From Apophysomyces variabilis (lineage: Eukaryota > Mucoromycota > Mucoromycetes > Mucorales > Mucoraceae): a stretch of 64,000 nt of DNA. The position numbers and the translations under genes are program-made. Below, piece after piece: positions 1 to 64,000 of this stretch; the first letter of the stretch is position 1, and the number at the start of each line of letters is the position of its first letter. The stretch spans positions 91,867 to 155,866 of the forward strand of contig MZZL01000381.1 in assembly GCA_002749535.1 (NCBI GenBank). Direction: 5' to 3'. The notes under the pieces are model-generated. The model saw only the letters and a program-made list of their open reading frames with translations. It was not told where the DNA came from and did no database searches.

Positions 1-3000
1 GGGAGTAATAGTCCTTGTTCATCCATAAGAACGTAAGATCCTCCTCGGGTTTCTCTGACGATGGTGTATGGACCATGGTAAGCGGGCTCTAGTTTGCCGC
101 GTTGTCTCTCTTTGATCATGACCTGGTTATTTGGTGCAAATTTCACCATTCGGTATTTCTTGTCAAATTTGCCTTTTTGTGCGTTTATGACAGCTTGTGT
201 TCTTTCCGCAATTGCTGGAAATACCACATTGGTCATGTCATCAATGCGTTGCAAAAGTTCTTCATTTGTCATAGGTGGTACGTTAGGATCGTTTGTGTAA
301 GATTTGAACCCGTTCATTGCTCTTGCAAACATAAGGGTGTATGGAGAAGATCCTGTTCTTTTTGTTTCTTTTGCATTTACCGCCAGTTGAACGCTTGGTA
401 CATATAGGTCCCAATCTCTTGTTGCGCCTTTAATGCACTTTTTTAATGCGTTCACTATTGTTTTAACCCAGCGTTTGGCAACACCGTTAGCTCTTGGGTG
501 ATAAGGCGTGACTAGTCTGTGATCAAATCCCGATGATTCAGAGAGTAATTTCATGAGGGAGTTGATGAACTCTTTTCCATTGTCAGATTGTAAATATCGA
601 GGGAATCCGAAATCGCAAAAGACGTTAATTACAGCTGTGACAACTGTGTCTTGAGATTTGTCAGGTATAGCACGAAGAACACAGAAACGTGTGCAAATAT
701 CAAGCATAACCAATAGGTAATTTTTACCTGTATGAGTGGTTGTGAATGGACCCGCGAGGTCTATTGCCCAATGATCGCCTGGTAGGTAAGCATGAATGGG
801 GCGTAATGGATGATATCCCTTTATAGAGATGTTATGTTTTTGGCATTCTATGCATTTGCGTGCTGTGTCAACAGCGTGTTTATGCATGTTGGGCCACGAT
901 AGACCATCATTGTGAAGTGCATTGACTATTGCATTTGCTCCAAAGTGTCCGAAAGCGTGTGCCTTCTCTAACAACTCTTGGCGTTCATCTTCTGGTGGTG
1001 TCATCATCTCTTCAGATTGAACTTCCACCGCTCTGTTAACGCACTTTCTCATACCTTGCAATGTATTTGCGGGAGCATTACCCCCTTCCAGCGTTTTTGC
1101 CGGGGTAAAAAGGCGTGATAATTGATCAGGCAGAATGTTGTCAAGTCCTGGAAGGTGCACAACATCAAAGTCATACTGTAAGATAGTATCGAGCCAATTG
1201 ATCATCATGGCGTTTGCCACTTTTTGTGTATGGAGATATGTCAATGCTTTGTGGTCGGTATAAAGGGTGAATTTGTTACCCCAGAGGTATTTGTGGAACT
1301 TTGTAAGAGCGTACACAACGGCTAAAAGCTCTCGTTTTGTGGTAGAATAGTTCCGTTCACTCTTTGAAAGAGCTCTTGCCATGAACCCTATGTGTCTTGT
1401 CTCGTTGTTGATAACCTGATACAGGGCAGCGCCTATGCCTGTGTTTGAGGCGTCTGTGGCAACACTGAATGGATACTTTAGGTTTGGGTAGCACAGTATG
1501 GGTAGCCTGAGAAGAACCTTTTTGAGGTTGTTGAAAGCTGTGACGTGCTCCTCTTTCCAAACGTCTTCAAGTGTTCCTTCATTGCGTAGCCTGTCTAATG
1601 GGGCTGTAAGCACGGATACGTTTGGTATGTGTTCGCGGAAGTAGTTGATTACGCCAAGGAAGCGTTGTATGTCAGTACCTGTGTGAGGTTCTGGCCATTC
1701 TTGGATGTTGCTCACTTTGCGTGGATCCAGAGATATTCCGTTGCGCGATACGCAGAAACCAAGGAGATGAACTGATTCTTGTGCGAAATAGCACTTCTTT
1801 GGGTTGAGGATTAGATTTACGCTGGTGAGCTTCTTTATGACCGTTTGGACATGTTGAGCGTGTTCCTCCATAGTAACTGAGTGTATGATAATATCATCGA
1901 CGAACGTGGTAACGAACACGAAGTCTTTGAAGATGATATTCATGACTCTTTGAAACTTGGATGATATTGGTTTGAGACCGAATGGACATCCTCTGAACAT
2001 GTATTGTGTACCTTTGAAGGTAAATGCTGTTTTGGGTCTGTCTTCTTCATAAATCTCAAAGCGATGGAAAGCTGTTTTGAGGTCCAGAGTGGTGAATACC
2101 TGCGATCCTCCTAGCTTGTGGAAAATGTCTCCAATGAGAGGCAGTGGATATCTGTCCTCCTTTAAGAGCTTGTTGATATGGCGTGGGTCTAGGCATGGAC
2201 GTCGATCAGTGTAGTTACCGAACATATCCTTCTTTGGTGCCAAAGTGAGAGGACTATTCCAAGCTGTGTCTACAGGAGCTTGTTCAATAGTTCCATCTTT
2301 GAGCCATGTATTGATGACTTCTTGAATTTTTGGTTCATACACAACTGGCAGTGGATACTGACGACGGTATGATGTTACACCTTCAGGCGTGTCAATGTGT
2401 ATTACCGATTCTGGAACGGTGCAGAAGGAAGTCTTTGGAATGCGTTCATTTGCTTCCAATGAGGGTTGAATGGCTTGAAGGAATGTTTCTCTTTCAGCCT
2501 TTGTACCTGCAGGTGAATTGTTTGGTTCTGGAGTGTCATTGGGAATATCACTTTTTACGTTGTTGTTGAGTGCATCATCCCATGAGGTAGCTATACCTGT
2601 GATGGCAATACCTAGTTTAGGCATAAGATCCAAACCAATACTGACGTGTGTGTCAAGTGCAAGATCCATAACGATGAATGTGTGGGTGCATTGTTTACCC
2701 ATGTACTGTAGTTGGATTTCAACTGTGCCATGACTTTCAGCAATCTGTTTTGTAGATGCGAGGTGGATTTTGTGTTTATTTTTTGTATTCAATAATAATT
2801 CTAATTCTCTTGCCAAAGAGAGACTAACAAACGAACTATTCGCACCAGTGTCTACCAGGGCCCACTGTCGACTACTCTGTAAAAGAATAGGTACAAAAAT
2901 TGAATCAGTGGTTTTGTTTGCGATAGTTTGTTTAAGGTGCTTACCTTGTTTTTGGAGGTCTAATTTCTCCATGTCAATAGGTAGCATGGTGTCGGGATCA

Positions 3001-4265
3001 TCAACATCCATGACCTTTGCCGCGCGGTTTGCGACGTATTTTTGTTTTTTGAAATCGAGGTATTCTTGGCAGGTATGCCCGGGCTTGTATTCCTCCTTCT
3101 TGCAGTACCGGCAGAGATTGGTACTCCTGGACTTGGTATTCTGCTTGGAGTGCTCGGCTGCCTCCTGAACCATTTCTTTCCATAGATTGCAATCCTGTTT
3201 GGTGTGTGAGCCCTTAGGATGTAGTGGGCAACCTTTTTTGAGGAAATGGCCGCGCTTGTGTTTCCTGTGGTCGGAGTTGTCATCAGCGGTGTAACGGCGT
3301 TTGCCATTGTTCCATTGTTCGCCCGTGTTGTGTGACCCGGCAGTGTCTTCTCCGCAAGACGCCATGATTAATTGCGCCGCCTGGTGTAAGTCATCCGTTA
3401 GGTCTAAACCGAAATGGTTTGTAAGAGTGGACCAGGCCTTCGTCTTGATACTGGGTAAAAGGGAGCAGACAAAGTTGTACACCAGATCAGAATCTTGCTG
3501 GAGGTTTGCCTCATAGGAAACTTCTTGGTACCTCTCCAAGAAAAGGCGGATGGACTCATTAGGACGTTGAGCCAAGTGGCGATGCTCATCCTTTTTGCGC
3601 CAAATGTAAAATGGATTGCCGAATTCTTTTTCCAATCGGGCACAGGCTTGATTCCACTTTAACCCGCGGTCTGCAAGTGTACGGGAGAACCATTGACGTT
3701 GAGTGTCGTCGCAGGTAAGCCAGAAGAGACGTTCCCAATGGTTGTCAAGGGGCACCAGATTGTACGCACGGAGTTGGACCTCAAAGGCGCTGATGAAGGT
3801 CTTGACTGAGTCATGTACTTTTTTGCTTTCATCCCGGATGGGACCACCACGAATTTGGAATGCTGGAAGATCCTTGGGAACCAGGGTGTAGAGTTTACCT
3901 CGTGTGGTAAGTGCAGTGTTTTCAGGAACCTCGTTTAAGGTGTCATCCTCTTGAGCTGCCTTAGCTCGTAGGAAAGCTTCCCAACAAGCTTCAGCACGGT
4001 CTAGGTCTGTTTGGGCACTGAGACGCTCTTGTTCACTAGCAGTCTCATCCGCAAGGATCACCATAAGCCTAGTGGAAGCTGTCTTCTTTCTGTTTCTCAA
4101 TATTTGCTCCAGTTCTTGAGCATTCACTGTATCCTCGAATGAGGTGTCAGCATTGGACATCACCATGTCCTCCGTTTCAGCTTGTGTTGCGTGCATCACC
4201 ATGGAGTTCTCCTGTTCAACAGGTACGTTGGCCAGGTTTTGAGCAGAGGTAGTGGGGACAGACAT
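1..4265 (-). CDS. Gag-Pol polyprotein of G1-a (C-terminus off window)
   Basis: A single Gag-Pol frame starts at the ATG at 4263-4265 (MSVPTTSAQ...), 45 bases inside the LTR, and stays open to base 1. In order it holds Gag with a capsid-like region; Cys/His clusters (CPLHPKGSHTKQDC and CRYCKKEEYKPGHTC, about 3080-3240); a retropepsin site LVDTGANSSF (about 2840-2870); RT with FVDDIIIHS (about 1880-1900); RNase H with YTDHKALTYL (about 1230-1260); and a zinc-binding plus DDE integrase. The chromodomain seen in the sister copy lies beyond the edge. Gag and Pol share one frame, with no -1/+1 shift site needed. The segment 2877-2944 is read through in this copy but has perfect intron signals (see separate entry). 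The frame was checked by eye. Confidence 0.9.
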   Translation of the reverse strand, partial: MSVPTTSAQNLANVPVEQENSMVMHATQAETEDMVMSNADTSFEDTVNAQELEQILRNRKKTASTRLMVILADETASEQERLSAQTDLDRAEACWEAFLRAKAAQEDDTLNEVPENTALTTRGKLYTLVPKDLPAFQIRGGPIRDESKKVHDSVKTFISAFEVQLRAYNLVPLDNHWERLFWLTCDDTQRQWFSRTLADRGLKWNQACARLEKEFGNPFYIWRKKDEHRHLAQRPNESIRLFLERYQEVSYEANLQQDSDLVYNFVCSLLPSIKTKAWSTLTNHFGLDLTDDLHQAAQLIMASCGEDTAGSHNTGEQWNNGKRRYTADDNSDHRKHKRGHFLKKGCPLHPKGSHTKQDCNLWKEMVQEAAEHSKQNTKSRSTNLCRYCKKEEYKPGHTCQEYLDFKKQKYVANRAAKVMDVDDPDTMLPIDMEKLDLQKQGKHLKQTIANKTTDSIFVPILLQSSRQWALVDTGANSSFVSLSLARELELLLNTKNKHKIHLASTKQIAESHGTVEIQLQYMGKQCTHTFIVMDLALDTHVSIGLDLMPKLGIAITGIATSWDDALNNNVKSDIPNDTPEPNNSPAGTKAERETFLQAIQPSLEANERIPKTSFCTVPESVIHIDTPEGVTSYRRQYPLPVVYEPKIQEVINTWLKDGTIEQAPVDTAWNSPLTLAPKKDMFGNYTDRRPCLDPRHINKLLKEDRYPLPLIGDIFHKLGGSQVFTTLDLKTAFHRFEIYEEDRPKTAFTFKGTQYMFRGCPFGLKPISSKFQRVMNIIFKDFVFVTTFVDDIIIHSVTMEEHAQHVQTVIKKLTSVNLILNPKKCYFAQESVHLLGFCVSRNGISLDPRKVSNIQEWPEPHTGTDIQRFLGVINYFREHIPNVSVLTAPLDRLRNEGTLEDVWKEEHVTAFNNLKKVLLRLPILCYPNLKYPFSVATDASNTGIGAALYQVINNETRHIGFMARALSKSERNYSTTKRELLAVVYALTKFHKYLWGNKFTLYTDHKALTYLHTQKVANAMMINWLDTILQYDFDVVHLPGLDNILPDQLSRLFTPAKTLEGGNAPANTLQGMRKCVNRAVEVQSEEMMTPPEDERQELLEKAHAFGHFGANAIVNALHNDGLSWPNMHKHAVDTARKCIECQKHNISIKGYHPLRPIHAYLPGDHWAIDLAGPFTTTHTGKNYLLVMLDICTRFCVLRAIPDKSQDTVVTAVINVFCDFGFPRYLQSDNGKEFINSLMKLLSESSGFDHRLVTPYHPRANGVAKRWVKTIVNALKKCIKGATRDWDLYVPSVQLAVNAKETKRTGSSPYTLMFARAMNGFKSYTNDPNVPPMTNEELLQRIDDMTNVVFPAIAERTQAVINAQKGKFDKKYRMVKFAPNNQVMIKERQRGKLEPAYHGPYTIVRETRGGSYVLMDEQGLLL
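1076..1091 (-). promoter_or_regulatory. Central polypurine tract of G1-a
   Basis: The minus strand reads CTGGAAGGGGGTAATG, identical over 16 bases to the 3' polypurine tract plus LTR start at 4662-4677. It lies in the linker between RNase H and integrase, the usual neighbourhood of a central PPT that primes a second plus-strand start during reverse transcription. Confidence 0.65.
2877..2944 (-). other. Candidate exitron (68 nt) at the G1 gag/protease boundary
   Basis: On the minus strand the segment begins GTAAGC, contains CTGAT (branch-point-like), and ends CTTTTACAG. It is coding when retained (it ends ...FVPILLQ just before the protease). It is 68 nt (2 mod 3) and starts in phase 1, so removing it joins CAA G to AG TAG and stops translation directly after Gag. 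Copy G1-b lacks exactly these 68 bases with the GT-AG join intact (7960-7961). Homologous segments occur in G3 (29043-29113) and G4 (38107-38186). Confidence 0.75.
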
Positions 4266-4297
4266 GATAAAAGAAAAATAAAATGGAATAGAAGAAT

Positions 4298-4354
4298 TCA
4301 AAGGAAAAAATGTGTTATATGTAGATAGAAAAAGGGACGGATAGAATCCTTTGA
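4298..4354 (-). promoter_or_regulatory. Self-priming pair: PBS (4298-4305) and LTR motif (4347-4354) of G1-a
   Basis: Just inside the 5' LTR the minus strand reads TTTTTTCCTTTGA. Its TCCTTTGA (4298-4305) is complementary to TCAAAGGA (4347-4354) in the LTR, 46 nt downstream of a TATAAATAG box (4392-4400). No tRNA-like TGG PBS is present. In Tf1-type elements the RNA 5' end folds back onto such a PBS to prime minus-strand DNA. Confidence 0.65.
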
Positions 4355-4663
4355 GACTGTTGGATATGTTTATTTCATTCAACTTGTCTGCCTATTTATA
4401 ATTATTTGCTCTTATGCGGGATTTGTAATTAGTGAACGTTCTTCTCGGCGATAGGTGTATGATTTAGCTAAGTGTAATAACTGCGGTAGAGCAGTGTCAC
4501 CTTGTCTTCATCCTCGGTGATAGATCTCTGATTTAGAGAAGAGGTGCAGTCGGTGTTCCAAACTAGAGAAGTTCACTGTAAATGGAAACACGTTAATTCC
4601 GATCATCCTGTTCATGGAACACAAGTACTAGGAAGTCACACTACGACAGCGACGTATACCACA
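4311..4663 (-). repeat. G1 LTR, 353 bp, shared by both copies
   Basis: A TG...CA LTR (minus strand starts TGTGGTATACG and ends ATATAACACA). It is both the 5' LTR of G1-a and the 3' LTR of G1-b. By eye it differs from the LTR at 9329-9681 at 4 of 353 positions, so the copies are recent. It contains TATAAATAG at 4392-4400. Confidence 0.92.
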
Positions 4664-4677
4664 TTACCCCCTTCCAG
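4662..4677 (-). promoter_or_regulatory. 3' polypurine tract of G1-b
   Basis: The minus strand reads CTGGAAGGGGGTAATG, running into the LTR start TGTGG. It is the plus-strand primer site next to the 3' LTR. Confidence 0.8.
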
Positions 4678-4718
4678 GTTAGACATAACCGTTAAAACTG
4701 TAATAGTTTGTGAAGGTA

Positions 4719-7700
4719 TTAATGGCGTGTACGTTTTGTTGGTCGTGTATTTGTCTGGTTTCTATTCAGACGTTTTTCGGAATGTGTGTTTGATGATGTG
4801 CGTGTCTGATGTGTTGTCTTGTCATTTGGTTTAGAACCAAGTCGTTCCCAGTAATCCATTATAGGCTTTGGACTGCTGAAGGAGTCTGGCTCCTGCCATG
4901 TGTCGTCCTTTTCATCATAGCCTTCCCATCTTACTCTGTAAATATAATTTCCCTTTGAAATTTCTTTGTGTCCGACAACAGCTTCAACAACATAATATTC
5001 TTTGCCTTTTTCTTGGACATCGTTGAGGGATATTATCTCATCTTGAGATATAAGTTTGAGTGCGGATGGTGGATAATCGCGTGGGAGTAGTAGTCCTTGT
5101 TCATCCATAAGAACGTAAGATCCTCCTCGGGTTTCTCTGACGATGGTGTATGGACCATGGTAAGCGGGCTCTAGTTTGCCGCGTTGTCTCTCTTTGATCA
5201 TGACCTGGTTATTTGGTGCAAATTTCACCATTCGGTATTTCTTGTCAAATTTGCCTTTTTGTGCGTTTATGACAGCTTGTGTTCTTTCCGCAATTGCTGG
5301 AAATACCACATTGGTCATGTCATCAATGCGTTGCAAAAGTTCTTCATTTGTCATAGGTGGTACGTTAGGATCGTTTGTGTAAGATTTGAACCCGTTCATT
5401 GCTCTTGCAAACATAAGGGTGTATGGAGAAGATCCTGTTCTTCTTGTTTCTTTTGCATTTACCGCCAGTTGAACGCTTGGTACATATAGGTCCCAATCTC
5501 TTGTTGCGCCTTTAATGCACTTTTTCAATGCGTTCACTGTTGTTTTAACCCAGCGTTCGGCAACACCGTTAGCTCTTGGGTGATAAGGCGTGACTAATCT
5601 GTGATCAAATCCAGATGATTCAGAGAGTAATTTCATGAGGGAGTTGATGAACTCTTTTCCATTGTCAGATTGTAAATATCGAGGGAATCCGAAATCGCAA
5701 AAGACGTTGATTACAGCTGTGACAACTGTGTCTTGAGATTTGTCAGGTATAGCACGAAGAACACAGAAACGTGTGCAAATATCAAGCATAACCAATAGGT
5801 AATTTTTACCTGTATGAGTGGTTGTGAATGGACCCGCGAGGTCTATTGCCCAATGATCGCCTGGTAGGTAAGCATGAATGGGGCGTAATGGATGATATCC
5901 CTTTATAGAGATGTTATGTTTTTGGCATTCTATGCATTTGCGTGCTGTGTCAACAGCGTGTTTATGCATGTTGGGCCACGATAGACCATCATTGTGAAGT
6001 GCATTGACTATTGCATTTGCTCCAAAGTGTCCGAAAGCGTGTGCCTTCTCTAACAACTCTTGGCGTTCATCTTCTGGTGGTGTCATCATCTCTTCGGATT
6101 GAACTTCCACCGCTCTGTTAACGCACTTTCTCATACCTTGCAATGTATTTGCGGGAGCATTACCCCCTTCCAGCGTTTTTGCCGGGGTAAAAAGGCGTGA
6201 TAATTGATCAGGCAGAATGTTGTCAAGTCCTGGAAGGTGCACAACATCAAAGTCATACTGTAAGATAGTATCGAGCCAATTGATCATCATGGCGTTTGCC
6301 ACTTTTTGTGTATGGAGATATGTCAATGCTTTGTGGTCGGTATAAAGGGTGAATTTGTTACCCCAGAGGTATTTGTGGAACTTTGTAAGAGCGTACACAA
6401 CGGCTAAAAGCTCTCGTTTTGTGGTAGAATAGTTCCGTTCACTCTTTGAAAGAGCTCTTGCCATGAACCCTATGTGTCTTGTCTCGTTGTTGATAACCTG
6501 ATACAGGGCAGCGCCTATGCCTGTGTTTGAGGCGTCTGTGGCAACACTGAATGGATACTTTAGGTTTGGGTAGCACAGTATGGGTAGCCTGAGAAGAACC
6601 TTTTTGAGGTTGTTGAAAGCTGTGACGTGCTCCTCTTTCCAAACGTCTTCAAGTGTTCCTTCATTGCGTAGCCTGTCTAATGGGGCTGTAAGCACGGATA
6701 CGTTTGGTATGTGTTCGCGGAAGTAGTTGATTACGCCAAGGAAGCGTTGTATGTCAGTACCTGTGTGAGGTTCTGGCCATTCTTGGATGTTGCTCACTTT
6801 GCGTGGATCCAGAGATATTCCATTGCGCGATACACAGAAACCAAGGAGATGAACTGATTCTTGTGTGAAATAGCACTTCTTTGGGTTGAGGATTAGATTT
6901 ACGCTGGTGAGCTTCTTTATGACCGTTTGGACATGTTGAGCGTGTTCCTCCATAGTAACTGAGTGTATGATAATATCATCGACGAACGTGGTAATGAACG
7001 CAAAGTCTTTGAAGATGATATTCATGACTCTTTGAAACTTGGATGATATTGGTTTGAGACCGAATGGACATCCTCTGAACATGTATTGAGTACCTTTGAA
7101 GGTAAATGCTGTTTTGGGTCTGTCTGCTTCATAAATCTCAAAGCGATGGAAAGCTGTTTTGAGGTCCAGAGTGGTGAATACCTGCGATCCTCCTAGCTTG
7201 TGGAAAATGTCTCCAATGAGAGGCAGTGGATATCTGTCCTCCTTTAAGAGCTTGTTGATATGGCGTGGGTCTAGGCATGGACGTCGATCAGTGTAGTTAC
7301 CGAACATATCCTTCTTTGGTGCCAAAGTGAGAGGACTATTCCAAGCTGTGTCTACAGGAGCTTGTTCAATAGTTCCATCTTTGAGCCATGTATTGATGAC
7401 TTCTTGAATTTTTGGTTCATACACAACTGGCAGTGGATACTGACGACGGTATGATGTTACACCTTCAGGCGTGTCAATGTGTATTACCGATTCTGGAACG
7501 GTGCAGAAGGAAGTCTTTGGAATGCGTTCATTTGCTTCCAATGAGGGTTGCATGGCTTGAAGGAATGTTTCTCTTTCAGCCTTTGTACCTGCAGGTGAAT
7601 TGTTTGGTTCTGGAGTGTCATTGGGAATATCACTTTTTACGTTGTTGTTGAGTGCATCATCCCATGAGGTAGCTATACCTGTGATGGCAATACCTAGTTT

Positions 7701-7898
7701 TGGCATAAGATCCAAACCAATACTGACGTGTGTGTCAAGTGCAAGATCCATAACGATGAATGTGTGGGTGCATTGTTTACCCATGTACTGTAGTTGGATT
7801 TCAACTGTGCCATGACTTTCCGCAATCTGTTTTGTAGATGCGAGGTGGATTTTGTGTTTATTTTTTGTATTCAATAATAATTCTAATTCTCTTGCCAA
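4719..7898 (-). CDS. Pol of G1-b (5'-truncated frame): RT, RNase H, integrase, chromodomain
   Basis: An open frame of about 1059 codons without a natural start. It continues from a retropepsin site VDTGANSSF just upstream, which is cut off from gag by the missing 68 bases. Domains: the rest of protease (about residues 1-60); RT with FVDDIIIHS (about 300-310) and the LGFCVSRNGISLD block; RNase H (ATDASNTGIGAAL, YTDHKALTYL); integrase with an H-H-C-C finger (about 620-680) and a DDE core (AIDLAGPF, LQSDNGKEF, NGVAERW); then a chromodomain near the end (YRVRWEGYDEKDDTWQEP), which in fungal chromoviruses steers integration towards modified chromatin. Catalytic residues are intact, but the frame can no longer be made as Gag-Pol. 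Confidence 0.9.
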   Translation of the reverse strand: MARELELLLNTKNKHKIHLASTKQIAESHGTVEIQLQYMGKQCTHTFIVMDLALDTHVSIGLDLMPKLGIAITGIATSWDDALNNNVKSDIPNDTPEPNNSPAGTKAERETFLQAMQPSLEANERIPKTSFCTVPESVIHIDTPEGVTSYRRQYPLPVVYEPKIQEVINTWLKDGTIEQAPVDTAWNSPLTLAPKKDMFGNYTDRRPCLDPRHINKLLKEDRYPLPLIGDIFHKLGGSQVFTTLDLKTAFHRFEIYEADRPKTAFTFKGTQYMFRGCPFGLKPISSKFQRVMNIIFKDFAFITTFVDDIIIHSVTMEEHAQHVQTVIKKLTSVNLILNPKKCYFTQESVHLLGFCVSRNGISLDPRKVSNIQEWPEPHTGTDIQRFLGVINYFREHIPNVSVLTAPLDRLRNEGTLEDVWKEEHVTAFNNLKKVLLRLPILCYPNLKYPFSVATDASNTGIGAALYQVINNETRHIGFMARALSKSERNYSTTKRELLAVVYALTKFHKYLWGNKFTLYTDHKALTYLHTQKVANAMMINWLDTILQYDFDVVHLPGLDNILPDQLSRLFTPAKTLEGGNAPANTLQGMRKCVNRAVEVQSEEMMTPPEDERQELLEKAHAFGHFGANAIVNALHNDGLSWPNMHKHAVDTARKCIECQKHNISIKGYHPLRPIHAYLPGDHWAIDLAGPFTTTHTGKNYLLVMLDICTRFCVLRAIPDKSQDTVVTAVINVFCDFGFPRYLQSDNGKEFINSLMKLLSESSGFDHRLVTPYHPRANGVAERWVKTTVNALKKCIKGATRDWDLYVPSVQLAVNAKETRRTGSSPYTLMFARAMNGFKSYTNDPNVPPMTNEELLQRIDDMTNVVFPAIAERTQAVINAQKGKFDKKYRMVKFAPNNQVMIKERQRGKLEPAYHGPYTIVRETRGGSYVLMDEQGLLLPRDYPPSALKLISQDEIISLNDVQEKGKEYYVVEAVVGHKEISKGNYIYRVRWEGYDEKDDTWQEPDSFSSPKPIMDYWERLGSKPNDKTTHQTRTSSNTHSEKRLNRNQTNTRPTKRTRH
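6158..6173 (-). promoter_or_regulatory. Central polypurine tract of G1-b
   Basis: Same 16-base match to the 3' PPT/LTR junction as in G1-a, in the RNase H-integrase linker (codons for LEGGNAP). Confidence 0.65.
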
Positions 7899-7959
7899 AG
7901 AGAGACTAACAAACGAACTATTCGCACCAGTGTCTACCAGGGCCCACTGTCGACTACTC

Positions 7960-9288
7960 TTGTTTTTGGAGGTCTAATTTCTCCATGTTGAGTGGTAACA
8001 ATCCAGCATCTGGATCGTCAATGTCCATGATCTTGGCCGCTCAGTTGGCAACAACCTTCTTTTTCAACTCCCAATACTCTTGACAAGTATGGCCGGGGGT
8101 GTACTCCACCTTCTTGCAGTATCTGCACAGATTCGGAGACTTCTTTGGCGTACTCTGTTTAGAGTGTTGCGCTGCTTCTTGAAGCATCTCCTTCCACAAA
8201 TTGCAGTCTTGCTTAGAGTGAGAACCCTTTGGATGGAGTGGGCAGGACTTAGGCCGGAAATTACCCCTTTTTGGTTTTCTTTGATCGGAGCTATCTTCGT
8301 TGGTGTAACGGCGCTTGCCATTGTTCCATTGTTCTCCGGACTGGTAGGACCCGGTGGTTTCTTCTCCGCAGGATGCCATGATCAACTGCGCCGCCTGATG
8401 GATATCATCCGTAAGGGCTAAACTGAAATGGTTCGTAAGGGTGGACCAGGCTTTGACCTTGATGTGCGGTTGAAGAGAGCAGACAAAATTGTATACCAAC
8501 TCAGGGTCTTGTTGAAGATTCGCCTCATAAGAGACTTCTTGGTATCGTTCTAGGAAGAGACGGATTGATTCATTGGGGCGTTGCGCCAGATGTCAGTGTT
8601 CATCCTTTTTTCGCCAGATGTAGAATGGGTTACTGAATTCCTTTTCCAGGCGGGTACAGGCTTGACTCCACTTTAAACCGCGGTCTGCTAGTGTATGTGA
8701 AAACCATTGACGTTGTGTGTCATCGCAAGTAAGCCAGAAGAGTTGTTCCCAGTGGTCATCCAGGGGCACCAGATTGTATGCTCGGAGCTGAACCTCAAAA
8801 GCACTGATAAAGGTCTTGACAGAGTCATGAACCTTTTTGTTCTCATCCCATACGGGACCACCACGAATTTGGAAAGCCGGAAGGTCTTTTGGAACCAGGG
8901 TGAAACGCTTGTTTTGTCCCGAATATATGTTTTCTCCTTCTTGTACCTTGTCTAAGGTGTCCTTTTGTGCTTCCTTGGCTTCTAGGAAGGCTTTCCAGGC
9001 AGTGTTGGCTGCATTCAAGTCATACTGGGCATCTAGCCGTTCTTGCTCACTAGAAGAGGCACTGGCCAGGACTTGCATCAGTCTGGTAGCTGCGTTCTTC
9101 TTTCTTGTTCTAAGCATTTCCTCAAGTTGTTCAATGTCAACTGAGGCTTCCGAGGAATTCTCAGCGTTTTCCATGACAGTGTCCTCCTGAGGAGGAATCT
9201 CGTTGCCAGAACCTTGGCCTAGTTCTTGTCTTTCTTCAATGGCAGGACCAGAGATGGGCATGTTGGTAGGTGTAATAGTGGCAGACAT
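7960..9288 (-). pseudogene. gag of G1-b, broken by two nonsense mutations and loss of the exitron
   Basis: Gag starts at the ATG at 9286-9288 (MSATITPTNM...). The frame is broken at 8590-8592, where ...KKDEH is followed by TGA (CGC in G1-a), and again near 8042-8044 (VAN-stop-AAK, CGC in G1-a). Both changes fit CGA to TGA decay. The nucleocapsid part still shows CPLHPKGSHSKQDC and CRYCKKVEYTPGHTC. At 7960-7961 the 68-base exitron is precisely absent, giving CAA GAG TAG and a stop before the protease. The protein differs clearly from G1-a Gag despite near-identical pol, pointing to a gag donor from another subfamily. Confidence 0.88.
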
Positions 9289-9315
9289 AGTAAGAAAAAT
9301 AAAAGATGAGAGAAT

Positions 9316-9372
9316 TCAAAGGAAAAAATGTGTTATATGTAGATAGAAAAGGGGACGGATAGAATCCTTTGA
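9316..9372 (-). promoter_or_regulatory. Self-priming pair of G1-b: PBS (9316-9323) and LTR motif (9365-9372)
   Basis: The same inverted pair as in G1-a: TCAAAGGA in the LTR and its complement just inside it. The TATAAATAG box is at 9410-9418. Confidence 0.6.
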
Positions 9373-9681
9373 GACTGTTAGATATCTTTATTTCATTCAA
9401 CTTGTCTGCCTATTTATAATTATTTGCTCTTATGCGGGATTTGTAATTAGTGAACGTTCTTCTCGGCGATAGGTGTATGATTTAGCTAAGTGTAATAACT
9501 GCGGTAGAGCAGTGTCACCTTGTCTTCATCCTCAGTGATAGATCTCTGATTTAGAGAAGAGGTGCAGTCGGTGTTCCAAACTAGAGAAGTTCACTGTAAA
9601 TGGAAACACGTTAATTCCGATCATCCTGTTCATGGAACACAAGTACTAGGAAGTCACACTACGACAGCGACGTATACCACA
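9329..9681 (-). repeat. 5' LTR of G1-b, 353 bp
   Basis: Ends in CCACA on the plus strand (TGTGG on the minus strand), directly abutting CAT at 9682-9684, which is the reversed start codon of the P0 accessory gene. Length equals that of the shared LTR. Confidence 0.92.
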
Positions 9682-11174
9682 CATTTCTTTTTGGATATGA
9701 ATGAGTTAAGTGCTTTATTCTTTATATATGGATCTTACTTTGGCAGAGAATAAAAACTAATTAGCAAACCTAAAACTTTACGTTTTTCTAAGAGGTACAA
9801 TTGTGTATGCGCGATTCCTAAGAACTGCGTCAATATTTATATTACATGCTTCTGAAAAGAATTTTTTCTTTTTTATAGGGTTATTCACGTTTTCTTTTCC
9901 TTATCCTTTTCTTTCACAAACTTTTTCCTCTACTTTTTTTTTTCACTCTATGGTGTTTTAGTACTTCTTCATCGACAAACTCACTTTCACAATGTTGATG
10001 ATATATCATCCTAATGATATACAACCTTGACCTGAAACCGTGTTCTTTGCTGGTAAGCTTTTATCTTTTATTTGACAGAATCTCATTCTTTTTTCTTTTG
10101 ATAGCTGGCATGTTCCCTACACTTTGAGTAAGCATGCTTGTTACTTTTAACTAAGGTACTTTGATTGACTTACTTAGGCTTAGCTAACCTTTACTTTCTT
10201 TTATCATTTGGAATAGTTTTCCTCTTTTTAAACCAGACATAGAAAAGCATGACACACTTTTAATGGTATAGAAACTTTTTTATGCTGTAATGTTGATTAT
10301 TTATATAGAAGTAGCTCTTTGTAGGCTTATCAGGGATCTTGCCAACTGTTATTGCTATGCTGTCTTAGGTATATTAACATGTTTTAGCTTTTAATACATT
10401 TTATTAACCATTGTGTTTAATTATTTTTCTTTTATCCTTTAGTAACTAGGTAAGACTATATAGATCCAATCATAAAATTAGCTATTGATAGTATATTACT
10501 TTGTAAAAGCTTCAATAAAACAAAAGCATTTTTTTCTTTATATGTACAATTAAAGCAGTATCCTTAAGAATGATAAAGGAGTATATTTTATTGGTTAAAG
10601 TAATGCATGCGATAGGAAAAGCTTCCAATTAAAAAGACTAGATAAGAACAGTTAGCTNTTAGCTATTGATAGTATATTACTTTGTAAAAGCTTCAATAAA
10701 ACAAAAGCATTTTTTTCTTTATATGTACAATTAAAGCAGTATCCTTAAGAATGATAAAGGAGTATATTTTATTGGTTAAAGTAATGCATGCAATAGAAAA
10801 AGCTTCCAATTAAAAAGACTAGATAAGAACAGTTAGCTTCAATAGAATGTATCATTTCAAACAAGTTGATCTAATAAAATCGTTTAAAGAAAGGAATATG
10901 ATTGAATGAAGATATAACAGTAACCTTTAATATATAATACTTGATCCAATAACATCAATATAATGGTTTCTGACATATAGCACTTTATCCAATAGTTGAA
11001 TGTTGGGGGGGTGGTAGAAAGGTGGTAGAAAAGGTGGTGGAAGGTACATTCTACAAACCTTTGAAGAGATTCCACTGTGCAGTAGAAAAATGGTGAAAAG
11101 GTGGTGGAAAGGTGGTGAAATCTCAGATTCTACCAAGTTTCTACTGATGGTAGAATCTTTTTTTGACTGCAATG
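9682..11174 (-). mobile_element. P0: terminal fragment of a P-family (Plavaka/CACTA-like) DNA transposon
   Basis: Reverse complement of the left end of P2 (14933-16243): accessory-gene start codon at 9682-9684, about 1.3 kb of non-coding leader, subterminal arrays of gattctaccacc/ggtggtagaatc, and a decayed terminus ...TTTGACTGCAATG at 11160-11174 (CAGTG expected). Everything beyond the start codon was separated by the G1 insertion and lies left of the window. It is longer than the P2 equivalent by about 182 bases because of the duplicated join at 10658. The right terminus abuts G2-like sequence. Confidence 0.85.
10478..10838. repeat. 180-bp duplicated block around an N (assembly join)
   Basis: The 180 bases at 10478-10657 are repeated at 10659-10838 with only a couple of G-to-A differences, separated by a single N at 10658. 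P2 carries this block once. This looks like two contig ends whose overlap was not merged, not a biological tandem repeat. Confidence 0.75.
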
Positions 11175-11956
11175 GAGGGTCTATTATCCAGAATAAGAAA
11201 GATACTCTAGGAGAGAAAAGCTCTATGAACGACAATAGAAACAAAAATCAAGAAGTTTTAAAGGCATATATAGTACAGGAAGTGAGGGTATGGACAATGC
11301 CAGGTCAAGTCTGAACTAGATTGGAAGTATCTGAATCTGTAGAACCAGGTCGTTTTTATAAGCAAGCACGATTGAGCAGTGAGAATGAGCCTATGTAGTT
11401 ATCAGGACCAGAACACTCCTTACTAGCATTTATAAACCAACTGCAAGCGGTTACTACTCTGGGTAAACCCAAATGCAAATGGGCACCACCATGGAAGTTG
11501 GAAGTGAAAACTGATAAGATTGATATATAGGAAACCCTGAAAAAGACCAAAAGCAACATGTTATTGGTGCAACTGCTAGCAGTAGATTGAAACGTCGCTA
11601 AAGATGTGCAAGCCAGGCTAAGATACTTATATAGTAGGAAGATGCCAGCAAAAAGAGCAGACAAGGGCAAGGAGAGAGAAACTTAACTGATGGAAATTTC
11701 AGAAACACCAAACCTCCAAGCTCATCAGATGTTTGGAAACTATGCGAAAATGAATGAAGTGTAGGAGGAGAAGTATAGGAAAAGTGAAGATAAAGGGGAA
11801 GATCAATATCTATTTAATATATCAGAGGACAAGGAATTCTCTAAATTGGAAAGCAAAGTTGAAGGGAACCTCTCTGGATATAAATCAGATGATACAGTTT
11901 ATAATTACCCATATAATCTAACCTATATCTAAAAATTATCTCCTCTCATTGTACCT
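11175..11956 (+). mobile_element. G2 segment A (upstream part, degenerate)
   Basis: No intact frame. In the last 280 bases a frame continuous with the protease can be followed with several stops (for example ...NISEDKEFSKLESK... around 11815), so this is probably the decayed gag/protease leader of G2. No zinc knuckle or LTR was recognised. The left limit is set by the P0 terminus. Confidence 0.45.
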
Positions 11957-13791
11957 GTGGAGCTTAAAGGCTACAGTGTGGAACATGCAGTGGCTGATAC
12001 TGGCGCAGGACCCTTTATTGTAAGCCTACCTCTGGCAAAGAAATTGGGACTAAAGATGAATACAGATGCAATGGTAGTAGAACTACTGGATAGTACTTTA
12101 TCAACACTAAATAGGGTATGTGAAAACGTACCAGTACACATAGGAGGCAAGTTGTGCCCAGAGTACTTTATAGTACAGGATTATCCAGATGAATTGCTCA
12201 TACTGGAAATGACATGGTTTGAGAAGTATAACGTTGTGCTGAACTCTATGACATGCCAGCTGTACATACCAATCAAAGATGGCCGCTGTGGAGTGATGAT
12301 ACATGGCAGGTCAATGTCAGAGGGAGAAAGTAAGACTTATGCAGTGTCAAAAGCATATATGGCGATGATGCAGAAGGTAGAAAGTGAGTCTTGGTATACA
12401 GGGGAAGATGAGACGTTTAATGAAAAAGGAAAGGAAGGTGAACCAGAAGAAGTAAGAACAATCTTGAAAGAATATAAGGACTGTTTTGTGGAAAAAAGGG
12501 GATTGAAATGCGTCAAGGATTTTGAACATCATATCTAGACTATAGACAAAACATCAATCACCAGCCAACCTTATCATATAACCTAGAAAGAAGACGAATT
12601 CTTGCAACAGATGTTGGATAAAATGTTAGTAGATAATATTATATGACCCTCCAATAGGGAATAGACAGCGCCAATTATATTTGTGTCTAAAAAGTCAGGA
12701 GAACTTCATATTTGTCAGAATTATCAAAGACTTAATAAAGTAACTGTTAAGGACACATACCCACTGCCATATATAGATGACTTGATAGATTTCTTGGGAG
12801 GAGCAAAAATATTCAGCACATTGGATGCTGCTTCCAGATATTAGCAAATACCAATGGCTTAGGATTCTATCACCAAAATGGGTTTTACAATGAAGTACAG
12901 CACCTTCAAGTTCCTAGTCATGCCTTTTAGCCTTACAGCTATACCAGCAACGTTCCAGCAAGTCATGACAGCAATATTGAGACTATATATTGGAAAGTTT
13001 ATATACGTCTTCATCGATGACATAATTGTTTTTTCCAATATCATAAAAGAACATAGCAAACACCTCTGAAAAGTATTTGAGGCATGTATAGAGTATGACT
13101 TGCATTTGAAAAGAGAGAAGTGTCAGTTTGCATGAACAAGGGTGGAGTATCTGGGTCACATCATTACGGCTGAAGGAATACTACCTATATGTCAGAATGT
13201 GGAAAAAGTGCTGAACATGGTTGCATCTAAGAACGGTAAAGAAATTCATTCATTTTTAGGGACGACGGGCTATTATCATAGATTTGTTGTAGATTATGCA
13301 CAGAAAGCAGAATGCCTAATGTGCCTTACATGGAAAAATGTAAAATTCAAGTGGAGAATTGCTGAACAGGAAGCTTTTGAATATTTTAAGCAGCAATTGA
13401 CACAACTGCCAATCCTTGCATACCCTGATTGAGAACAAATCCAGATATTGACAATGGATGGATCAGGACTAGGAATTGGGGCAGTATTGTCGCAGTCTAA
13501 GAATGGTTTACCTGAGGGAGAGACAGTAGTGGCGTATGGATTGAGGGTTTTGCATGATATAGAAAAGAGGTATGCTGCAATGCACATGGAAGCTCTGGTG
13601 ATCATTTGGGCCATTAATCATTTTTGGCATTATTTGGCAGGCAGACATTTCATCCTCAATACAGACCATGCAGCATTAAAATATATTTTAAACAACCCAA
13701 AGCCAGGTGCAAATTTGGCAAGATGGGCTGTAGTGCTTATAGAGTATGATTTTGAGGTGCGATATCATAAAGGGTCACAGAACCCTGCGGA
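11957..13791 (+). pseudogene. G2 Ty3/gypsy protease-RT-RNase H, stop-ridden
   Basis: Plus-strand retroelement pol of a family distinct from G1/G3/G4. The retropepsin site is VADTGAGPFIV (about 11990). RT motifs include YPLPYIDDLIDFLGGAKIF, FKFLVMPFSLTAIPATFQ and the catalytic box VFIDDIIVFS (about 13005-13035), followed by VEYLGHIITAEGI. RNase H shows GSGLGIGAVLSQ and NTDHAALKYI. At least eight in-frame stops occur (12538, 12584, 12843, 12859, 13068, 13133, 13430 among others), mostly explained by CAA/CAG to TAA/TAG and CGA to TGA. It ends at NPAD, where P1 inserted; the frame resumes at 25090 as MLSHL. Confidence 0.88.
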
Positions 13792-14932
13792 CACTGTAGC
13801 AGAAGGGTGATTCTATCACCTTTCTACCACATGGTAGAATCTCAGATTCTACCCACTTTCTACCCAGGTGGTAGAATCTGCTACTTTTCTCCTGCTTTCC
13901 TTCTACTCCCCCCAAAAGCTATTACCATATAAATTAAGTTACTGCAGCAAAATGCTATTTATACTCTTTTATTATTTTCTTACTATTGCTCATGCCATCT
14001 AATCCTTTGGTTAAATGCTGATGCTCTAATTGCAGACATCACAATTATGATAGAGATTATTGTCTTGTAACCCAGAGAATAAAAAGTCAACATAAACGAA
14101 AGGATCACATAGCAGCTACTTTTGCTGGTATATGCAGAGAACATTCGCTGATATATTTAGAATCTAACTATTTTCCTCATCAGCTAAAGAAATGCATGTT
14201 GTGAATGCGGATGTAGGCAGTTCAGTCGCTTATGATAGCATGGACATTGATAATGGTGTGTGCTCAATAAATAACAGTTTTACATTAAGAAATTCGTTAA
14301 TGAACAAATAATAACATATAATCATTAGAGTTTGAATTCCCAGACGATGACAACGAAGATGATGTCGATCTTGACACCGATTATAAAAATGAAAGAGAAC
14401 AACTTGATGTTGTACAGGAACTTGAATTTGGCAAAGTCTCTGATTTTGAATATATGGATGAAGAAGAGCTTGCAGAGAGCGAAACTGAAATGCAAACAGG
14501 AGCGGCACCAACAGGTAGCGTTTCCCTTATTAGGTTCAAATAAGACACTCACCGTTTTTTATTATGAAGTGAATTTTGCCGAACCATTTGGCTTTATTGC
14601 ACTCTTCCTAATTTATTTTCAGTTGTTTTTTATTGTCGGAAGAGGCATGGCTGTTTTAATCCATTTCCTTAATGAGCTTCTTTATGCGTTCAGTCAAACT
14701 TTTCAGTTTCCATCCACTATTGAAAGCTTCCATCAACAGGCTGGATTCAATTATTTGACTAGCCATTTGCAAAAACATGTGATGTGCCAAAGATGCCACA
14801 CTCTTTACCTCCCTTAAGATGCACCAAATAAGTGCACATTCGTCCGCTTCCCTAATCATCTGCAGAAAAGAGCACATAACAAGACTTGTGATCAGCCGCT
14901 CTTTAAATCTACCTCAAATGGGAGCCTATTGA

Positions 14933-15100
14933 CACTGCGGTCAAAAAAAGATTCTACCATCGGTAGAAACTTGGTAGAATCTGAGATTCCACCACCTTTC
15001 CACCACCTTTCCACCACTTTTCCACTGCGTGGTGGAATCTCTTTAAAGGTTTGTGGAATGTACCTTCCACCACCTTTTCCACCACCTTTCTACCACCCCC
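14933..15100. repeat. P2 left terminal and subterminal repeats
   Basis: The terminus is followed by nested direct and inverted copies of GATTCTACCACC-type words (ggtagaatc/gattctacc, ccacctttccacc), giving strong hairpin potential. Such subterminal arrays are where the DNA-binding protein of CACTA elements docks. Confidence 0.8.
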
Positions 15101-16240
15101 CCAACGTTCAACTATTGGATAAAGTGCTATATGTCAGAAACCATTATATTGATGTTATTGGATCAAGTATTATATATTAAAGGTTACTGTTATATCTTCA
15201 TTCAATCATATTCCTTTCTTTAAACGATTTTATTGGATCAACTTGTTTGAAATGATACATTCTATTGGAGCTAACTGTTCTTATCTAGTCTTTTTAATTG
15301 GAAGCTTTTCCTATCGCATGCATTACTTTAACCAATAAAATATACTCCTTTATCATTCCTAAGGATACTGCTTTAATTGTACATATAAAGAAAAAAATGC
15401 TTTTGTTTTATTGAAGCTTTTACAAAGTAATATACTATCAATAGCTAATTTTACGATTGGATCTATATAGTCTTACCTAGTTACTAAAGGATAAAAGAAA
15501 AATAATTAAACACAATGGTTAATAAAATGTATTAAAAGCTAAAACATGTTAATATACCTAAGACAGCATAGCAATAACAGTTGGCAAGATCCCTGATAAG
15601 CCTACAAAGAGCTACTTCTATATAAATAATCAACATTACAGCATAAAAAAGTTTCTATACCATTAAAAGTGTGTCATGCTTTTCTATGTCCGGTTTAAAA
15701 AGAGGAAAACTGTTCCAAATGATAAAAGAAAGTAAAGGTTAGCTAAGCCTAAGTAAGTCAATCAAAGTACCTTAGTTAAAAGTAACAAGCATGCTTACTC
15801 AAAGTGTAGGGAACATGCCGGCTATCAAAAGAAAAAAGAATGAGATTCTGTCAAATAAAAGATAAAAGCTTACCAGCAAAGAACACGGTTTCAGGTCAAG
15901 GTTGTATATCATTAGGATGATATATCATCAACATTGTGAAAGTGAGTTTGTCGATGAAGAAGTACTGAAACACCATAGAGTGAAAAAAAAAGTAGAGGAA
16001 AAAGTTTGTGAAAGAAAAGGATAAGGAAAAGAAAACGCGAATAACCCCATAAAAAAGAAAAAATTCTTTTCAGAAGCATGTGATATAAATATTGACGCAG
16101 TTCCTGGGAATCGCGCATACACAATCGCACCTCTTAGAAAAACGTAAAGTTTCAGGTTTGCTAATTAGTTTTTATTCTCTGCCAAAGTAAGATCCACACA
16201 TAAAGAATAAAGCACTTAACTCATTCATATCCAAAAAGAA
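15101..16240. other. P2 leader, non-coding
   Basis: AT-rich, about 1.1 kb, no supported gene. It is conserved in P0, P3, P4 and P5 although it does not code, so it may hold promoter or transposase-recognition sequence. Confidence 0.6.
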
Positions 16241-17205
16241 ATGTCTTCCAACCAAATATCGTCAAACGAGCAATTGTCTCGCCAAGTCAGTCTTTTGAAG
16301 GAAGACCTTCGTCTCCTTCAAACTGACAACGAGACTCTTCGACAGAGGGTGGATGCGTTGCAAGAGCAGCAGGAGAGAGAAAGATCGTCCAGCGTTATGG
16401 AGTTTAGCGTCTCCGCAGCTGTTGTTGCAGAGGGGTCGCAGCGAACCACTGATGTTGAATTGTCGGTAAGTGTGTTAAGATCCAGATGCAAGGCGTAGCT
16501 AATAAGGGCCGATCGTTAATCCATGAATAGAGAGAGATTCGACACTATGTGGAAGAATTGTTTAAGGATAATAAAGGGTACAAGTACGATGAGCCCTTCA
16601 ATTCTGATGCGAACAAGTTGGTCGTGTCTCAATTGAAAACGTACCTTCGGCAACACATGCCAAACAATCGCACTGTGCAAGCAGACCAGAAACTTCACAG
16701 CGTGTTGCATGATAACTTCAGAAACACAAAGAGAAAGTCTGCTGTTCCGGCAGACAAGAAAAAGGAGATGCAGGTGCGAAAACGGCGCTATCAGCGCGTA
16801 ACGAAGGCATGTCAAAATTCGTTTAAAGGTTTTAAAAAGCTTAGTTTTTTTGGCTGCTTTAGAAACTGGCCCAGAGAATGGATGCTCTCCTTAAAAATAG
16901 ACGCACTTTTGAGGAGCGGTATGCAGGTGACATAGATCGCCTCCTTTCACGTGACTGTATGTCCGCGGAAGAGTCCGATGGTGAAGGCAACGCGTCATTA
17001 CGCGTCAAACGCCCGCGCTGGAGATCTGACCAGGTAAGGTTTTCTATGACCGCCGGCCGTTTCAACTGATCACTTCTGGAAGGCGAATGAGTGCCTGGAA
17101 GCATTAGATGGGCTTTGCTCATCAGCAAAGAAGTTTTACACCAAGCATGTAGAAGAAGTAGAAATGGAATGCCCCACAGGATTGCCATCCTGGATGTTAA
17201 AGTAA
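16241..17205 (+). CDS. P2 accessory protein (coiled coil, four exons), possible TNPA-like DNA-binding partner
   Basis: Proposed exons: 16241-16465, 16531 to about 16809, 16863-17033 and 17083-17205. Introns run 16466-16530 (GTAAGT...ATAG), about 16810-16862, and 17034-17082 (GTAAGG...GAAG with CTGAT); the second donor may be GTAACG or a GC site a few bases on. All joins are phase 0, giving about 265 residues ending SWMLK. The N-terminus (MSSNQISSNEQLSRQVSLL, then LQEQQERER) is a coiled coil. The middle (LHSVLHDNFRNTKRKSAV, KKKEMQVRKRRYQ) is very basic. The C-terminus carries KKFYTKHVEEVEMECP. P1 and P5 keep the same gene structure. No known domain recognised. By analogy with the TNPA/TNPD pair of En/Spm it may bind the subterminal repeats; that is inference. 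Confidence 0.75.
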
Positions 17206-17307
17206 AATAGGTAAATAGCGTTTATTTAGCGAAATTGAAAGTACTAACTTATAAGACATAGAATAAAAAAAACTTTCTGAAAGGCAGAATGTTTGCTATA
17301 ATTTTCA
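17206..17307. other. Convergent intergenic spacer of P2
   Basis: About 100 bases between two convergent stop codons with AATAAA-like words (gaataaaa), probably shared 3' end signals for both transcripts. Confidence 0.4.
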
Positions 17308-20300
17308 TCAGAGTTGGGAACGGTTTTGCAAAGGAATGACGATAAGATTCTCATCCGAACGACGGGTTTTTTCTTTGGCGATCGCTATATGAGAATGGAT
17401 ACGATGGATGGGTACAACGCAATGTTCATCTAAAGGACCGAACTTATCACGCCAAAGCTCGATACTCTCGTTCTCATAAGCTTGTTGACCGCTATATGCT
17501 TCGTACCAGCGCACCATTGCGAAGACATGTGACGTTAAGCTACCGTTTATGAAGAGTTCGTGTTTGAAGAAGTAGAGAATCTTGCACGGATAGGCGCTTG
17601 GGATGAGACTAAATTCGGTTTCAAAAAGAACTTGGACATGCGATCCTCGTTGTGAACGGCCTTCAGCACAGCGAAACATTTGACCATGCAATTTCAACGT
17701 ATAGAATTTGCTTATGGTATTACTGACGAGAGTACTCTGCTGGTTTGCTTGGAGATAATGAACTAGCCTGATGGTTGGATACGCCATTTTGTAAAACCCG
17801 ATCAAAGCATGGTAATGATCTGGACTCATACGGACCTTCTTAAACGACGATGGAAACACGTTAGGGGGAAGAGGCTCGCAACCAGTGGCATGTCTAACAG
17901 TTATAGACATTTGCACAAAATCGATAGGGTCGAAATTGTCTTCTAATGAAAGCTGAGCAGACGTTGTGCTAGAAGATGGATTATCAATTAGGTCTTTTAG
18001 CAAGTCAAGCTGATTTTGGTTATTGCCAATCTGCGTTGAAACTTGTTGAAGAAAATCCATGGAGCGCGTACGTTCAAGGAATTTTTTAAGAAACGTACTT
18101 TCAAAGGAGTCTTTACGGTTTGTGTCAAGATCTGCCAGAAGGCCGTTATAACGTTCAAAACTAAACACCCAGAAAGCGTAAATAGGGCCGAAATCAAGAA
18201 CGCTCTCTCGCAAATGCATGTGCAGATGTTGATTTGGAGTAATCTGCGCGTTTCCATATAATCGTTCATTGCCTTGACAAAAGCGAAGTAAACACTGGTG
18301 GGCAGTGTTGATCTCATCTCTTGTAATGGATGGTTTGACGAGCAGGCGGCATGCATCAACAAAGTGTATCCAGTTTGCGAAATGCTCAGCAGGAAGCACT
18401 TTGGACAATATGTAAGGCGAATAGACTAAACACCATGACTTCCATTCATCAGCTTTCACACTAGGGAAGTTTTTCGATATTTTCTGTGAAAGAGTCGGGA
18501 ACTGTGGCGGAGGGAGGACACCATCGGCAAGCTTTTGCATAGCTTCAAGCTGCCTTTCAGCAAAATAACCTTCGTTTGCCCATACTTCCGTCATTCATTT
18601 GGCGGTGCCCAGAAACAAGTTATGCATCGGGTCTACGATTGTAAATCTTACGGCATCAAAGTAAGGAAGGTCATGCAGTGCACTCCATTGTGTTCCTGTA
18701 GTCTTTTCTAATTTCTTCCGCTCAGCTTCTGTGGATGCACATCGCCAACTCTCAGCATGTCGAAGATTATCTTCTCTTGTTCGCGGGATCCAACTGTCAA
18801 TGTCAAACCCTGAGTAATCTATAGATGACGTGCCAGGGATCACGCTGAACTGTCGATTACACTTGTGACATCCACGGGTACTGGCATGCGAGGTAAAGCC
18901 ATTAATTTTTCTTGCCGCTGGAATGTCACATGCACTCATACACAATGCAGCGCGCACAGTAACAGGTTCTTGATAACGGTAAGTGGTCATTCTGATACCA
19001 AGGTACAAGGCGTTCAACTCTTCCACTAATGGTTTCAAGTAGTTGTTCATTTCGTAGGTGCTTGGTTCGGTTGGGCCTGGGATAACACCAACTAGAATAA
19101 TATTGTGAGGCTTAAAGCGCTCACTGCGAGGTAAGTTATTGATCGCAATGTATATAGCCCCACAAGAATATTGGGAACCATGGAAAGGCTTAAACCAATC
19201 GACATTCATGGAAAGAAGCAAAGATCTTGGACGATCTACAAATGGATCCTGATGTTCATCAAGTATGGACCGCCAAACTGCACCATCGTATATATCTGAC
19301 AACGTGTCTTCAAGTGTAGTACGACGTCGCCATTGTTCAATCTTCTCTTCAAAATCTGCTCTTTGAAAAAACATACGCAAGTTGTCCGTGAGCGAATTGT
19401 AGAGGAATTCTTTGCATGGTGATGATTTCAATGGACGATCATTTGATGTAGACTTGAAGAGTGGCTGATCACAAGTCTTGTTACGCTCTCTTTCCTGCGG
19501 ATGATTAGGAAAGCGGATGAATGTGCACTTATTAGGTGCATCTTGAGGGAGGTAAAGCGTGTGACATCTTTGACACATCACATATTTTTGCAAATGGCTA
19601 GTCAGGGAATTGAATCCAGCCTGCTGGCGGAAGCTTTCAATAGTGGATGGAAACTGAAAATTATGACCGAACGCATAAAGAAGCTCATTAAGGAAACGGA
19701 TGAAAACAGCCATGCCTCTTCCAACAACGAAGAACAACTGAAAATAGATTACGAAGAGTGCGATGAAGCCAAATGGTGCGGCAAAATTCACTTTACAATA
19801 AAAACGGTGAGTTTATTAAAACTTAATAAGGAAACACTACCTGTTGGTGCCGCTCCTGTTTGTGTTTCGGTTTCGCTATCTGCGAGCTCTTCTTCATCCA
19901 CATATCGAAATTCAGAAGCGTCGCCAAATTCAAGCTCCTGTACAACATCCAGTTGTTCCCCTTCATTCTCATAATCGGTGTCAAGATCGAAATGAGTTTC
20001 ATCTTCATCGTCAGGCAATTCAAACTCTAAGAATTATATGTTATTATTTGTTTATTGAGGAACTTGTTAACGTAAAGTATTGTTCAGTAAACACGCACCA
20101 TTATCGATGTCCATGCTATCATAAGCAGCTGAACTGCCTATGTTAGCATTCACAACATTCGCATTGTTAGCTAATGAGGAATAACTGTTAGGTTTTTAAA
20201 GCCATAGTTTAATATTCTTTGTGTATACCAGCAAAAGTAGCTGCAATAAGGTCTCTTCGTTCATGTTCGTTTTTCACTCTCTGTGTTACAAGACAGTAGT

Positions 20301-20364
20301 CTCTATCGCAATTGCGTTGCCTGCAATTAGAGCATCGGCATTCAACTAATCGGTTAGAAGGCAT
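17308..20364 (-). pseudogene. P2 transposase (Tnp2/Plavaka-like), one nonsense codon
   Basis: Exons on the minus strand: 20364-20229, 20170-20099, 20026-19841, 19790-17308. Introns are 58, 72 and 50 nt with GT-AG ends, giving about 950 codons. The N-terminus is a Cys cluster (VECRCSNCRQRNCDRDYC), followed by an acidic stretch (LPDDEDETHFDLDTD). Then come CQRCHTLYLP, the core LLLSMNVDWFKPFH, ILVGVIPGPTEPS, GCHKCNRQFS, IVDPMHNLFLGTAK and HLRESVLDFGPIYAFWVFSF ERYNG, the Asp/Glu motifs of this transposase class. At 18595-18597 TGA replaces the CGA found in P1 (AK-stop-MTEVW), a single CpG transition. Otherwise the frame is open, so this copy died recently or is rescued by related copies. Confidence 0.88.
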
Positions 20365-20575
20365 GAGCAATGGTAAAAGAAAACGTTAAAGAAATATAAA
20401 TAGCAGGTTTTTGCTGCGGTAACTTATTTTATATATGTTTGCTGTTACCACACCATTTGGGGGTAGGAGGAACATGTGAGAGGTCAGAGATTCTACCATC
20501 ATGGTAGAAAGTGGGTAGAATCTCTGATTCTACCACGTGGTGGAAAGGTGGTAGAATCACCCTTCAACTGCAGTG
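20365..20575. repeat. P2 right end with subterminal inverted repeats
   Basis: Short leader of the transposase gene, then inverted arrays of gattctaccac/gtggtagaatc from about 20488 to the terminus TTGAAC..CAGTG-type end at 20575. Confidence 0.75.
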
Positions 20576-22802
20576 TTGAGATTGTTACCATGCAAAGAAT
20601 TCCTCTACAATTCTCTCACAGACAACTTGCGCATGTTCTTTCAAAGACCAGATTTTGAAGAGAAAATTGAACAATGGCGACGTCATACTACACTTGAAAA
20701 CACATTGTCAGATATATACGATGGTGCAGTTTGGCGGTCCATACTTGATGAACATCAGGATCCATTTGTAGATCGTCAGAGATCTTTGCTTCTCTCCATG
20801 AATGTGGATTGGTTTAAGCCTTTCCACAGTTCCCAATATTCTTGTAGAGCTATATATATTGCTATCAACAACTTACCTCGCAGTGAGCACTTTAAGCCTC
20901 ACAACATTATTCTAGTTGGTGTTATCCCAGGGCCAACTGAACCAAGCACATATGAAATGAACAACTACTTGAAACCTTTAGTGGAAGAGTTGAAAGCATT
21001 GTATCTTGGTGTCAGAATGACCACTTACTGGTATCAAGAACCCATTACTGTACGCGCTGCATTGTGTATGAGTGCATATGACATTCCAGTGGCAAGAAAA
21101 ACTAATGGCTTTACCTCGCATGCAAGTACCTGTGGATGTCACAAGTGTAATCAACAGTTCAGCGTGATTCCCGGCACGTCATCTATAGATTACTCAGGGT
21201 TTGATGTGGACAGTTGGATCCTGCAAACAAGAGAAGATAACCTTCAACATGCTGAGAGTTAGTGATGTGCATCCATAGAAGCTGAGCAGAAGAAATTAGA
21301 AAAGACTACAGGAACACAATGGAGTGCACTGCATGACCTTCCTTACTTTGATGCCGTAAGATTTACAATCATAGACCCAATACATAACTTGTTTCTGGGC
21401 ACCGCCAAACGAATGACTGAAGTGTGGGCAAATGAAGGTTATTTTGGAGAAAGACAGCTTGAAGCTATGCAAAAGCTTGCTGACAGTGTCCTTCCTCCAC
21501 CACAGTTTCTGACGCTCACACAAAAAATATCCAAAAACTTTCCTAATATGAAAGCTGATGAATAGAAGTCATGGTGCCTAGTTTATTCGCCTTACATATT
21601 ATCCAAAGTGCTTCCTGCTGAACATTTCTCAAACTGGATACATTTTGTTGATGCATGCCGCCTGCTCATTAAACTATCCATTACAATCGATGAGGTTAAT
21701 ACTGCCCACTAATGTCTACTTCGCTTTTGTCAAGGCAACGAATGGTTATATGGAAATGCGCAAATCACTCCAAACCAACATCTGCACATGCATTTACGAG
21801 AAAGTGTTCTTGATTTTGGCCCTATTTATGCTTTCTGGGTGTTCAGTTTTGAACGTTATAACGGCCTTCTGGCAGATCTGGACACAAACCATAAAGACTC
21901 CTTTAAAAGTACATTTCTAAAGAAATTCCTTGAACAAACGCGCGCCATAAATTTTCTCAAACAAGTTTCAACGCAGATTGGCAATAACCAAAATCAGCTT
22001 AACCTGTTAAAAGATCTGATCAGTAATCCATCTTCCAGTACAACAACTGCTCAGCTTTCGTTAGAGGATAATTTTGACTCTATTGATTTTGTACAAATGT
22101 CTACAGCCGTTAGGCATGCCACTGGGTGTGAGCCACTTCCCCCTAACGTGTTGCCATCATCTTTCAAGAAGGTCCACATGAGTCCTGATCACTACCACGC
22201 TTTGATTGGGTTCTACAAAATGGCATATCCAAACATGGCACTAGTTCATTATCTCTAAGCAAATCGGCAAAATACTCTCGTCAGTAATACTATAAGCAAA
22301 TTTTACACTTTAAAATTGCATGGTCAACTGTTCCAATGCACTGAAGGCCATTCCCAATGAGAGTCATATGTGCAAGTCCTTTTTGAAACAGAATCTAGCC
22401 TTATTCCAAGCGCTTACCCTTGCAAGATTCTCTACTACTTCAAACACAAACTCCTCATAAATAACAGGTTAACGTCACATGTCTTTGCAATGGTGCACTG
22501 GTTCGAAGCATATACTGGTCAACAAGCATATGAAAATGAGAGTATTGAGCTTTGGCGTAATAAGTTCGGACCTTTAGATGAGCATTGCGTCATACTGATT
22601 CATCATATCCATTCGCACATAGCGATCACCAAAGAAAAGACCCATCGTTCTGATGAGAATCTTATCGTCATTCCTTTACAAAATCATTCTCAAATTTGAC
22701 GAACTAATAGCAAGATTCTGCTTTTCAAAGTTTTTATGGTCTATAGGAGTAGCTATAAATTATCACTTTCACAATTATCGAAGAAATATTTATTTACCTA
22801 CT

Positions 22803-23769
22803 TTATTTATACATCCAAGATGGCAATCCTATGGGGCATTCTGCCTCCACTTCTTCTAAATGCTTGGTATAGAACTTCTTTGTTGATGGACAAAGCCCAT
22901 CTAGTGCTTCGAGGCACTCATTCGCCTTTTAAAAGTTTATAAGTTGAAATGATCAGCTGTCATACAAAACTTGCCTGGTCTGACCTCCAGCGTGGGCGTT
23001 TGACGCATAATGACGCGTTGCCTTCACCATCGGACTCTTCTGTGGACATACAGTCATGTGAAAGGAGGCGATCTATATCACCTGCATACCACTCCTCAAG
23101 AGTTTCTCTGTTCTTAAGGAGAGCGTCCATTCTCTGGGCCAGTTTCTAAAGTACCCAATAAAACTGAGTTTTTAACCTTAAAGAATTTGACTACCTTTGT
23201 TACTCGCTGATAGTGCTGTTTTCGCACCTGCATCTCCTTTTTTTTGTCTGTTGGAACAGCAGACCGTTTCTTCACATTCCGAAAGTTGTCCTGCAACACA
23301 TTGTGAAGCTTTTGCTTCACTTGCATGATGCAATTGTTCAGCATGCGTTGCTGAAGGTACGTTTTCAGCTGCAACACTACCAATTTGTTTGCATTAGAAT
23401 TAAAAGACTCGTCGTATTTGTAGCCTCTGTTATCCTTGTTCAATTTGGTGATATAATCATGAATCTCCCTCTGTTCACAGATCAACATTCAGCTCTTTTT
23501 AGTTACACTTTGCATCTGGATCTTAATATACGTACCGACAACTCAGCGTCATTTGTTCATTGTGAGCTCTCTGCAACAGGTGCAGGAACGCTAAATTCCA
23601 TGGCACTGGACATTGCTTCCTGGTTTTGTTGCTCTTGCAGGGAGCTCAATTGCTGATGAAGCTGCGCGTTCTCAGCTTGAAGGCTGGAAGCAAGGTCACA
23701 AAACTCATCCCTCAGGAGACTGACCTGGCGTGAGATTTGTTCGTTTGATGACATTTGGTTGCAAGATAT
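22803..23769 (-). pseudogene. P1 accessory coiled-coil gene
   Basis: Ortholog of the P2 accessory gene. The original start is ATA at 23767-23769 in alignment with P2, though an ATG follows at 23754 (MSSNEQISRQVSLL). Exon 1 contains a glutamine-rich coiled coil (LQAENAQLHQQLSSLQEQQ). Exon 2 carries GYKYDESFNSNANKLVVLQL and basic KKKEMQVRKQHYQ. The last exon ends SWMYK at 22803. Intron 1 keeps GTACGT...ACAG; the last donor is GC where P2 has GT. Protein identity to P2 is moderate while the exon pattern is the same, which argues that the gene is a functional part of the element. Confidence 0.75.
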
Positions 23770-23781
23770 TACTTTACACAT

Positions 23782-24900
23782 ACAAATGAGTTAAGTGCCT
23801 TATTCTTTATATATCGATCTTACTTTGGCAGAAGGGAAAAAGTAACTAGCAATCCTAAGACTGACACTTCTTTAAGGGGTATAATGGTGTACTCGATTTC
23901 TAAGAGCTGCATAAATTGTTTATCACGCGTCTTAGGTATGGTTTTTTTTCTTTTTTATGGGGTTATTTGCGTTTTCCTTTCTACTCATTCTTTTCTTTTA
24001 CAATCCTTTTCTCTACTTCTTTTTTCATTCCCTATCGTTTTGCTACTTTGTTATTGGCAAAATCACTTTTAAGAATATTGACGATATATTATCCTAGTAT
24101 ATACAATCTTGACTTGAAACTCTGTTCTTTACTGGCAAGCTTTTACTTTCGTTTGACAAAATCTCATTCTTTCTTTCTTTTGATAGCCGGTATGATCTCT
24201 ACACTATAAGAAAGCTCACTGGTCACTTTTAACTGAGGTATCTAGTTGATTGACCTGAACTTAACTAACCTTTACTTTTTCATTATCGATTAAATTAGTT
24301 TTTGTTTTCTAAAATAGATGCAGACAAACATGATACACTTTTTAATGGTATACATACTTCTTTATATTATAACTGGATTAATCATACAAAGTAGTCTTTC
24401 TTTAGTATATTGACAATGCTGCCAATCGTTATTACTATTTGTCTTAGGTATCTTAATATGTTTTATCTTTTAGTATATTTTATTAATTATCGTTTTTAAC
24501 GATTGTGCTTCTTTAACCTTTAATAATTAGGTAAGATTAAATAGGTTCAAATGTAAACCTAGCTGTTTAATAGTATATTACATCGTAAAAACACTAATAC
24601 AATAAAAGTTTTTTATGTCTCCTTTTATACAGTTAAAGAAGTGTTCTTATAATGGTAAAGAAGTATATTTTATTGGTTTAAAGTAATGCATGCAATGGAA
24701 AATGCTTCCAATTAGAAAGACTAGATAAGAACTATAGCTCCAATAGAATATAATGTTTTAAATAAGTTTATCCAATAAAAATGTTTCAAGAAAGGAATTT
24801 GATCAAATAAAATCATGGTATTAGCCTCTAATGCATACTATTTAATCCAATAGAATTATACATTAGCCTTTGACATCAATTGTTTTATCCAATTAATAAG
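23782..24900. other. P1 leader, non-coding
   Basis: AT-rich, about 1.1 kb, diverged homolog of the P2 leader (shared blocks such as the ttttatggggttat region). No gene supported. Confidence 0.55.
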
Positions 24901-25086
24901 CGTTGGAGGGAGAACTAAAAGGTGGTAGAAAAGGTGGTGGAAAAGGTAGTAGAATTTGCATTCCACCACCCTTACAAGTGATTCTACCACATGGTAGAAA
25001 GGTAGTAGAAAGGTGGTAGAAAGGTGGTAGAATTTGATATTCTACTACCTTTCTACCAGGGGTAGAATCACCTTTCAACCGCAGTG
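24901..25086. repeat. P1 right subterminal repeats and terminus
   Basis: Dense ggtggtaga/tctaccacc repeats in both orientations ending in TTTCAACCGCAGTG. Confidence 0.8.
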
Positions 25087-25251
25087 AGACATGCTCTCTC
25101 ATTTATTTGAACATTAAGATGAGAATTTATCAATAACAGAATTTAGTGAAAAAGAGAACGCCAACCATAGTGAGCTTTAGCTCGTTTGCATAGAAAATTC
25201 AAAACCAATAAACTCTAGACCATAAAAACAAGAAGGATCCAACACCAAGAA
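25087..25251 (+). pseudogene. G2 segment B, end of RNase H
   Basis: Begins with the P1 duplicate AGA and then continues the G2 frame as MLSHLFEH before a stop. Further linker sequence is degenerate. It ends with AAGAA (25247-25251), the left target duplicate of G3. Confidence 0.75.
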
Positions 25252-25603
25252 TGATGTATAAAATGAAAATAACAGAATGCTCAAAATAAGCGAGACTGAA
25301 AAAGATGTTCTTTATTTCACGAATGACTGTTCTCTTTAAATATCTTTAGAAACATGTGCGGGTAAAAGCAGGTTGGGGTAGTTACTAATATCTTTTGTAA
25401 AATCTGTATGATCGGTAATGACACGTTAATCTTCTGTCTTTTGATATTCTGTGTCCGCTAGGGTCCCAGCAACAGATGAATAGATTATGAAGATGTTAGT
25501 GTAACCTGATCCATACAGGCATTATAGCCGATATGTTCACTGACAGTCTAGACCTGATGTTTTATCCACTGAATATAGTGATGTAATTATGTCAGATATG
25601 ACA
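25252..25603 (-). repeat. 3' LTR of G3
   Basis: 352 bp, minus strand TGTCATATCTGACAT...TTATACATCA. Confidence 0.93.
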
Positions 25604-25617
25604 TTACCCCCCACCAG
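25602..25617 (-). promoter_or_regulatory. 3' polypurine tract of G3
   Basis: The minus strand reads CTGGTGGGGGGTAATG, adjoining the LTR start. Confidence 0.75.
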
Positions 25618-26040
25618 CTTCTTGATAGCGTTGGAAAGATAGTAATTGATGTAGTAAAAGCATGGTTGAAAGTATTAGATAATAATACTGTGGCGCGTCG
25701 ATAAAAAACCTCAGAAAAAACCCAGTGGGAAAAAAGTGTAGAGGAAAAAGACTTGCTTACATGCGTTTGGTATGTTTGGTAGTAGAAGGTCCTGATTGTT
25801 GGGCCTGTTTCCTTTTGCCAGTACCTGATCGGCGTTGCCAATACCTTTCAATAATAGCAGGATCGTTGAAATCCTCAGAGTTCTGCCAAGTATTTTCGTC
25901 CTCTTTATAACCTTTCCATTTGACGAAGTACTGGTAGTGTCCTTTGCGCACTTCCCTGTGATTGACGATGTTCTGCACTTCATAGTAGTCGTCTGAAACT
26001 ACTGTGTCAGGCGAAATAAGTTTCATATGAGATGGTGCGA

Positions 26041-26183
26041 CATCTCGTGGAAGCAACATGTTCTGCTCATCAACCAAAGTATAGCTGCCTCCTTTGTTCT
26101 GTCTCAGAACNAACATCTCATGGAAGCAACATGTTCTGCTCATCAACCAAAGTATAGCTGCCTCCTTTGTTCTGTCTCAGAAC
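26041..26183. repeat. 70-bp duplicated block around an N in G3 pol (assembly join)
   Basis: 26041-26110 repeats as 26114-26183 after the N at 26111, with one CG/CA difference (catctcgtgg against catctcatgg). With one copy removed the pol frame runs on into the chromodomain, so this is an unmerged overlap, perhaps between two alleles or copies. Confidence 0.8.
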
Positions 26184-27234
26184 AGTGAATGGTCCTTCGT
26201 ATCTTGGGTCTGTTTTGCTGCTTCTAGACACGTTCACGATCATGACCTTGCTTCCAGGAGGAAATTCAACAATGCGATGATTGCTGTCAAACTTGTTGCT
26301 TTGTTTATTCTGCATTGTTTTAATGCGTTCATGGATAGCAGGTATCACTACTCGTTCCATTTGTTTGAGGCGTTTGGTCATTGCCCGAGTATCATCAGAA
26401 GTCTGTTGTACATTTCCCACTTTTACTTTATGATAGTCTTCGAAATTGTTTGGTTGACGGGCAAACATCAACGCAAAAGGACGTGTGTTGTGCAAAGAGG
26501 AAATTTTCAGATTGATAGCAAGTTGTGCACTTGGTAAATACAAATCCCAATCTTGTTTCTTACCTTGCAATCTTTTGACAACAACCTCTTTCATGGTTTT
26601 TACCCATTGTTCTGTGACGCCATTTGCGCGTGGATGATATGGTGTTACCAGTCTGTGGTCTATTCCTAAGTGTTCTGTAACGAGTATGATGACTTCGTTG
26701 ACAAATTCAGTGCCATTGTCTGATTGCAGGACTTTCAGGAAACCATAGTCGCAGAATACTTGAATAAGTTGCCTAGCAACAGAAAGTGCGGATTTGTCTG
26801 GTAATGCTTGTAAAATGCAAAAGCGTGAAAATACATCAACCATAACTAATACAAAGTTATTACCGTTGATAGTGGTAGTGTTGAAGTCACCAAGGTCAAT
26901 AGCCCAGTGGTCTCCAGGTTGGTCTGCAGTTATGTGTCGTAAGGGATGATAACCGTGTTTTCCGATGTTGAATTGTTGACAGTCAATACACTTGGCTACT
27001 GTGTTAAGTGCGTCTTGTTTGATAGTGCTCCAGTGGATTCCGTCACTGTGTAAAGCATTCACGATAGCATCTGAACTGAAATGGCCAAGAAGATGCGCTT
27101 TCTCCAGCAGTGATTGTCGTTCTGCTGTAGGAGGTGTCATATACTTGTGTGGTTTCAGTAAGCGTTGCGTGAGAACCTGTGTGGGAGTGGATGAAGGTGT
27201 TCCTGAATTGTCATGAGATGACGTGTTTGTGGAA

Positions 27235-27247
27235 ATACCCCCCTCCG
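27235..27247 (-). promoter_or_regulatory. Central polypurine tract of G3
   Basis: The minus strand reads GGAGGGGGGTAT in the RNase H-integrase linker (codons SEGGIS), sharing GGGGGGTA with the 3' PPT of this element. Confidence 0.55.
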
Positions 27248-29042
27248 AAAATGGAACAGGTGGTGCAAACAGACGCAAGAGAGCATCTGGTAAAATGTTG
27301 GCGATGCCAGGACGATGTACCACACGGTAAGTATAATCACAAATGGTATCAAGCCAGTTGATCATCATTGGATTGGCAATTTCCTGGGTGTGCAGGTAAG
27401 TTAAAGCGCGATGATCAGTGTAGAGCGTGAATTTGTTACCCCAAAGAAATTTGTGAAACTTTTTGAGGGCGTAGACAACGGCAAGTAATTCACGTTGTGT
27501 GACAGAATAGTTGCGCTCTGATCGACTGAGGGAGCGTGCCATGAAACCGATGTAATGAATGCAGTTGTTAATGACTTGATAGAGGACAGCGCCAATACCG
27601 TCGTTGGATGCGTCTGTAGCAACCGAGAAGGGTTCATCCATGTTTGGATGGCTGAGGATAGGAGCTTTCTCCAAAATTGCCTTGACACAATTGAATGTAT
27701 CAGTGTGCTGTGATGTCCAGAGGTTTTCAAGGCTACCAGCATTGCGTAATTTGTCAAGTGGTGCCGTAAGAGTGGAAATGGTAGGTATGTGCACTCGGAA
27801 GTAATTGACAAGTCCAAGAAACCTTTGAATATCTTTGCCTGTTTTGGGCTGTGGCCAAGTTTGGACGTTTGTAACCTTGCGCGGGTCAAGGCGAATACTA
27901 TCTGCATCCATGCAGAAACCAAGTAAATAAACAGCGCGTTGCGCGAAGTGACATTTCTCTGGATTGAGTATGAGATTGACAGCAGTGAGATGGCGGATTG
28001 CATCTGCAACGTGTTCCGTGTGTTCTTCCAGTGTTTTGGAAAAGATGATGATATTGTCAACGAACGTAGTAACATAGTTAAGTCTGTGAAAGACATAATT
28101 CATGACGCGTTGAAATTTTGAGGAGATGGGTTTGAGTCCAAAAGGACAACCGCGGAACATGTATTGTATGCCATCGACAGTGAAGGCAGTTTTGTGTTGG
28201 TGAGGTTCATAAATTTGAAACCGATGAAAAGCATTTTTCAGGTCAAGTGTGGAGAACACTGTTGCGCCATGCATCTTCTGAAAGATGTCATTAATTAACG
28301 GAAGTGGGAAACGATCATCTGGAAGCAGATTGTTGATGTGGCATGGGTCTAGGCAAGGTCGTCTGCCTGTTAGATTGCCATACGCGTCCTTTTTTAGTGC
28401 GAAAGTCAGAGGGCTATTCCATCTGGTATTCACTGGTGCACGGGTGATGATGCTGTCAGTGAGCCATTTGTTCACTTGCTCTCGTAAAAGAGGTAGCAGT
28501 TTGTGGGGAAGATCATATTGTCTTCGATAAGCAGTTTGGTTAGGTGGGGTGTCTAACCTGACAATAGATTCTGGAACGGTACAGAATGAAGAGTTTGGTA
28601 TTTTTAGATTTTCATCCAGCAAGGGTTGGATCGTTTTCATTAAAAGTGTGCGTTCAGTGGGGGTGCCAACTGGTGAATTGTTTGGCTCAAGGTCGTCTTG
28701 AGGTTCTTTAGTTTCCAGTGCTTTAGGTAAACTGGGTTGGTGCCAGCATACAGGTAAACCAATGAAGTGAATACCTAGGCATGTCATAAGATCAGTACCA
28801 ATGCAAATATTGGCAAGAGGATCATTTAGATCAAACACTTCGAAAGAGTGGTAGATTGTAAGGTTATTGCAAACAACTTTAATGGGTGGAGTCTTTCCAA
28901 CACGCGAAACAGATTTATTATGAGCTGCAAGTTTTATTGTCCCAGATTGGGGTAAAATTTTCCAACCGTTGTTCAAACAAAGAGAATGGGAAACTGTGCT
29001 GATAGTAGCACTGGAGTCCAAGAGAGCTCGTAAGTTTAGGTC

Positions 29043-29113
29043 CTGTAAAGTGATAGGCACATAGTAAGAACTGGTTTTTTGGAATGAATAATCCTGAGAT
29101 GTATGTAACTTAC
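29043..29113 (-). other. Candidate exitron (71 nt) at the G3 gag/protease boundary
   Basis: The minus strand begins with the consensus donor GTAAGT, has CTTAC as a possible branch site, and ends CACTTTACAG. Retained, it codes up to YVPITLQ just before the protease. Removed, ATG T joins GA to make TGA at once. Length is 2 mod 3 and phase is 1, as in G1 and G4. Confidence 0.7.
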
Positions 29114-30513
29114 ACATGTTGCATGACTCAGCGATCGCCTTGTCAATCTCTTCTGCGATCATATTGGTGTCTTCATTGATGTCCTCCTGTTGCTGATTGG
29201 TTTCTTCTGTGGATGTTTCTTGGACCCGTGTAGAACGGATCGCCATAGTATTGGTGGTGGTGTTGGAGTCACCGTTACACTTGTGGCCACAGGACCACAC
29301 AGATCCACAACCCTTGTAACACAGAGCGGAATTTGTTTTAGACAATGGGGAGCGGGAAGATGCGTTGGTGCCTGACTTGTTGGGCCCAGAACCAGAAGGA
29401 GATGATTGAGGTGCTTTGTCAACACGTTGACCCGATTGGATCGTTCTTAGGGTGTCTGCCAAAACTCTACACTCGTTTGTAGAGTGTGTACCTTTGCCGT
29501 GGACATGGCAGTGCTGTTCCTTACGCTGAAAAGCGCGTTGATTAGAGGAAAAGGGTCGTTGTACCTTTTGTTCTGAAGATCTTGTGCGTTCACCAAGGGA
29601 CTTTTGTTGAACTACCTGAGGATACAGAGCTCTAGCCATGGAGGAAGCTTGATCAATAGTACATCTTTGACTGACAGGAAGGTTGACCTGGGCAAGATGG
29701 ACTTGACGAGAGATTTCCGGTAACAATGAGTTAATGTATAAGATTGCTGTAACACGATCATCATCAACACCAGCTTCATGTCGTACATGATGGAACCGAT
29801 CAGTGTACTTTTCTACAGATTCATTTCTTGACATCTTCATGCTGATGAGTTCCTGGGTGAAGTTTGCTTGACGTTCTGCATCATTAATGCTATATTTTTG
29901 CAACAAAGCATTACGAGCATATGACTATGGAAGATGAGGCATTCTTCTCAAGTGTGCATTAAACCAGGAACGTTGTTCTGAAGAAAGAGTCCTGGGCAGC
30001 AACCGGTGCCAGCATTCGTCAAGTTCTTGTCCATATGAAATAACAATATCCTCAAACTTGTCCAGGCATTCTTGGATGGAAGTGAAAATGGTCTTGGTTT
30101 GATCTACTACATTTCTAGTCCATTGGAGGAGAGGGAGTTCCTTGGGCACAACATATGGAGCACGGTACGTAGACTGGTGGGTCTTGTCCTTAAGGCCGGC
30201 AAACTTCTTCTTGGTTTGCAAAAGCATGTCTAGGTCACGATTCTTCTGGTCATAGGCTTTTCTAGCGGCTTCTTTTTCTTCCATAGTAGTAGAAGGGGAT
30301 GCAATTTGTTCACCAAGCTTAGCAAGTTGCAGGGAGACCTCATTGATTGAAGCTTCAGTGCGCTGTTCACTGGATCCTTGCATGCAGAGCTTGTCTTCTA
30401 TTGTAGTCTCTACGGGGCGCACAATATCCATTTCAGAGGATACGGAAACAGGGGAAGAGAGAGGGCTACTTGACAATTGTTGCGACATTGATGGATTAAG
30501 AACAAAAGAGTAT

Positions 30514-30569
30514 TCGCTTAAAAAAAATGATGTATAAAATAAAAATAACAGAATGCTCAAAATAAGCGA
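30514..30569 (-). promoter_or_regulatory. Self-priming pair of G3: PBS (30514-30520) and LTR motif (30563-30569)
   Basis: The PBS TAAGCGA, just inside the 5' LTR after a T-run, is complementary to TCGCTTA in the LTR, which follows CAGTC as in G1. Confidence 0.6.
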
Positions 30570-30879
30570 GACTGAAAAAGATGTTCTTTATTTCACGAAT
30601 GACTGTTCTCTTTAAATATCTTTAGAAACGCGTGCGGGTAAAAGCGGGTTGGGGTAGTTACTAATATCTTTTGTAAAATCTGTATGATTGGTAATGACAC
30701 GTTAATCTTCTGTCTTTTGATATTCTGTGTCCGCTAGGGTCTCAGCAACAGATGAATAGATTATGAAGATGTTAGTGTAACCTGATCCATATAGGCATTA
30801 TAGCCGATATGTTCACTGACAGTCTAGACCTGATGTTTTATCCACTGAATATAGTGATGTAATCATGTCAGATATGACA
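30528..30879 (-). repeat. 5' LTR of G3
   Basis: 352 bp; right flank AAGAA repeats the left flank of the element. Confidence 0.93.
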
Positions 30880-31796
30880 AAGAACAAAAGTTATTAGTTA
30901 TTCCCTAGCAGAACTAGTCTTAAACGTGGCTATCTAGGTAAACCAGTACCCATAGCTATAAATCAAACAGAACAACCAAAATGGATCTTGCTTGTTACAT
31001 TGCAATTCATGATTATCTATCAGAGAAGACGTACCCAATAGGGTGTGATGCTGAGAAGGACCAAAAAAGGATATGCAACATGTCCTGGAAATATATTGCA
31101 GAAGACGAAGTCCTGTACATCAAGGAATTGAACAATAAATGAGGCCCAGAAGTATTACATGAGATGAACGTGGAGGAAGTTATAGCCAAAGTACATTCAG
31201 AAGGCCATTTCAGCGTAAACAATATCTGGTAAAGATTACGATTGCAATATAAAGGATTTCAGTTATACAACAGGATGAGAGAATATGTAAGGAGTTGTGA
31301 AAGTTGTCAGAAAAGGAGGCAAAAAAGGAAGACCAAGCATGAGCCAGCCCATCTCATCCCTACGCCATCTGCACCTTTCTACATAATTGGTTGTGACACA
31401 GTGGGCCCTTTTATGGAAAGCAAGCAAGGTAACAAGTATATACTTGTGGCGATAGACTATTTGACATAATGGCCTATTGCATTAGCCATACTCAGCATAC
31501 AAGAAGAAACCACATCTAACTTTTTGTTCTATTGCATAGTTAAGGACTTTGGAGTGCCTTCATATATATTAACAGATAGAGGATCAAATTTCATATCAGA
31601 TCACATATGAAACTTTCTAAAGTGAATGGGATGTAGGCATTTAACCACAACTGCTTTTTGGCTGCAAGTGAACAGATTGTACAAACATATGAATTAGACA
31701 GTAGTATAGACACTATCTAAAATTGCACAAGAATAAGGTAAAAAGAAGATTTGGGATACTTGCTTGGCAGAAGCAATCATGGCTATAAGGACTATG
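30880..31796 (+). pseudogene. G2 segment C, integrase, stop-ridden
   Basis: After the G3 duplicate the G2 linker leads into an integrase. The zinc-finger region ends SCESCQKRRQKRK, the first catalytic Asp sits in IIGCDTVGPF, and the second in ILTDRGSNF. The region of the third acidic residue reads NRLYKHMN, where Glu is expected in place of Lys (G-to-A). Many TAG/TAA/TGA stops (31140, 31230, 31468, 31608, 31699 and others). It breaks at AIMAIRTM, where P3 inserted, with duplicate ATG at 31794-31796. Confidence 0.85.
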
Positions 31797-33165
31797 TACT
31801 GCGGTTGAAGGGTGATTCTACCACCTTTACACCATATGGTAGAATCTCTGGTTCCACCCACTTTCCACCCAGGTGGTAGAATTTCTTATATTACCACTTT
31901 TTTCTCTCCCCCCAAACGCTGTTACTGTAGCAGACATGCATACAAAATTAAGTTACCACAGCAAAACTAGTGCATTCACATTTCCCAGGAACTGCATAAT
32001 TATTTATGTCACGCGCTTCTAACATGGTTTCCTTTTTTTTTTACAGAGTTATCCGCGTTTTCCTTTTATTCATCCTTTTCTTTTGCAAACTTTTTCCTCT
32101 ATACCATTTTTTGTTTCATAGTGTTTTACCACTTCTTCATCAGAAAACTCACTTTGAAAACGTTGCTAGTATATGATCCTAATAATATGCAACCTTGATC
32201 TAAAAGCATACCCTTTGCTGATAAGCTTTTATCTTCATTTCATAGCATCTCATTCTCTTTTTCTTTTGATAGCTAGAATGATCACTACGTTATAGAAGAG
32301 CTTGCTTCTTACTTTTAATAAGGTATTTTGATTGATTGACCTAAATGTAACTAATCTTGACTTTTTGATTATTATATAGAGTAGCTTTCGTTTCTTAACA
32401 AAATGGAAACAGAGAAAGATGACATACTTTTTAATGGTACAGATACTTTTTTACGTCGTAATTTAATTACTTGGCAAGGTAACTTTTTGTAGGCCTATAC
32501 GTAATGCTGCCATTCGTTATTGCATGCTGGCTTAGGTATGCTACTGTGTGTTAGCTTTTAGTACGTTTTACTAATTGTCATTTTTAAAAGCTATGCTTCT
32601 TTAACCTTCAGTAATTAGGTAAGATAATATAAAACTAAGCATAAAGTTAGCTATTTGTTAGTACATTACGCTACATAGCTCCAAGAAAATAAAAGTGTCT
32701 GTTTTTTTCCTATATATATAGCTAAAGAAGCTTCTTGTATATGATAAAGAAGTGTATCTTAATGGCTAAAATAATGTACACAACGAAAAGAACATCCAAT
32801 CGGATAGACTAGATAAAAATCAGTAGCTCCAATAGAATGTATCGTTGTAGGCAAGTTAATCTAATAAAAAGTGCTTGAATAAAGAAATATGGTCGAATGA
32901 AACTAAAACGTTAGCCTCTAATGCATACTACTTGATCCAATAACATCAACATAATGGTCTCTGTCATATAGCAGTTCATCCAATTGTTGAACTTGGGGGG
33001 GGTGGTAGAAAGGTGGTGGAAAAGGTGGTGGAAGGTACATTCCACAAACCTTTGAAGAGATTCCACCGCATGGTGGAAAAGCAGTGGAAAGGTGGTGGAA
33101 AGGTGGTGGAATCTCAGATTCCACCAAGTTTCTACCGATGGTAGAATCTTTTTTTGACCGCAGTG
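31797..33165. mobile_element. P3: 1.37-kb non-autonomous P-family element
   Basis: Left terminus TACTGCGGTTGAAGGGTG (first base C to T), right terminus reversed CACTGCGGTCAAAAAAAG, with target duplication ATG at 31794-31796 and 33166-33168. About 150 bases of the transposase-side end join about 1.2 kb of the accessory-side leader; both genes are missing, so this is an internal-deletion derivative. P4 (56186-57553) is the same form. No coding potential seen. Confidence 0.88.
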
Positions 33166-33177
33166 ATGTTGAATGAT
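33166..33177 (+). other. G2 segment between P3 and Z2
   Basis: Only 12 bases: the ATG duplicate of P3, then TTGAATGAT ending with the GAT duplicate of Z2. With P3 and Z2 removed, G2 reads RTM-LND-TTDYSS without a gap. Confidence 0.8.
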
Positions 33178-33470
33178 CACTATGACCACAGGGTCAACTA
33201 AAAGTAGTAACATTTACTACTTTTAGTAAATACTAAAGATGTCCTGTTAGTTATAAAGTAGTAAAAAAGTAGTAACTAATAAAATTCAACTACAATGATA
33301 AAGTAGTAGAAAAGTAGTAACCACTACAATTTCAGACAGTGATCAAGTAGTTAAAAAGTAGTAACTACTAAATTTTGAGACAGCGATCAAGTAATTAAAA
33401 AGTAGTGATTACTATAATTCATAGTAGTGATAAAGTAGTAATAAAGTAGTGATGGTAAAGTACGTTTTAT
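33178..33470. repeat. Z2 left subterminal repeats
   Basis: Many copies of AAAGTAGTAA-type words on both strands (for example actaaaagtagtaac, tactacttttagta), the presumed transposase binding array. Confidence 0.8.
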
Positions 33471-34473
33471 TGGATAAAAGAACCTATATAATTATACTAA
33501 AAAAACTAGTCTTATATTTTTGTTTACATTTACTTACTATAACCAGAAAAGAAAAATATGTGCAAACGCATTTTAACAAGGATAATAACCTTACAATGAG
33601 AACAACGATTAATAAATAGAGTTAACGTTGTCAGCCAAAAAGATTTTCAAAGTAAGCCTTATAGATAGCTACAACACAAGGATCTTATGAAATACAAAAA
33701 GATGAGTAACTATAAACCATATGAAAAGGATCCTTTACCTTATAGCTGTAATGAAAGTGAGAATAGATTCTAAGTCATCTGTACAATAGCAATAAAGCAG
33801 TGATAATGCCGTTTACTGTGTAAAGCTTTATACTAGTATACTAAAAAAAGAGAGTGTTAAACTTTCAATTATAAGTACAGCAATAAGAAGTAAGCAACTC
33901 AATTACCTTGGTAAAACTGATTTTGAGTGCTAAAGCTGTACAGTGATTTGTTTGGAATGAGGCGCAAAAGTGATAGTAATAGTTGAGTGTACTATAGAAG
34001 GTGTAAGAAGACGTTGTAAGAAATAAACAAATTACCTATTGACTGACAAAAAGCACTACATAGAATACTCATTAGCGCCAACACTAATTGCCTGTAGTAT
34101 AGAGAAGTTAGCATGTACTTCATTAGACAATAGTACCTATACAAACAATGTTAGAGTAGAATGAAGGAAAGTAATGACTTGCACACCAAAAAAAAACTTT
34201 AACTGGTATTAGGAGAGATGAAAAGAAGAACAAAAGAAGAAAAAAAAAACAATGGTGGGAACTTTTTACTTGGTTTTTTAAGTCAATCTTGACATAGATT
34301 TTTATTGGTTAAATAGTTCTTATATCTGATGCAACCTATTTTAAACTGTGGCTGCCTGTAACCTTATAGTTCTGAAATATAAGCAAGTGACTCTTTTACT
34401 GTTGGTCATTGCTTTGAGCAGAAAGTCTAACATATGTTTATCAATAAGCATGCAATCAAGACATCATATTTAC
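33471..34473. other. Z2 non-coding region downstream of the accessory gene
   Basis: AT-rich, no supported gene, short repeats only. Confidence 0.5.
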
Positions 34474-34630
34474 TTACCTGTTACGTTGATTATAAGCATT
34501 TTGCCATTTGCGCTTAATCAGACAATCTGCTCCCCAGTAGTTTTTGCAAAGGTCCAAAGGGACACTCATCTCTAGCGCCATTGCCTCCATAGTAATATAA
34601 GCGGCTTTGCGCTTTTCACCTGGCACCTTG
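34474..34630 (-). pseudogene. Z2 accessory gene, 3' part
   Basis: C-terminal exon part (VPGEKRKAAYITMEAMALEM, then WGADCLIKRKWQNAYNQRNR) cut off from its start by G4. The split lies in CCTTG, the G4 target duplication (34626-34630 and 47264-47268). It aligns to the C-terminus of the Z1 accessory protein. Confidence 0.8.
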
Positions 34631-34806
34631 TGTGGTATTTAAGAGGTGTGTTAAGAGATATGCAACAGATGAAGAAGTACTGTGAGACTCTGATTTATTC
34701 TTGTGAAAAGAACAACCCTTCTTGTTTTGATAATTACTCTCTTTTTACTAGGGTTGAGTTTGAATATAAGCCACAGTATATATTAGATTCTATGTCAAAT
34801 ATGACA
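34631..34806 (-). repeat. 3' LTR of G4
   Basis: 176 bp, TGTCATATTTGACATAG...AAATACCACA on the minus strand. Carries the intact self-priming motif TCACAGTA at 34678-34685. Confidence 0.92.
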
Positions 34807-34820
34807 TTATCCCCCTCCAG
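34806..34820 (-). promoter_or_regulatory. 3' polypurine tract of G4
   Basis: The minus strand reads CTGGAGGGGGATAAT, adjoining the LTR. Confidence 0.75.
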
Positions 34821-36232
34821 GTTGGATAACTGTCTAAAAGCCTTCATTTGTTTCTTGCTCTTTTGGTTCTCTTCTTTGATGATATTGGAGCTTGAATACT
34901 TCTTTTGACATTATCAGCATTTGAAGTTTGTCCTTGACGTTCCTAGTACCTGGAGATAATTTTATGGTCTAAAAAATGACTTGCTGGCTCCTATGTATCA
35001 TGCTCTTTTTCATAACCTCTCTATCTTACTTTATATAGGTATTGTCCATTTTCCTTTTTGTGATTTACAATGGCTTCAACCTCATATATCTCATCTTCAG
35101 GCACAGTTTCATCTATTGTGATTGCCTTTAGAGCTGATGGAGGGTATTCTTTAGAAGTTAAGTTACCATCCTCATCTTTTAAGATGTATGATCCACCCTT
35201 AGTTTCTCTAACTACTGTATATAGACCGTTATAGATTGGGTCTAATTTGCTGGGTTAGATTGCTTTTACCATAACGTGACTTCCTAGTGAGAATTTAACC
35301 AGTGCATATTTGTTGTCAAACTTCTGCTTTTATGCGTCTGTCAACGTCTGCACCTTTTGACTTATCACTAGAAAAACTACTTTTGCCATTTGCTCCAACC
35401 TCTTCTTCAGCTCATCAGTATTCATTGGTGGACATAGCTTATCTTTGGTGTAGTTCTTGAACTTGCTCAATAGTCAAATGAACATTAAAGCAAAAGGCTG
35501 TGAGTTATGCTGTTTAGATTCTTTTGCATTCACTGTCAGTTGTACACTTGGTACATATATATCCTAATCTTTCTTTACACCTTTGATTCTTTTCTTAATG
35601 GCAGTTACACTGGTCTCTACCCATCTTTCAGCAGCTCCATTAGCGCGTAGATGGTAAGGTACCACCAATCAGTGGTTGAATCCTGATGCTTCAGTGAAAC
35701 GGCTCATAAGATTGTTTACAAACTCTCCGCCATTATCTGATTGAAGCATACAAGGTAATCCAAAGTCACAGAATATCTGCACTAGCACTTTGACAATAGT
35801 GTCCACTTGTTTGTTTGGTATGGGACATAATATGCAGAAACGCATGCAAATATCAATCAGGATCAACAGGTAGTTATTTCCTTGATTAGAGGTTGTAAAG
35901 AAACCCACTAGGTCTAGAGCCCAGTGGTCTCCTGGTATCTCAGAGCATATAGGTCTTAAAGGATGATAGCCTTTCTTTGCTATATTAAACTTTTGGCATT
36001 CTATGCATGCTAAAACAAGTTTTACTGCATCTTAAATCATGTTTGTCCAATAGATGCCATCATTGTATAATGATTTTACAATAGCTTCTACGCCAAAGTG
36101 TCCGAATAAATGCGCTTTTTGGAGTAGGTCTTTTCTTTCTATTTCATCATTTGGCGCTTTCCTGTTATTTGCCACCTTTGCAGTTGCTTTACGGTTTTGG
36201 ATTATTTCAAGGTTATCGGCAATGTCATGCTT

Positions 36233-36247
36233 ATTATCCCCCTCCAG
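36233..36247 (-). promoter_or_regulatory. Central polypurine tract of G4
   Basis: The minus strand reads CTGGAGGGGGATAAT, identical over 15 bases to this element's own 3' PPT at 34806-34820 and located between RNase H and integrase (codons LEGDN). Confidence 0.65.
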
Positions 36248-37410
36248 ATCTTTGTCTGTAGAAAAAAGTTATAAAAGACTATCAGGCAGGATATTGTTTA
36301 TGCCTGGTAAATGTACAGTGGTAAAATTATACTCTAGAATGATGTCTAACCAATGCAGCATCATGGCGTTTGCATCGTTTTGTGTATGTATGTAAGTAAG
36401 GGCTTTGTGATCAGTAAAAAGTGTGAAGTGATTGCCCCATAGAAATTTGTGAAATTTTTGCAAAGCGAACTTTATGGCTAGTAATTTGCGTTTAGTAGTA
36501 GGATATCTCCTTTCAGAGGGAGAGAGAGATCATGCCATAAAGGCTATATGGTGCGTTTTATCACCATCTATCTGATATAATACAGCTCCTATGCCAACAT
36601 TGGATGCATCTATAGCAACGTAAAATGGTGTGGACAAGTCTAGGTAGCATAATATAGAGGCACGCGTTAGGACATACTTTAAATTTCTGAATGCTCTATC
36701 CTGCACTTTAGTCCAATGCCCTTTGAGATTTCCTGCGTTACGCAGTGGATCTAGTGGTGCCGTCAATCGGCTGATGTTGGGAATATGTTCCCTAAAATAA
36801 TTGATAACTCCCAGGAAACGTTGAATATCTTTGCCCGTTTGAGGTGTAGGCCATTCTTGCACATTGGCGACCTTTCTGGCATCTAATGATATGCCACTCT
36901 TAGAAACACAAAAACCCAACAGATAAACAGATTGCTGCGCAAAACAACACTTTTGCAGGTTGAGGATTAGATTAACCTCTGTTAACTTTGAGATCACATG
37001 TTGTATATAGTTTAAGTGTTCCTTCATACCATGGGAGTATATAACAATATCATCCATGAAAGCTGTTGCAAAGGGCAATTTGTGTAATAGAATAGCTATC
37101 ACTCTTTAAAACTTGGATGATATAGGTTTAAGGCTGAATGGACAGCCTTTAAACATATACTGCATACTATCTATAGATGTGAATGCGGTTTTGTGCTGAT
37201 CCTTATCCGCGATTTTAAATCGATGGAACGCACTTTGTAAATCCAGTGTCATGAAAATAGATGCACCCTTAATCATATGAAATATATCTCTGATGAGTGG
37301 TAAAGTGTACTTGTCATCCAGCAACAACTTATTAATATGTCTTGGATCTAAACATAGTTGTATAGCGGTATAGTTACCTTGTGCATCCTTTTTAGATGCA
37401 ACTGTCAAGG

Positions 37411-37570
37411 GGCTGTTCCATGCCATATTGACTGGTGCTTTCACGATTATTCTATCTGTAAGCCATTTTTGTATGGTTTCATGAACAATGGGCTGTTCCA
37501 TGCCGTATTGACTGGTGCTTTCATGATTATTCTATCTGTAAGCCATTTTTGTATGGTTTCATGAACAATG
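37411..37570 (-). repeat. 80-bp tandem duplication in G4 RT
   Basis: 37411-37490 and 37491-37570 are two copies differing by two transitions. 80 is not a multiple of 3, so RT is frameshifted. The unit covers TDRIIVKAPVNMAWNSPL. Confidence 0.88.
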
Positions 37571-38106
37571 GGCTTAACCTTCTTTGGTAAGTTATATTGC
37601 CTTCTATAGGCTGTTTGCCCTTCTGGTGTGTCCAATGTAATGATGAATTCTGGACTTATATAGAAAGAGTTTTTAGGAATCTTCTGATTTTGATCAATGT
37701 ATGGTTGGATGGCTTTCATGAATTTTGCATGTTCAGAGGTGGTTCCAGTGGGCGAGTGATTAGGTAATGGAGTGTCATCCACTGTTGCTTCTTTGAATGC
37801 AGGTTTTTCCCATGATGTCGCCAAACTGGTTAAACCAATCCCCATTTTTGACATCAAATCTGTGCCTATGCAAACCTTTGTACCCTCTAATAACTCCATT
37901 ACTTCAAAAGCATGATAAAGAGTACGGCCATTATAAGAGATTCTTATTCTATCTGTAATGCCTATTCTTTGTGTGGTCATTCCATGTGCTGCAAGGCCAA
38001 TGCTGCCTTCTCATTTATTTATATTCTATGTAAATTGTTTGCAAAGGAAAGTATCCATGGAGGAAAAGTCAGTACTAGTGTCAATAAGACCCATTAACCA
38101 TTTACT

Positions 38107-38186
38107 CTATAATGTCAAAGGTACAAAATATGATTTAGACATGCTTTGTTCAGATTTCATCACTCTAATGCAGTAGTTGGACTTAC
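38107..38186 (-). other. Candidate exitron (80 nt) at the G4 gag/protease boundary
   Basis: The minus strand begins GTAAGT, contains CTAAAT, and ends ACATTATAG. Retained, it codes up to YFVPLTL before the protease (final CAG now TAG). Removed, CTG A joins AG TAA to give an immediate stop. Phase 1 and length 2 mod 3, as in G1 and G3. Confidence 0.65.
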
Positions 38187-38384
38187 TCAGGTCATCTGGG
38201 TCCACTGCATCCATAGGATCATCTGTCTCTATACTCTTATTATCAGACAGGGTCAGATTGTTGCAATCATATTTCTGAGAGCTTATACTTCCCTTTTTCC
38301 AGTATACACAGGCAACACGAGTGATAAAATTCTTTCAAAATTGTTTGATGTTGGCATTTGTATTCACTATGGTAACAGGATCCA

Positions 38385-38830
38385 CTAAAAGTAGGGAAAA
38401 TTCACTAAAAGTAGTGAAAATCACTGAAAATAGTGAATATTCACTAAAAGTAGGGAAAATCTTACTAAAAGTAGTGAAAGTTCATTAAAAGTAGGGAAGC
38501 ATTTACTTAAAGTAGTGAAAATCACTAAAAGTAGAGAAGCATTCACTTAAAGTAGTGAAAATCATTAAAAGTAGGGAAGCGCTCACTTAAAGTAGTAAAA
38601 GTTCACTAAAAGTAGGGAAGCATTTACTTAAAGTAGTGAAAGTTCACTAAAAGTAGGGAAGCATTCACTTAAAGTAGTGAAAGTTCACTAAAAGTAGGGA
38701 AGCATTCACTTAAAGTAGTGAAAATCACTAAAAGTAGGGAAGCATTCACTTAAAGTAGTGAAAATCACTAAAAGTAGGGAAGCGCTCACTTAAAGTGGGG
38801 AAGGTTCACTGAAAGTAGGAATCTTTACTG
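38385..38830. repeat. Z1 left subterminal minisatellite
   Basis: Around ten tandem 38-40 bp units alternating ACTAAAAGTAGGGAAGCATT and ACTTAAAGTAGTGAAAATC. The core AAAGTAGKGAA recurs every 18-22 bases, a regular spacing suited to multimeric protein binding. Confidence 0.88.
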
Positions 38831-39376
38831 ATGCTTGCCAAGTCATTTGGAAGACGGCATATTCATATGACAGGCGACAACTCAATTAGTTGAAAGCATC
38901 ACACTTTTCCTTTTTGATCTGGATTTGACATGTGCAAAAACTAAACTTGGCTCACTTCTACTCTTACAGGTACTATATACTTTCAATGTCAGCAGCTAGC
39001 TACTGGTAGTAACCCTTTGCAGAAGATAACTGATAAGCCGATGACTATAGTTGACTTTGGTATACCGTGTGTACCAGTGCTGCACAAGATTCTCCAAAAT
39101 GATAACGTGGACAAGCCGTAATTACTGATGACTAGGACTTAAAGCGATAACAGGTAGTTTTGTCAGAAGTTTTATGTAACAAAGAGGTTCAAGCAATGAC
39201 TAATCTATAGATTCTATACAGTGAAGAAAAACAAAGAAGAGGAACAGAAATATTTTGAGGGTAGAAAAAGGTCAGCAAATAAAAAAGGTAAAAAAAAAGG
39301 AGAAACAAAAGAAGAGACCCAAAAAGGTGGAAGAGAGCAAAACATAATTTAGAATGACAGAAGAAAAAAAAAGCGA
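38831..39376. other. Z1 spacer before the transposase 3' end
   Basis: About 550 bases with no supported gene; A-rich near 39220-39370. Confidence 0.5.
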
Positions 39377-42300
39377 CTACCCTAAAGAAGAAGGGTTTCC
39401 AAACTTGACCGCCTGGTGCATCTTGCCATAAGGCCAAACGACGTGAAAGCGGTTGTTGGATTCAAGGCTTTTCACCAGTCCAGCTGTGCTTCTCAATCTG
39501 TCAACATCAATCACCTTCAACACCCCCCTGTCAGATGCAGTTTTTGAAAGCACTGGGAAGTGATTGCTCTGCTGATTTATGTTCTTGTAGAAGTGGACGA
39601 CTGCAAGAATCTGCCTGTCTCCCTGATGCTGGTGATAAACATAGAATTGAGTCTCACCAAGGAACATCTCACACACCTCTTGTCCAGCATTGCTAATAAG
39701 ATGAAATGAAAAGATGTAAGTTGCAATGCAATAACATAAAAGCAAAGACTTACTTTATCCTTGCAAGCTCATACAGCGCCAACGAATTGCATCAGGCAGA
39801 ACCATGGTGGTTATCGTGCAGCTTGCTGGAGTAAATGCAACTGTCTTTCCATATATGACTGGATGCGAGGAACTGAGGGTGTAATTGCGAAATGACGCTG
39901 CGTGGGGTTGCGTCAGACACGAATTTACCTTGGTGGATCCAAAAGGCAGCGAGCAGATTACAGAATGTCTGACCAGCAACACCAATAACTCCTTTGAAGC
40001 TTTGGATATCAGTTTCGTCCTGGTATGGTCTCCATATCTGAGGCTCTGTTGAACCTCGTCTTGCAGCAAAATAGGAGAGCTCATCATATGCTATGGCTTC
40101 TTGTAGTTGTGGATGAACCCTCTCAAGGAAACGGAATGCTGCTATATGCTTCACAACATTGCTGGCGTTCATACCAGGCGCTGACATGGACGGATCATTT
40201 TTTTGTACAAACCATTGGTGCGTTCTATACACCTTGCGGAGATGGAATGAAGTGGACCCAGGTTGCGCATGGTGGAGGCTATGTGGGACAGATAATGTTG
40301 AGTAATTGTAAACACTGGAGGCTTCAAAGTTCCCTTGTTGTTGTTGTACTTGCGGACCAAGAAAGCTTGCCACTTCAAGATATTTCTGAATTAAAAAAGG
40401 TAAAGGTCAGTCTATCTTATTATTTTCATTCACATTACTTACCTCTCAATGACATCTAAGTCTGAATCAGTGTATGTCCACTGCAGACTCAACTGACAAG
40501 CAACAACCAGATCTATTAAAGCTCTCCAAGTTTCTTCTTGTTCCAAACCCTCTACTACAACCGTTGGCACAGCGTACAATAAAAAATCCAACCAGTCAAC
40601 AGCCCGATAGTGATCAGCACTTGTTGCAACGTTATTCCAGCAGCCTTGAAATGAAATGGGAGTTGTTTCATGGGATCTCTCAATAGCCTCCCTGATGGCA
40701 TGACATGTATTCTGGTTTTTCAGGGCGAATGGATACCGTTCAATGATGTTACCATGCTTATCAAGTTGGCTACAACCAAACTTCTCCTTGTCGTTCACTA
40801 TTATGGTCCAAATCAATCGCCCTAGTCCATGCCCTAGGAGATGCATTTCATCCATTCTGAAGAAGTATGCGCCCGTGAACGTGCTCAACAACATGAAAGG
40901 AACAGGTGCTTTGATACCTTGTTTCTATTAAACATAAGTAATAATTGAAAAAGTCTATTAGTATATAACATATGATTTGTGATAGAATCTATATGATGTA
41001 CCTTATTACCATGAGTGAACTGTTCCCGTGGACATCTTTGAAATGGCCACGACAGATCAGGGATGAAATACATGCCACTGGTTTTTGCGCCTCTGATAAG
41101 ACATTGGCAACAACTGAAGAAGGATGAGATGCTGGTGTGATTGCATAAACTGGCAGCTGCGGGGATATCTCTGGTGGCCAGAAGCAAGTGCACCTTTGCA
41201 GCAACTTCAGTTCTGTCTGGCTTCTTGACGATCATACCACCATGTTCCAACTGTTGCAGTTCTTGAAGCAAAGGTTGCAAGAAGGACCAGATGTTCATTG
41301 GGGCTTTGCGTCCTGGCGTGATGCCCAGTTGAAGCATGTTACAATTCTCATAACTGTGAAAGGTAAGGCGATTTGATTAGTTCATCTTTTAATTTAAGTC
41401 TGTTTAAGCTCACCGTTCAGATGGATCAAAGTTGAGAACCACCATGTGCATCATTGTCAACGAGGTACTGCTACTATTGAACAGCTGGAAGCCATCGATG
41501 TACAAGGACAAGGCAATGTCATAGCACCCTGTCAGTACATGCTTCTCATTGCGGAGCGATCAGTAAACTTGACTATCAAAAAGATCCATATACTTTCCTT
41601 CCACTTCTTCACGTTCATGTCAGTAAGACAACAGCTTGTGAGTATTGTCATCGCCCAGTATGAGCGCAAGCTAGTCTGCAATTGGCAACATGGTCATCAT
41701 TTGTGCTGGCTTCTGAATGACCTCGCCATTAGGTTGACGTTTACGCGAATCTGTAAAACGTGCTTTGCCATACTGTGTGTTGAATACAAAAGTAGACAAT
41801 AAGATAAAAGACCAGTGATTAACCAGACTAAAAGGTATTGATCAATTTTATTTCTCTTAATGATTATTTATATTAAATGTAAACACCTTTCAACTGAGAT
41901 CATAAAACTTTTCATGAGGCTTATTTTGATAATGCAAGATCAAATAATAGAACGAATCAGATGTTCTTGATACAACAATAGTTTCCAAGGAACAATACAA
42001 GATCAGATCCATTGATTGTATGCACCTAAAACCCAATTGCATGACAGTAATCAGTATATCAGTTAACCTGAGTTTAAATAGCTTAATTCATAATCCGTTC
42101 AGTTGCCTCAAAGTGACAAGCTGAAATCGAATATTGACAGTTGTTGATTCATACATGGTTAATCATTAATCCATCGGTTATGAATACAACACTGTGGACA
42201 CATAGTTCTGTCATCGTCGCTCATAAACAGAACGCAACCCTCTGGACAAACGTCATATGTTTTCAGTTCAACTTGGTAGGCCTCCTTTACCAATTGCTCA

Positions 42301-43049
42301 GACAAATGGTAGCTGAGGAGAGGCGAATGCAACATGCTGCGATCTACGTCCAACAGTAAGAACATTCTAACAGAATTAGAAAAGACACATGTACCTGATT
42401 GCACAACTTTTAGGAATTCGTTGAAGATCTTTACAATGTCATTGTATGCTTTACATAAAACGTTTGATGAAACTGCTGTCTTGAAAAGCTTTACGCTGAA
42501 GCATTCCGTATGGGTCCATTGAGGGCTACGTTTGTACTCAATGACGCGAGGAGGGTTCTCAATTGAATGCTCATAGAGTTCTATTGGATCAAAGTAGTGA
42601 TCGACTATTCTGCATTTTAGTAAGATACTGGTGTTGTCAACTTATACTTACAATTATCGCTTTCCATTGCTCTCTCGATTTCATCAAGAACCTTAGATGG
42701 AAAGTTGATACAGTTGTCTTCAGTTTCTGATTCATCAGAGTCAATGTCTTCAGAGTTTTCATCGACCTGAGTCTCCAATGCTTGCATATGTTCGATCAGC
42801 GCAGTGTGATCGTCATTGATATCCTCAACATATTCATCGACGTCCTAAACAAATAATGGGAGAACGAGGTTAGTATGTATTCATTGACGGACAAGTATTT
42901 TATACCATAGAGGCATTATCAATGGGAACCAGCTTGATCAAATCTTTTTTATGCTGTATGAAACAAGCTTTACAATGGCGATTGTAAGCATTTCTTGTAG
43001 AAAAGGTAATGTTGCAAGTACTGCATGTAGTGCTAGTAGGGGTAGTCAT
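39377..43049 (-). CDS. Z1 transposase (Plavaka/Tnp2-like, multi-exon), probably frameshifted
   Basis: The start ATG at 43047-43049 opens a zinc-finger-like N-terminus (CSTCNITFSTRNAYNRHC). The first intron is 42845-42905 (61 nt, GTATAA...TTTAG). Next come an acidic stretch (DVDEYVEDINDDH), SPQWTHTECFSVKLFKTAVS (about 42520), a zinc ribbon YDVCPEGCVLFM...CPQC (about 42240), LLLATRDIPAAASLCNHTS (about 41150), the Asp motif FRMDEMHLLGHGLGRLIW (about 40840), and RNLGPLHSISARCIERTNG (about 40220), the Glu motif. It ends NPSSLG before TAG at 39377. Near 40187 a base is missing relative to Z2 (LYKKMI then APGMNAS in another frame), so this copy may be inactive. Internal splice sites after the first were not all resolved. 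Confidence 0.8.
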
Positions 43050-43715
43050 TGTAGATAGATACAGAGTGATCGCAAAAAAAAAAATAAAGGTAAGATACAA
43101 AAACTGTTCAAAACGAAATGACTTATTTATGTATATTTATTATAGAAATTTTTTGCACAGAATGTTAGATCTATATTGGATAAGATGATCCTGTATAGTA
43201 GCGTTATGGTATGATGGATCGCTTGCACCATCTTTGGACATTGACAGATCTACTTGCGGTATATGACCTTTGTTGCATGTGTAACAACAAGCAATTACTG
43301 ATTTTGATGCCGCCATCATCCATCTCTGCCTGTGTCTCCGACAGATCGCTTTTCCCTATTTGGAACTTCATCAATGTAGCATGATCAACGGCATCTATGA
43401 ACAACTGACAAACGCGGTCTTTCATCATCGTTTGCCATCTTTTCTTGTCGATAATTATCTCTATCTTGTTAGACTTCCACCATCAGCCGTCATATCTTGC
43501 AATCATTTCAGCATTGTTCATTATATTCAACTACGATCTTATTATAATCTCTTTGAATTGCATGATTATCAATTACTTCATCATCAATCAGGGTTTGTAT
43601 TAGCAACAACATTTCATAGGTGATATGAAAGCTACATATATATATATATAGCTAACAGTTAAGTGATTATACTACATTTATCTCTCACATCTTTCTTTCC
43701 CAACTTTATATCAAC
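43050..43715. promoter_or_regulatory. Z1 divergent intergenic region
   Basis: About 670 bases between the two divergent gene starts, so it should hold both promoters. A (TA)n run lies at about 43637-43651. No specific site could be assigned. Confidence 0.45.
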
Positions 43716-44405
43716 ATATCCTCTACTACTTTGAATAACAAACACCCTAGAGAAGATTCTGAGACCCATATGGCCAGAATTCTAATAGAAATGATTCGAG
43801 CCAAATTACCTGACATGATTGAAGCTGCCATTGAAGAGGTGTTGCAAAGATAGAAGGAAAGTGGCCTTATCTTGCTGAGCAGTCAGCAATCCTTTGACGG
43901 ATCCCAGGGATCCTGCGATCATCTAAGAGTTGAGCCAATTGTCTGCAGGGATGTGCCTCCATCAAGATCAATTCCAAATGACGCCTGGGAAAATAGTGAG
44001 CTGAAGGAATGCTATCTTCCTGATAGTATGCCTGAAGCTACCAAGTTGTGGTTAGAAGGAAAAGACATGAAGCGTGTCAGCAAAAACTCAGTGGTGAAGA
44101 GTTTGCGGTTTCTCATATTTATGCAGAATCCTCAACAGCCTCCACCTGTCCTTCAAGATCTGTACACAGCTCTGGGGAGAAAAGCCAACGTGGTGGTAGA
44201 GCAATTGGAGAAGGCATGTGGATTCTCTTCGTGACAAAAACCTTGGAGCCAGGTGCCCACTAACAAACGTGAGCTCACTTACACAACAATGGAGCAACAG
44301 GGGCTTCAGATTAGAGTGCCCTTGAACGTCTATGAGGGTCGCTGGGGTGCTAATTTCCTCATCACTCGTAGATAGGAAAACGGCTATAACCGTAGAAACA
44401 AGTAA
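43716..44405 (+). pseudogene. Z1 accessory protein gene
   Basis: Aligned to Z2, the start codon is ATA at 43716-43718 where Z2 has ATG. In frame then come RILIEMIRAKLPDMIEAAIE, a TAG, SSQQSFDG, LPDSMPEATKLWLEGKDMKR, SVVKSLRFLIFMQNPQ, VVVEQLEKACGFSS, a TGA (Thr/Ala region in Z2), WSQVPTNKRELTYTTMEQQG, VPLNVYEGRWGANFLITRR, a TAG where Z2 has Trp, and ENGYNRRNK before TAA at 44405. The conserved Trp and Arg/Lys-rich tail suggest nucleic-acid binding, but no known domain is recognised. All lesions fit C-to-T/G-to-A changes. Confidence 0.75.
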
Positions 44406-45470
44406 GACAGTCAGATTGAATTGCGCAATTTATTTATTGATGTCATTATTAGGAAAAGTGCGTAGGCAAATGGTGTTGAAGGCAATGTCACTGAATAGAC
44501 TCTTTGATTCTTTTTGACAGCATAGTGCTGAATAGTGCGCTCTAAAAGAGACAGAAGGGGAGGGGACATGGGCAGGGCAGGTGGAAGGGAGGGTGGGAAC
44601 TTAGACGGGAAAAAAAATCGGCCAATAAAAGCTTTTTTTTCCGATGATTAAAAAAACCAATTTTTCTCACTTTGCCTACTTTTTTGCTCTTTCTTTTGCT
44701 TTTATTTCACCTTTTACTCTTTGTAGCCTTGTTTTGTTATGGTTGAATGGTCGTAAGTGCACATTACCTGTTATATTTTTACTGACATCTGATTACATAA
44801 AGTACAACTACTACAATCCAATGCCTGTAGAAACTACTGACATCACATACAATTCATATTTGCATCGTGTATACCTTTTTCTATTGTTAAAGGTAGACTG
44901 CTATTTTACTGCACTATTATTGTTATTCCTTTTCATTGCTTTAACCTTTGTCTCCTTCCTATGTAGCTAACCAAAACAACTTCTGACAATTGCATATCAC
45001 TTATGTTCAAGCACTCATTTAGGTAAATCAACTAGTTCTATTACTTACTTTATACTTACCACCCAAGTTTAGCTTTGTTGATCTTTTCTTGTCATTTATT
45101 TTATTGTAAGTGTTTCTTCATTCATAACAATAGCCTCTTAGTTTTTTCTCTTTTTTTTTAGTTTCTGGGTCTAGTTATCTTTATCATTCTCATACTGGTA
45201 ATAACGACGTTTATATTTTAAATCTTTTTCTTACTCACTGTATTAGGCCATACTCCTTGTTTACTGAAGACTTATTGTTCTGTTCACGTGCTTATCACAT
45301 GGCCAAAGCACACGATCGTAGTTCTTTATCGCTCTGGTATATTAAAGCAGGTGCGTGATTATAGGATATAGTATTTGTTACAGCTTCCTTTAACATTCGG
45401 TAAGTGCAGTAAAGTAGAAAGATACATTAGGTGTATGTTATTGTTTGTGTAAATGCAGGGGTCGTTTTAT
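44406..45470. other. Z1 region between accessory gene and right array
   Basis: About 1 kb, T-rich, no supported gene; G-rich patch at about 44555-44610. Confidence 0.45.
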
Positions 45471-45774
45471 CTAATAAAAACCATTACTTATTATCACTAC
45501 TTTTCACTACTTTCTCTAATGTGAGTGATCACTACTTTAAGTGAAATTTCCCTACTTTCAGTGATCACTACTTTTCTCTCTTTTTCACTATTTTACAAAA
45601 ATAGGGATCCCTACTTTAAGTGAACTTTCCCTACTTTTAGTGATCACTACTTTTAGTGAAATTTCCCTACTTTTAGTGATCACTACTTTTCTCTCTTTTT
45701 CACTACTTGACAAAAATAGAGATCCCTATTTTTAGGGATTTTCCCTACTTTTAGTGAACCCTGTTACTATAGTG
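45471..45774. repeat. Z1 right subterminal repeats and terminus
   Basis: Inverted counterparts of the left array (tccctacttttagtga, gatcactacttttctctc), two longer units of about 110 bases, then the terminus. Confidence 0.85.
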
Positions 45775-47051
45775 ATTAGCCGTTTCTCTTCTCTTCCTTT
45801 ACCCTTGGCAGCATGGTATTCTGGGCATGTATGCCCAGGCCAACGTGGTTGTAAGCAATAATGACACAAGTCTACTGGCCTGGTCTGCCCATGTTGCACG
45901 TTTCTTTCCCTATAGTTGTTAGTAGGGTATCTACTATCCAGCCTACGCTGTTTTTGTTTGTGATGCTTTTTTATCAGATGGGCTTCATGCACCTCATCGT
46001 CAGAATCACAGATGCGCTTATTGTCAGATGCTATCACTTTGATGAGGTCACAGACAGCATTGACATCAGTTGGGCATTGAGACCCATACTTCATTGCTAT
46101 AAACAAGTAAGCATTTTCCCAGTGTTTAGGAAGGAGAGAGGACAGGAAAGCAACAACTAGGGCTTGAGATTCCTCACAACCTGCTTCCATTTTCTTCTCC
46201 AGGAAGTTGTTAATATATGCTATCAGAGATTTGTTAGGCTTTTGCACTATGCGCATAACTTGAGCATACAGCTTAAGCTGATGCAACAGGGTGTTAAACT
46301 TGTTTGCCACAATATCATGAGCTTCCTGCCATGTCAAGTTCTTACCTGACAACTTCGTCTCAAACCAGATCTTCTGGGTGTCATTCAGACAGAAAACAAG
46401 TAAACGCTCCTAGTTCTCATCTAGTGTCAGGCTATTGGCCTTCAACTGGTAGGCAAAGTCTCTAAAAAAAGCCTTTGCTGAAGAATGCACAGTTCCAAGT
46501 GCCCACTTTTTACCTCCTACAATCTGCAAAGCAGGCAACATCTTCAAAACAGACTGCTTTTCTTTCTTCTCTTGCAGGGTTGCCTTAACAGGGTCGCCCA
46601 TTTTCTGGAAAGCTTTACAGCTAGGATACATGTTGTTGAAGAGTCTATGACTCTTTTCCAACCTAACCTGCGCCTAGTCAGCTTTGTTGAGCAGGTTATC
46701 TGTTTCTGCTTCAGCTGCACCTGAGGCCATGACAATCAAGAAAGCCTAAGTGGCAGTGTCAGCCTTGGCCTTCAACTTCTCATAGGCGTAAACAGCCTGC
46801 GTCTCTCCACCTCTATGCTTCAAGAACGCAGCATCATTGGGGGCTACCCCAGGCACTGAAGGGGTCACTGGAGCCACAGCCAACACTCAATCACTGGGTG
46901 AAGGGGAGGGCACCACACTTGTCAATGGTGAGCCATTGAACAAATGCTCACTGGTCAAGTCTTCCAAGAGATGCTGAAGCTCAGCATTGTTCATGAAGGT
47001 GTCTTTAAAAGAGATGACATTAGTGTTGTTAAAATCATTGTTAGCAAACAT
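45775..47051 (-). pseudogene. G4 gag
   Basis: First ATG at 47049-47051 (MFANNDFNN); an upstream GTG in frame adds nine residues. Capsid-like region (KKWALGTVHSSAKAFFRDFA, then LTWQEAHDIVANKFNTLLHQ), and one zinc knuckle CHYCLQPRWPGHTC at about 45830. Stops near 46410, 46675 and 46888 break it. The frame runs into protease across the Z1 insertion. Confidence 0.82.
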
Positions 47052-47074
47052 GTTGGAAAAAGTAGGTTGAGAAT

Positions 47075-47142
47075 TCACAGTAAAAAATGTGGTATTTAAG
47101 AGGTATGTTAAGAGATATGCAACAGACGTAGAAGTACTATGA
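47075..47142 (-). promoter_or_regulatory. Self-priming pair of G4: PBS (47075-47082) and LTR motif (47135-47142)
   Basis: The PBS TACTGTGA is complementary to TCACAGTA, intact in the 3' LTR (34678-34685) but TCATAGTA in this LTR (one transition). The motif follows GAGTC in the LTR, as in G1 and G3. Confidence 0.6.
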
Positions 47143-47263
47143 GACTCTAATTTATTCTTGTGAAAAGAACAACCCTTCTTGTTTTGATAATTACTCTCTT
47201 TTTACTAGGGTTGAGTTTGAATATAAGCCACAGTACATATTAGATTCTATGTCAAATATGACA
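47088..47263 (-). repeat. 5' LTR of G4
   Basis: 176 bp, several transitions relative to the 3' LTR. Confidence 0.92.
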
Positions 47264-47816
47264 CCTTGCTCCAGCTGTGTGTGGTCGCTGAGAAACCACA
47301 TGCCACTTCTAGTTGCTGTAACACCATTTGTGCCTTCTGTCCCAGATGCAGGTACTGGAATTGCAAGAATGACACTAGCGACTGAGGGTGCTCATGGCAA
47401 ATAAGAAACTGTAAGCTTCGAAGGATGGAGCTTTTTCCCTGCTGTCTTTTGTGATCCCTCGCTTCTAACCAATGCAGAGTGGACATATCCAAGTCAACAG
47501 GCAAGTGAGACTGTAACAGAATAGGTTGATTCCAAATATTTTTGGGAACCCAGCGGGAAGGGGGAGTTTCACTATGAACAATTGCCATAAGAGCATTGTT
47601 TGGAACATTTATATCACCCAAGATGCTGAACTGTTGGCTGCCAAACTGCTGGCTACCAAACATAGACAAAGACTCCACCTGCTGTTCCAATATAACCTTG
47701 CACACTGATGCCTTAACCAAACTAGGAAGCTTCTTATCTATAACCTCACTCAAGATTCTATGCAATTCTGCATTTGCATTTTCTTGCTTTTGGTTGTTGT
47801 TAGTAGTTGATAACAT
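47264..47816 (-). pseudogene. Z2 accessory gene, 5' part
   Basis: The ATG at 47814-47816 starts MLSTTNNNQKQ, then RILSEVIDKKLPSLVKASV (helical), MFGSQQFGSQQFSILGD, LHWLEARDHKRQQGKSSIL, LRSLQFLICHEHPQS and LQQLEVACGFSATTHSWSK, up to the G4 junction in the codons around CCTTG. The frame is open here (about 184 codons). It continues at 34630 with VPGEKRK. Clear homolog of the Z1 accessory gene; function unknown. Confidence 0.8.
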
Positions 47817-48705
47817 TTTCAATAAAAAAATAAAGTGATGTTAAAAGAGATAATAAATACATACCTTTTAAATCTTACTAGTATTTATATTAGTTGCTAA
47901 AAAAAGCATATCTTCATATGATGTGATATTGATAATCCATTCCATGAGTCATAATGAACATCTTTTTGATTTATAATAGAATGGTCATGTAGAATCACCA
48001 TAGTCTTCTTACAGACTATATATGATAGGTGTAATTGGTGTATACAGGGACGGATCAACTGTTACTCAAGGAAAATATTGCATAATGATTGGACAGTTGC
48101 CATAAATAGCAGCGCTAAGGTTACTGTTCACTTAGCCAAAATGAAAAATTCAAGCGGTATTGATATTGTGAATTTTTGTCAATAAAAAGTTTTTAAAAAA
48201 GAAAACTACAACGACTTTGTAAGAATATGCATGTTACCATTAACACATTCACTTGTCTTACCTTTATTATTTAGGAATATATGCGATTTCAATCATTCCA
48301 TATGGAAATCAATCCATCATGCTCAACGTGAATCATACTTACTAGCACCAATCATGAACTTACCTTTACAATCGCTCTTTTAATATGCATTACGCGTTAG
48401 CTTCTATGTCACATATGAATTCTGACAACAAGGGGAGCCAATCACACTGCGTATACAAGTGTGTCAATTGATATACAATTGTACTGTCAGTGAAGCTCTT
48501 TAAATTACATACGCGCTATATCTGCATAAACCAATACCTGCAAACCTTCATATAATTACTCACAATAATGACGACCAAGATATTACAATACCATGACAAG
48601 ATTAGTTGACAGAGAAACCAGTCAACAAGCTATCGACAGAGTGAATAAGATATATAAAGTGAAAAAAAAGAACATCCATATTCAATCTTTTTCTATCAAC
48701 TCACC
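47817..48705. promoter_or_regulatory. Z2 divergent intergenic region
   Basis: About 890 AT-rich bases between divergent starts, presumed promoter region of both Z2 genes. No sites assigned. Confidence 0.4.
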
Positions 48706-51700
48706 ATGACCCTTCCAACTATTATTACCTGCCATATCTGCCATGTTACCTTTACTGGACTCAAGCGTTATAACCGCCATAGAAGAGCTTGCTTTATACA
48801 GCATGAAAAGTGAGACATTCATTTGTTGGAGCTTAACAAAGAGGCTACGGTATAACGATTGTTAAAATAGTGATTGGAATAGTCATTAATATATTATGGT
48901 TAGGAAACCGAGGAACATACCAAAGATGTTGAAGTCTCTGCTGTTGAGAACAATTGAGAGATCGATATCCTGGACTTGATCAACTTGCCAGACAGCGTTA
49001 ATGAAGAACCAGAAGAATATGACCTACTTGATACGCTTTTTGACTTTCCGTCAGACAGTGATGAAGTAGTTGGAGAAGCTATGGAAAGCCAGAACTGTAA
49101 GCAATGAAAGCATGTTTTGCACTTACTGATATGCAAAATAGTTGACTCTAATCCTATGGATCTTTGTTCTGATGAAATGAATGACAGTGCCCATACATTT
49201 GAGTACAAGAAACATACTTCTTGGACGTACACGGAATGCATGAGCGTCAAACTTTACATGGCCGCAGTCAGCTTCAACATCTCTCATAAGGCTTACGACA
49301 ATATGGTGAAGATCTTCAATGAATTCTTTGAGATCGTGCAAAATGGTTAGTGTCATTTCATTGTGCATTTCACGTTTCTTACCAACATGTAGATCGGAAT
49401 CAGCGACACTGCCCTCTGCTCAGTTACCACTTGTCTGACAAGCTGGTAAAAGAGGAATATGATGTATAGCCGGAAATATATGACGTATGTCGTAACGGTT
49501 GTATCTTGTACATGAAAGACGAACCTAAGACTGTCTGCAACAAATGCAAAGAAAGCTGATACAAGGAATCTAACAAGCGCCAGATAAATGGTGAACCTAT
49601 TTTGCAGCCAGCGCAGACAATGAAGATCCTTCCAATTGCTGGACAGCTGGCTCACATGCTTGGTGATAAGGAGATGTGCAAGCTCCTGTCCTACCACCAT
49701 AATTTCCAGAACGAGGAAGGAATATATAGGAACATCTTTGATGAGACAGTATACTAATTGCTACGCCATGATAAGGACCTGTTCAGAGGAATGTATGACA
49801 TCACCCTGACGTTGTACGTTGATGGCTTCCAACCGTTTAACATGAGCAAAACTTCTTTGACAATGTTGCATCTTGTTGTTCTCAACTTTGATTTCTCTAT
49901 TTAGTAAGTATCAGATTTGAATTAAGTAATTATGCTAACTTTAAAATCCTTATCATACATAGATATAAGAATCACAATATACTTCAAATTGGTATCACTC
50001 CTGGTCCAAGAAACCCAAGGGACCTGTGGACGTTCCTTGAGCCTATGCTTTGTGAGCTGCGTCAATTGGAAAATGATGGTATAGTTGTCAAGTTGCTGGA
50101 TAGTATGCGATTCAGGGCAAGAGTTCACCTGCTACTAGCCACTGATGATATTCCTGCTGCCACCAGTCTTTGCAATCATGCCACCTTTTCACATATGTAT
50201 AGCTGTTGACAATGTTTGATTGAGGAAAAAAGACGACTGGCATGTACTTCATTCTGAACCAACAGCAAACTTTTACCATGTGATTGGTGGAGCAGTACAA
50301 ACAAGGTGATAAGGTACATTGCATTTGCTTCAGCACAGATCAGGCATAAGATGCTGACAAGCTGTCATATCACCTTTGCAATATCAACAGGATAGAGGTA
50401 TCAGGGCGCCAGTTCCATTTGCACACCTATAATCGTTCACAGGATCTTTGTTCTTTGGGCTCAATGAGATGCATCTGCTCAGGCATGGATTAGCAAGACT
50501 TCTGTGGAACTTGTTGCTCAATGATAAACAAAAGTTTGGTGACAACACGATCACAGAACAATATCCTTTCAAGCTAAAGACAGGTATCACTTTGCATATG
50601 ATTGGAGATACAGTACAGAGCTCTGACCAGTATATGCCTACTGCATTTCAGGGTAAATGGAACAATACAGCAACTAATTCAGGCCATTATCGGGCAGTCA
50701 ACTGGCTAGACTTCCTGTTGTACGTTGTTTCTACCATCATAGTCGACAGCCTGGAGCAAGATAAGACCCGTTTTGCAGTTTTAAAATTGATCCTTGCTTG
50801 TCAAATAAGTTTGCAGTGGGAAATCAGTGCAGCAGATCTGAGCACTGTTGAATAGTATGTTATTGTATAGAAATATATACTGTATCTAATACCTTCTTTT
50901 CATCATTTAGAAACATTTGTGAATGGCAGTCTTTCCTGTTGGCACACTATAACAATGGCAAAGGAACACTTAGACCACTGGTATTTACTATCATACAACA
51001 TTACCTTTCGCACATTGCCAGTACATTGTGCAATCTTAGCCCTCTACGTTCCTGTTCTGCACGCTGTATGGAACGTACCAACGGTCTGTACAAAAAGATG
51101 ATCTGATCAATGGCCGCCCCAGGACAAAATGCAAGCAATCTTATTAAGAAGCTGGTAGCTTTCCGTTTTATAGAACGTGTGCATCCACAATTACAACAGT
51201 CAGTACCATATGATGAGTTATCCTATCTGTCCCCAACATCAGAATCGACTGAATCACAGATATGGAGACCTTACCATAAAGAAATCAACCTGTATACATT
51301 TCTCAGAATAGAGGGCATCATAGGAGATATGCTGCGAAATGCATTAGCCAGTTTCTGGATGAGTCACTGCAAGTTTGAAGCAAGTATGTCAGTAGACGAT
51401 GTTATTCCACAACTACATCCACACTTCCTGTTGGCTGGTCATATATAGAAAGATAGCTGCGTTTATGCTAATAAACTCTATGACCGCCAACATAGATCAA
51501 ACAGATATAACTTGCTTGCTATATATGAGTTCACCAAGATGAGGTAAGATGCCTGGTCATTTTATCATACAATGCCTTACACGTTTTCAATCTTCATTTA
51601 GTCAGTCTGGATGAGAACATTGTGAAGGGTTTGTTAGTAAAACACAATTTTTTATTTATCATCAACACAACACTGACAAGTGGATTCTGGCTGTTGTGCG

Positions 51701-51917
51701 TTTCTATTAAAATCTTTAGCAGGAATGCGATCAGTTTCCAGTCCTCATCAAAAACCTATCTGATTCCAGGATGCTGAAAGTTGTTGACGTTGGGGGGTTA
51801 AATGAAGCTGCTGAATTGATTCCAAAGGTGAATTCTACTATACAGTTTCATATTGTTTGGCTGTATAAAAAAACTAACAGAAGGTTCAAGTTTGGCAACC
51901 CCAGCTCTCTTGGGTAG
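48706..51917 (+). pseudogene. Z2 transposase (Plavaka/Tnp2-like), several stops
   Basis: The ATG at 48706 opens the same zinc-finger N-terminus as Z1 (CHICHVTFTGLKRYNRH). Then follow YTECMSVKLYMAAVSFNISH, a degraded zinc ribbon YDVCRNGCILYM, YVDGFQPFNMSKTSL, LLLATDDIPAATSLCNHATF, GLNEMHLLRHGLARLLW (Glu-Met-His; Z1 has DEMH at this place) and HYRAVNWLDFLLY. The Glu motif falls at about 51005-51090, with IERVHPQLQ and SQIWRPYHK after it, and the gene ends NPSSLG at 51915-51917. TAG/TGA stops at about 48985, 49440, 49755, 50205, 51108 and elsewhere show it is dead. Confidence 0.82.
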
Positions 51918-52434
51918 TTATGACCTTTTTTTTTCCCCACTGCCAACTTCTTTTTGATATTGCTTACATAGTCTTTTCTTTCCTCTTTTTTCTTTTCTTC
52001 CTTTTTCTCTATTCTCTTATTGTTATTTTTTGTTTGACTTATAAAATTATTTTAGTAAACTTTGCCTCATCCTTGTCATACTTCTACCTTATAAAGTTGT
52101 CACAAGTAACTATGTAATGCCCCAATCACATCCTGTCATACCAAGCATCATAGTATCAAAGGACTATATAGTTATAGTGATCTTATTCTATCCATTTTAA
52201 TAAATTCAGTCCTGTTAAGAAACGTATTTGCTATTGACCATAATCATCTTCAGAACACTGTCTAACTTACAAATATATTATACTGAAACCTTTTAGATTC
52301 ATAGTAAATCCCATTTAACAAGTAGACATTCATAAATACTAGAAGTGTAGACACATTAGCATCATCAGAAGTAACTTTTACTTGAAGCGATCAGTTTCTA
52401 AAGCAGAATATCAGATATTACTAAAAAAAATACA
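51918..52434. other. Z2 spacer after transposase
   Basis: T-rich then AT-rich, no supported gene. Confidence 0.45.
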
Positions 52435-52686
52435 ATAGCTACCATTAGTGAACTTTTGCTATGCTAATGAATTAATTACTACTTTTAAAGCATATTAGCT
52501 ACTTTAACATGTTTACTACTTTTAGAGTGGATTTACTACTTTTAGTATAGCTTTCACTACTTTTAAAGTAGACTCACTATTTTTAGTATACACTTCACTA
52601 CTTTAGGTGAGAAATTTACTACTTTTAGTGATTTTACTACTTTTAGTGCATTTTTACTACTTTTAATAAGGTCTATGACCATAGTG
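52435..52686. repeat. Z2 right subterminal repeats and terminus
   Basis: Repeated TTTACTACTTTTAGTG-type words, inverse of the left array, ending TCTATGACCATAGTG. Confidence 0.85.
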
Positions 52687-53330
52687 GATACCACTGATTA
52701 CAGCTCTGCTTTTCTCCTGTATGGCTATGAGATGCAGACACCTGCAACATGGCTGGCGCCAAAGACAGACTATATTGAGAGAAATCTGCAGGAAGAAGTA
52801 AAAAGCCAAATCTGTTCTATTTAACATATCACTGAACAGTGTTATATAATCGCGGGACAAAGGACATAGGAAAAACAACAAAAATAAAAGAAGCAGTATG
52901 ATTAAAATATGGAACAAGTCAGATTTGAAGTGGGCAGTGAAGTCTTAATGTGTGAACAATACTTGGAAGGAAAGTTTGAAGATAAATAGATTAGACTGAT
53001 GAAGGTAGTTAAGGTTAATAGTAATGATACTTATTAGCTCAGTAGGCCATATGGAAAAAGACTTGAAGGAGCTGTTCACAGTGATCAACTCATATACTGG
53101 TATTGATATAAGCAAATAATGCTAGATATCATCAAGAAAACAGTGCATGCACAATGGCAAAGATTTATGGAATACAGATGAGCAGAATGAAGAATTTATA
53201 GGAGTAGTTTTATCTAAGGAAGAAGGGATGACATAGTGTGTAGTAGCAGGTAGCAAAACTATCATTTAAGCAGCTGTAAAACCAAGTTATATGAGAAGAT
53301 GCTCAAGGACCTAAAGAAAAAGTTGTAGAA
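52687..53330 (+). pseudogene. G2 segment D, integrase C-terminus
   Basis: After the Z2 duplicate GAT the G2 frame resumes (TTDYSSAFLLYGYEMQTPAT, typical of the post-DDE region), then stops, then VRFEVGSEVLMCEQYLEGKF and LSRPYGKRLEGAVHSDQL, the tail of a gypsy integrase. The right limit is approximate; no LTR was identified. Confidence 0.8.
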
Positions 53331-53619
53331 GTCTTAGAGGTATACTATGTTTAGTTGAAAAGATATTCATTCTCAAGGTTCCTGAAATCTTTATGTTTTT
53401 ATTTTCAGTTTGATCAATTGTGATGATTTCTTTTAATTTTATTTTGACAGATGAACTCTATTCTAAGAAAATTTTTTTAATAATAACTGGCAGGAGAAAT
53501 AAAGAAAAACAATCTCTTTTACTGCTAAAAGATTTTTAACTCAAATTGAACAACTTATTGTGCGCCTCTATGCCCAATTCTGAAAGTGGAAGTATTGTTA
53601 GCTACAGAAGTTTAGAGAT
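53331..53619. other. Unassigned sequence before X
   Basis: AT-rich, no gene. Could include the decayed end of G2. It ends with GAT, the X target duplicate. Confidence 0.35.
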
Positions 53620-55771
53620 CACTGAATAGAACACTCTGTTTTAGTAAACTATAATGTTACTAAAATACTACTAAAATTTGATGTTTTAGGTATATTTTAG
53701 TAACATTTTAGGAATATTAAAACTTTTGTTTTAGTAACTTTTTCATCTGCTTAAAAAGACACTAAAAAAACACTAGAATATTACTAAAATATTTATTTTA
53801 GGTACTTTTGTACTGGTCAAAAGTCTCTTAAAAAGATACTAGAACATCACTAGAACATTACTAAAACATTTATTTTAGGTACTTTTTTGCCAGTCAAAGT
53901 CCTACTAAAAAGATATTAGAATATTACTAAAACATATGTTTTAGGTACTTTTCTGCTGGTCAAAAAAATTAATAAAAAAGACAGCAAAATGTCACTAAAA
54001 TATGAACTTTATTCATATCTTTAATCTAATCATACATTATATCATTAGCTGTCTCTCACAAATCTTTTATTTTAGTGCATATTCTAATAGAAACTACTTC
54101 TATATTTGCTTATCTTTCTATCAATCCTTTAACAATATAAATGAAAGCTGATCATCTTTATGTTGTAGCTATATATAAAAAGCAAATAATTAGGCTTACC
54201 AAAATTTAAACGTCATTTAAAAGCTATATCATTAAAGCTGTTTTACAATGAATGATTATATATACTATAAAAGCATGACCACAATAGAAATAAGATATAT
54301 AAATTAGCAGCATTAATTTAATTAATTGTATAATTAATACCTATAAAAATTTTCAAGGAGTGCTGCATTGCCTGTTTAATAAAATTAAATAGCATATTGG
54401 ATAGATACTTTGTTCAGAGAACAAACAATGACTATGCTATGGTTGACCTAAACTGTAAAGAAGTTAAGAGGGAGAAAAACCTAAAGTAAAATGTAACTTC
54501 AACATGTTATTAAGAATAAGCTGAAGTATATACCCTCATTTACTGATACATAAGGAAATTCAGCATATCTAAGTACGCCATTATCAATGAGCCCTTCATA
54601 ATATTGAAACTACCTTACAACAATATCTATAACGTGCTGCATAGATTGTAAAGGAAAAGAAAGCAAAAATCGAAGAGAAAGTGAAAAGAAAGAAAAGCTT
54701 CCCTAACTTTATTATTTGTGCTTTTATTAGTGAAGTATATAAGGGCAATATACCCCTAACATACTATTGAAATAAGAAGATAAAAACTTTATTGTAAAGT
54801 GCGCACATTCAATCATATTCAATTCTAGTAAATGTTTCAATCCTGTAACCAACGTTTTACTAAATGCTATGCTGCCAGAGAAGTGCAAACAGGAGCCCAA
54901 CTGTCGTCACCTATCCCTATAACTGGTAAACAGTTCACCTTAGCCACACTCAGCCACCAGCTGATCAATGTAGAATATGAGCTAAGAGAGCTTAGCCAGC
55001 AATAGCAACTAAATGCCAAACAATTGCACGACATGTTGGTTGAAAACCAATAGTCAGATCATATTGCTTGATGAGATACAATATGATCATAGCTCAGCTT
55101 CTCAGAGTACTAGTGCTGGTAGTTAAACTGTTAACAGGAGAATAGCTGGGCCTCAGAATCCTAAAATTTCAGTAAATACAATAGCAATGTCATAAATTAT
55201 AACTTAGCTTTATTACAAAGGCTGCTTCACAGCTTTATAGCTCAACTTGGTGCAAAGTTAGTTTTTAGCAGATTCAGTTATTGTTTCCTCTGTATTATAA
55301 TAAACTAAGGCATCCACAGTCAATAAAATATTATTTTGGAAACTATATCTTACAGTCAACTTCTATGTCAATCTCCTGGGGCAGTACTAGAATGCCTTGT
55401 ATTTATGAGGAAGCAGCTAATCGCAATTTAACAATAAGTATAGCTAATTTAAAACGTATTGCCATTACTATATTCAAAAGATCACAAGCGGTCATTTTCT
55501 TCATGCCATCTTACAGTCTGCATAGTCTGCATCACGAAGCCATGCTCATTTGCAGTAGAGCAAACAGAACATTTGCAAGCTATATTGTAGTTTGTATAGT
55601 AGCTTATTGTTAAAAGGAAGCTTACATTAAAGGAATAAAAGTAGATCAAGTATTAATTACCCTAATTAATAAAAGGTTCCTTAAATGCAGCTATATTAAA
55701 CCTCAGACAAAAAATTCTAGTGACATTTTAGGATACTAGAAAATTACTAAAACTCGTTTTTGAGTGTAGTG
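53620..55771 (+). mobile_element. X: 2.15-kb CACT-ended DNA element with TTTTAGTA repeats
   Basis: Starts CACTGAATAGAACACTCTGT and ends, reversed, CACTACACTCAAAAACGAGT. Both are followed by TTTTAGTAA and TACTAAAA words. Target duplication GAT at 53617-53619 and 55772-55774. The left subterminal array (53640-54000) has four units of about 80 bases (tactaaaac...ttttaggtactttt...tggtcaaa). It contains only a decayed coiled-coil gene, so it is non-autonomous or degenerate. A third family beside P and Z. Confidence 0.7.
54832..55071 (+). pseudogene. X coiled-coil remnant
   Basis: From the ATG at 54832: MFQSCNQRFTKCYAAREVQT, then FTLATLSHQLINVEYELREL, followed by two TAGs and QLHDMLVENQ, to TGA. 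The heptad-like Leu pattern recalls exon 1 of the P accessory gene, so this may be a distant homolog. Weak evidence. Confidence 0.4.
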
Positions 55772-56185
55772 GATTAAGCTTGCTAGAAGATTAATTAAAG
55801 AAAAATAATAGCAGAAGACAGTTAATCATATCTGCTCAAATACCTCACGTGTCACTTTGACACCTTGTGTAATATTCTTTCCAGCCAAGTAAATGCAACA
55901 TGGAAAGAATAAAAAGATGGAGCCTTTGGGAGTAAGAATGGTGAAAAGTTTGTCTTGATTTTCAAGAAGTGCACGGCTAAGTACACTACACGTTGGTCTA
56001 GGTGCGCGACCTTTGCTCTTAGTTTGGTGCACACCTGCTTTGTACATGCACAACTTCCATAGACCTGGTTAGTATACTATAATCAATTATTTGTACATGC
56101 ACATCTGCTTTGGATGTAAATGGTCATTTGGTGTAACTTGGAAAACACAACTGAATCCTTCCTTCTATTCTTTTTTAGTAATTGC
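55772..56185. other. Spacer between X and P4 with a short minus-strand ORF
   Basis: A 75-codon minus-strand ORF (55826-56053: VHQTKSKGRAPRP, LLENQDKLFTILTPKGS, YLAGKNITQGVKVTREVFEQ) lies in a less AT-rich patch. No family recognised. It could be a fragment of a host gene exon or of another element. Confidence 0.35.
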
Positions 56186-57553
56186 TACTATAGTCAAAAA
56201 AAAAATTCTACTATCAGTAGAAACTTAGTGAAATCTCAGATTCTACTATCTTTCTACTATCTTTCCATTGCTTTTCCATCATGTGGTGGAATCTCTTCAA
56301 AGGTTTGTGGAATGTACCTTCCACTACCTTTTCCATCACCTTTCTATCACTCCCTCAAGTTCAATAATTGGATGAACTGCTATATAATAGAGACTATTAT
56401 ATTGATGTTATTAGATTAAGTAGTATGCATTAGAGGCTAACATTTTAATTTCATTCGACCATATTCCTTTATTCAAGCACTTTTTATTAGATTAACTTGT
56501 CTACAATGATATATTCTATTAGAGCTACTGATTTTTATCTAGTCTATCTAATTAGATGTTCTTTTCATTGTATATATTATTTTAGCCATTAAGATACACT
56601 TCTTTATCATATATAAGGAAGCTTCTTTAGCTATATATATAGGAAAAAAACAGACACTTTTATTTTCTTAGAGCTATGTAGCGTAATGTACTAATAAATA
56701 GCTAACTTTATACTTAGTTTTATATTATCTTACCTAATTACTGAAGGTTAAAAAAGCATAGCTTTTAAAAATGACAATTAGTAAAACGTACTAAAAGCTA
56801 ATACACAGTATCATATCTAAGCCAGCATGCAATAATGAATGGCAGCATTATGTATAGGCCTACAAAAAGTTACCTTGCCAAGTAATTAAATTACGACATA
56901 AAAAAATATCTGTACCATTAAAAAGTATGTCATCTTTCTCTGTTTCCATTTTGTTAAGAAATAAAAGCTACTCTATATAATAATCAAAAAGTCAAAATTA
57001 GTTACATTTAGGTCAATCAATCAAAATACCTTATTAAAAGTAAGAAGCAAGCTCTTCTATAACATAGTGATCATTCTAGCTATCAAAAGAAAAAAAGAAT
57101 GAGATGCTATGAAATGAAGATAAAAGCTTACTAGCAAAGGGTATGCTTTTAGATCAAGGTTGCATATTATTAAGATTATATACTAGTAACGTTTTCAAAG
57201 TAAGTTTTCTGATAAAGAAGTAGTAAAACACTATAAAACAAAAAATAGTATAGAGGAAAAAGTTTGCAAAAGAAAAAAATGAATAAAAGGAAAACACAAA
57301 TAACTCTGTAAAAAAAAAGAAACCATATTAGAAGTGCATGACATAAATAATTATACAGTTCTTAGGAAATGTGAATGCGCTAGGTTTGCTGTAGTAACTT
57401 AATTTTGTATGCATGTCTGCTATAGTAACAGCGTTTGGAGGGAGAAAAAAATGTGATAATATAAGAAATTCTACCACTTGGGTAGAAAGTGGGTGGAACC
57501 AGAGATTCTACTATATAGTGTAAAGGTGGTAGAATCACCCTTCAACCACAGTG
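56186..57553. mobile_element. P4: 1.37-kb non-autonomous P element, inverted relative to P3
   Basis: Left terminus TACTATAGTCAAAAAAAA (decayed CACTGCGGTC...), right terminus reversed CACTGTGGTTGAAGGGTG. Flanks TGC (56183-56185) and TGT (57554-57556) fit a 3-bp duplication with a transition. Aligns end to end with the reverse complement of P3 (1368 against 1369 bases), differing mainly by C-to-T and G-to-A. Confidence 0.83.
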
Positions 57554-58886
57554 TGTTAAGAATCTTTATAAGTCAGGTCAGGTTAGGTTGAAGGTCAACC
57601 TATATCTGATTTATTTATAAATAAATAACCTATATCCAACCTATTTATATAAGGTAGATTGATGGGTCAAGTATAGGTCAATTAATAGTATTTAAGGATA
57701 TGAATATGGTTAAGCACTTTGACGTTTGTATAATAAAAAGTACATTGTAAAATGCAGTAATAGTTTATTTGTAGTCTTGCAAAATATAGTAGAAACAAGT
57801 AAGGAAAAAAGAAAGGAATTTTTTTTGTAAATTAAAATGGTAATGTCATATGATAGTATAATGTCATAATGGTACAATAGCATCTATTAAAAGGATGGTT
57901 AAAGTAAAAGAAGTGTATTTATTTTCCAACAAAGGTTTTAAAGCAAGGCATAAAAGAGAAAGGTGTTAAAGTAAAAATAAAAGTAAAGAGGACAAAATTT
58001 TTTAAAGACTGTAAAAAGCTTTCTTGTTTTATTTTTCTTCACAAAAACTTTTTTCTTTACTACAGGAAAAATAATCATAGAAATGCCCTATTTCTATAAT
58101 TATTTCTATGATTTTTATAATGTCTATAATAATTATATAATAGATCATAAAATTCTATAATAAATTATAGGATAATTCTAGGATGATCATAAAAATTCTA
58201 TAATAGTATATTATAGGATCAATCATATAGTAATCATAAAAACATATGTTTATTTCTGTGATTAGTGTCAGTTATAACCTAGAAATCTATGCTTGCAATT
58301 GTAAGTCAGATAATTATTAGACCTAACGTCAGTTTTTATAATTAATCAATAACTCATCATAGAATTACTTTGTCCTTCTATATACATTACTTTATATTCT
58401 CAATCTTACAATATGGCAACATACTTTAATTGCTTTTTAGTATATATTGTTATCTTTTAATTTACAATGACTATTATTTTTATATTATATTTTTAAAAAT
58501 AAAAGCAATATAAAGAAGATTAAGAACATTTATTTATTAATCAAGATCTGTTTTGATATCTTCTTATGCCCCCATCATTACTATTACTGTTTAAAATAAA
58601 GACTGTTATTAAAGTAATGTTTTACTATACAATATATATCTGATATTTCTTCAGGAAGTTCTTGCCTGTTAAAGTTTGTTAAAGTGATTATTATATTATA
58701 ATAACTATAATTTAATCTTATCCTTGCTAGCTAATACTAGTATTAGCTTCCCCACTTCATCTGAAGAAGCCAGCAAGCTGCCCATGAATACTGGCAGTGC
58801 TGCAGCCTAACGTTGATAAGTGTAGCCTGGCTTTCTACAGCCATAACTGCCTATTGCTGCCTGCTAACTTCAAGCTCACTCTATAA
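57554..58886. other. AT-rich spacer, no gene
   Basis: Contains imperfect palindromes (57575-57680, around aggttgaaggtcaacct and atttataaataaat) and a cluster of ATTCTATAAT/ATTATAG words at 58080-58240 that could be the end of an unrecognised element. A more GC-balanced patch at 58740-58870 has no frame. Confidence 0.4.
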
Positions 58887-59061
58887 TACTGTGGTCAAAA
58901 AAAGATTCTACCATTAGTAAAAACTTGGTAGAATCTGAGATTTTACTATCTTTCTACTACCTTTCCACCACTTTTCTACTGCATAGTAGAATCTCTTCAA
59001 AGGTTTATAGAATGTACTTTCCACCATCTTTTCCACTACCTTTCTACTATCGTAATAACTT

Positions 59062-59062
59062 N
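59062..59062. other. Assembly gap (single N) in P5 leader
   Basis: Comparison with P2 shows about 110 bases absent here (the stretch with aacgttcaactattgg to the tttaaacgatttt block), so the N hides missing sequence. Confidence 0.75.
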
Positions 59063-60084
59063 TTAAACGATTTTATTGGATCAACTTGTTTGAAATGATA
59101 CATTTTATTGGAGCTAACTGTTCTTATCTAATCTTTTTAATTGGAAGCTTTTTTTATCACATGCATTACTTTAACCAATAAAATATACTCCTTTATCATT
59201 TCTAAGGATACTGCTTTAATTATACATATAAAGAAAAAAATACTTTTGTTTTATTGAAGCTTTTACAAAGTAATATACTATCAATAGCTAATTTTACGAT
59301 TAGATCTATATAGTCTTACCTAGTTACTAAAGGATAAAAGAAAAATAATTAAACACAATGGTTAATAAAATGTATTAAAAGCTAAAACATATTAATATAC
59401 CTAAGACAGCATAGCAATAACAGTTGGCAAGATTCCTGATAAGCCTACAAAGAGCTACTTCTATATAAATAATCAACATTACAGCATAAAAAAGTTTCTA
59501 TACCATTAAAAGTGTGTTATGCTTTTCTATGTCTAGTTTAAAAAGAGGAAAACTGTTCCAAATGATAAAAGAAAGTAAAGGTTAGCTAAGCCTAAGTAAG
59601 TCAATCAAAGTACCTTAGTTAAAAATAACAAGCATGCTTACTCAAAGTGTAGAGAACATGCCGGCTATCAAAAGAAAAAAGAATGAGATTCTGTCAAATA
59701 AAAGATAAAAGCTTACCAGCAAAGAACACGGTTTCAGGTCAAGGTTGTATATCATTAGGATAATATATCATCAATATTGTGAAAGTGAGTTTGTTGATGA
59801 AGAAGTACTGAAACACCATAGAGTGAAAAAAAAAAGTAGAGGAAAAAGTTTGTGAAAGAAAAGGATAAGGAAAAGAAAACGTGAATAACCCCATAAAAAA
59901 GAAAAAATTCTTTTCAGAAGCATGTAATATAAATATTGACGCAGTTCTTAGGAATCGCGCATACACAATTGCACCTCTTAGAAAAATATAAAGTTTTAGG
60001 TTTGCTAATTAGTTTTTATTCTCTGCCAAAGTAAGATCCACACATAAAGAATAAAGCACTTAACTCATTCATATCCAAAAAGAA

Positions 60085-61049
60085 ATGTCTTTGAACTAAA
60101 TATCGTCAAATAAGCAATTGTCTTGCCAAGTCAGTCTTTTGAAGGAAGACCTTCGTCTTCTTCAAACTAATAATGAGACTCTTTGACAGAGGGTGGATGC
60201 ATTGCAAGAGCAGCAGGAGAGAGAAAAATCGTCTAGCATTATGGAGTTTAGCATCTCTGCAGCTGTTGTTGCAGAGGGGTCACAGCGAACCACTGATGTT
60301 GAATTGTCAGTAAGTGTATTAAGATTTAGATGCAAGGTGTAGCTAATAAGGGCCAATCATTAATCTATGAATAGAGAGAGATTTGACACTATGTGGAAGA
60401 ATTGTTTAAGGATAATAAAGGATACAAGTATGATGAGCCCTTCAATTCTGATGTAAACAAGTTGGTTGTGTCTCAATTGAAAACATACCTTTGACAACAC
60501 ATGCCAAACAATCGCACTGTGCAAGCAGACCAAAAACTTCACAGTGTGTTGCATGATAACTTCAGAAACATAAAGAGAAAGTCTGCTGTTCTGGCAGACA
60601 AGAAAAAGGAGATGCAGGTGTGAAAACGGCGCTATTAGCACATAATGAAGGCATGTCAAAATTCATTTAAAGGTTTTAAAAAGCTTAGTTTTTTTGGCTG
60701 CTTTAGAAACTGGCCCAGAGAATGGATGCTCTCCTTAAAAATAGATGCACTTTTGAGGAGCGGTATGCAGGTGACATAGATCGCCTCCTTTCACATGACT
60801 GTATGTCCGCAGAAAAGTCTGATGGTGAAGGCAATGTGTCATTATGCGTCAAATGCCCACGCTGGAGATCTGACCAGGTAAGGTTTTCTATGATCACCAG
60901 CTGTTTCAACTGATCACTTCTGGAAGGCAAATGAGTGCCTGGAAGCATTAGATAGGCTTTGCTCATCAGCAAAGAAGTTTTACACCAAGTATGTAGAAGA
61001 AGTAGAAATGGAATGCCTCATAGGATTGCCATCCTGGATGTTAAAGTAA
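60085..61049 (+). pseudogene. P5 accessory coiled-coil gene
   Basis: Same four-exon layout as P2 (start ATG 60085, TAA 61047-61049). CAA to TAA stops within exon 1 (FE-stop-IS), CGA to TGA, and donor GTAACG changed to ATAATG. In a 260-base stretch about 22 differences from P2 are transitions and one is a transversion (count by eye). Confidence 0.82.
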
Positions 61050-61150
61050 AATAGGTAAATAGCGTTTATTTAGCGAAATTGAAAGTACTAACTTATAAGA
61101 CATAGAATAAAAAAAACTTTTAAAAGGCAGAATGTTTGCTATAATTTTCA

Positions 61151-64000
61151 TCAGAGTTGGGAACGGTTTTGCAAAGGAATGACAATAAGATTCTCATCTG
61201 AATGACAGGTTTTTTCTTTGGCAATCACTATATAAGAATGGATATGATAGATGGGTACAACGCAATGTTCATCTAAAGGACTGAACTTATCATGCCAAAG
61301 CTCAATACTCTTGTTCTCATAAGCTTGTTGACCACTATATGCTTCATACCAGTGCACCATTGTGAAGACATGTGACATTAAGCTACTGTTTATAAAGAGT
61401 TCATGTTTGAAGAAGTAGAGAATCTTGCACAGATAGGCGCTTGGGATGAGACTAAATTCAGTTTCAAAAAGAACTTGGACATGCAATCCTTGTTGTGAAT
61501 GGCCTTCAGCACAGTGAAACATTTGACCATGCAATTTCAACGTATAGAATTTGCTTATGATATTACTGATGAGAGTACTCTGCTGGTTTGCTTGGAGATA
61601 ATGAACTAGCCTGATGGTTGGATACACCATTTTATAAAACCCGATCAAAGCATGGTAATGATCTGAACTCATATAGACCTTCTTGAACAATGATGGAAAC
61701 ATATTAGAGGGAAGAGGCTCACAACTAGTGGCATGTCTAACAGTTATAGACATTTGCACAAAATCAATAGGGTTGAAATTGTCTTCTAATGAAAGCTGAG
61801 CAGACGTTGTGCTAGAAGATGGATTATCAATTAGGTCTTTTAGCAAGTTAAGCTAATTTTGGTTATTGCCAATCTGCGTTGAAACTTGTTGAAGAAAATC
61901 TATGGAGCGTGTATGTTCAAGAAATTTTTTAAGAAACGTACTTTCAAAGGAGTCTTTATGGTTTATGTCAAGATCTGCCAGAAGGCCGTTATAACGTTCA
62001 AAACTAAACATCCAGAAAGCGTAAATAGGGCCAAAATCAAGAATGCTCTCTCACAAATGCATGTGCAGATGTTAATTTGGAGTAATCTGCGCATTTCCAT
62101 ATAATCGTTCATTACCTTGACAAAAGTGAAGTAAACACTAGTGGGCAGTGTTGATCTCATCTCTTATAATGGATGGTTTGATGAGCAAGTGGCATGCATC
62201 AACAAAGTGTATCCAGTTTGTAAAATGCTCAGCAGGAAGCACTTTGGACAATATGTAAGGCAAATAGACTAAACACTATGACTTCCATTCATCAGCTTTC
62301 ATACTAGGGAAGTTTTTCAATATTTTCTGTAAAAGAGTCAGGAACTGTGGCAAAGGGAGGACACCATCGGCAAGCTTTTGCATAGCTTCAAGCTGCCTTT
62401 CAGCAAAATAACCTTCGTTTGCCCATACTTTCATCATTCGTTTGGCGGTGCCCAGAAACAAGTTATGCATCAGGTCTATGATTGTAAATCTTATGGCATC
62501 AAAGTAAGGAAGGTCATGCAGTGCACTCTATCATGTTCCTGTAGTCTTTTCTAATTTCTTCCACTCAGCTTCTGTGGATGCACATCGCCAACTCTCAGCA
62601 TGTCAAAGATTATCTTCTCTTGTTCACAGGATCCAACTGTCAATGTCAAACTCTGAGTAATCTATAGATGACGTGCCAGGGATCACGCTGAACTGTCAAT
62701 TATACTTGTGACATCCACGGGTACTGGCATGCAAGGTAAAGCCATTGATTTTTCTTGCTGCTGGAATGTCATATGCACTTATACACAATGCAGCGCGCAC
62801 AGTAACAGGTTCTTGATAACGGTAAGTGGTCATTCTGATACCAAGGTACAAGGCGTTCAACTCTTCCACTAATGGTTTCAAGTAGTTGTTTATTTTGTAG
62901 ATGCTTAGTTTGGTTGGGCCTGGGATAACACCAACTAGAATAATATTGTGAGGCTTAAAGTGCTCACTGCGAGGTAAGTTATTGATCACAATGTATATAG
63001 CCCCACAAGAATATTGGGAACTATGGAAAGGCTTAAACCAATTGACATTCATGGAAAGAAGCAAAGATCTTGGATGATCTACAAATGGATCCTGATGTTC
63101 ATCAAGTATAGACCACCAAACTGCACCATTGTATATATCTGACAACATGTCTTCAAGTGTAGTATGACGTTGCCATTGTTCAATCTTCTCTTCAAAATCT
63201 GCTCTTTAAAAAAACATGTGCAAGTTGTCTGTGAGCAAATTGTAGAGGAATTCTTTGCATAGTGATGATTTCAATGGACAATCATTTGATGTAGACTTGA
63301 AGAGTGGCTGATTACAAGTCTTGTTACGCTCTCTTTCCTGCGGATGATTAGGAAAGTGGATGAATATACACTTATTAGGTGCATCTTGAGGGAGGTAAAG
63401 CATGTGACATCTTTGACACATCACATATTTTTGCAAATGGCTAGTTAGGGAATTGAATTCAGCCTGCTGGCGGAAGCTTTCAATAGTGGATAGAAACTGA
63501 AAATTATAACCAAACGCATAAAGAAGCTCATTAAGAAAACGGATAAAAACAGCCATGCCTCTTCCAACAACGAAGAACAACTGAAAATAGATTATGAAGA
63601 GTGCGATGAAGCCAAATGGTGCAGCAAAATTCACTTTATAATAAAAATGATAAGTTTATTAAAACTTAATAAGGAAACACTACCTGTTGGTGCCGCTCCT
63701 GTTTGTGTTTTAGTTTTGCTATCTGCGAGCTCTTTTTCATCCACATATTGAAATTTAGAAGCATTGCCAAATTCAAGCTCCTATACAACATCCAGTTGTT
63801 TCCCTTCATTCTCATAATCGGTGTCAAGATCAAAATGAGTTTTATCTTCATCGTCAGGCAATTCAAACTCTAAGAATTATATGTTATTATTTGTTTATTG
63901 AGGAACTTGTTAACGTAAAGTATTGTTTAGTAAACATGCACCATTATCAATGTCCATGCTATCATAAGCAGCTAAACTGCCTATGTTAGCATTCACAACA
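61151..64000 (-). pseudogene. P5 transposase (start off window)
   Basis: Last exon 61151-63633, third exon 63684-63869, second exon cut by the window end. Stops occur at about 61853, 62275, 62530 and 63210; the Asp motif now reads LMHNLFLGTAKRMMKVW (DPMH lost). Note that it still has CGA to AAR at the place where P2 has its only TGA, so P2's nonsense is private. Confidence 0.85.

Follow-up and report, generated by a model that had tools for sequence, protein, structure and literature searches.

We analysed a window of 64,000 nucleotides from the genome of Apophysomyces variabilis (contig MZZL01000381.1, positions 91,867 to 155,866 of the forward strand; coordinates below are those of the window unless a contig is named). 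Retrotransposon copies of three groups, G1, G3 and G4, carry there a short segment with GT and AG ends between gag and the protease. The features are as follows, with a slash marking the borders of the segment.

2877..2944, minus strand: G1 segment (exitron), 68 nt, GTAAGC...TTTTACAG; retained it gives a Gag-Pol fusion, removed it gives CAA GAG TAG
2946..4265, minus strand: G1 gag, 440 codons, with a Retrotrans_gag domain (Pfam) and a C-x2-C...G-H-x-C knuckle
1..2876, minus strand: G1 pol, continuing beyond the window edge; the gag frame is carried through the segment
29043..29113, minus strand: G3 exitron, 71 nt, T/GTAAGT...CTTTACAG/GA; TGA stop at the junction
26121..29924, minus strand: G3 open frame of 1268 aa that spans the exitron, with RT, RNase H and integrase (Pfam)
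38107..38186, minus strand: G4 exitron, 80 nt, A/GTAAGT...ATTATAG/AGTAA; stop AAG TAA

Each is a GT-AG segment inside an open frame that is coding if retained. An initial annotation of this DNA had described the three segments as exitrons, and on re-reading we found its coordinates, lengths and minus-strand placement to be exact, as were the donors (GTAAGC, GTAAGT and GTAAGT) and acceptors (TTTTACAG, CTTTACAG and ATTATAG) of G1, G3 and G4. The phase-1 donors, the lengths of 2 mod 3 and the immediate stops upon removal (GAG TAG, TGA and AAG TAA) were likewise as it gave them. The G4 copy in the window is decayed, with stops that break its frame, and its ATTATAG acceptor is a variant of the ATTACAG present in six of the seven full G4 copies. 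A protease motif follows directly after each segment (DTGA in G1, DSSA in the G3 window copy and DTST in the G4 window copy). The G1 zinc knuckle ends 41 residues ahead of the donor, and Gag made from spliced G1 RNA would retain it.

The G1 copy belongs to a pair. Positions 1-9681 (minus strand) hold two tandem copies with one common LTR, in which a copy in the spliced state, L007, lies upstream in the sense of the element and the segment-bearing G1 copy downstream. The initial annotation does not mention the spliced state of L007.

4311..4663, minus strand: LTR common to both tandem copies (3' LTR of L007 and 5' LTR of G1), ends approximate
9329..9681, minus strand: 5' LTR of L007, ends approximate
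7949..7966, minus strand: spliced junction of L007, exon 1 ending at 7959 and exon 2 starting at 7958, with exactly 68 nt missing
4722..7973, minus strand: open pol frame of L007, with protease, RT, RNase H, integrase and chromodomain (Pfam)
7961..9330, minus strand: gag of L007, of a second gag subfamily, its frame broken by in-frame stops

The same tandem order, a spliced copy (L056), an LTR and a segment-bearing copy (L036), recurs on contig C45. Elsewhere in the window, 15220-20157 and 59063-64000 are long repeats that are 95% identical, and 20576-25086 is a further one, with about 82% identity to 14933-19431 inverted. Two ORFs, 18598-19812 (minus) and 20555-21259 (plus), match Transposase_21 (tnp2), and we take the repeats to be a CACTA-like DNA transposon family. 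Another ORF, 11933-12535 (plus), has weak matches to retroviral aspartyl proteases (RVP_2, Asp_protease_2) and lies outside G1, G3 and G4.

The initial annotation had spoken of three chromovirus families. In the G1-type pol of L007, Pfam models for protease, RT, RNase H and integrase were found in that order, and a Chromo domain (PF00385) lies after the integrase at 994-1044. The 1268-aa frame of G3 gave RT, RNase H and integrase, with neither a Chromo nor a protease model at E<=0.01, and we therefore label G3 Ty3-type only. Of these two groups, the chromovirus label is thus shown for G1 only. Two LTRs together with a target-site duplication were found in the segment-bearing copies L001 and L003 and in the spliced copy L008.

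To see how far the segment extends, we turned to the rest of the genome, where a protease query gave 107 matches. The stretch ahead of the protease was read in the G1-G4 copies and at 36 further loci, with 30 of the 107 matches left out. The segment is present in 13 groups of Ty3-type elements, which were grouped manually by sequence and not by formal clustering, and 71 segment-bearing copies were read. These counts leave out L021 and L023 (the second fragments of L007 and of L008), the truncated L022, L046 (the second fragment of L042), L054/L055 (a single copy with an interruption within the segment) and L108 (59 nt, too short). The most distant group, G12, has 27-29% identity to the G1 query.

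The initial annotation had proposed asking whether the splice dinucleotides hold across copies, and they do: 70 of 71 copies have kept both GT and AG, and in every one of these, taking the segment out creates a stop at the junction codon or at the codon after it. Of these 70, 66 were scored by search expressions and four (L103, L105, L107 and L109) apart. The expressions include the start of exon 2, such that a copy giving no stop would have scored as not found; none of the 66 did. The remaining copy, L104, has AT in place of the donor GT, and removal would still yield the stop. Segment lengths run from 54 to 80 nt. The expectation that they stay at 2 mod 3 held in 11 of the 13 groups and failed in G12 (72 nt) and G13 (54 nt), which are 0 mod 3 and obtain their stop from T/AA at the junction codon; the stop is immediate in 13 of 13 groups. 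It is TAG in G1, TAA in G2, G6, G7, G10-G13 and two of seven G4 copies, and TGA in G3, G5, G8 and the other five G4 copies, while in G9 one copy has TGA and another TAA. The donor continues as GTAAG, GTATG, GTACG, GTATT or GTAAA, and as GTACA in L105. That of G2 is weak (GTATTC in 11 of 12 copies, GTATTT in one), and some G2 copies have long open frames.

In L001 (within L028) the LTRs are identical over 353 bp and flanked by the duplication CAGGT, and a single frame runs open from gag across the segment and for 3.3 kb more. L011, a G2 copy within L032, likewise has one open frame across the segment, and L003 has the target-site duplication ATGGG. Stops interrupt the fused frame in other copies, for example L003-L006 and L012. 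In one G3 and one G4 copy an interruption falls near or within the segment, of more than 1.3 kb in L042/L046 (C60) and of about 5.8 kb in L054/L055 (C120). For comparison with the host, the median length of 19 introns inferred in its chaperonin genes is 60 nt, with 17 of 19 at 49-66 nt; this set was partly chosen by donor score, so that only its length range is informative. The segments are of the same order, most of them above the host median. A CTRAY branch-site match occurs in 10 of the 19 inferred host introns and is absent from many segments.

Are the splice signals kept as nucleotides or as the codons they overlap? The donor codon is NGT in all 70 intact copies and its residue is Gly, Cys, Ser or Arg; the residue varies while NGT is constant, and therefore it is the nucleotides that are kept. 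The acceptor is a different matter. Toward its 3' end the segment codes for V-P-I-x-L-Q or the like, the strand ahead of the protease motif, and because the acceptor overlaps these codons, TTACAG is weak evidence by itself. We therefore rejected the acceptor alone as proof of splicing, and the earlier claim that the splice signals are conserved while the residues around the donor are not stands for the donor; at the acceptor, protease codons constrain the sequence. As a rough control we used NGT...YAG pairs 54-80 nt apart in two open frames, the L007 pol frame (1 of 17) and the G3 frame (4 of 45). A stop fell within two codons in 5 of these 62 pairs, compared with 66 of 66 copies in the 13 groups. 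After in-frame NAG codons, a stop arose in 38 of 104 cases when the last exon base was T and in 10 of 104 when it was G. The groups have ancestry in common, and chance figures of this kind must therefore not be multiplied as if independent.

We found five genomic copies, in three groups, that are exactly without the segment: L007 and L008 in G1, L056 in G3, and L076 and L106 in G6, all with junctions confirmed by script. A search of the genome with the G1 region returned six segment-bearing G1 copies (L001-L006), 12 copies of the sister group G2 with a 65-nt segment (L009-L020), one truncated copy (L022), and the matches of L007 and L008, which break off and restart at the splice sites. L008 lies at C61:177055, and the alignment gives AAAACAAG/AGTAG in both copies alike. 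L008 is flanked by two LTRs and by CTTAG, a target-site duplication of 5 bp, as would be expected of an inserted cDNA. In G3, a spliced-junction pattern written beforehand had a single genomic match without mismatches, at C45:15980 (L056), and the reversed pattern, used as a control, had none in the genome. What L056 lacks is precisely the 74-nt segment of its close relatives L043-L045. The G6 copies lie at C61:86951 (L076) and C125:11092 (L106). The pattern searches covered G2, G3, G4, G5, G7 and G10; for G2, G4, G5, G7 and G10 the junction patterns found no spliced copy in the genome.

Two other explanations for single copies were rejected. L007 might have been a gag recombinant that merely has no segment; this was ruled out, the gag subfamily of L007 and L008 being present with the segment in L005 and L006. 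The gag of L022 stops exactly at the exon end, which could reflect a splice to another acceptor; the downstream sequence runs into a G7-type element, and L022 was kept as a truncation. Its locus, L033 (C122), is an observation in its own right: at about 3096 a G2 gag remnant ends exactly at the boundary of exon 1 and is followed by other sequence toward the G7-type element, through chance truncation or another cause.

Judged by the sequences of the five copies, the segment was lost in at least three events, one per group. Within G1, L007 and L008 may represent two separate events. Four informative sites at most about 140 nt from the junction pair L007 with L005 and L008 with L006, both segment-bearing, and sites 194 nt upstream and 206 nt downstream unite L007 with L008; such sites are few, and of the 13 that lie up to about 420 nt from the junction 10 are CpG-related, as deamination would give. 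The kinship of L007 and L008 is weakly resolved in the pol and gag trees. Among these G1-type copies (L005-L008), L005 and L007 have an in-frame gag TGA in common, which deamination would likewise give. Because five copies in three groups are without the segment exactly at its splice sites, splicing of the segment is close to certain, and the initial reading of it as an exitron whose removal yields Gag only is supported in G1, G3 and G6.

We propose that the segment is a facultative spliceosomal intron, set within the one frame that gag and pol share in these Ty3-type elements (which in G1 bear a chromodomain). RNA left unspliced would be translated into Gag-Pol and also serve as the genome. 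Splicing would take out 54-80 nt and with them the first protease strand, placing a stop at or beside the junction, and the only product of the spliced RNA would be Gag, complete and with the zinc knuckle retained. Other elements obtain excess Gag by frameshifting, stop read-through or separate RNAs; here it would be supplied by splicing. Since just 54-80 nt are lost, the spliced RNA probably retains its packaging and priming signals and could be copied, which would explain the intron-less genomic copies. Their small number (5 versus 71) fits this proposal, as they would give no one-chain Gag-Pol without recoding. The splice sites, their conservation, the stop and the DNA copies of the spliced form can be read directly in the genome. 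That the spliced RNA is abundant, is translated and sets the ratio of Gag to Gag-Pol is what we infer from them. Taken as a whole, a facultative intron that divides Gag from Gag-Pol is very probably the right explanation.

Splicing could also be an accident, the signals being by-products of coding, the spliced RNA having no role and the intron-less copies being harmless fossils. The coincidence of the acceptor with conserved protease-strand codons (I/T-L-Q) agrees with this, as does the small number of spliced copies beside the 71 with the segment. However, an accident would hardly account for a constant NGT under four different donor residues, or for a stop that is kept as TAG, TAA or TGA across two length classes and 13 groups when the rough chance level is 5 of 62 pairs, and we regard it as improbable. 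Still less probable, in our judgement, is splicing driven by the host or a silencing trap, in which the host spliceosome would remove the segment, thereby kill Pol expression and do the element no service. Translation of the spliced form does end short of Pol, and the long untranslated 3' part that would follow the stop is a usual signal for decay; yet a change at the donor would let the element escape, and the site has been kept in 13 groups.

The segment-free copies might instead have arisen by ordinary deletion between short repeats and then spread, in which case they would be silent on splicing. There is a two-base AG microhomology at the G1 borders, and L007 and L008 could descend from one ancestor, given the weak trees and the outer sites that unite them. 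Against this stand the exact GT-AG removal in three groups, the LTRs and target-site duplication of L008, and the four near-junction sites, which suggest two events although their number is small and CpG changes may underlie most of them; deletion is thus extremely unlikely. We would give equally little credence to the spliced RNA as the messenger for Pol, with frameshifting or read-through at the new stop producing Gag-Pol. In the intron-less L007, pol does remain open over a long stretch, in a frame offset from that of gag, but the single open frame through the segment in L001 and L011 would then be needless, and in G12 and G13 the frame is unshifted, with the stop at the junction.

The facultative intron may be older than this genome. 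Two protein searches (best 120 of 543 and best 120 of 638 matches) gave 167 relatives, as protein only; those named among the matches listed include Lichtheimia, Absidia, Rhizopus, Circinella and Mucor. We parsed 94 of the 167 (82 non-redundant). From protein, the rule can be stated as follows: an AG across an E codon (I-E) leads to a stop only after a Cys donor, and a Gly or Ser donor needs Q, next a residue that an NNT codon can encode, and after it one of N, K, S, R, D and E. The donor was called Cys if C-K occurred anywhere in a 27-residue window, otherwise Gly, otherwise Ser, a procedure that leans to Cys. E acceptors, among the 82 non-redundant proteins parsed, were found 31 times with Cys, never with Gly or Ser, and once uncalled (P0008, a mis-parse); the forbidden pair of an E acceptor with a Gly or Ser donor thus occurred in 0 of 31 called non-redundant cases among the matches listed. 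Q acceptors among these matches occurred twice with Cys, in each case with the required N next, and five times uncalled; with Gly or Ser, 11 of 13 fit the second-codon rule, and P0021 and P0089 fail. In 30 of the 82 another residue stands at the acceptor place, and nine of these have a C-K donor with N, G or D, a combination that the rule would not seem to explain from protein alone.

A table of E or Q against Cys or other donors among the matches listed gave a Fisher p of 1e-9, a value inflated by relatedness. A tree with 59 rows has six changes of acceptor type and five of donor type; of four supported independent donor-acceptor pairs one or two agree, none opposes and the rest show no difference, which is not significant. 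Relatives elsewhere mostly fit the rule, and it is likely to hold among them, although common ancestry is a possible cause. One relative locus (27% identity) was found among viral contigs and four (30-40%) among genome contigs, in each case matching in the integrase part only. A wider claim would be that from an early ancestor of mucoralean Ty3-type elements onward a coding intron, and not frameshifting, has divided Gag from Gag-Pol. The donor base and the codons after the acceptor would then change together such that spliced RNA stops at once: after T/GT a stop in the junction codon is possible, and after G, A or C before GT it would have to come in the next codon. We lean only slightly toward this claim, because the association on the tree is not significant.

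In a literature search covering titles and the openings of abstracts, with few subscription journals, no such intron was reported for fungal or chromodomain Ty3 elements among the matches listed. Splicing as an answer, known for a few Copia elements, would here extend to the Ty3-type elements of one fungus, whose genome itself records the spliced state. It bears on the way in which a sufficient supply of Gag is made where gag and pol form one frame. Gene predictors may also excise such segments and split Gag-Pol models.

Known systems share parts of this arrangement. Tca2 of Candida albicans, as far as described in PMC2194720, is likewise a fungal element with its own control of gag and pol. 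Ogre and CRR, which are plant Gypsy elements, also splice inside the element; according to their description in PMC3735527, however, Ogre splices between ORFs and CRR removes rt to give two ORFs, and neither stops directly after Gag. In Drosophila copia, like EVD and BARE1 a Copia element, splicing gives an RNA dedicated to Gag, as it would here, but takes out about 2950 nt, virtually all of pol (PMC3735527). The Arabidopsis Copia element EVD makes a spliced short Gag RNA, shGAG, that the account in PMC8892269 describes as coupled to premature cleavage and polyadenylation. An unspliced Gag-Pol RNA beside a spliced short Gag RNA would be common to both, as deduced here from DNA, whereas in our elements 54-80 nt would be cut from an otherwise full-length RNA, as the intron-less copies with pol suggest.

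The closest likeness is to BARE1 of barley, a Copia element with a single gag-pol ORF and, in the account given in PMC3735527, a facultative intron of 104 nt at the end of gag. Its removal shifts the frame to a stop three residues past Gag, and the spliced RNA encodes Gag only; that account reports the short form from RNA but not from genomic DNA. Here too a small intron lies at the gag end of a single frame, and its removal gave a stop right after Gag in 66 of 66 copies across 13 groups, and likewise in the four further intact copies. Unlike BARE1, the elements are fungal and Ty3-type, with 13 groups in one genome, and their spliced form is known from genomic copies, whereas that of BARE1 was shown by RNA. 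In G1 the domain order is of the Ty3 type and a chromodomain is present, which places the element outside Copia. The segment would work like the BARE1 intron, yet the element that carries it is outside the BARE1 family.
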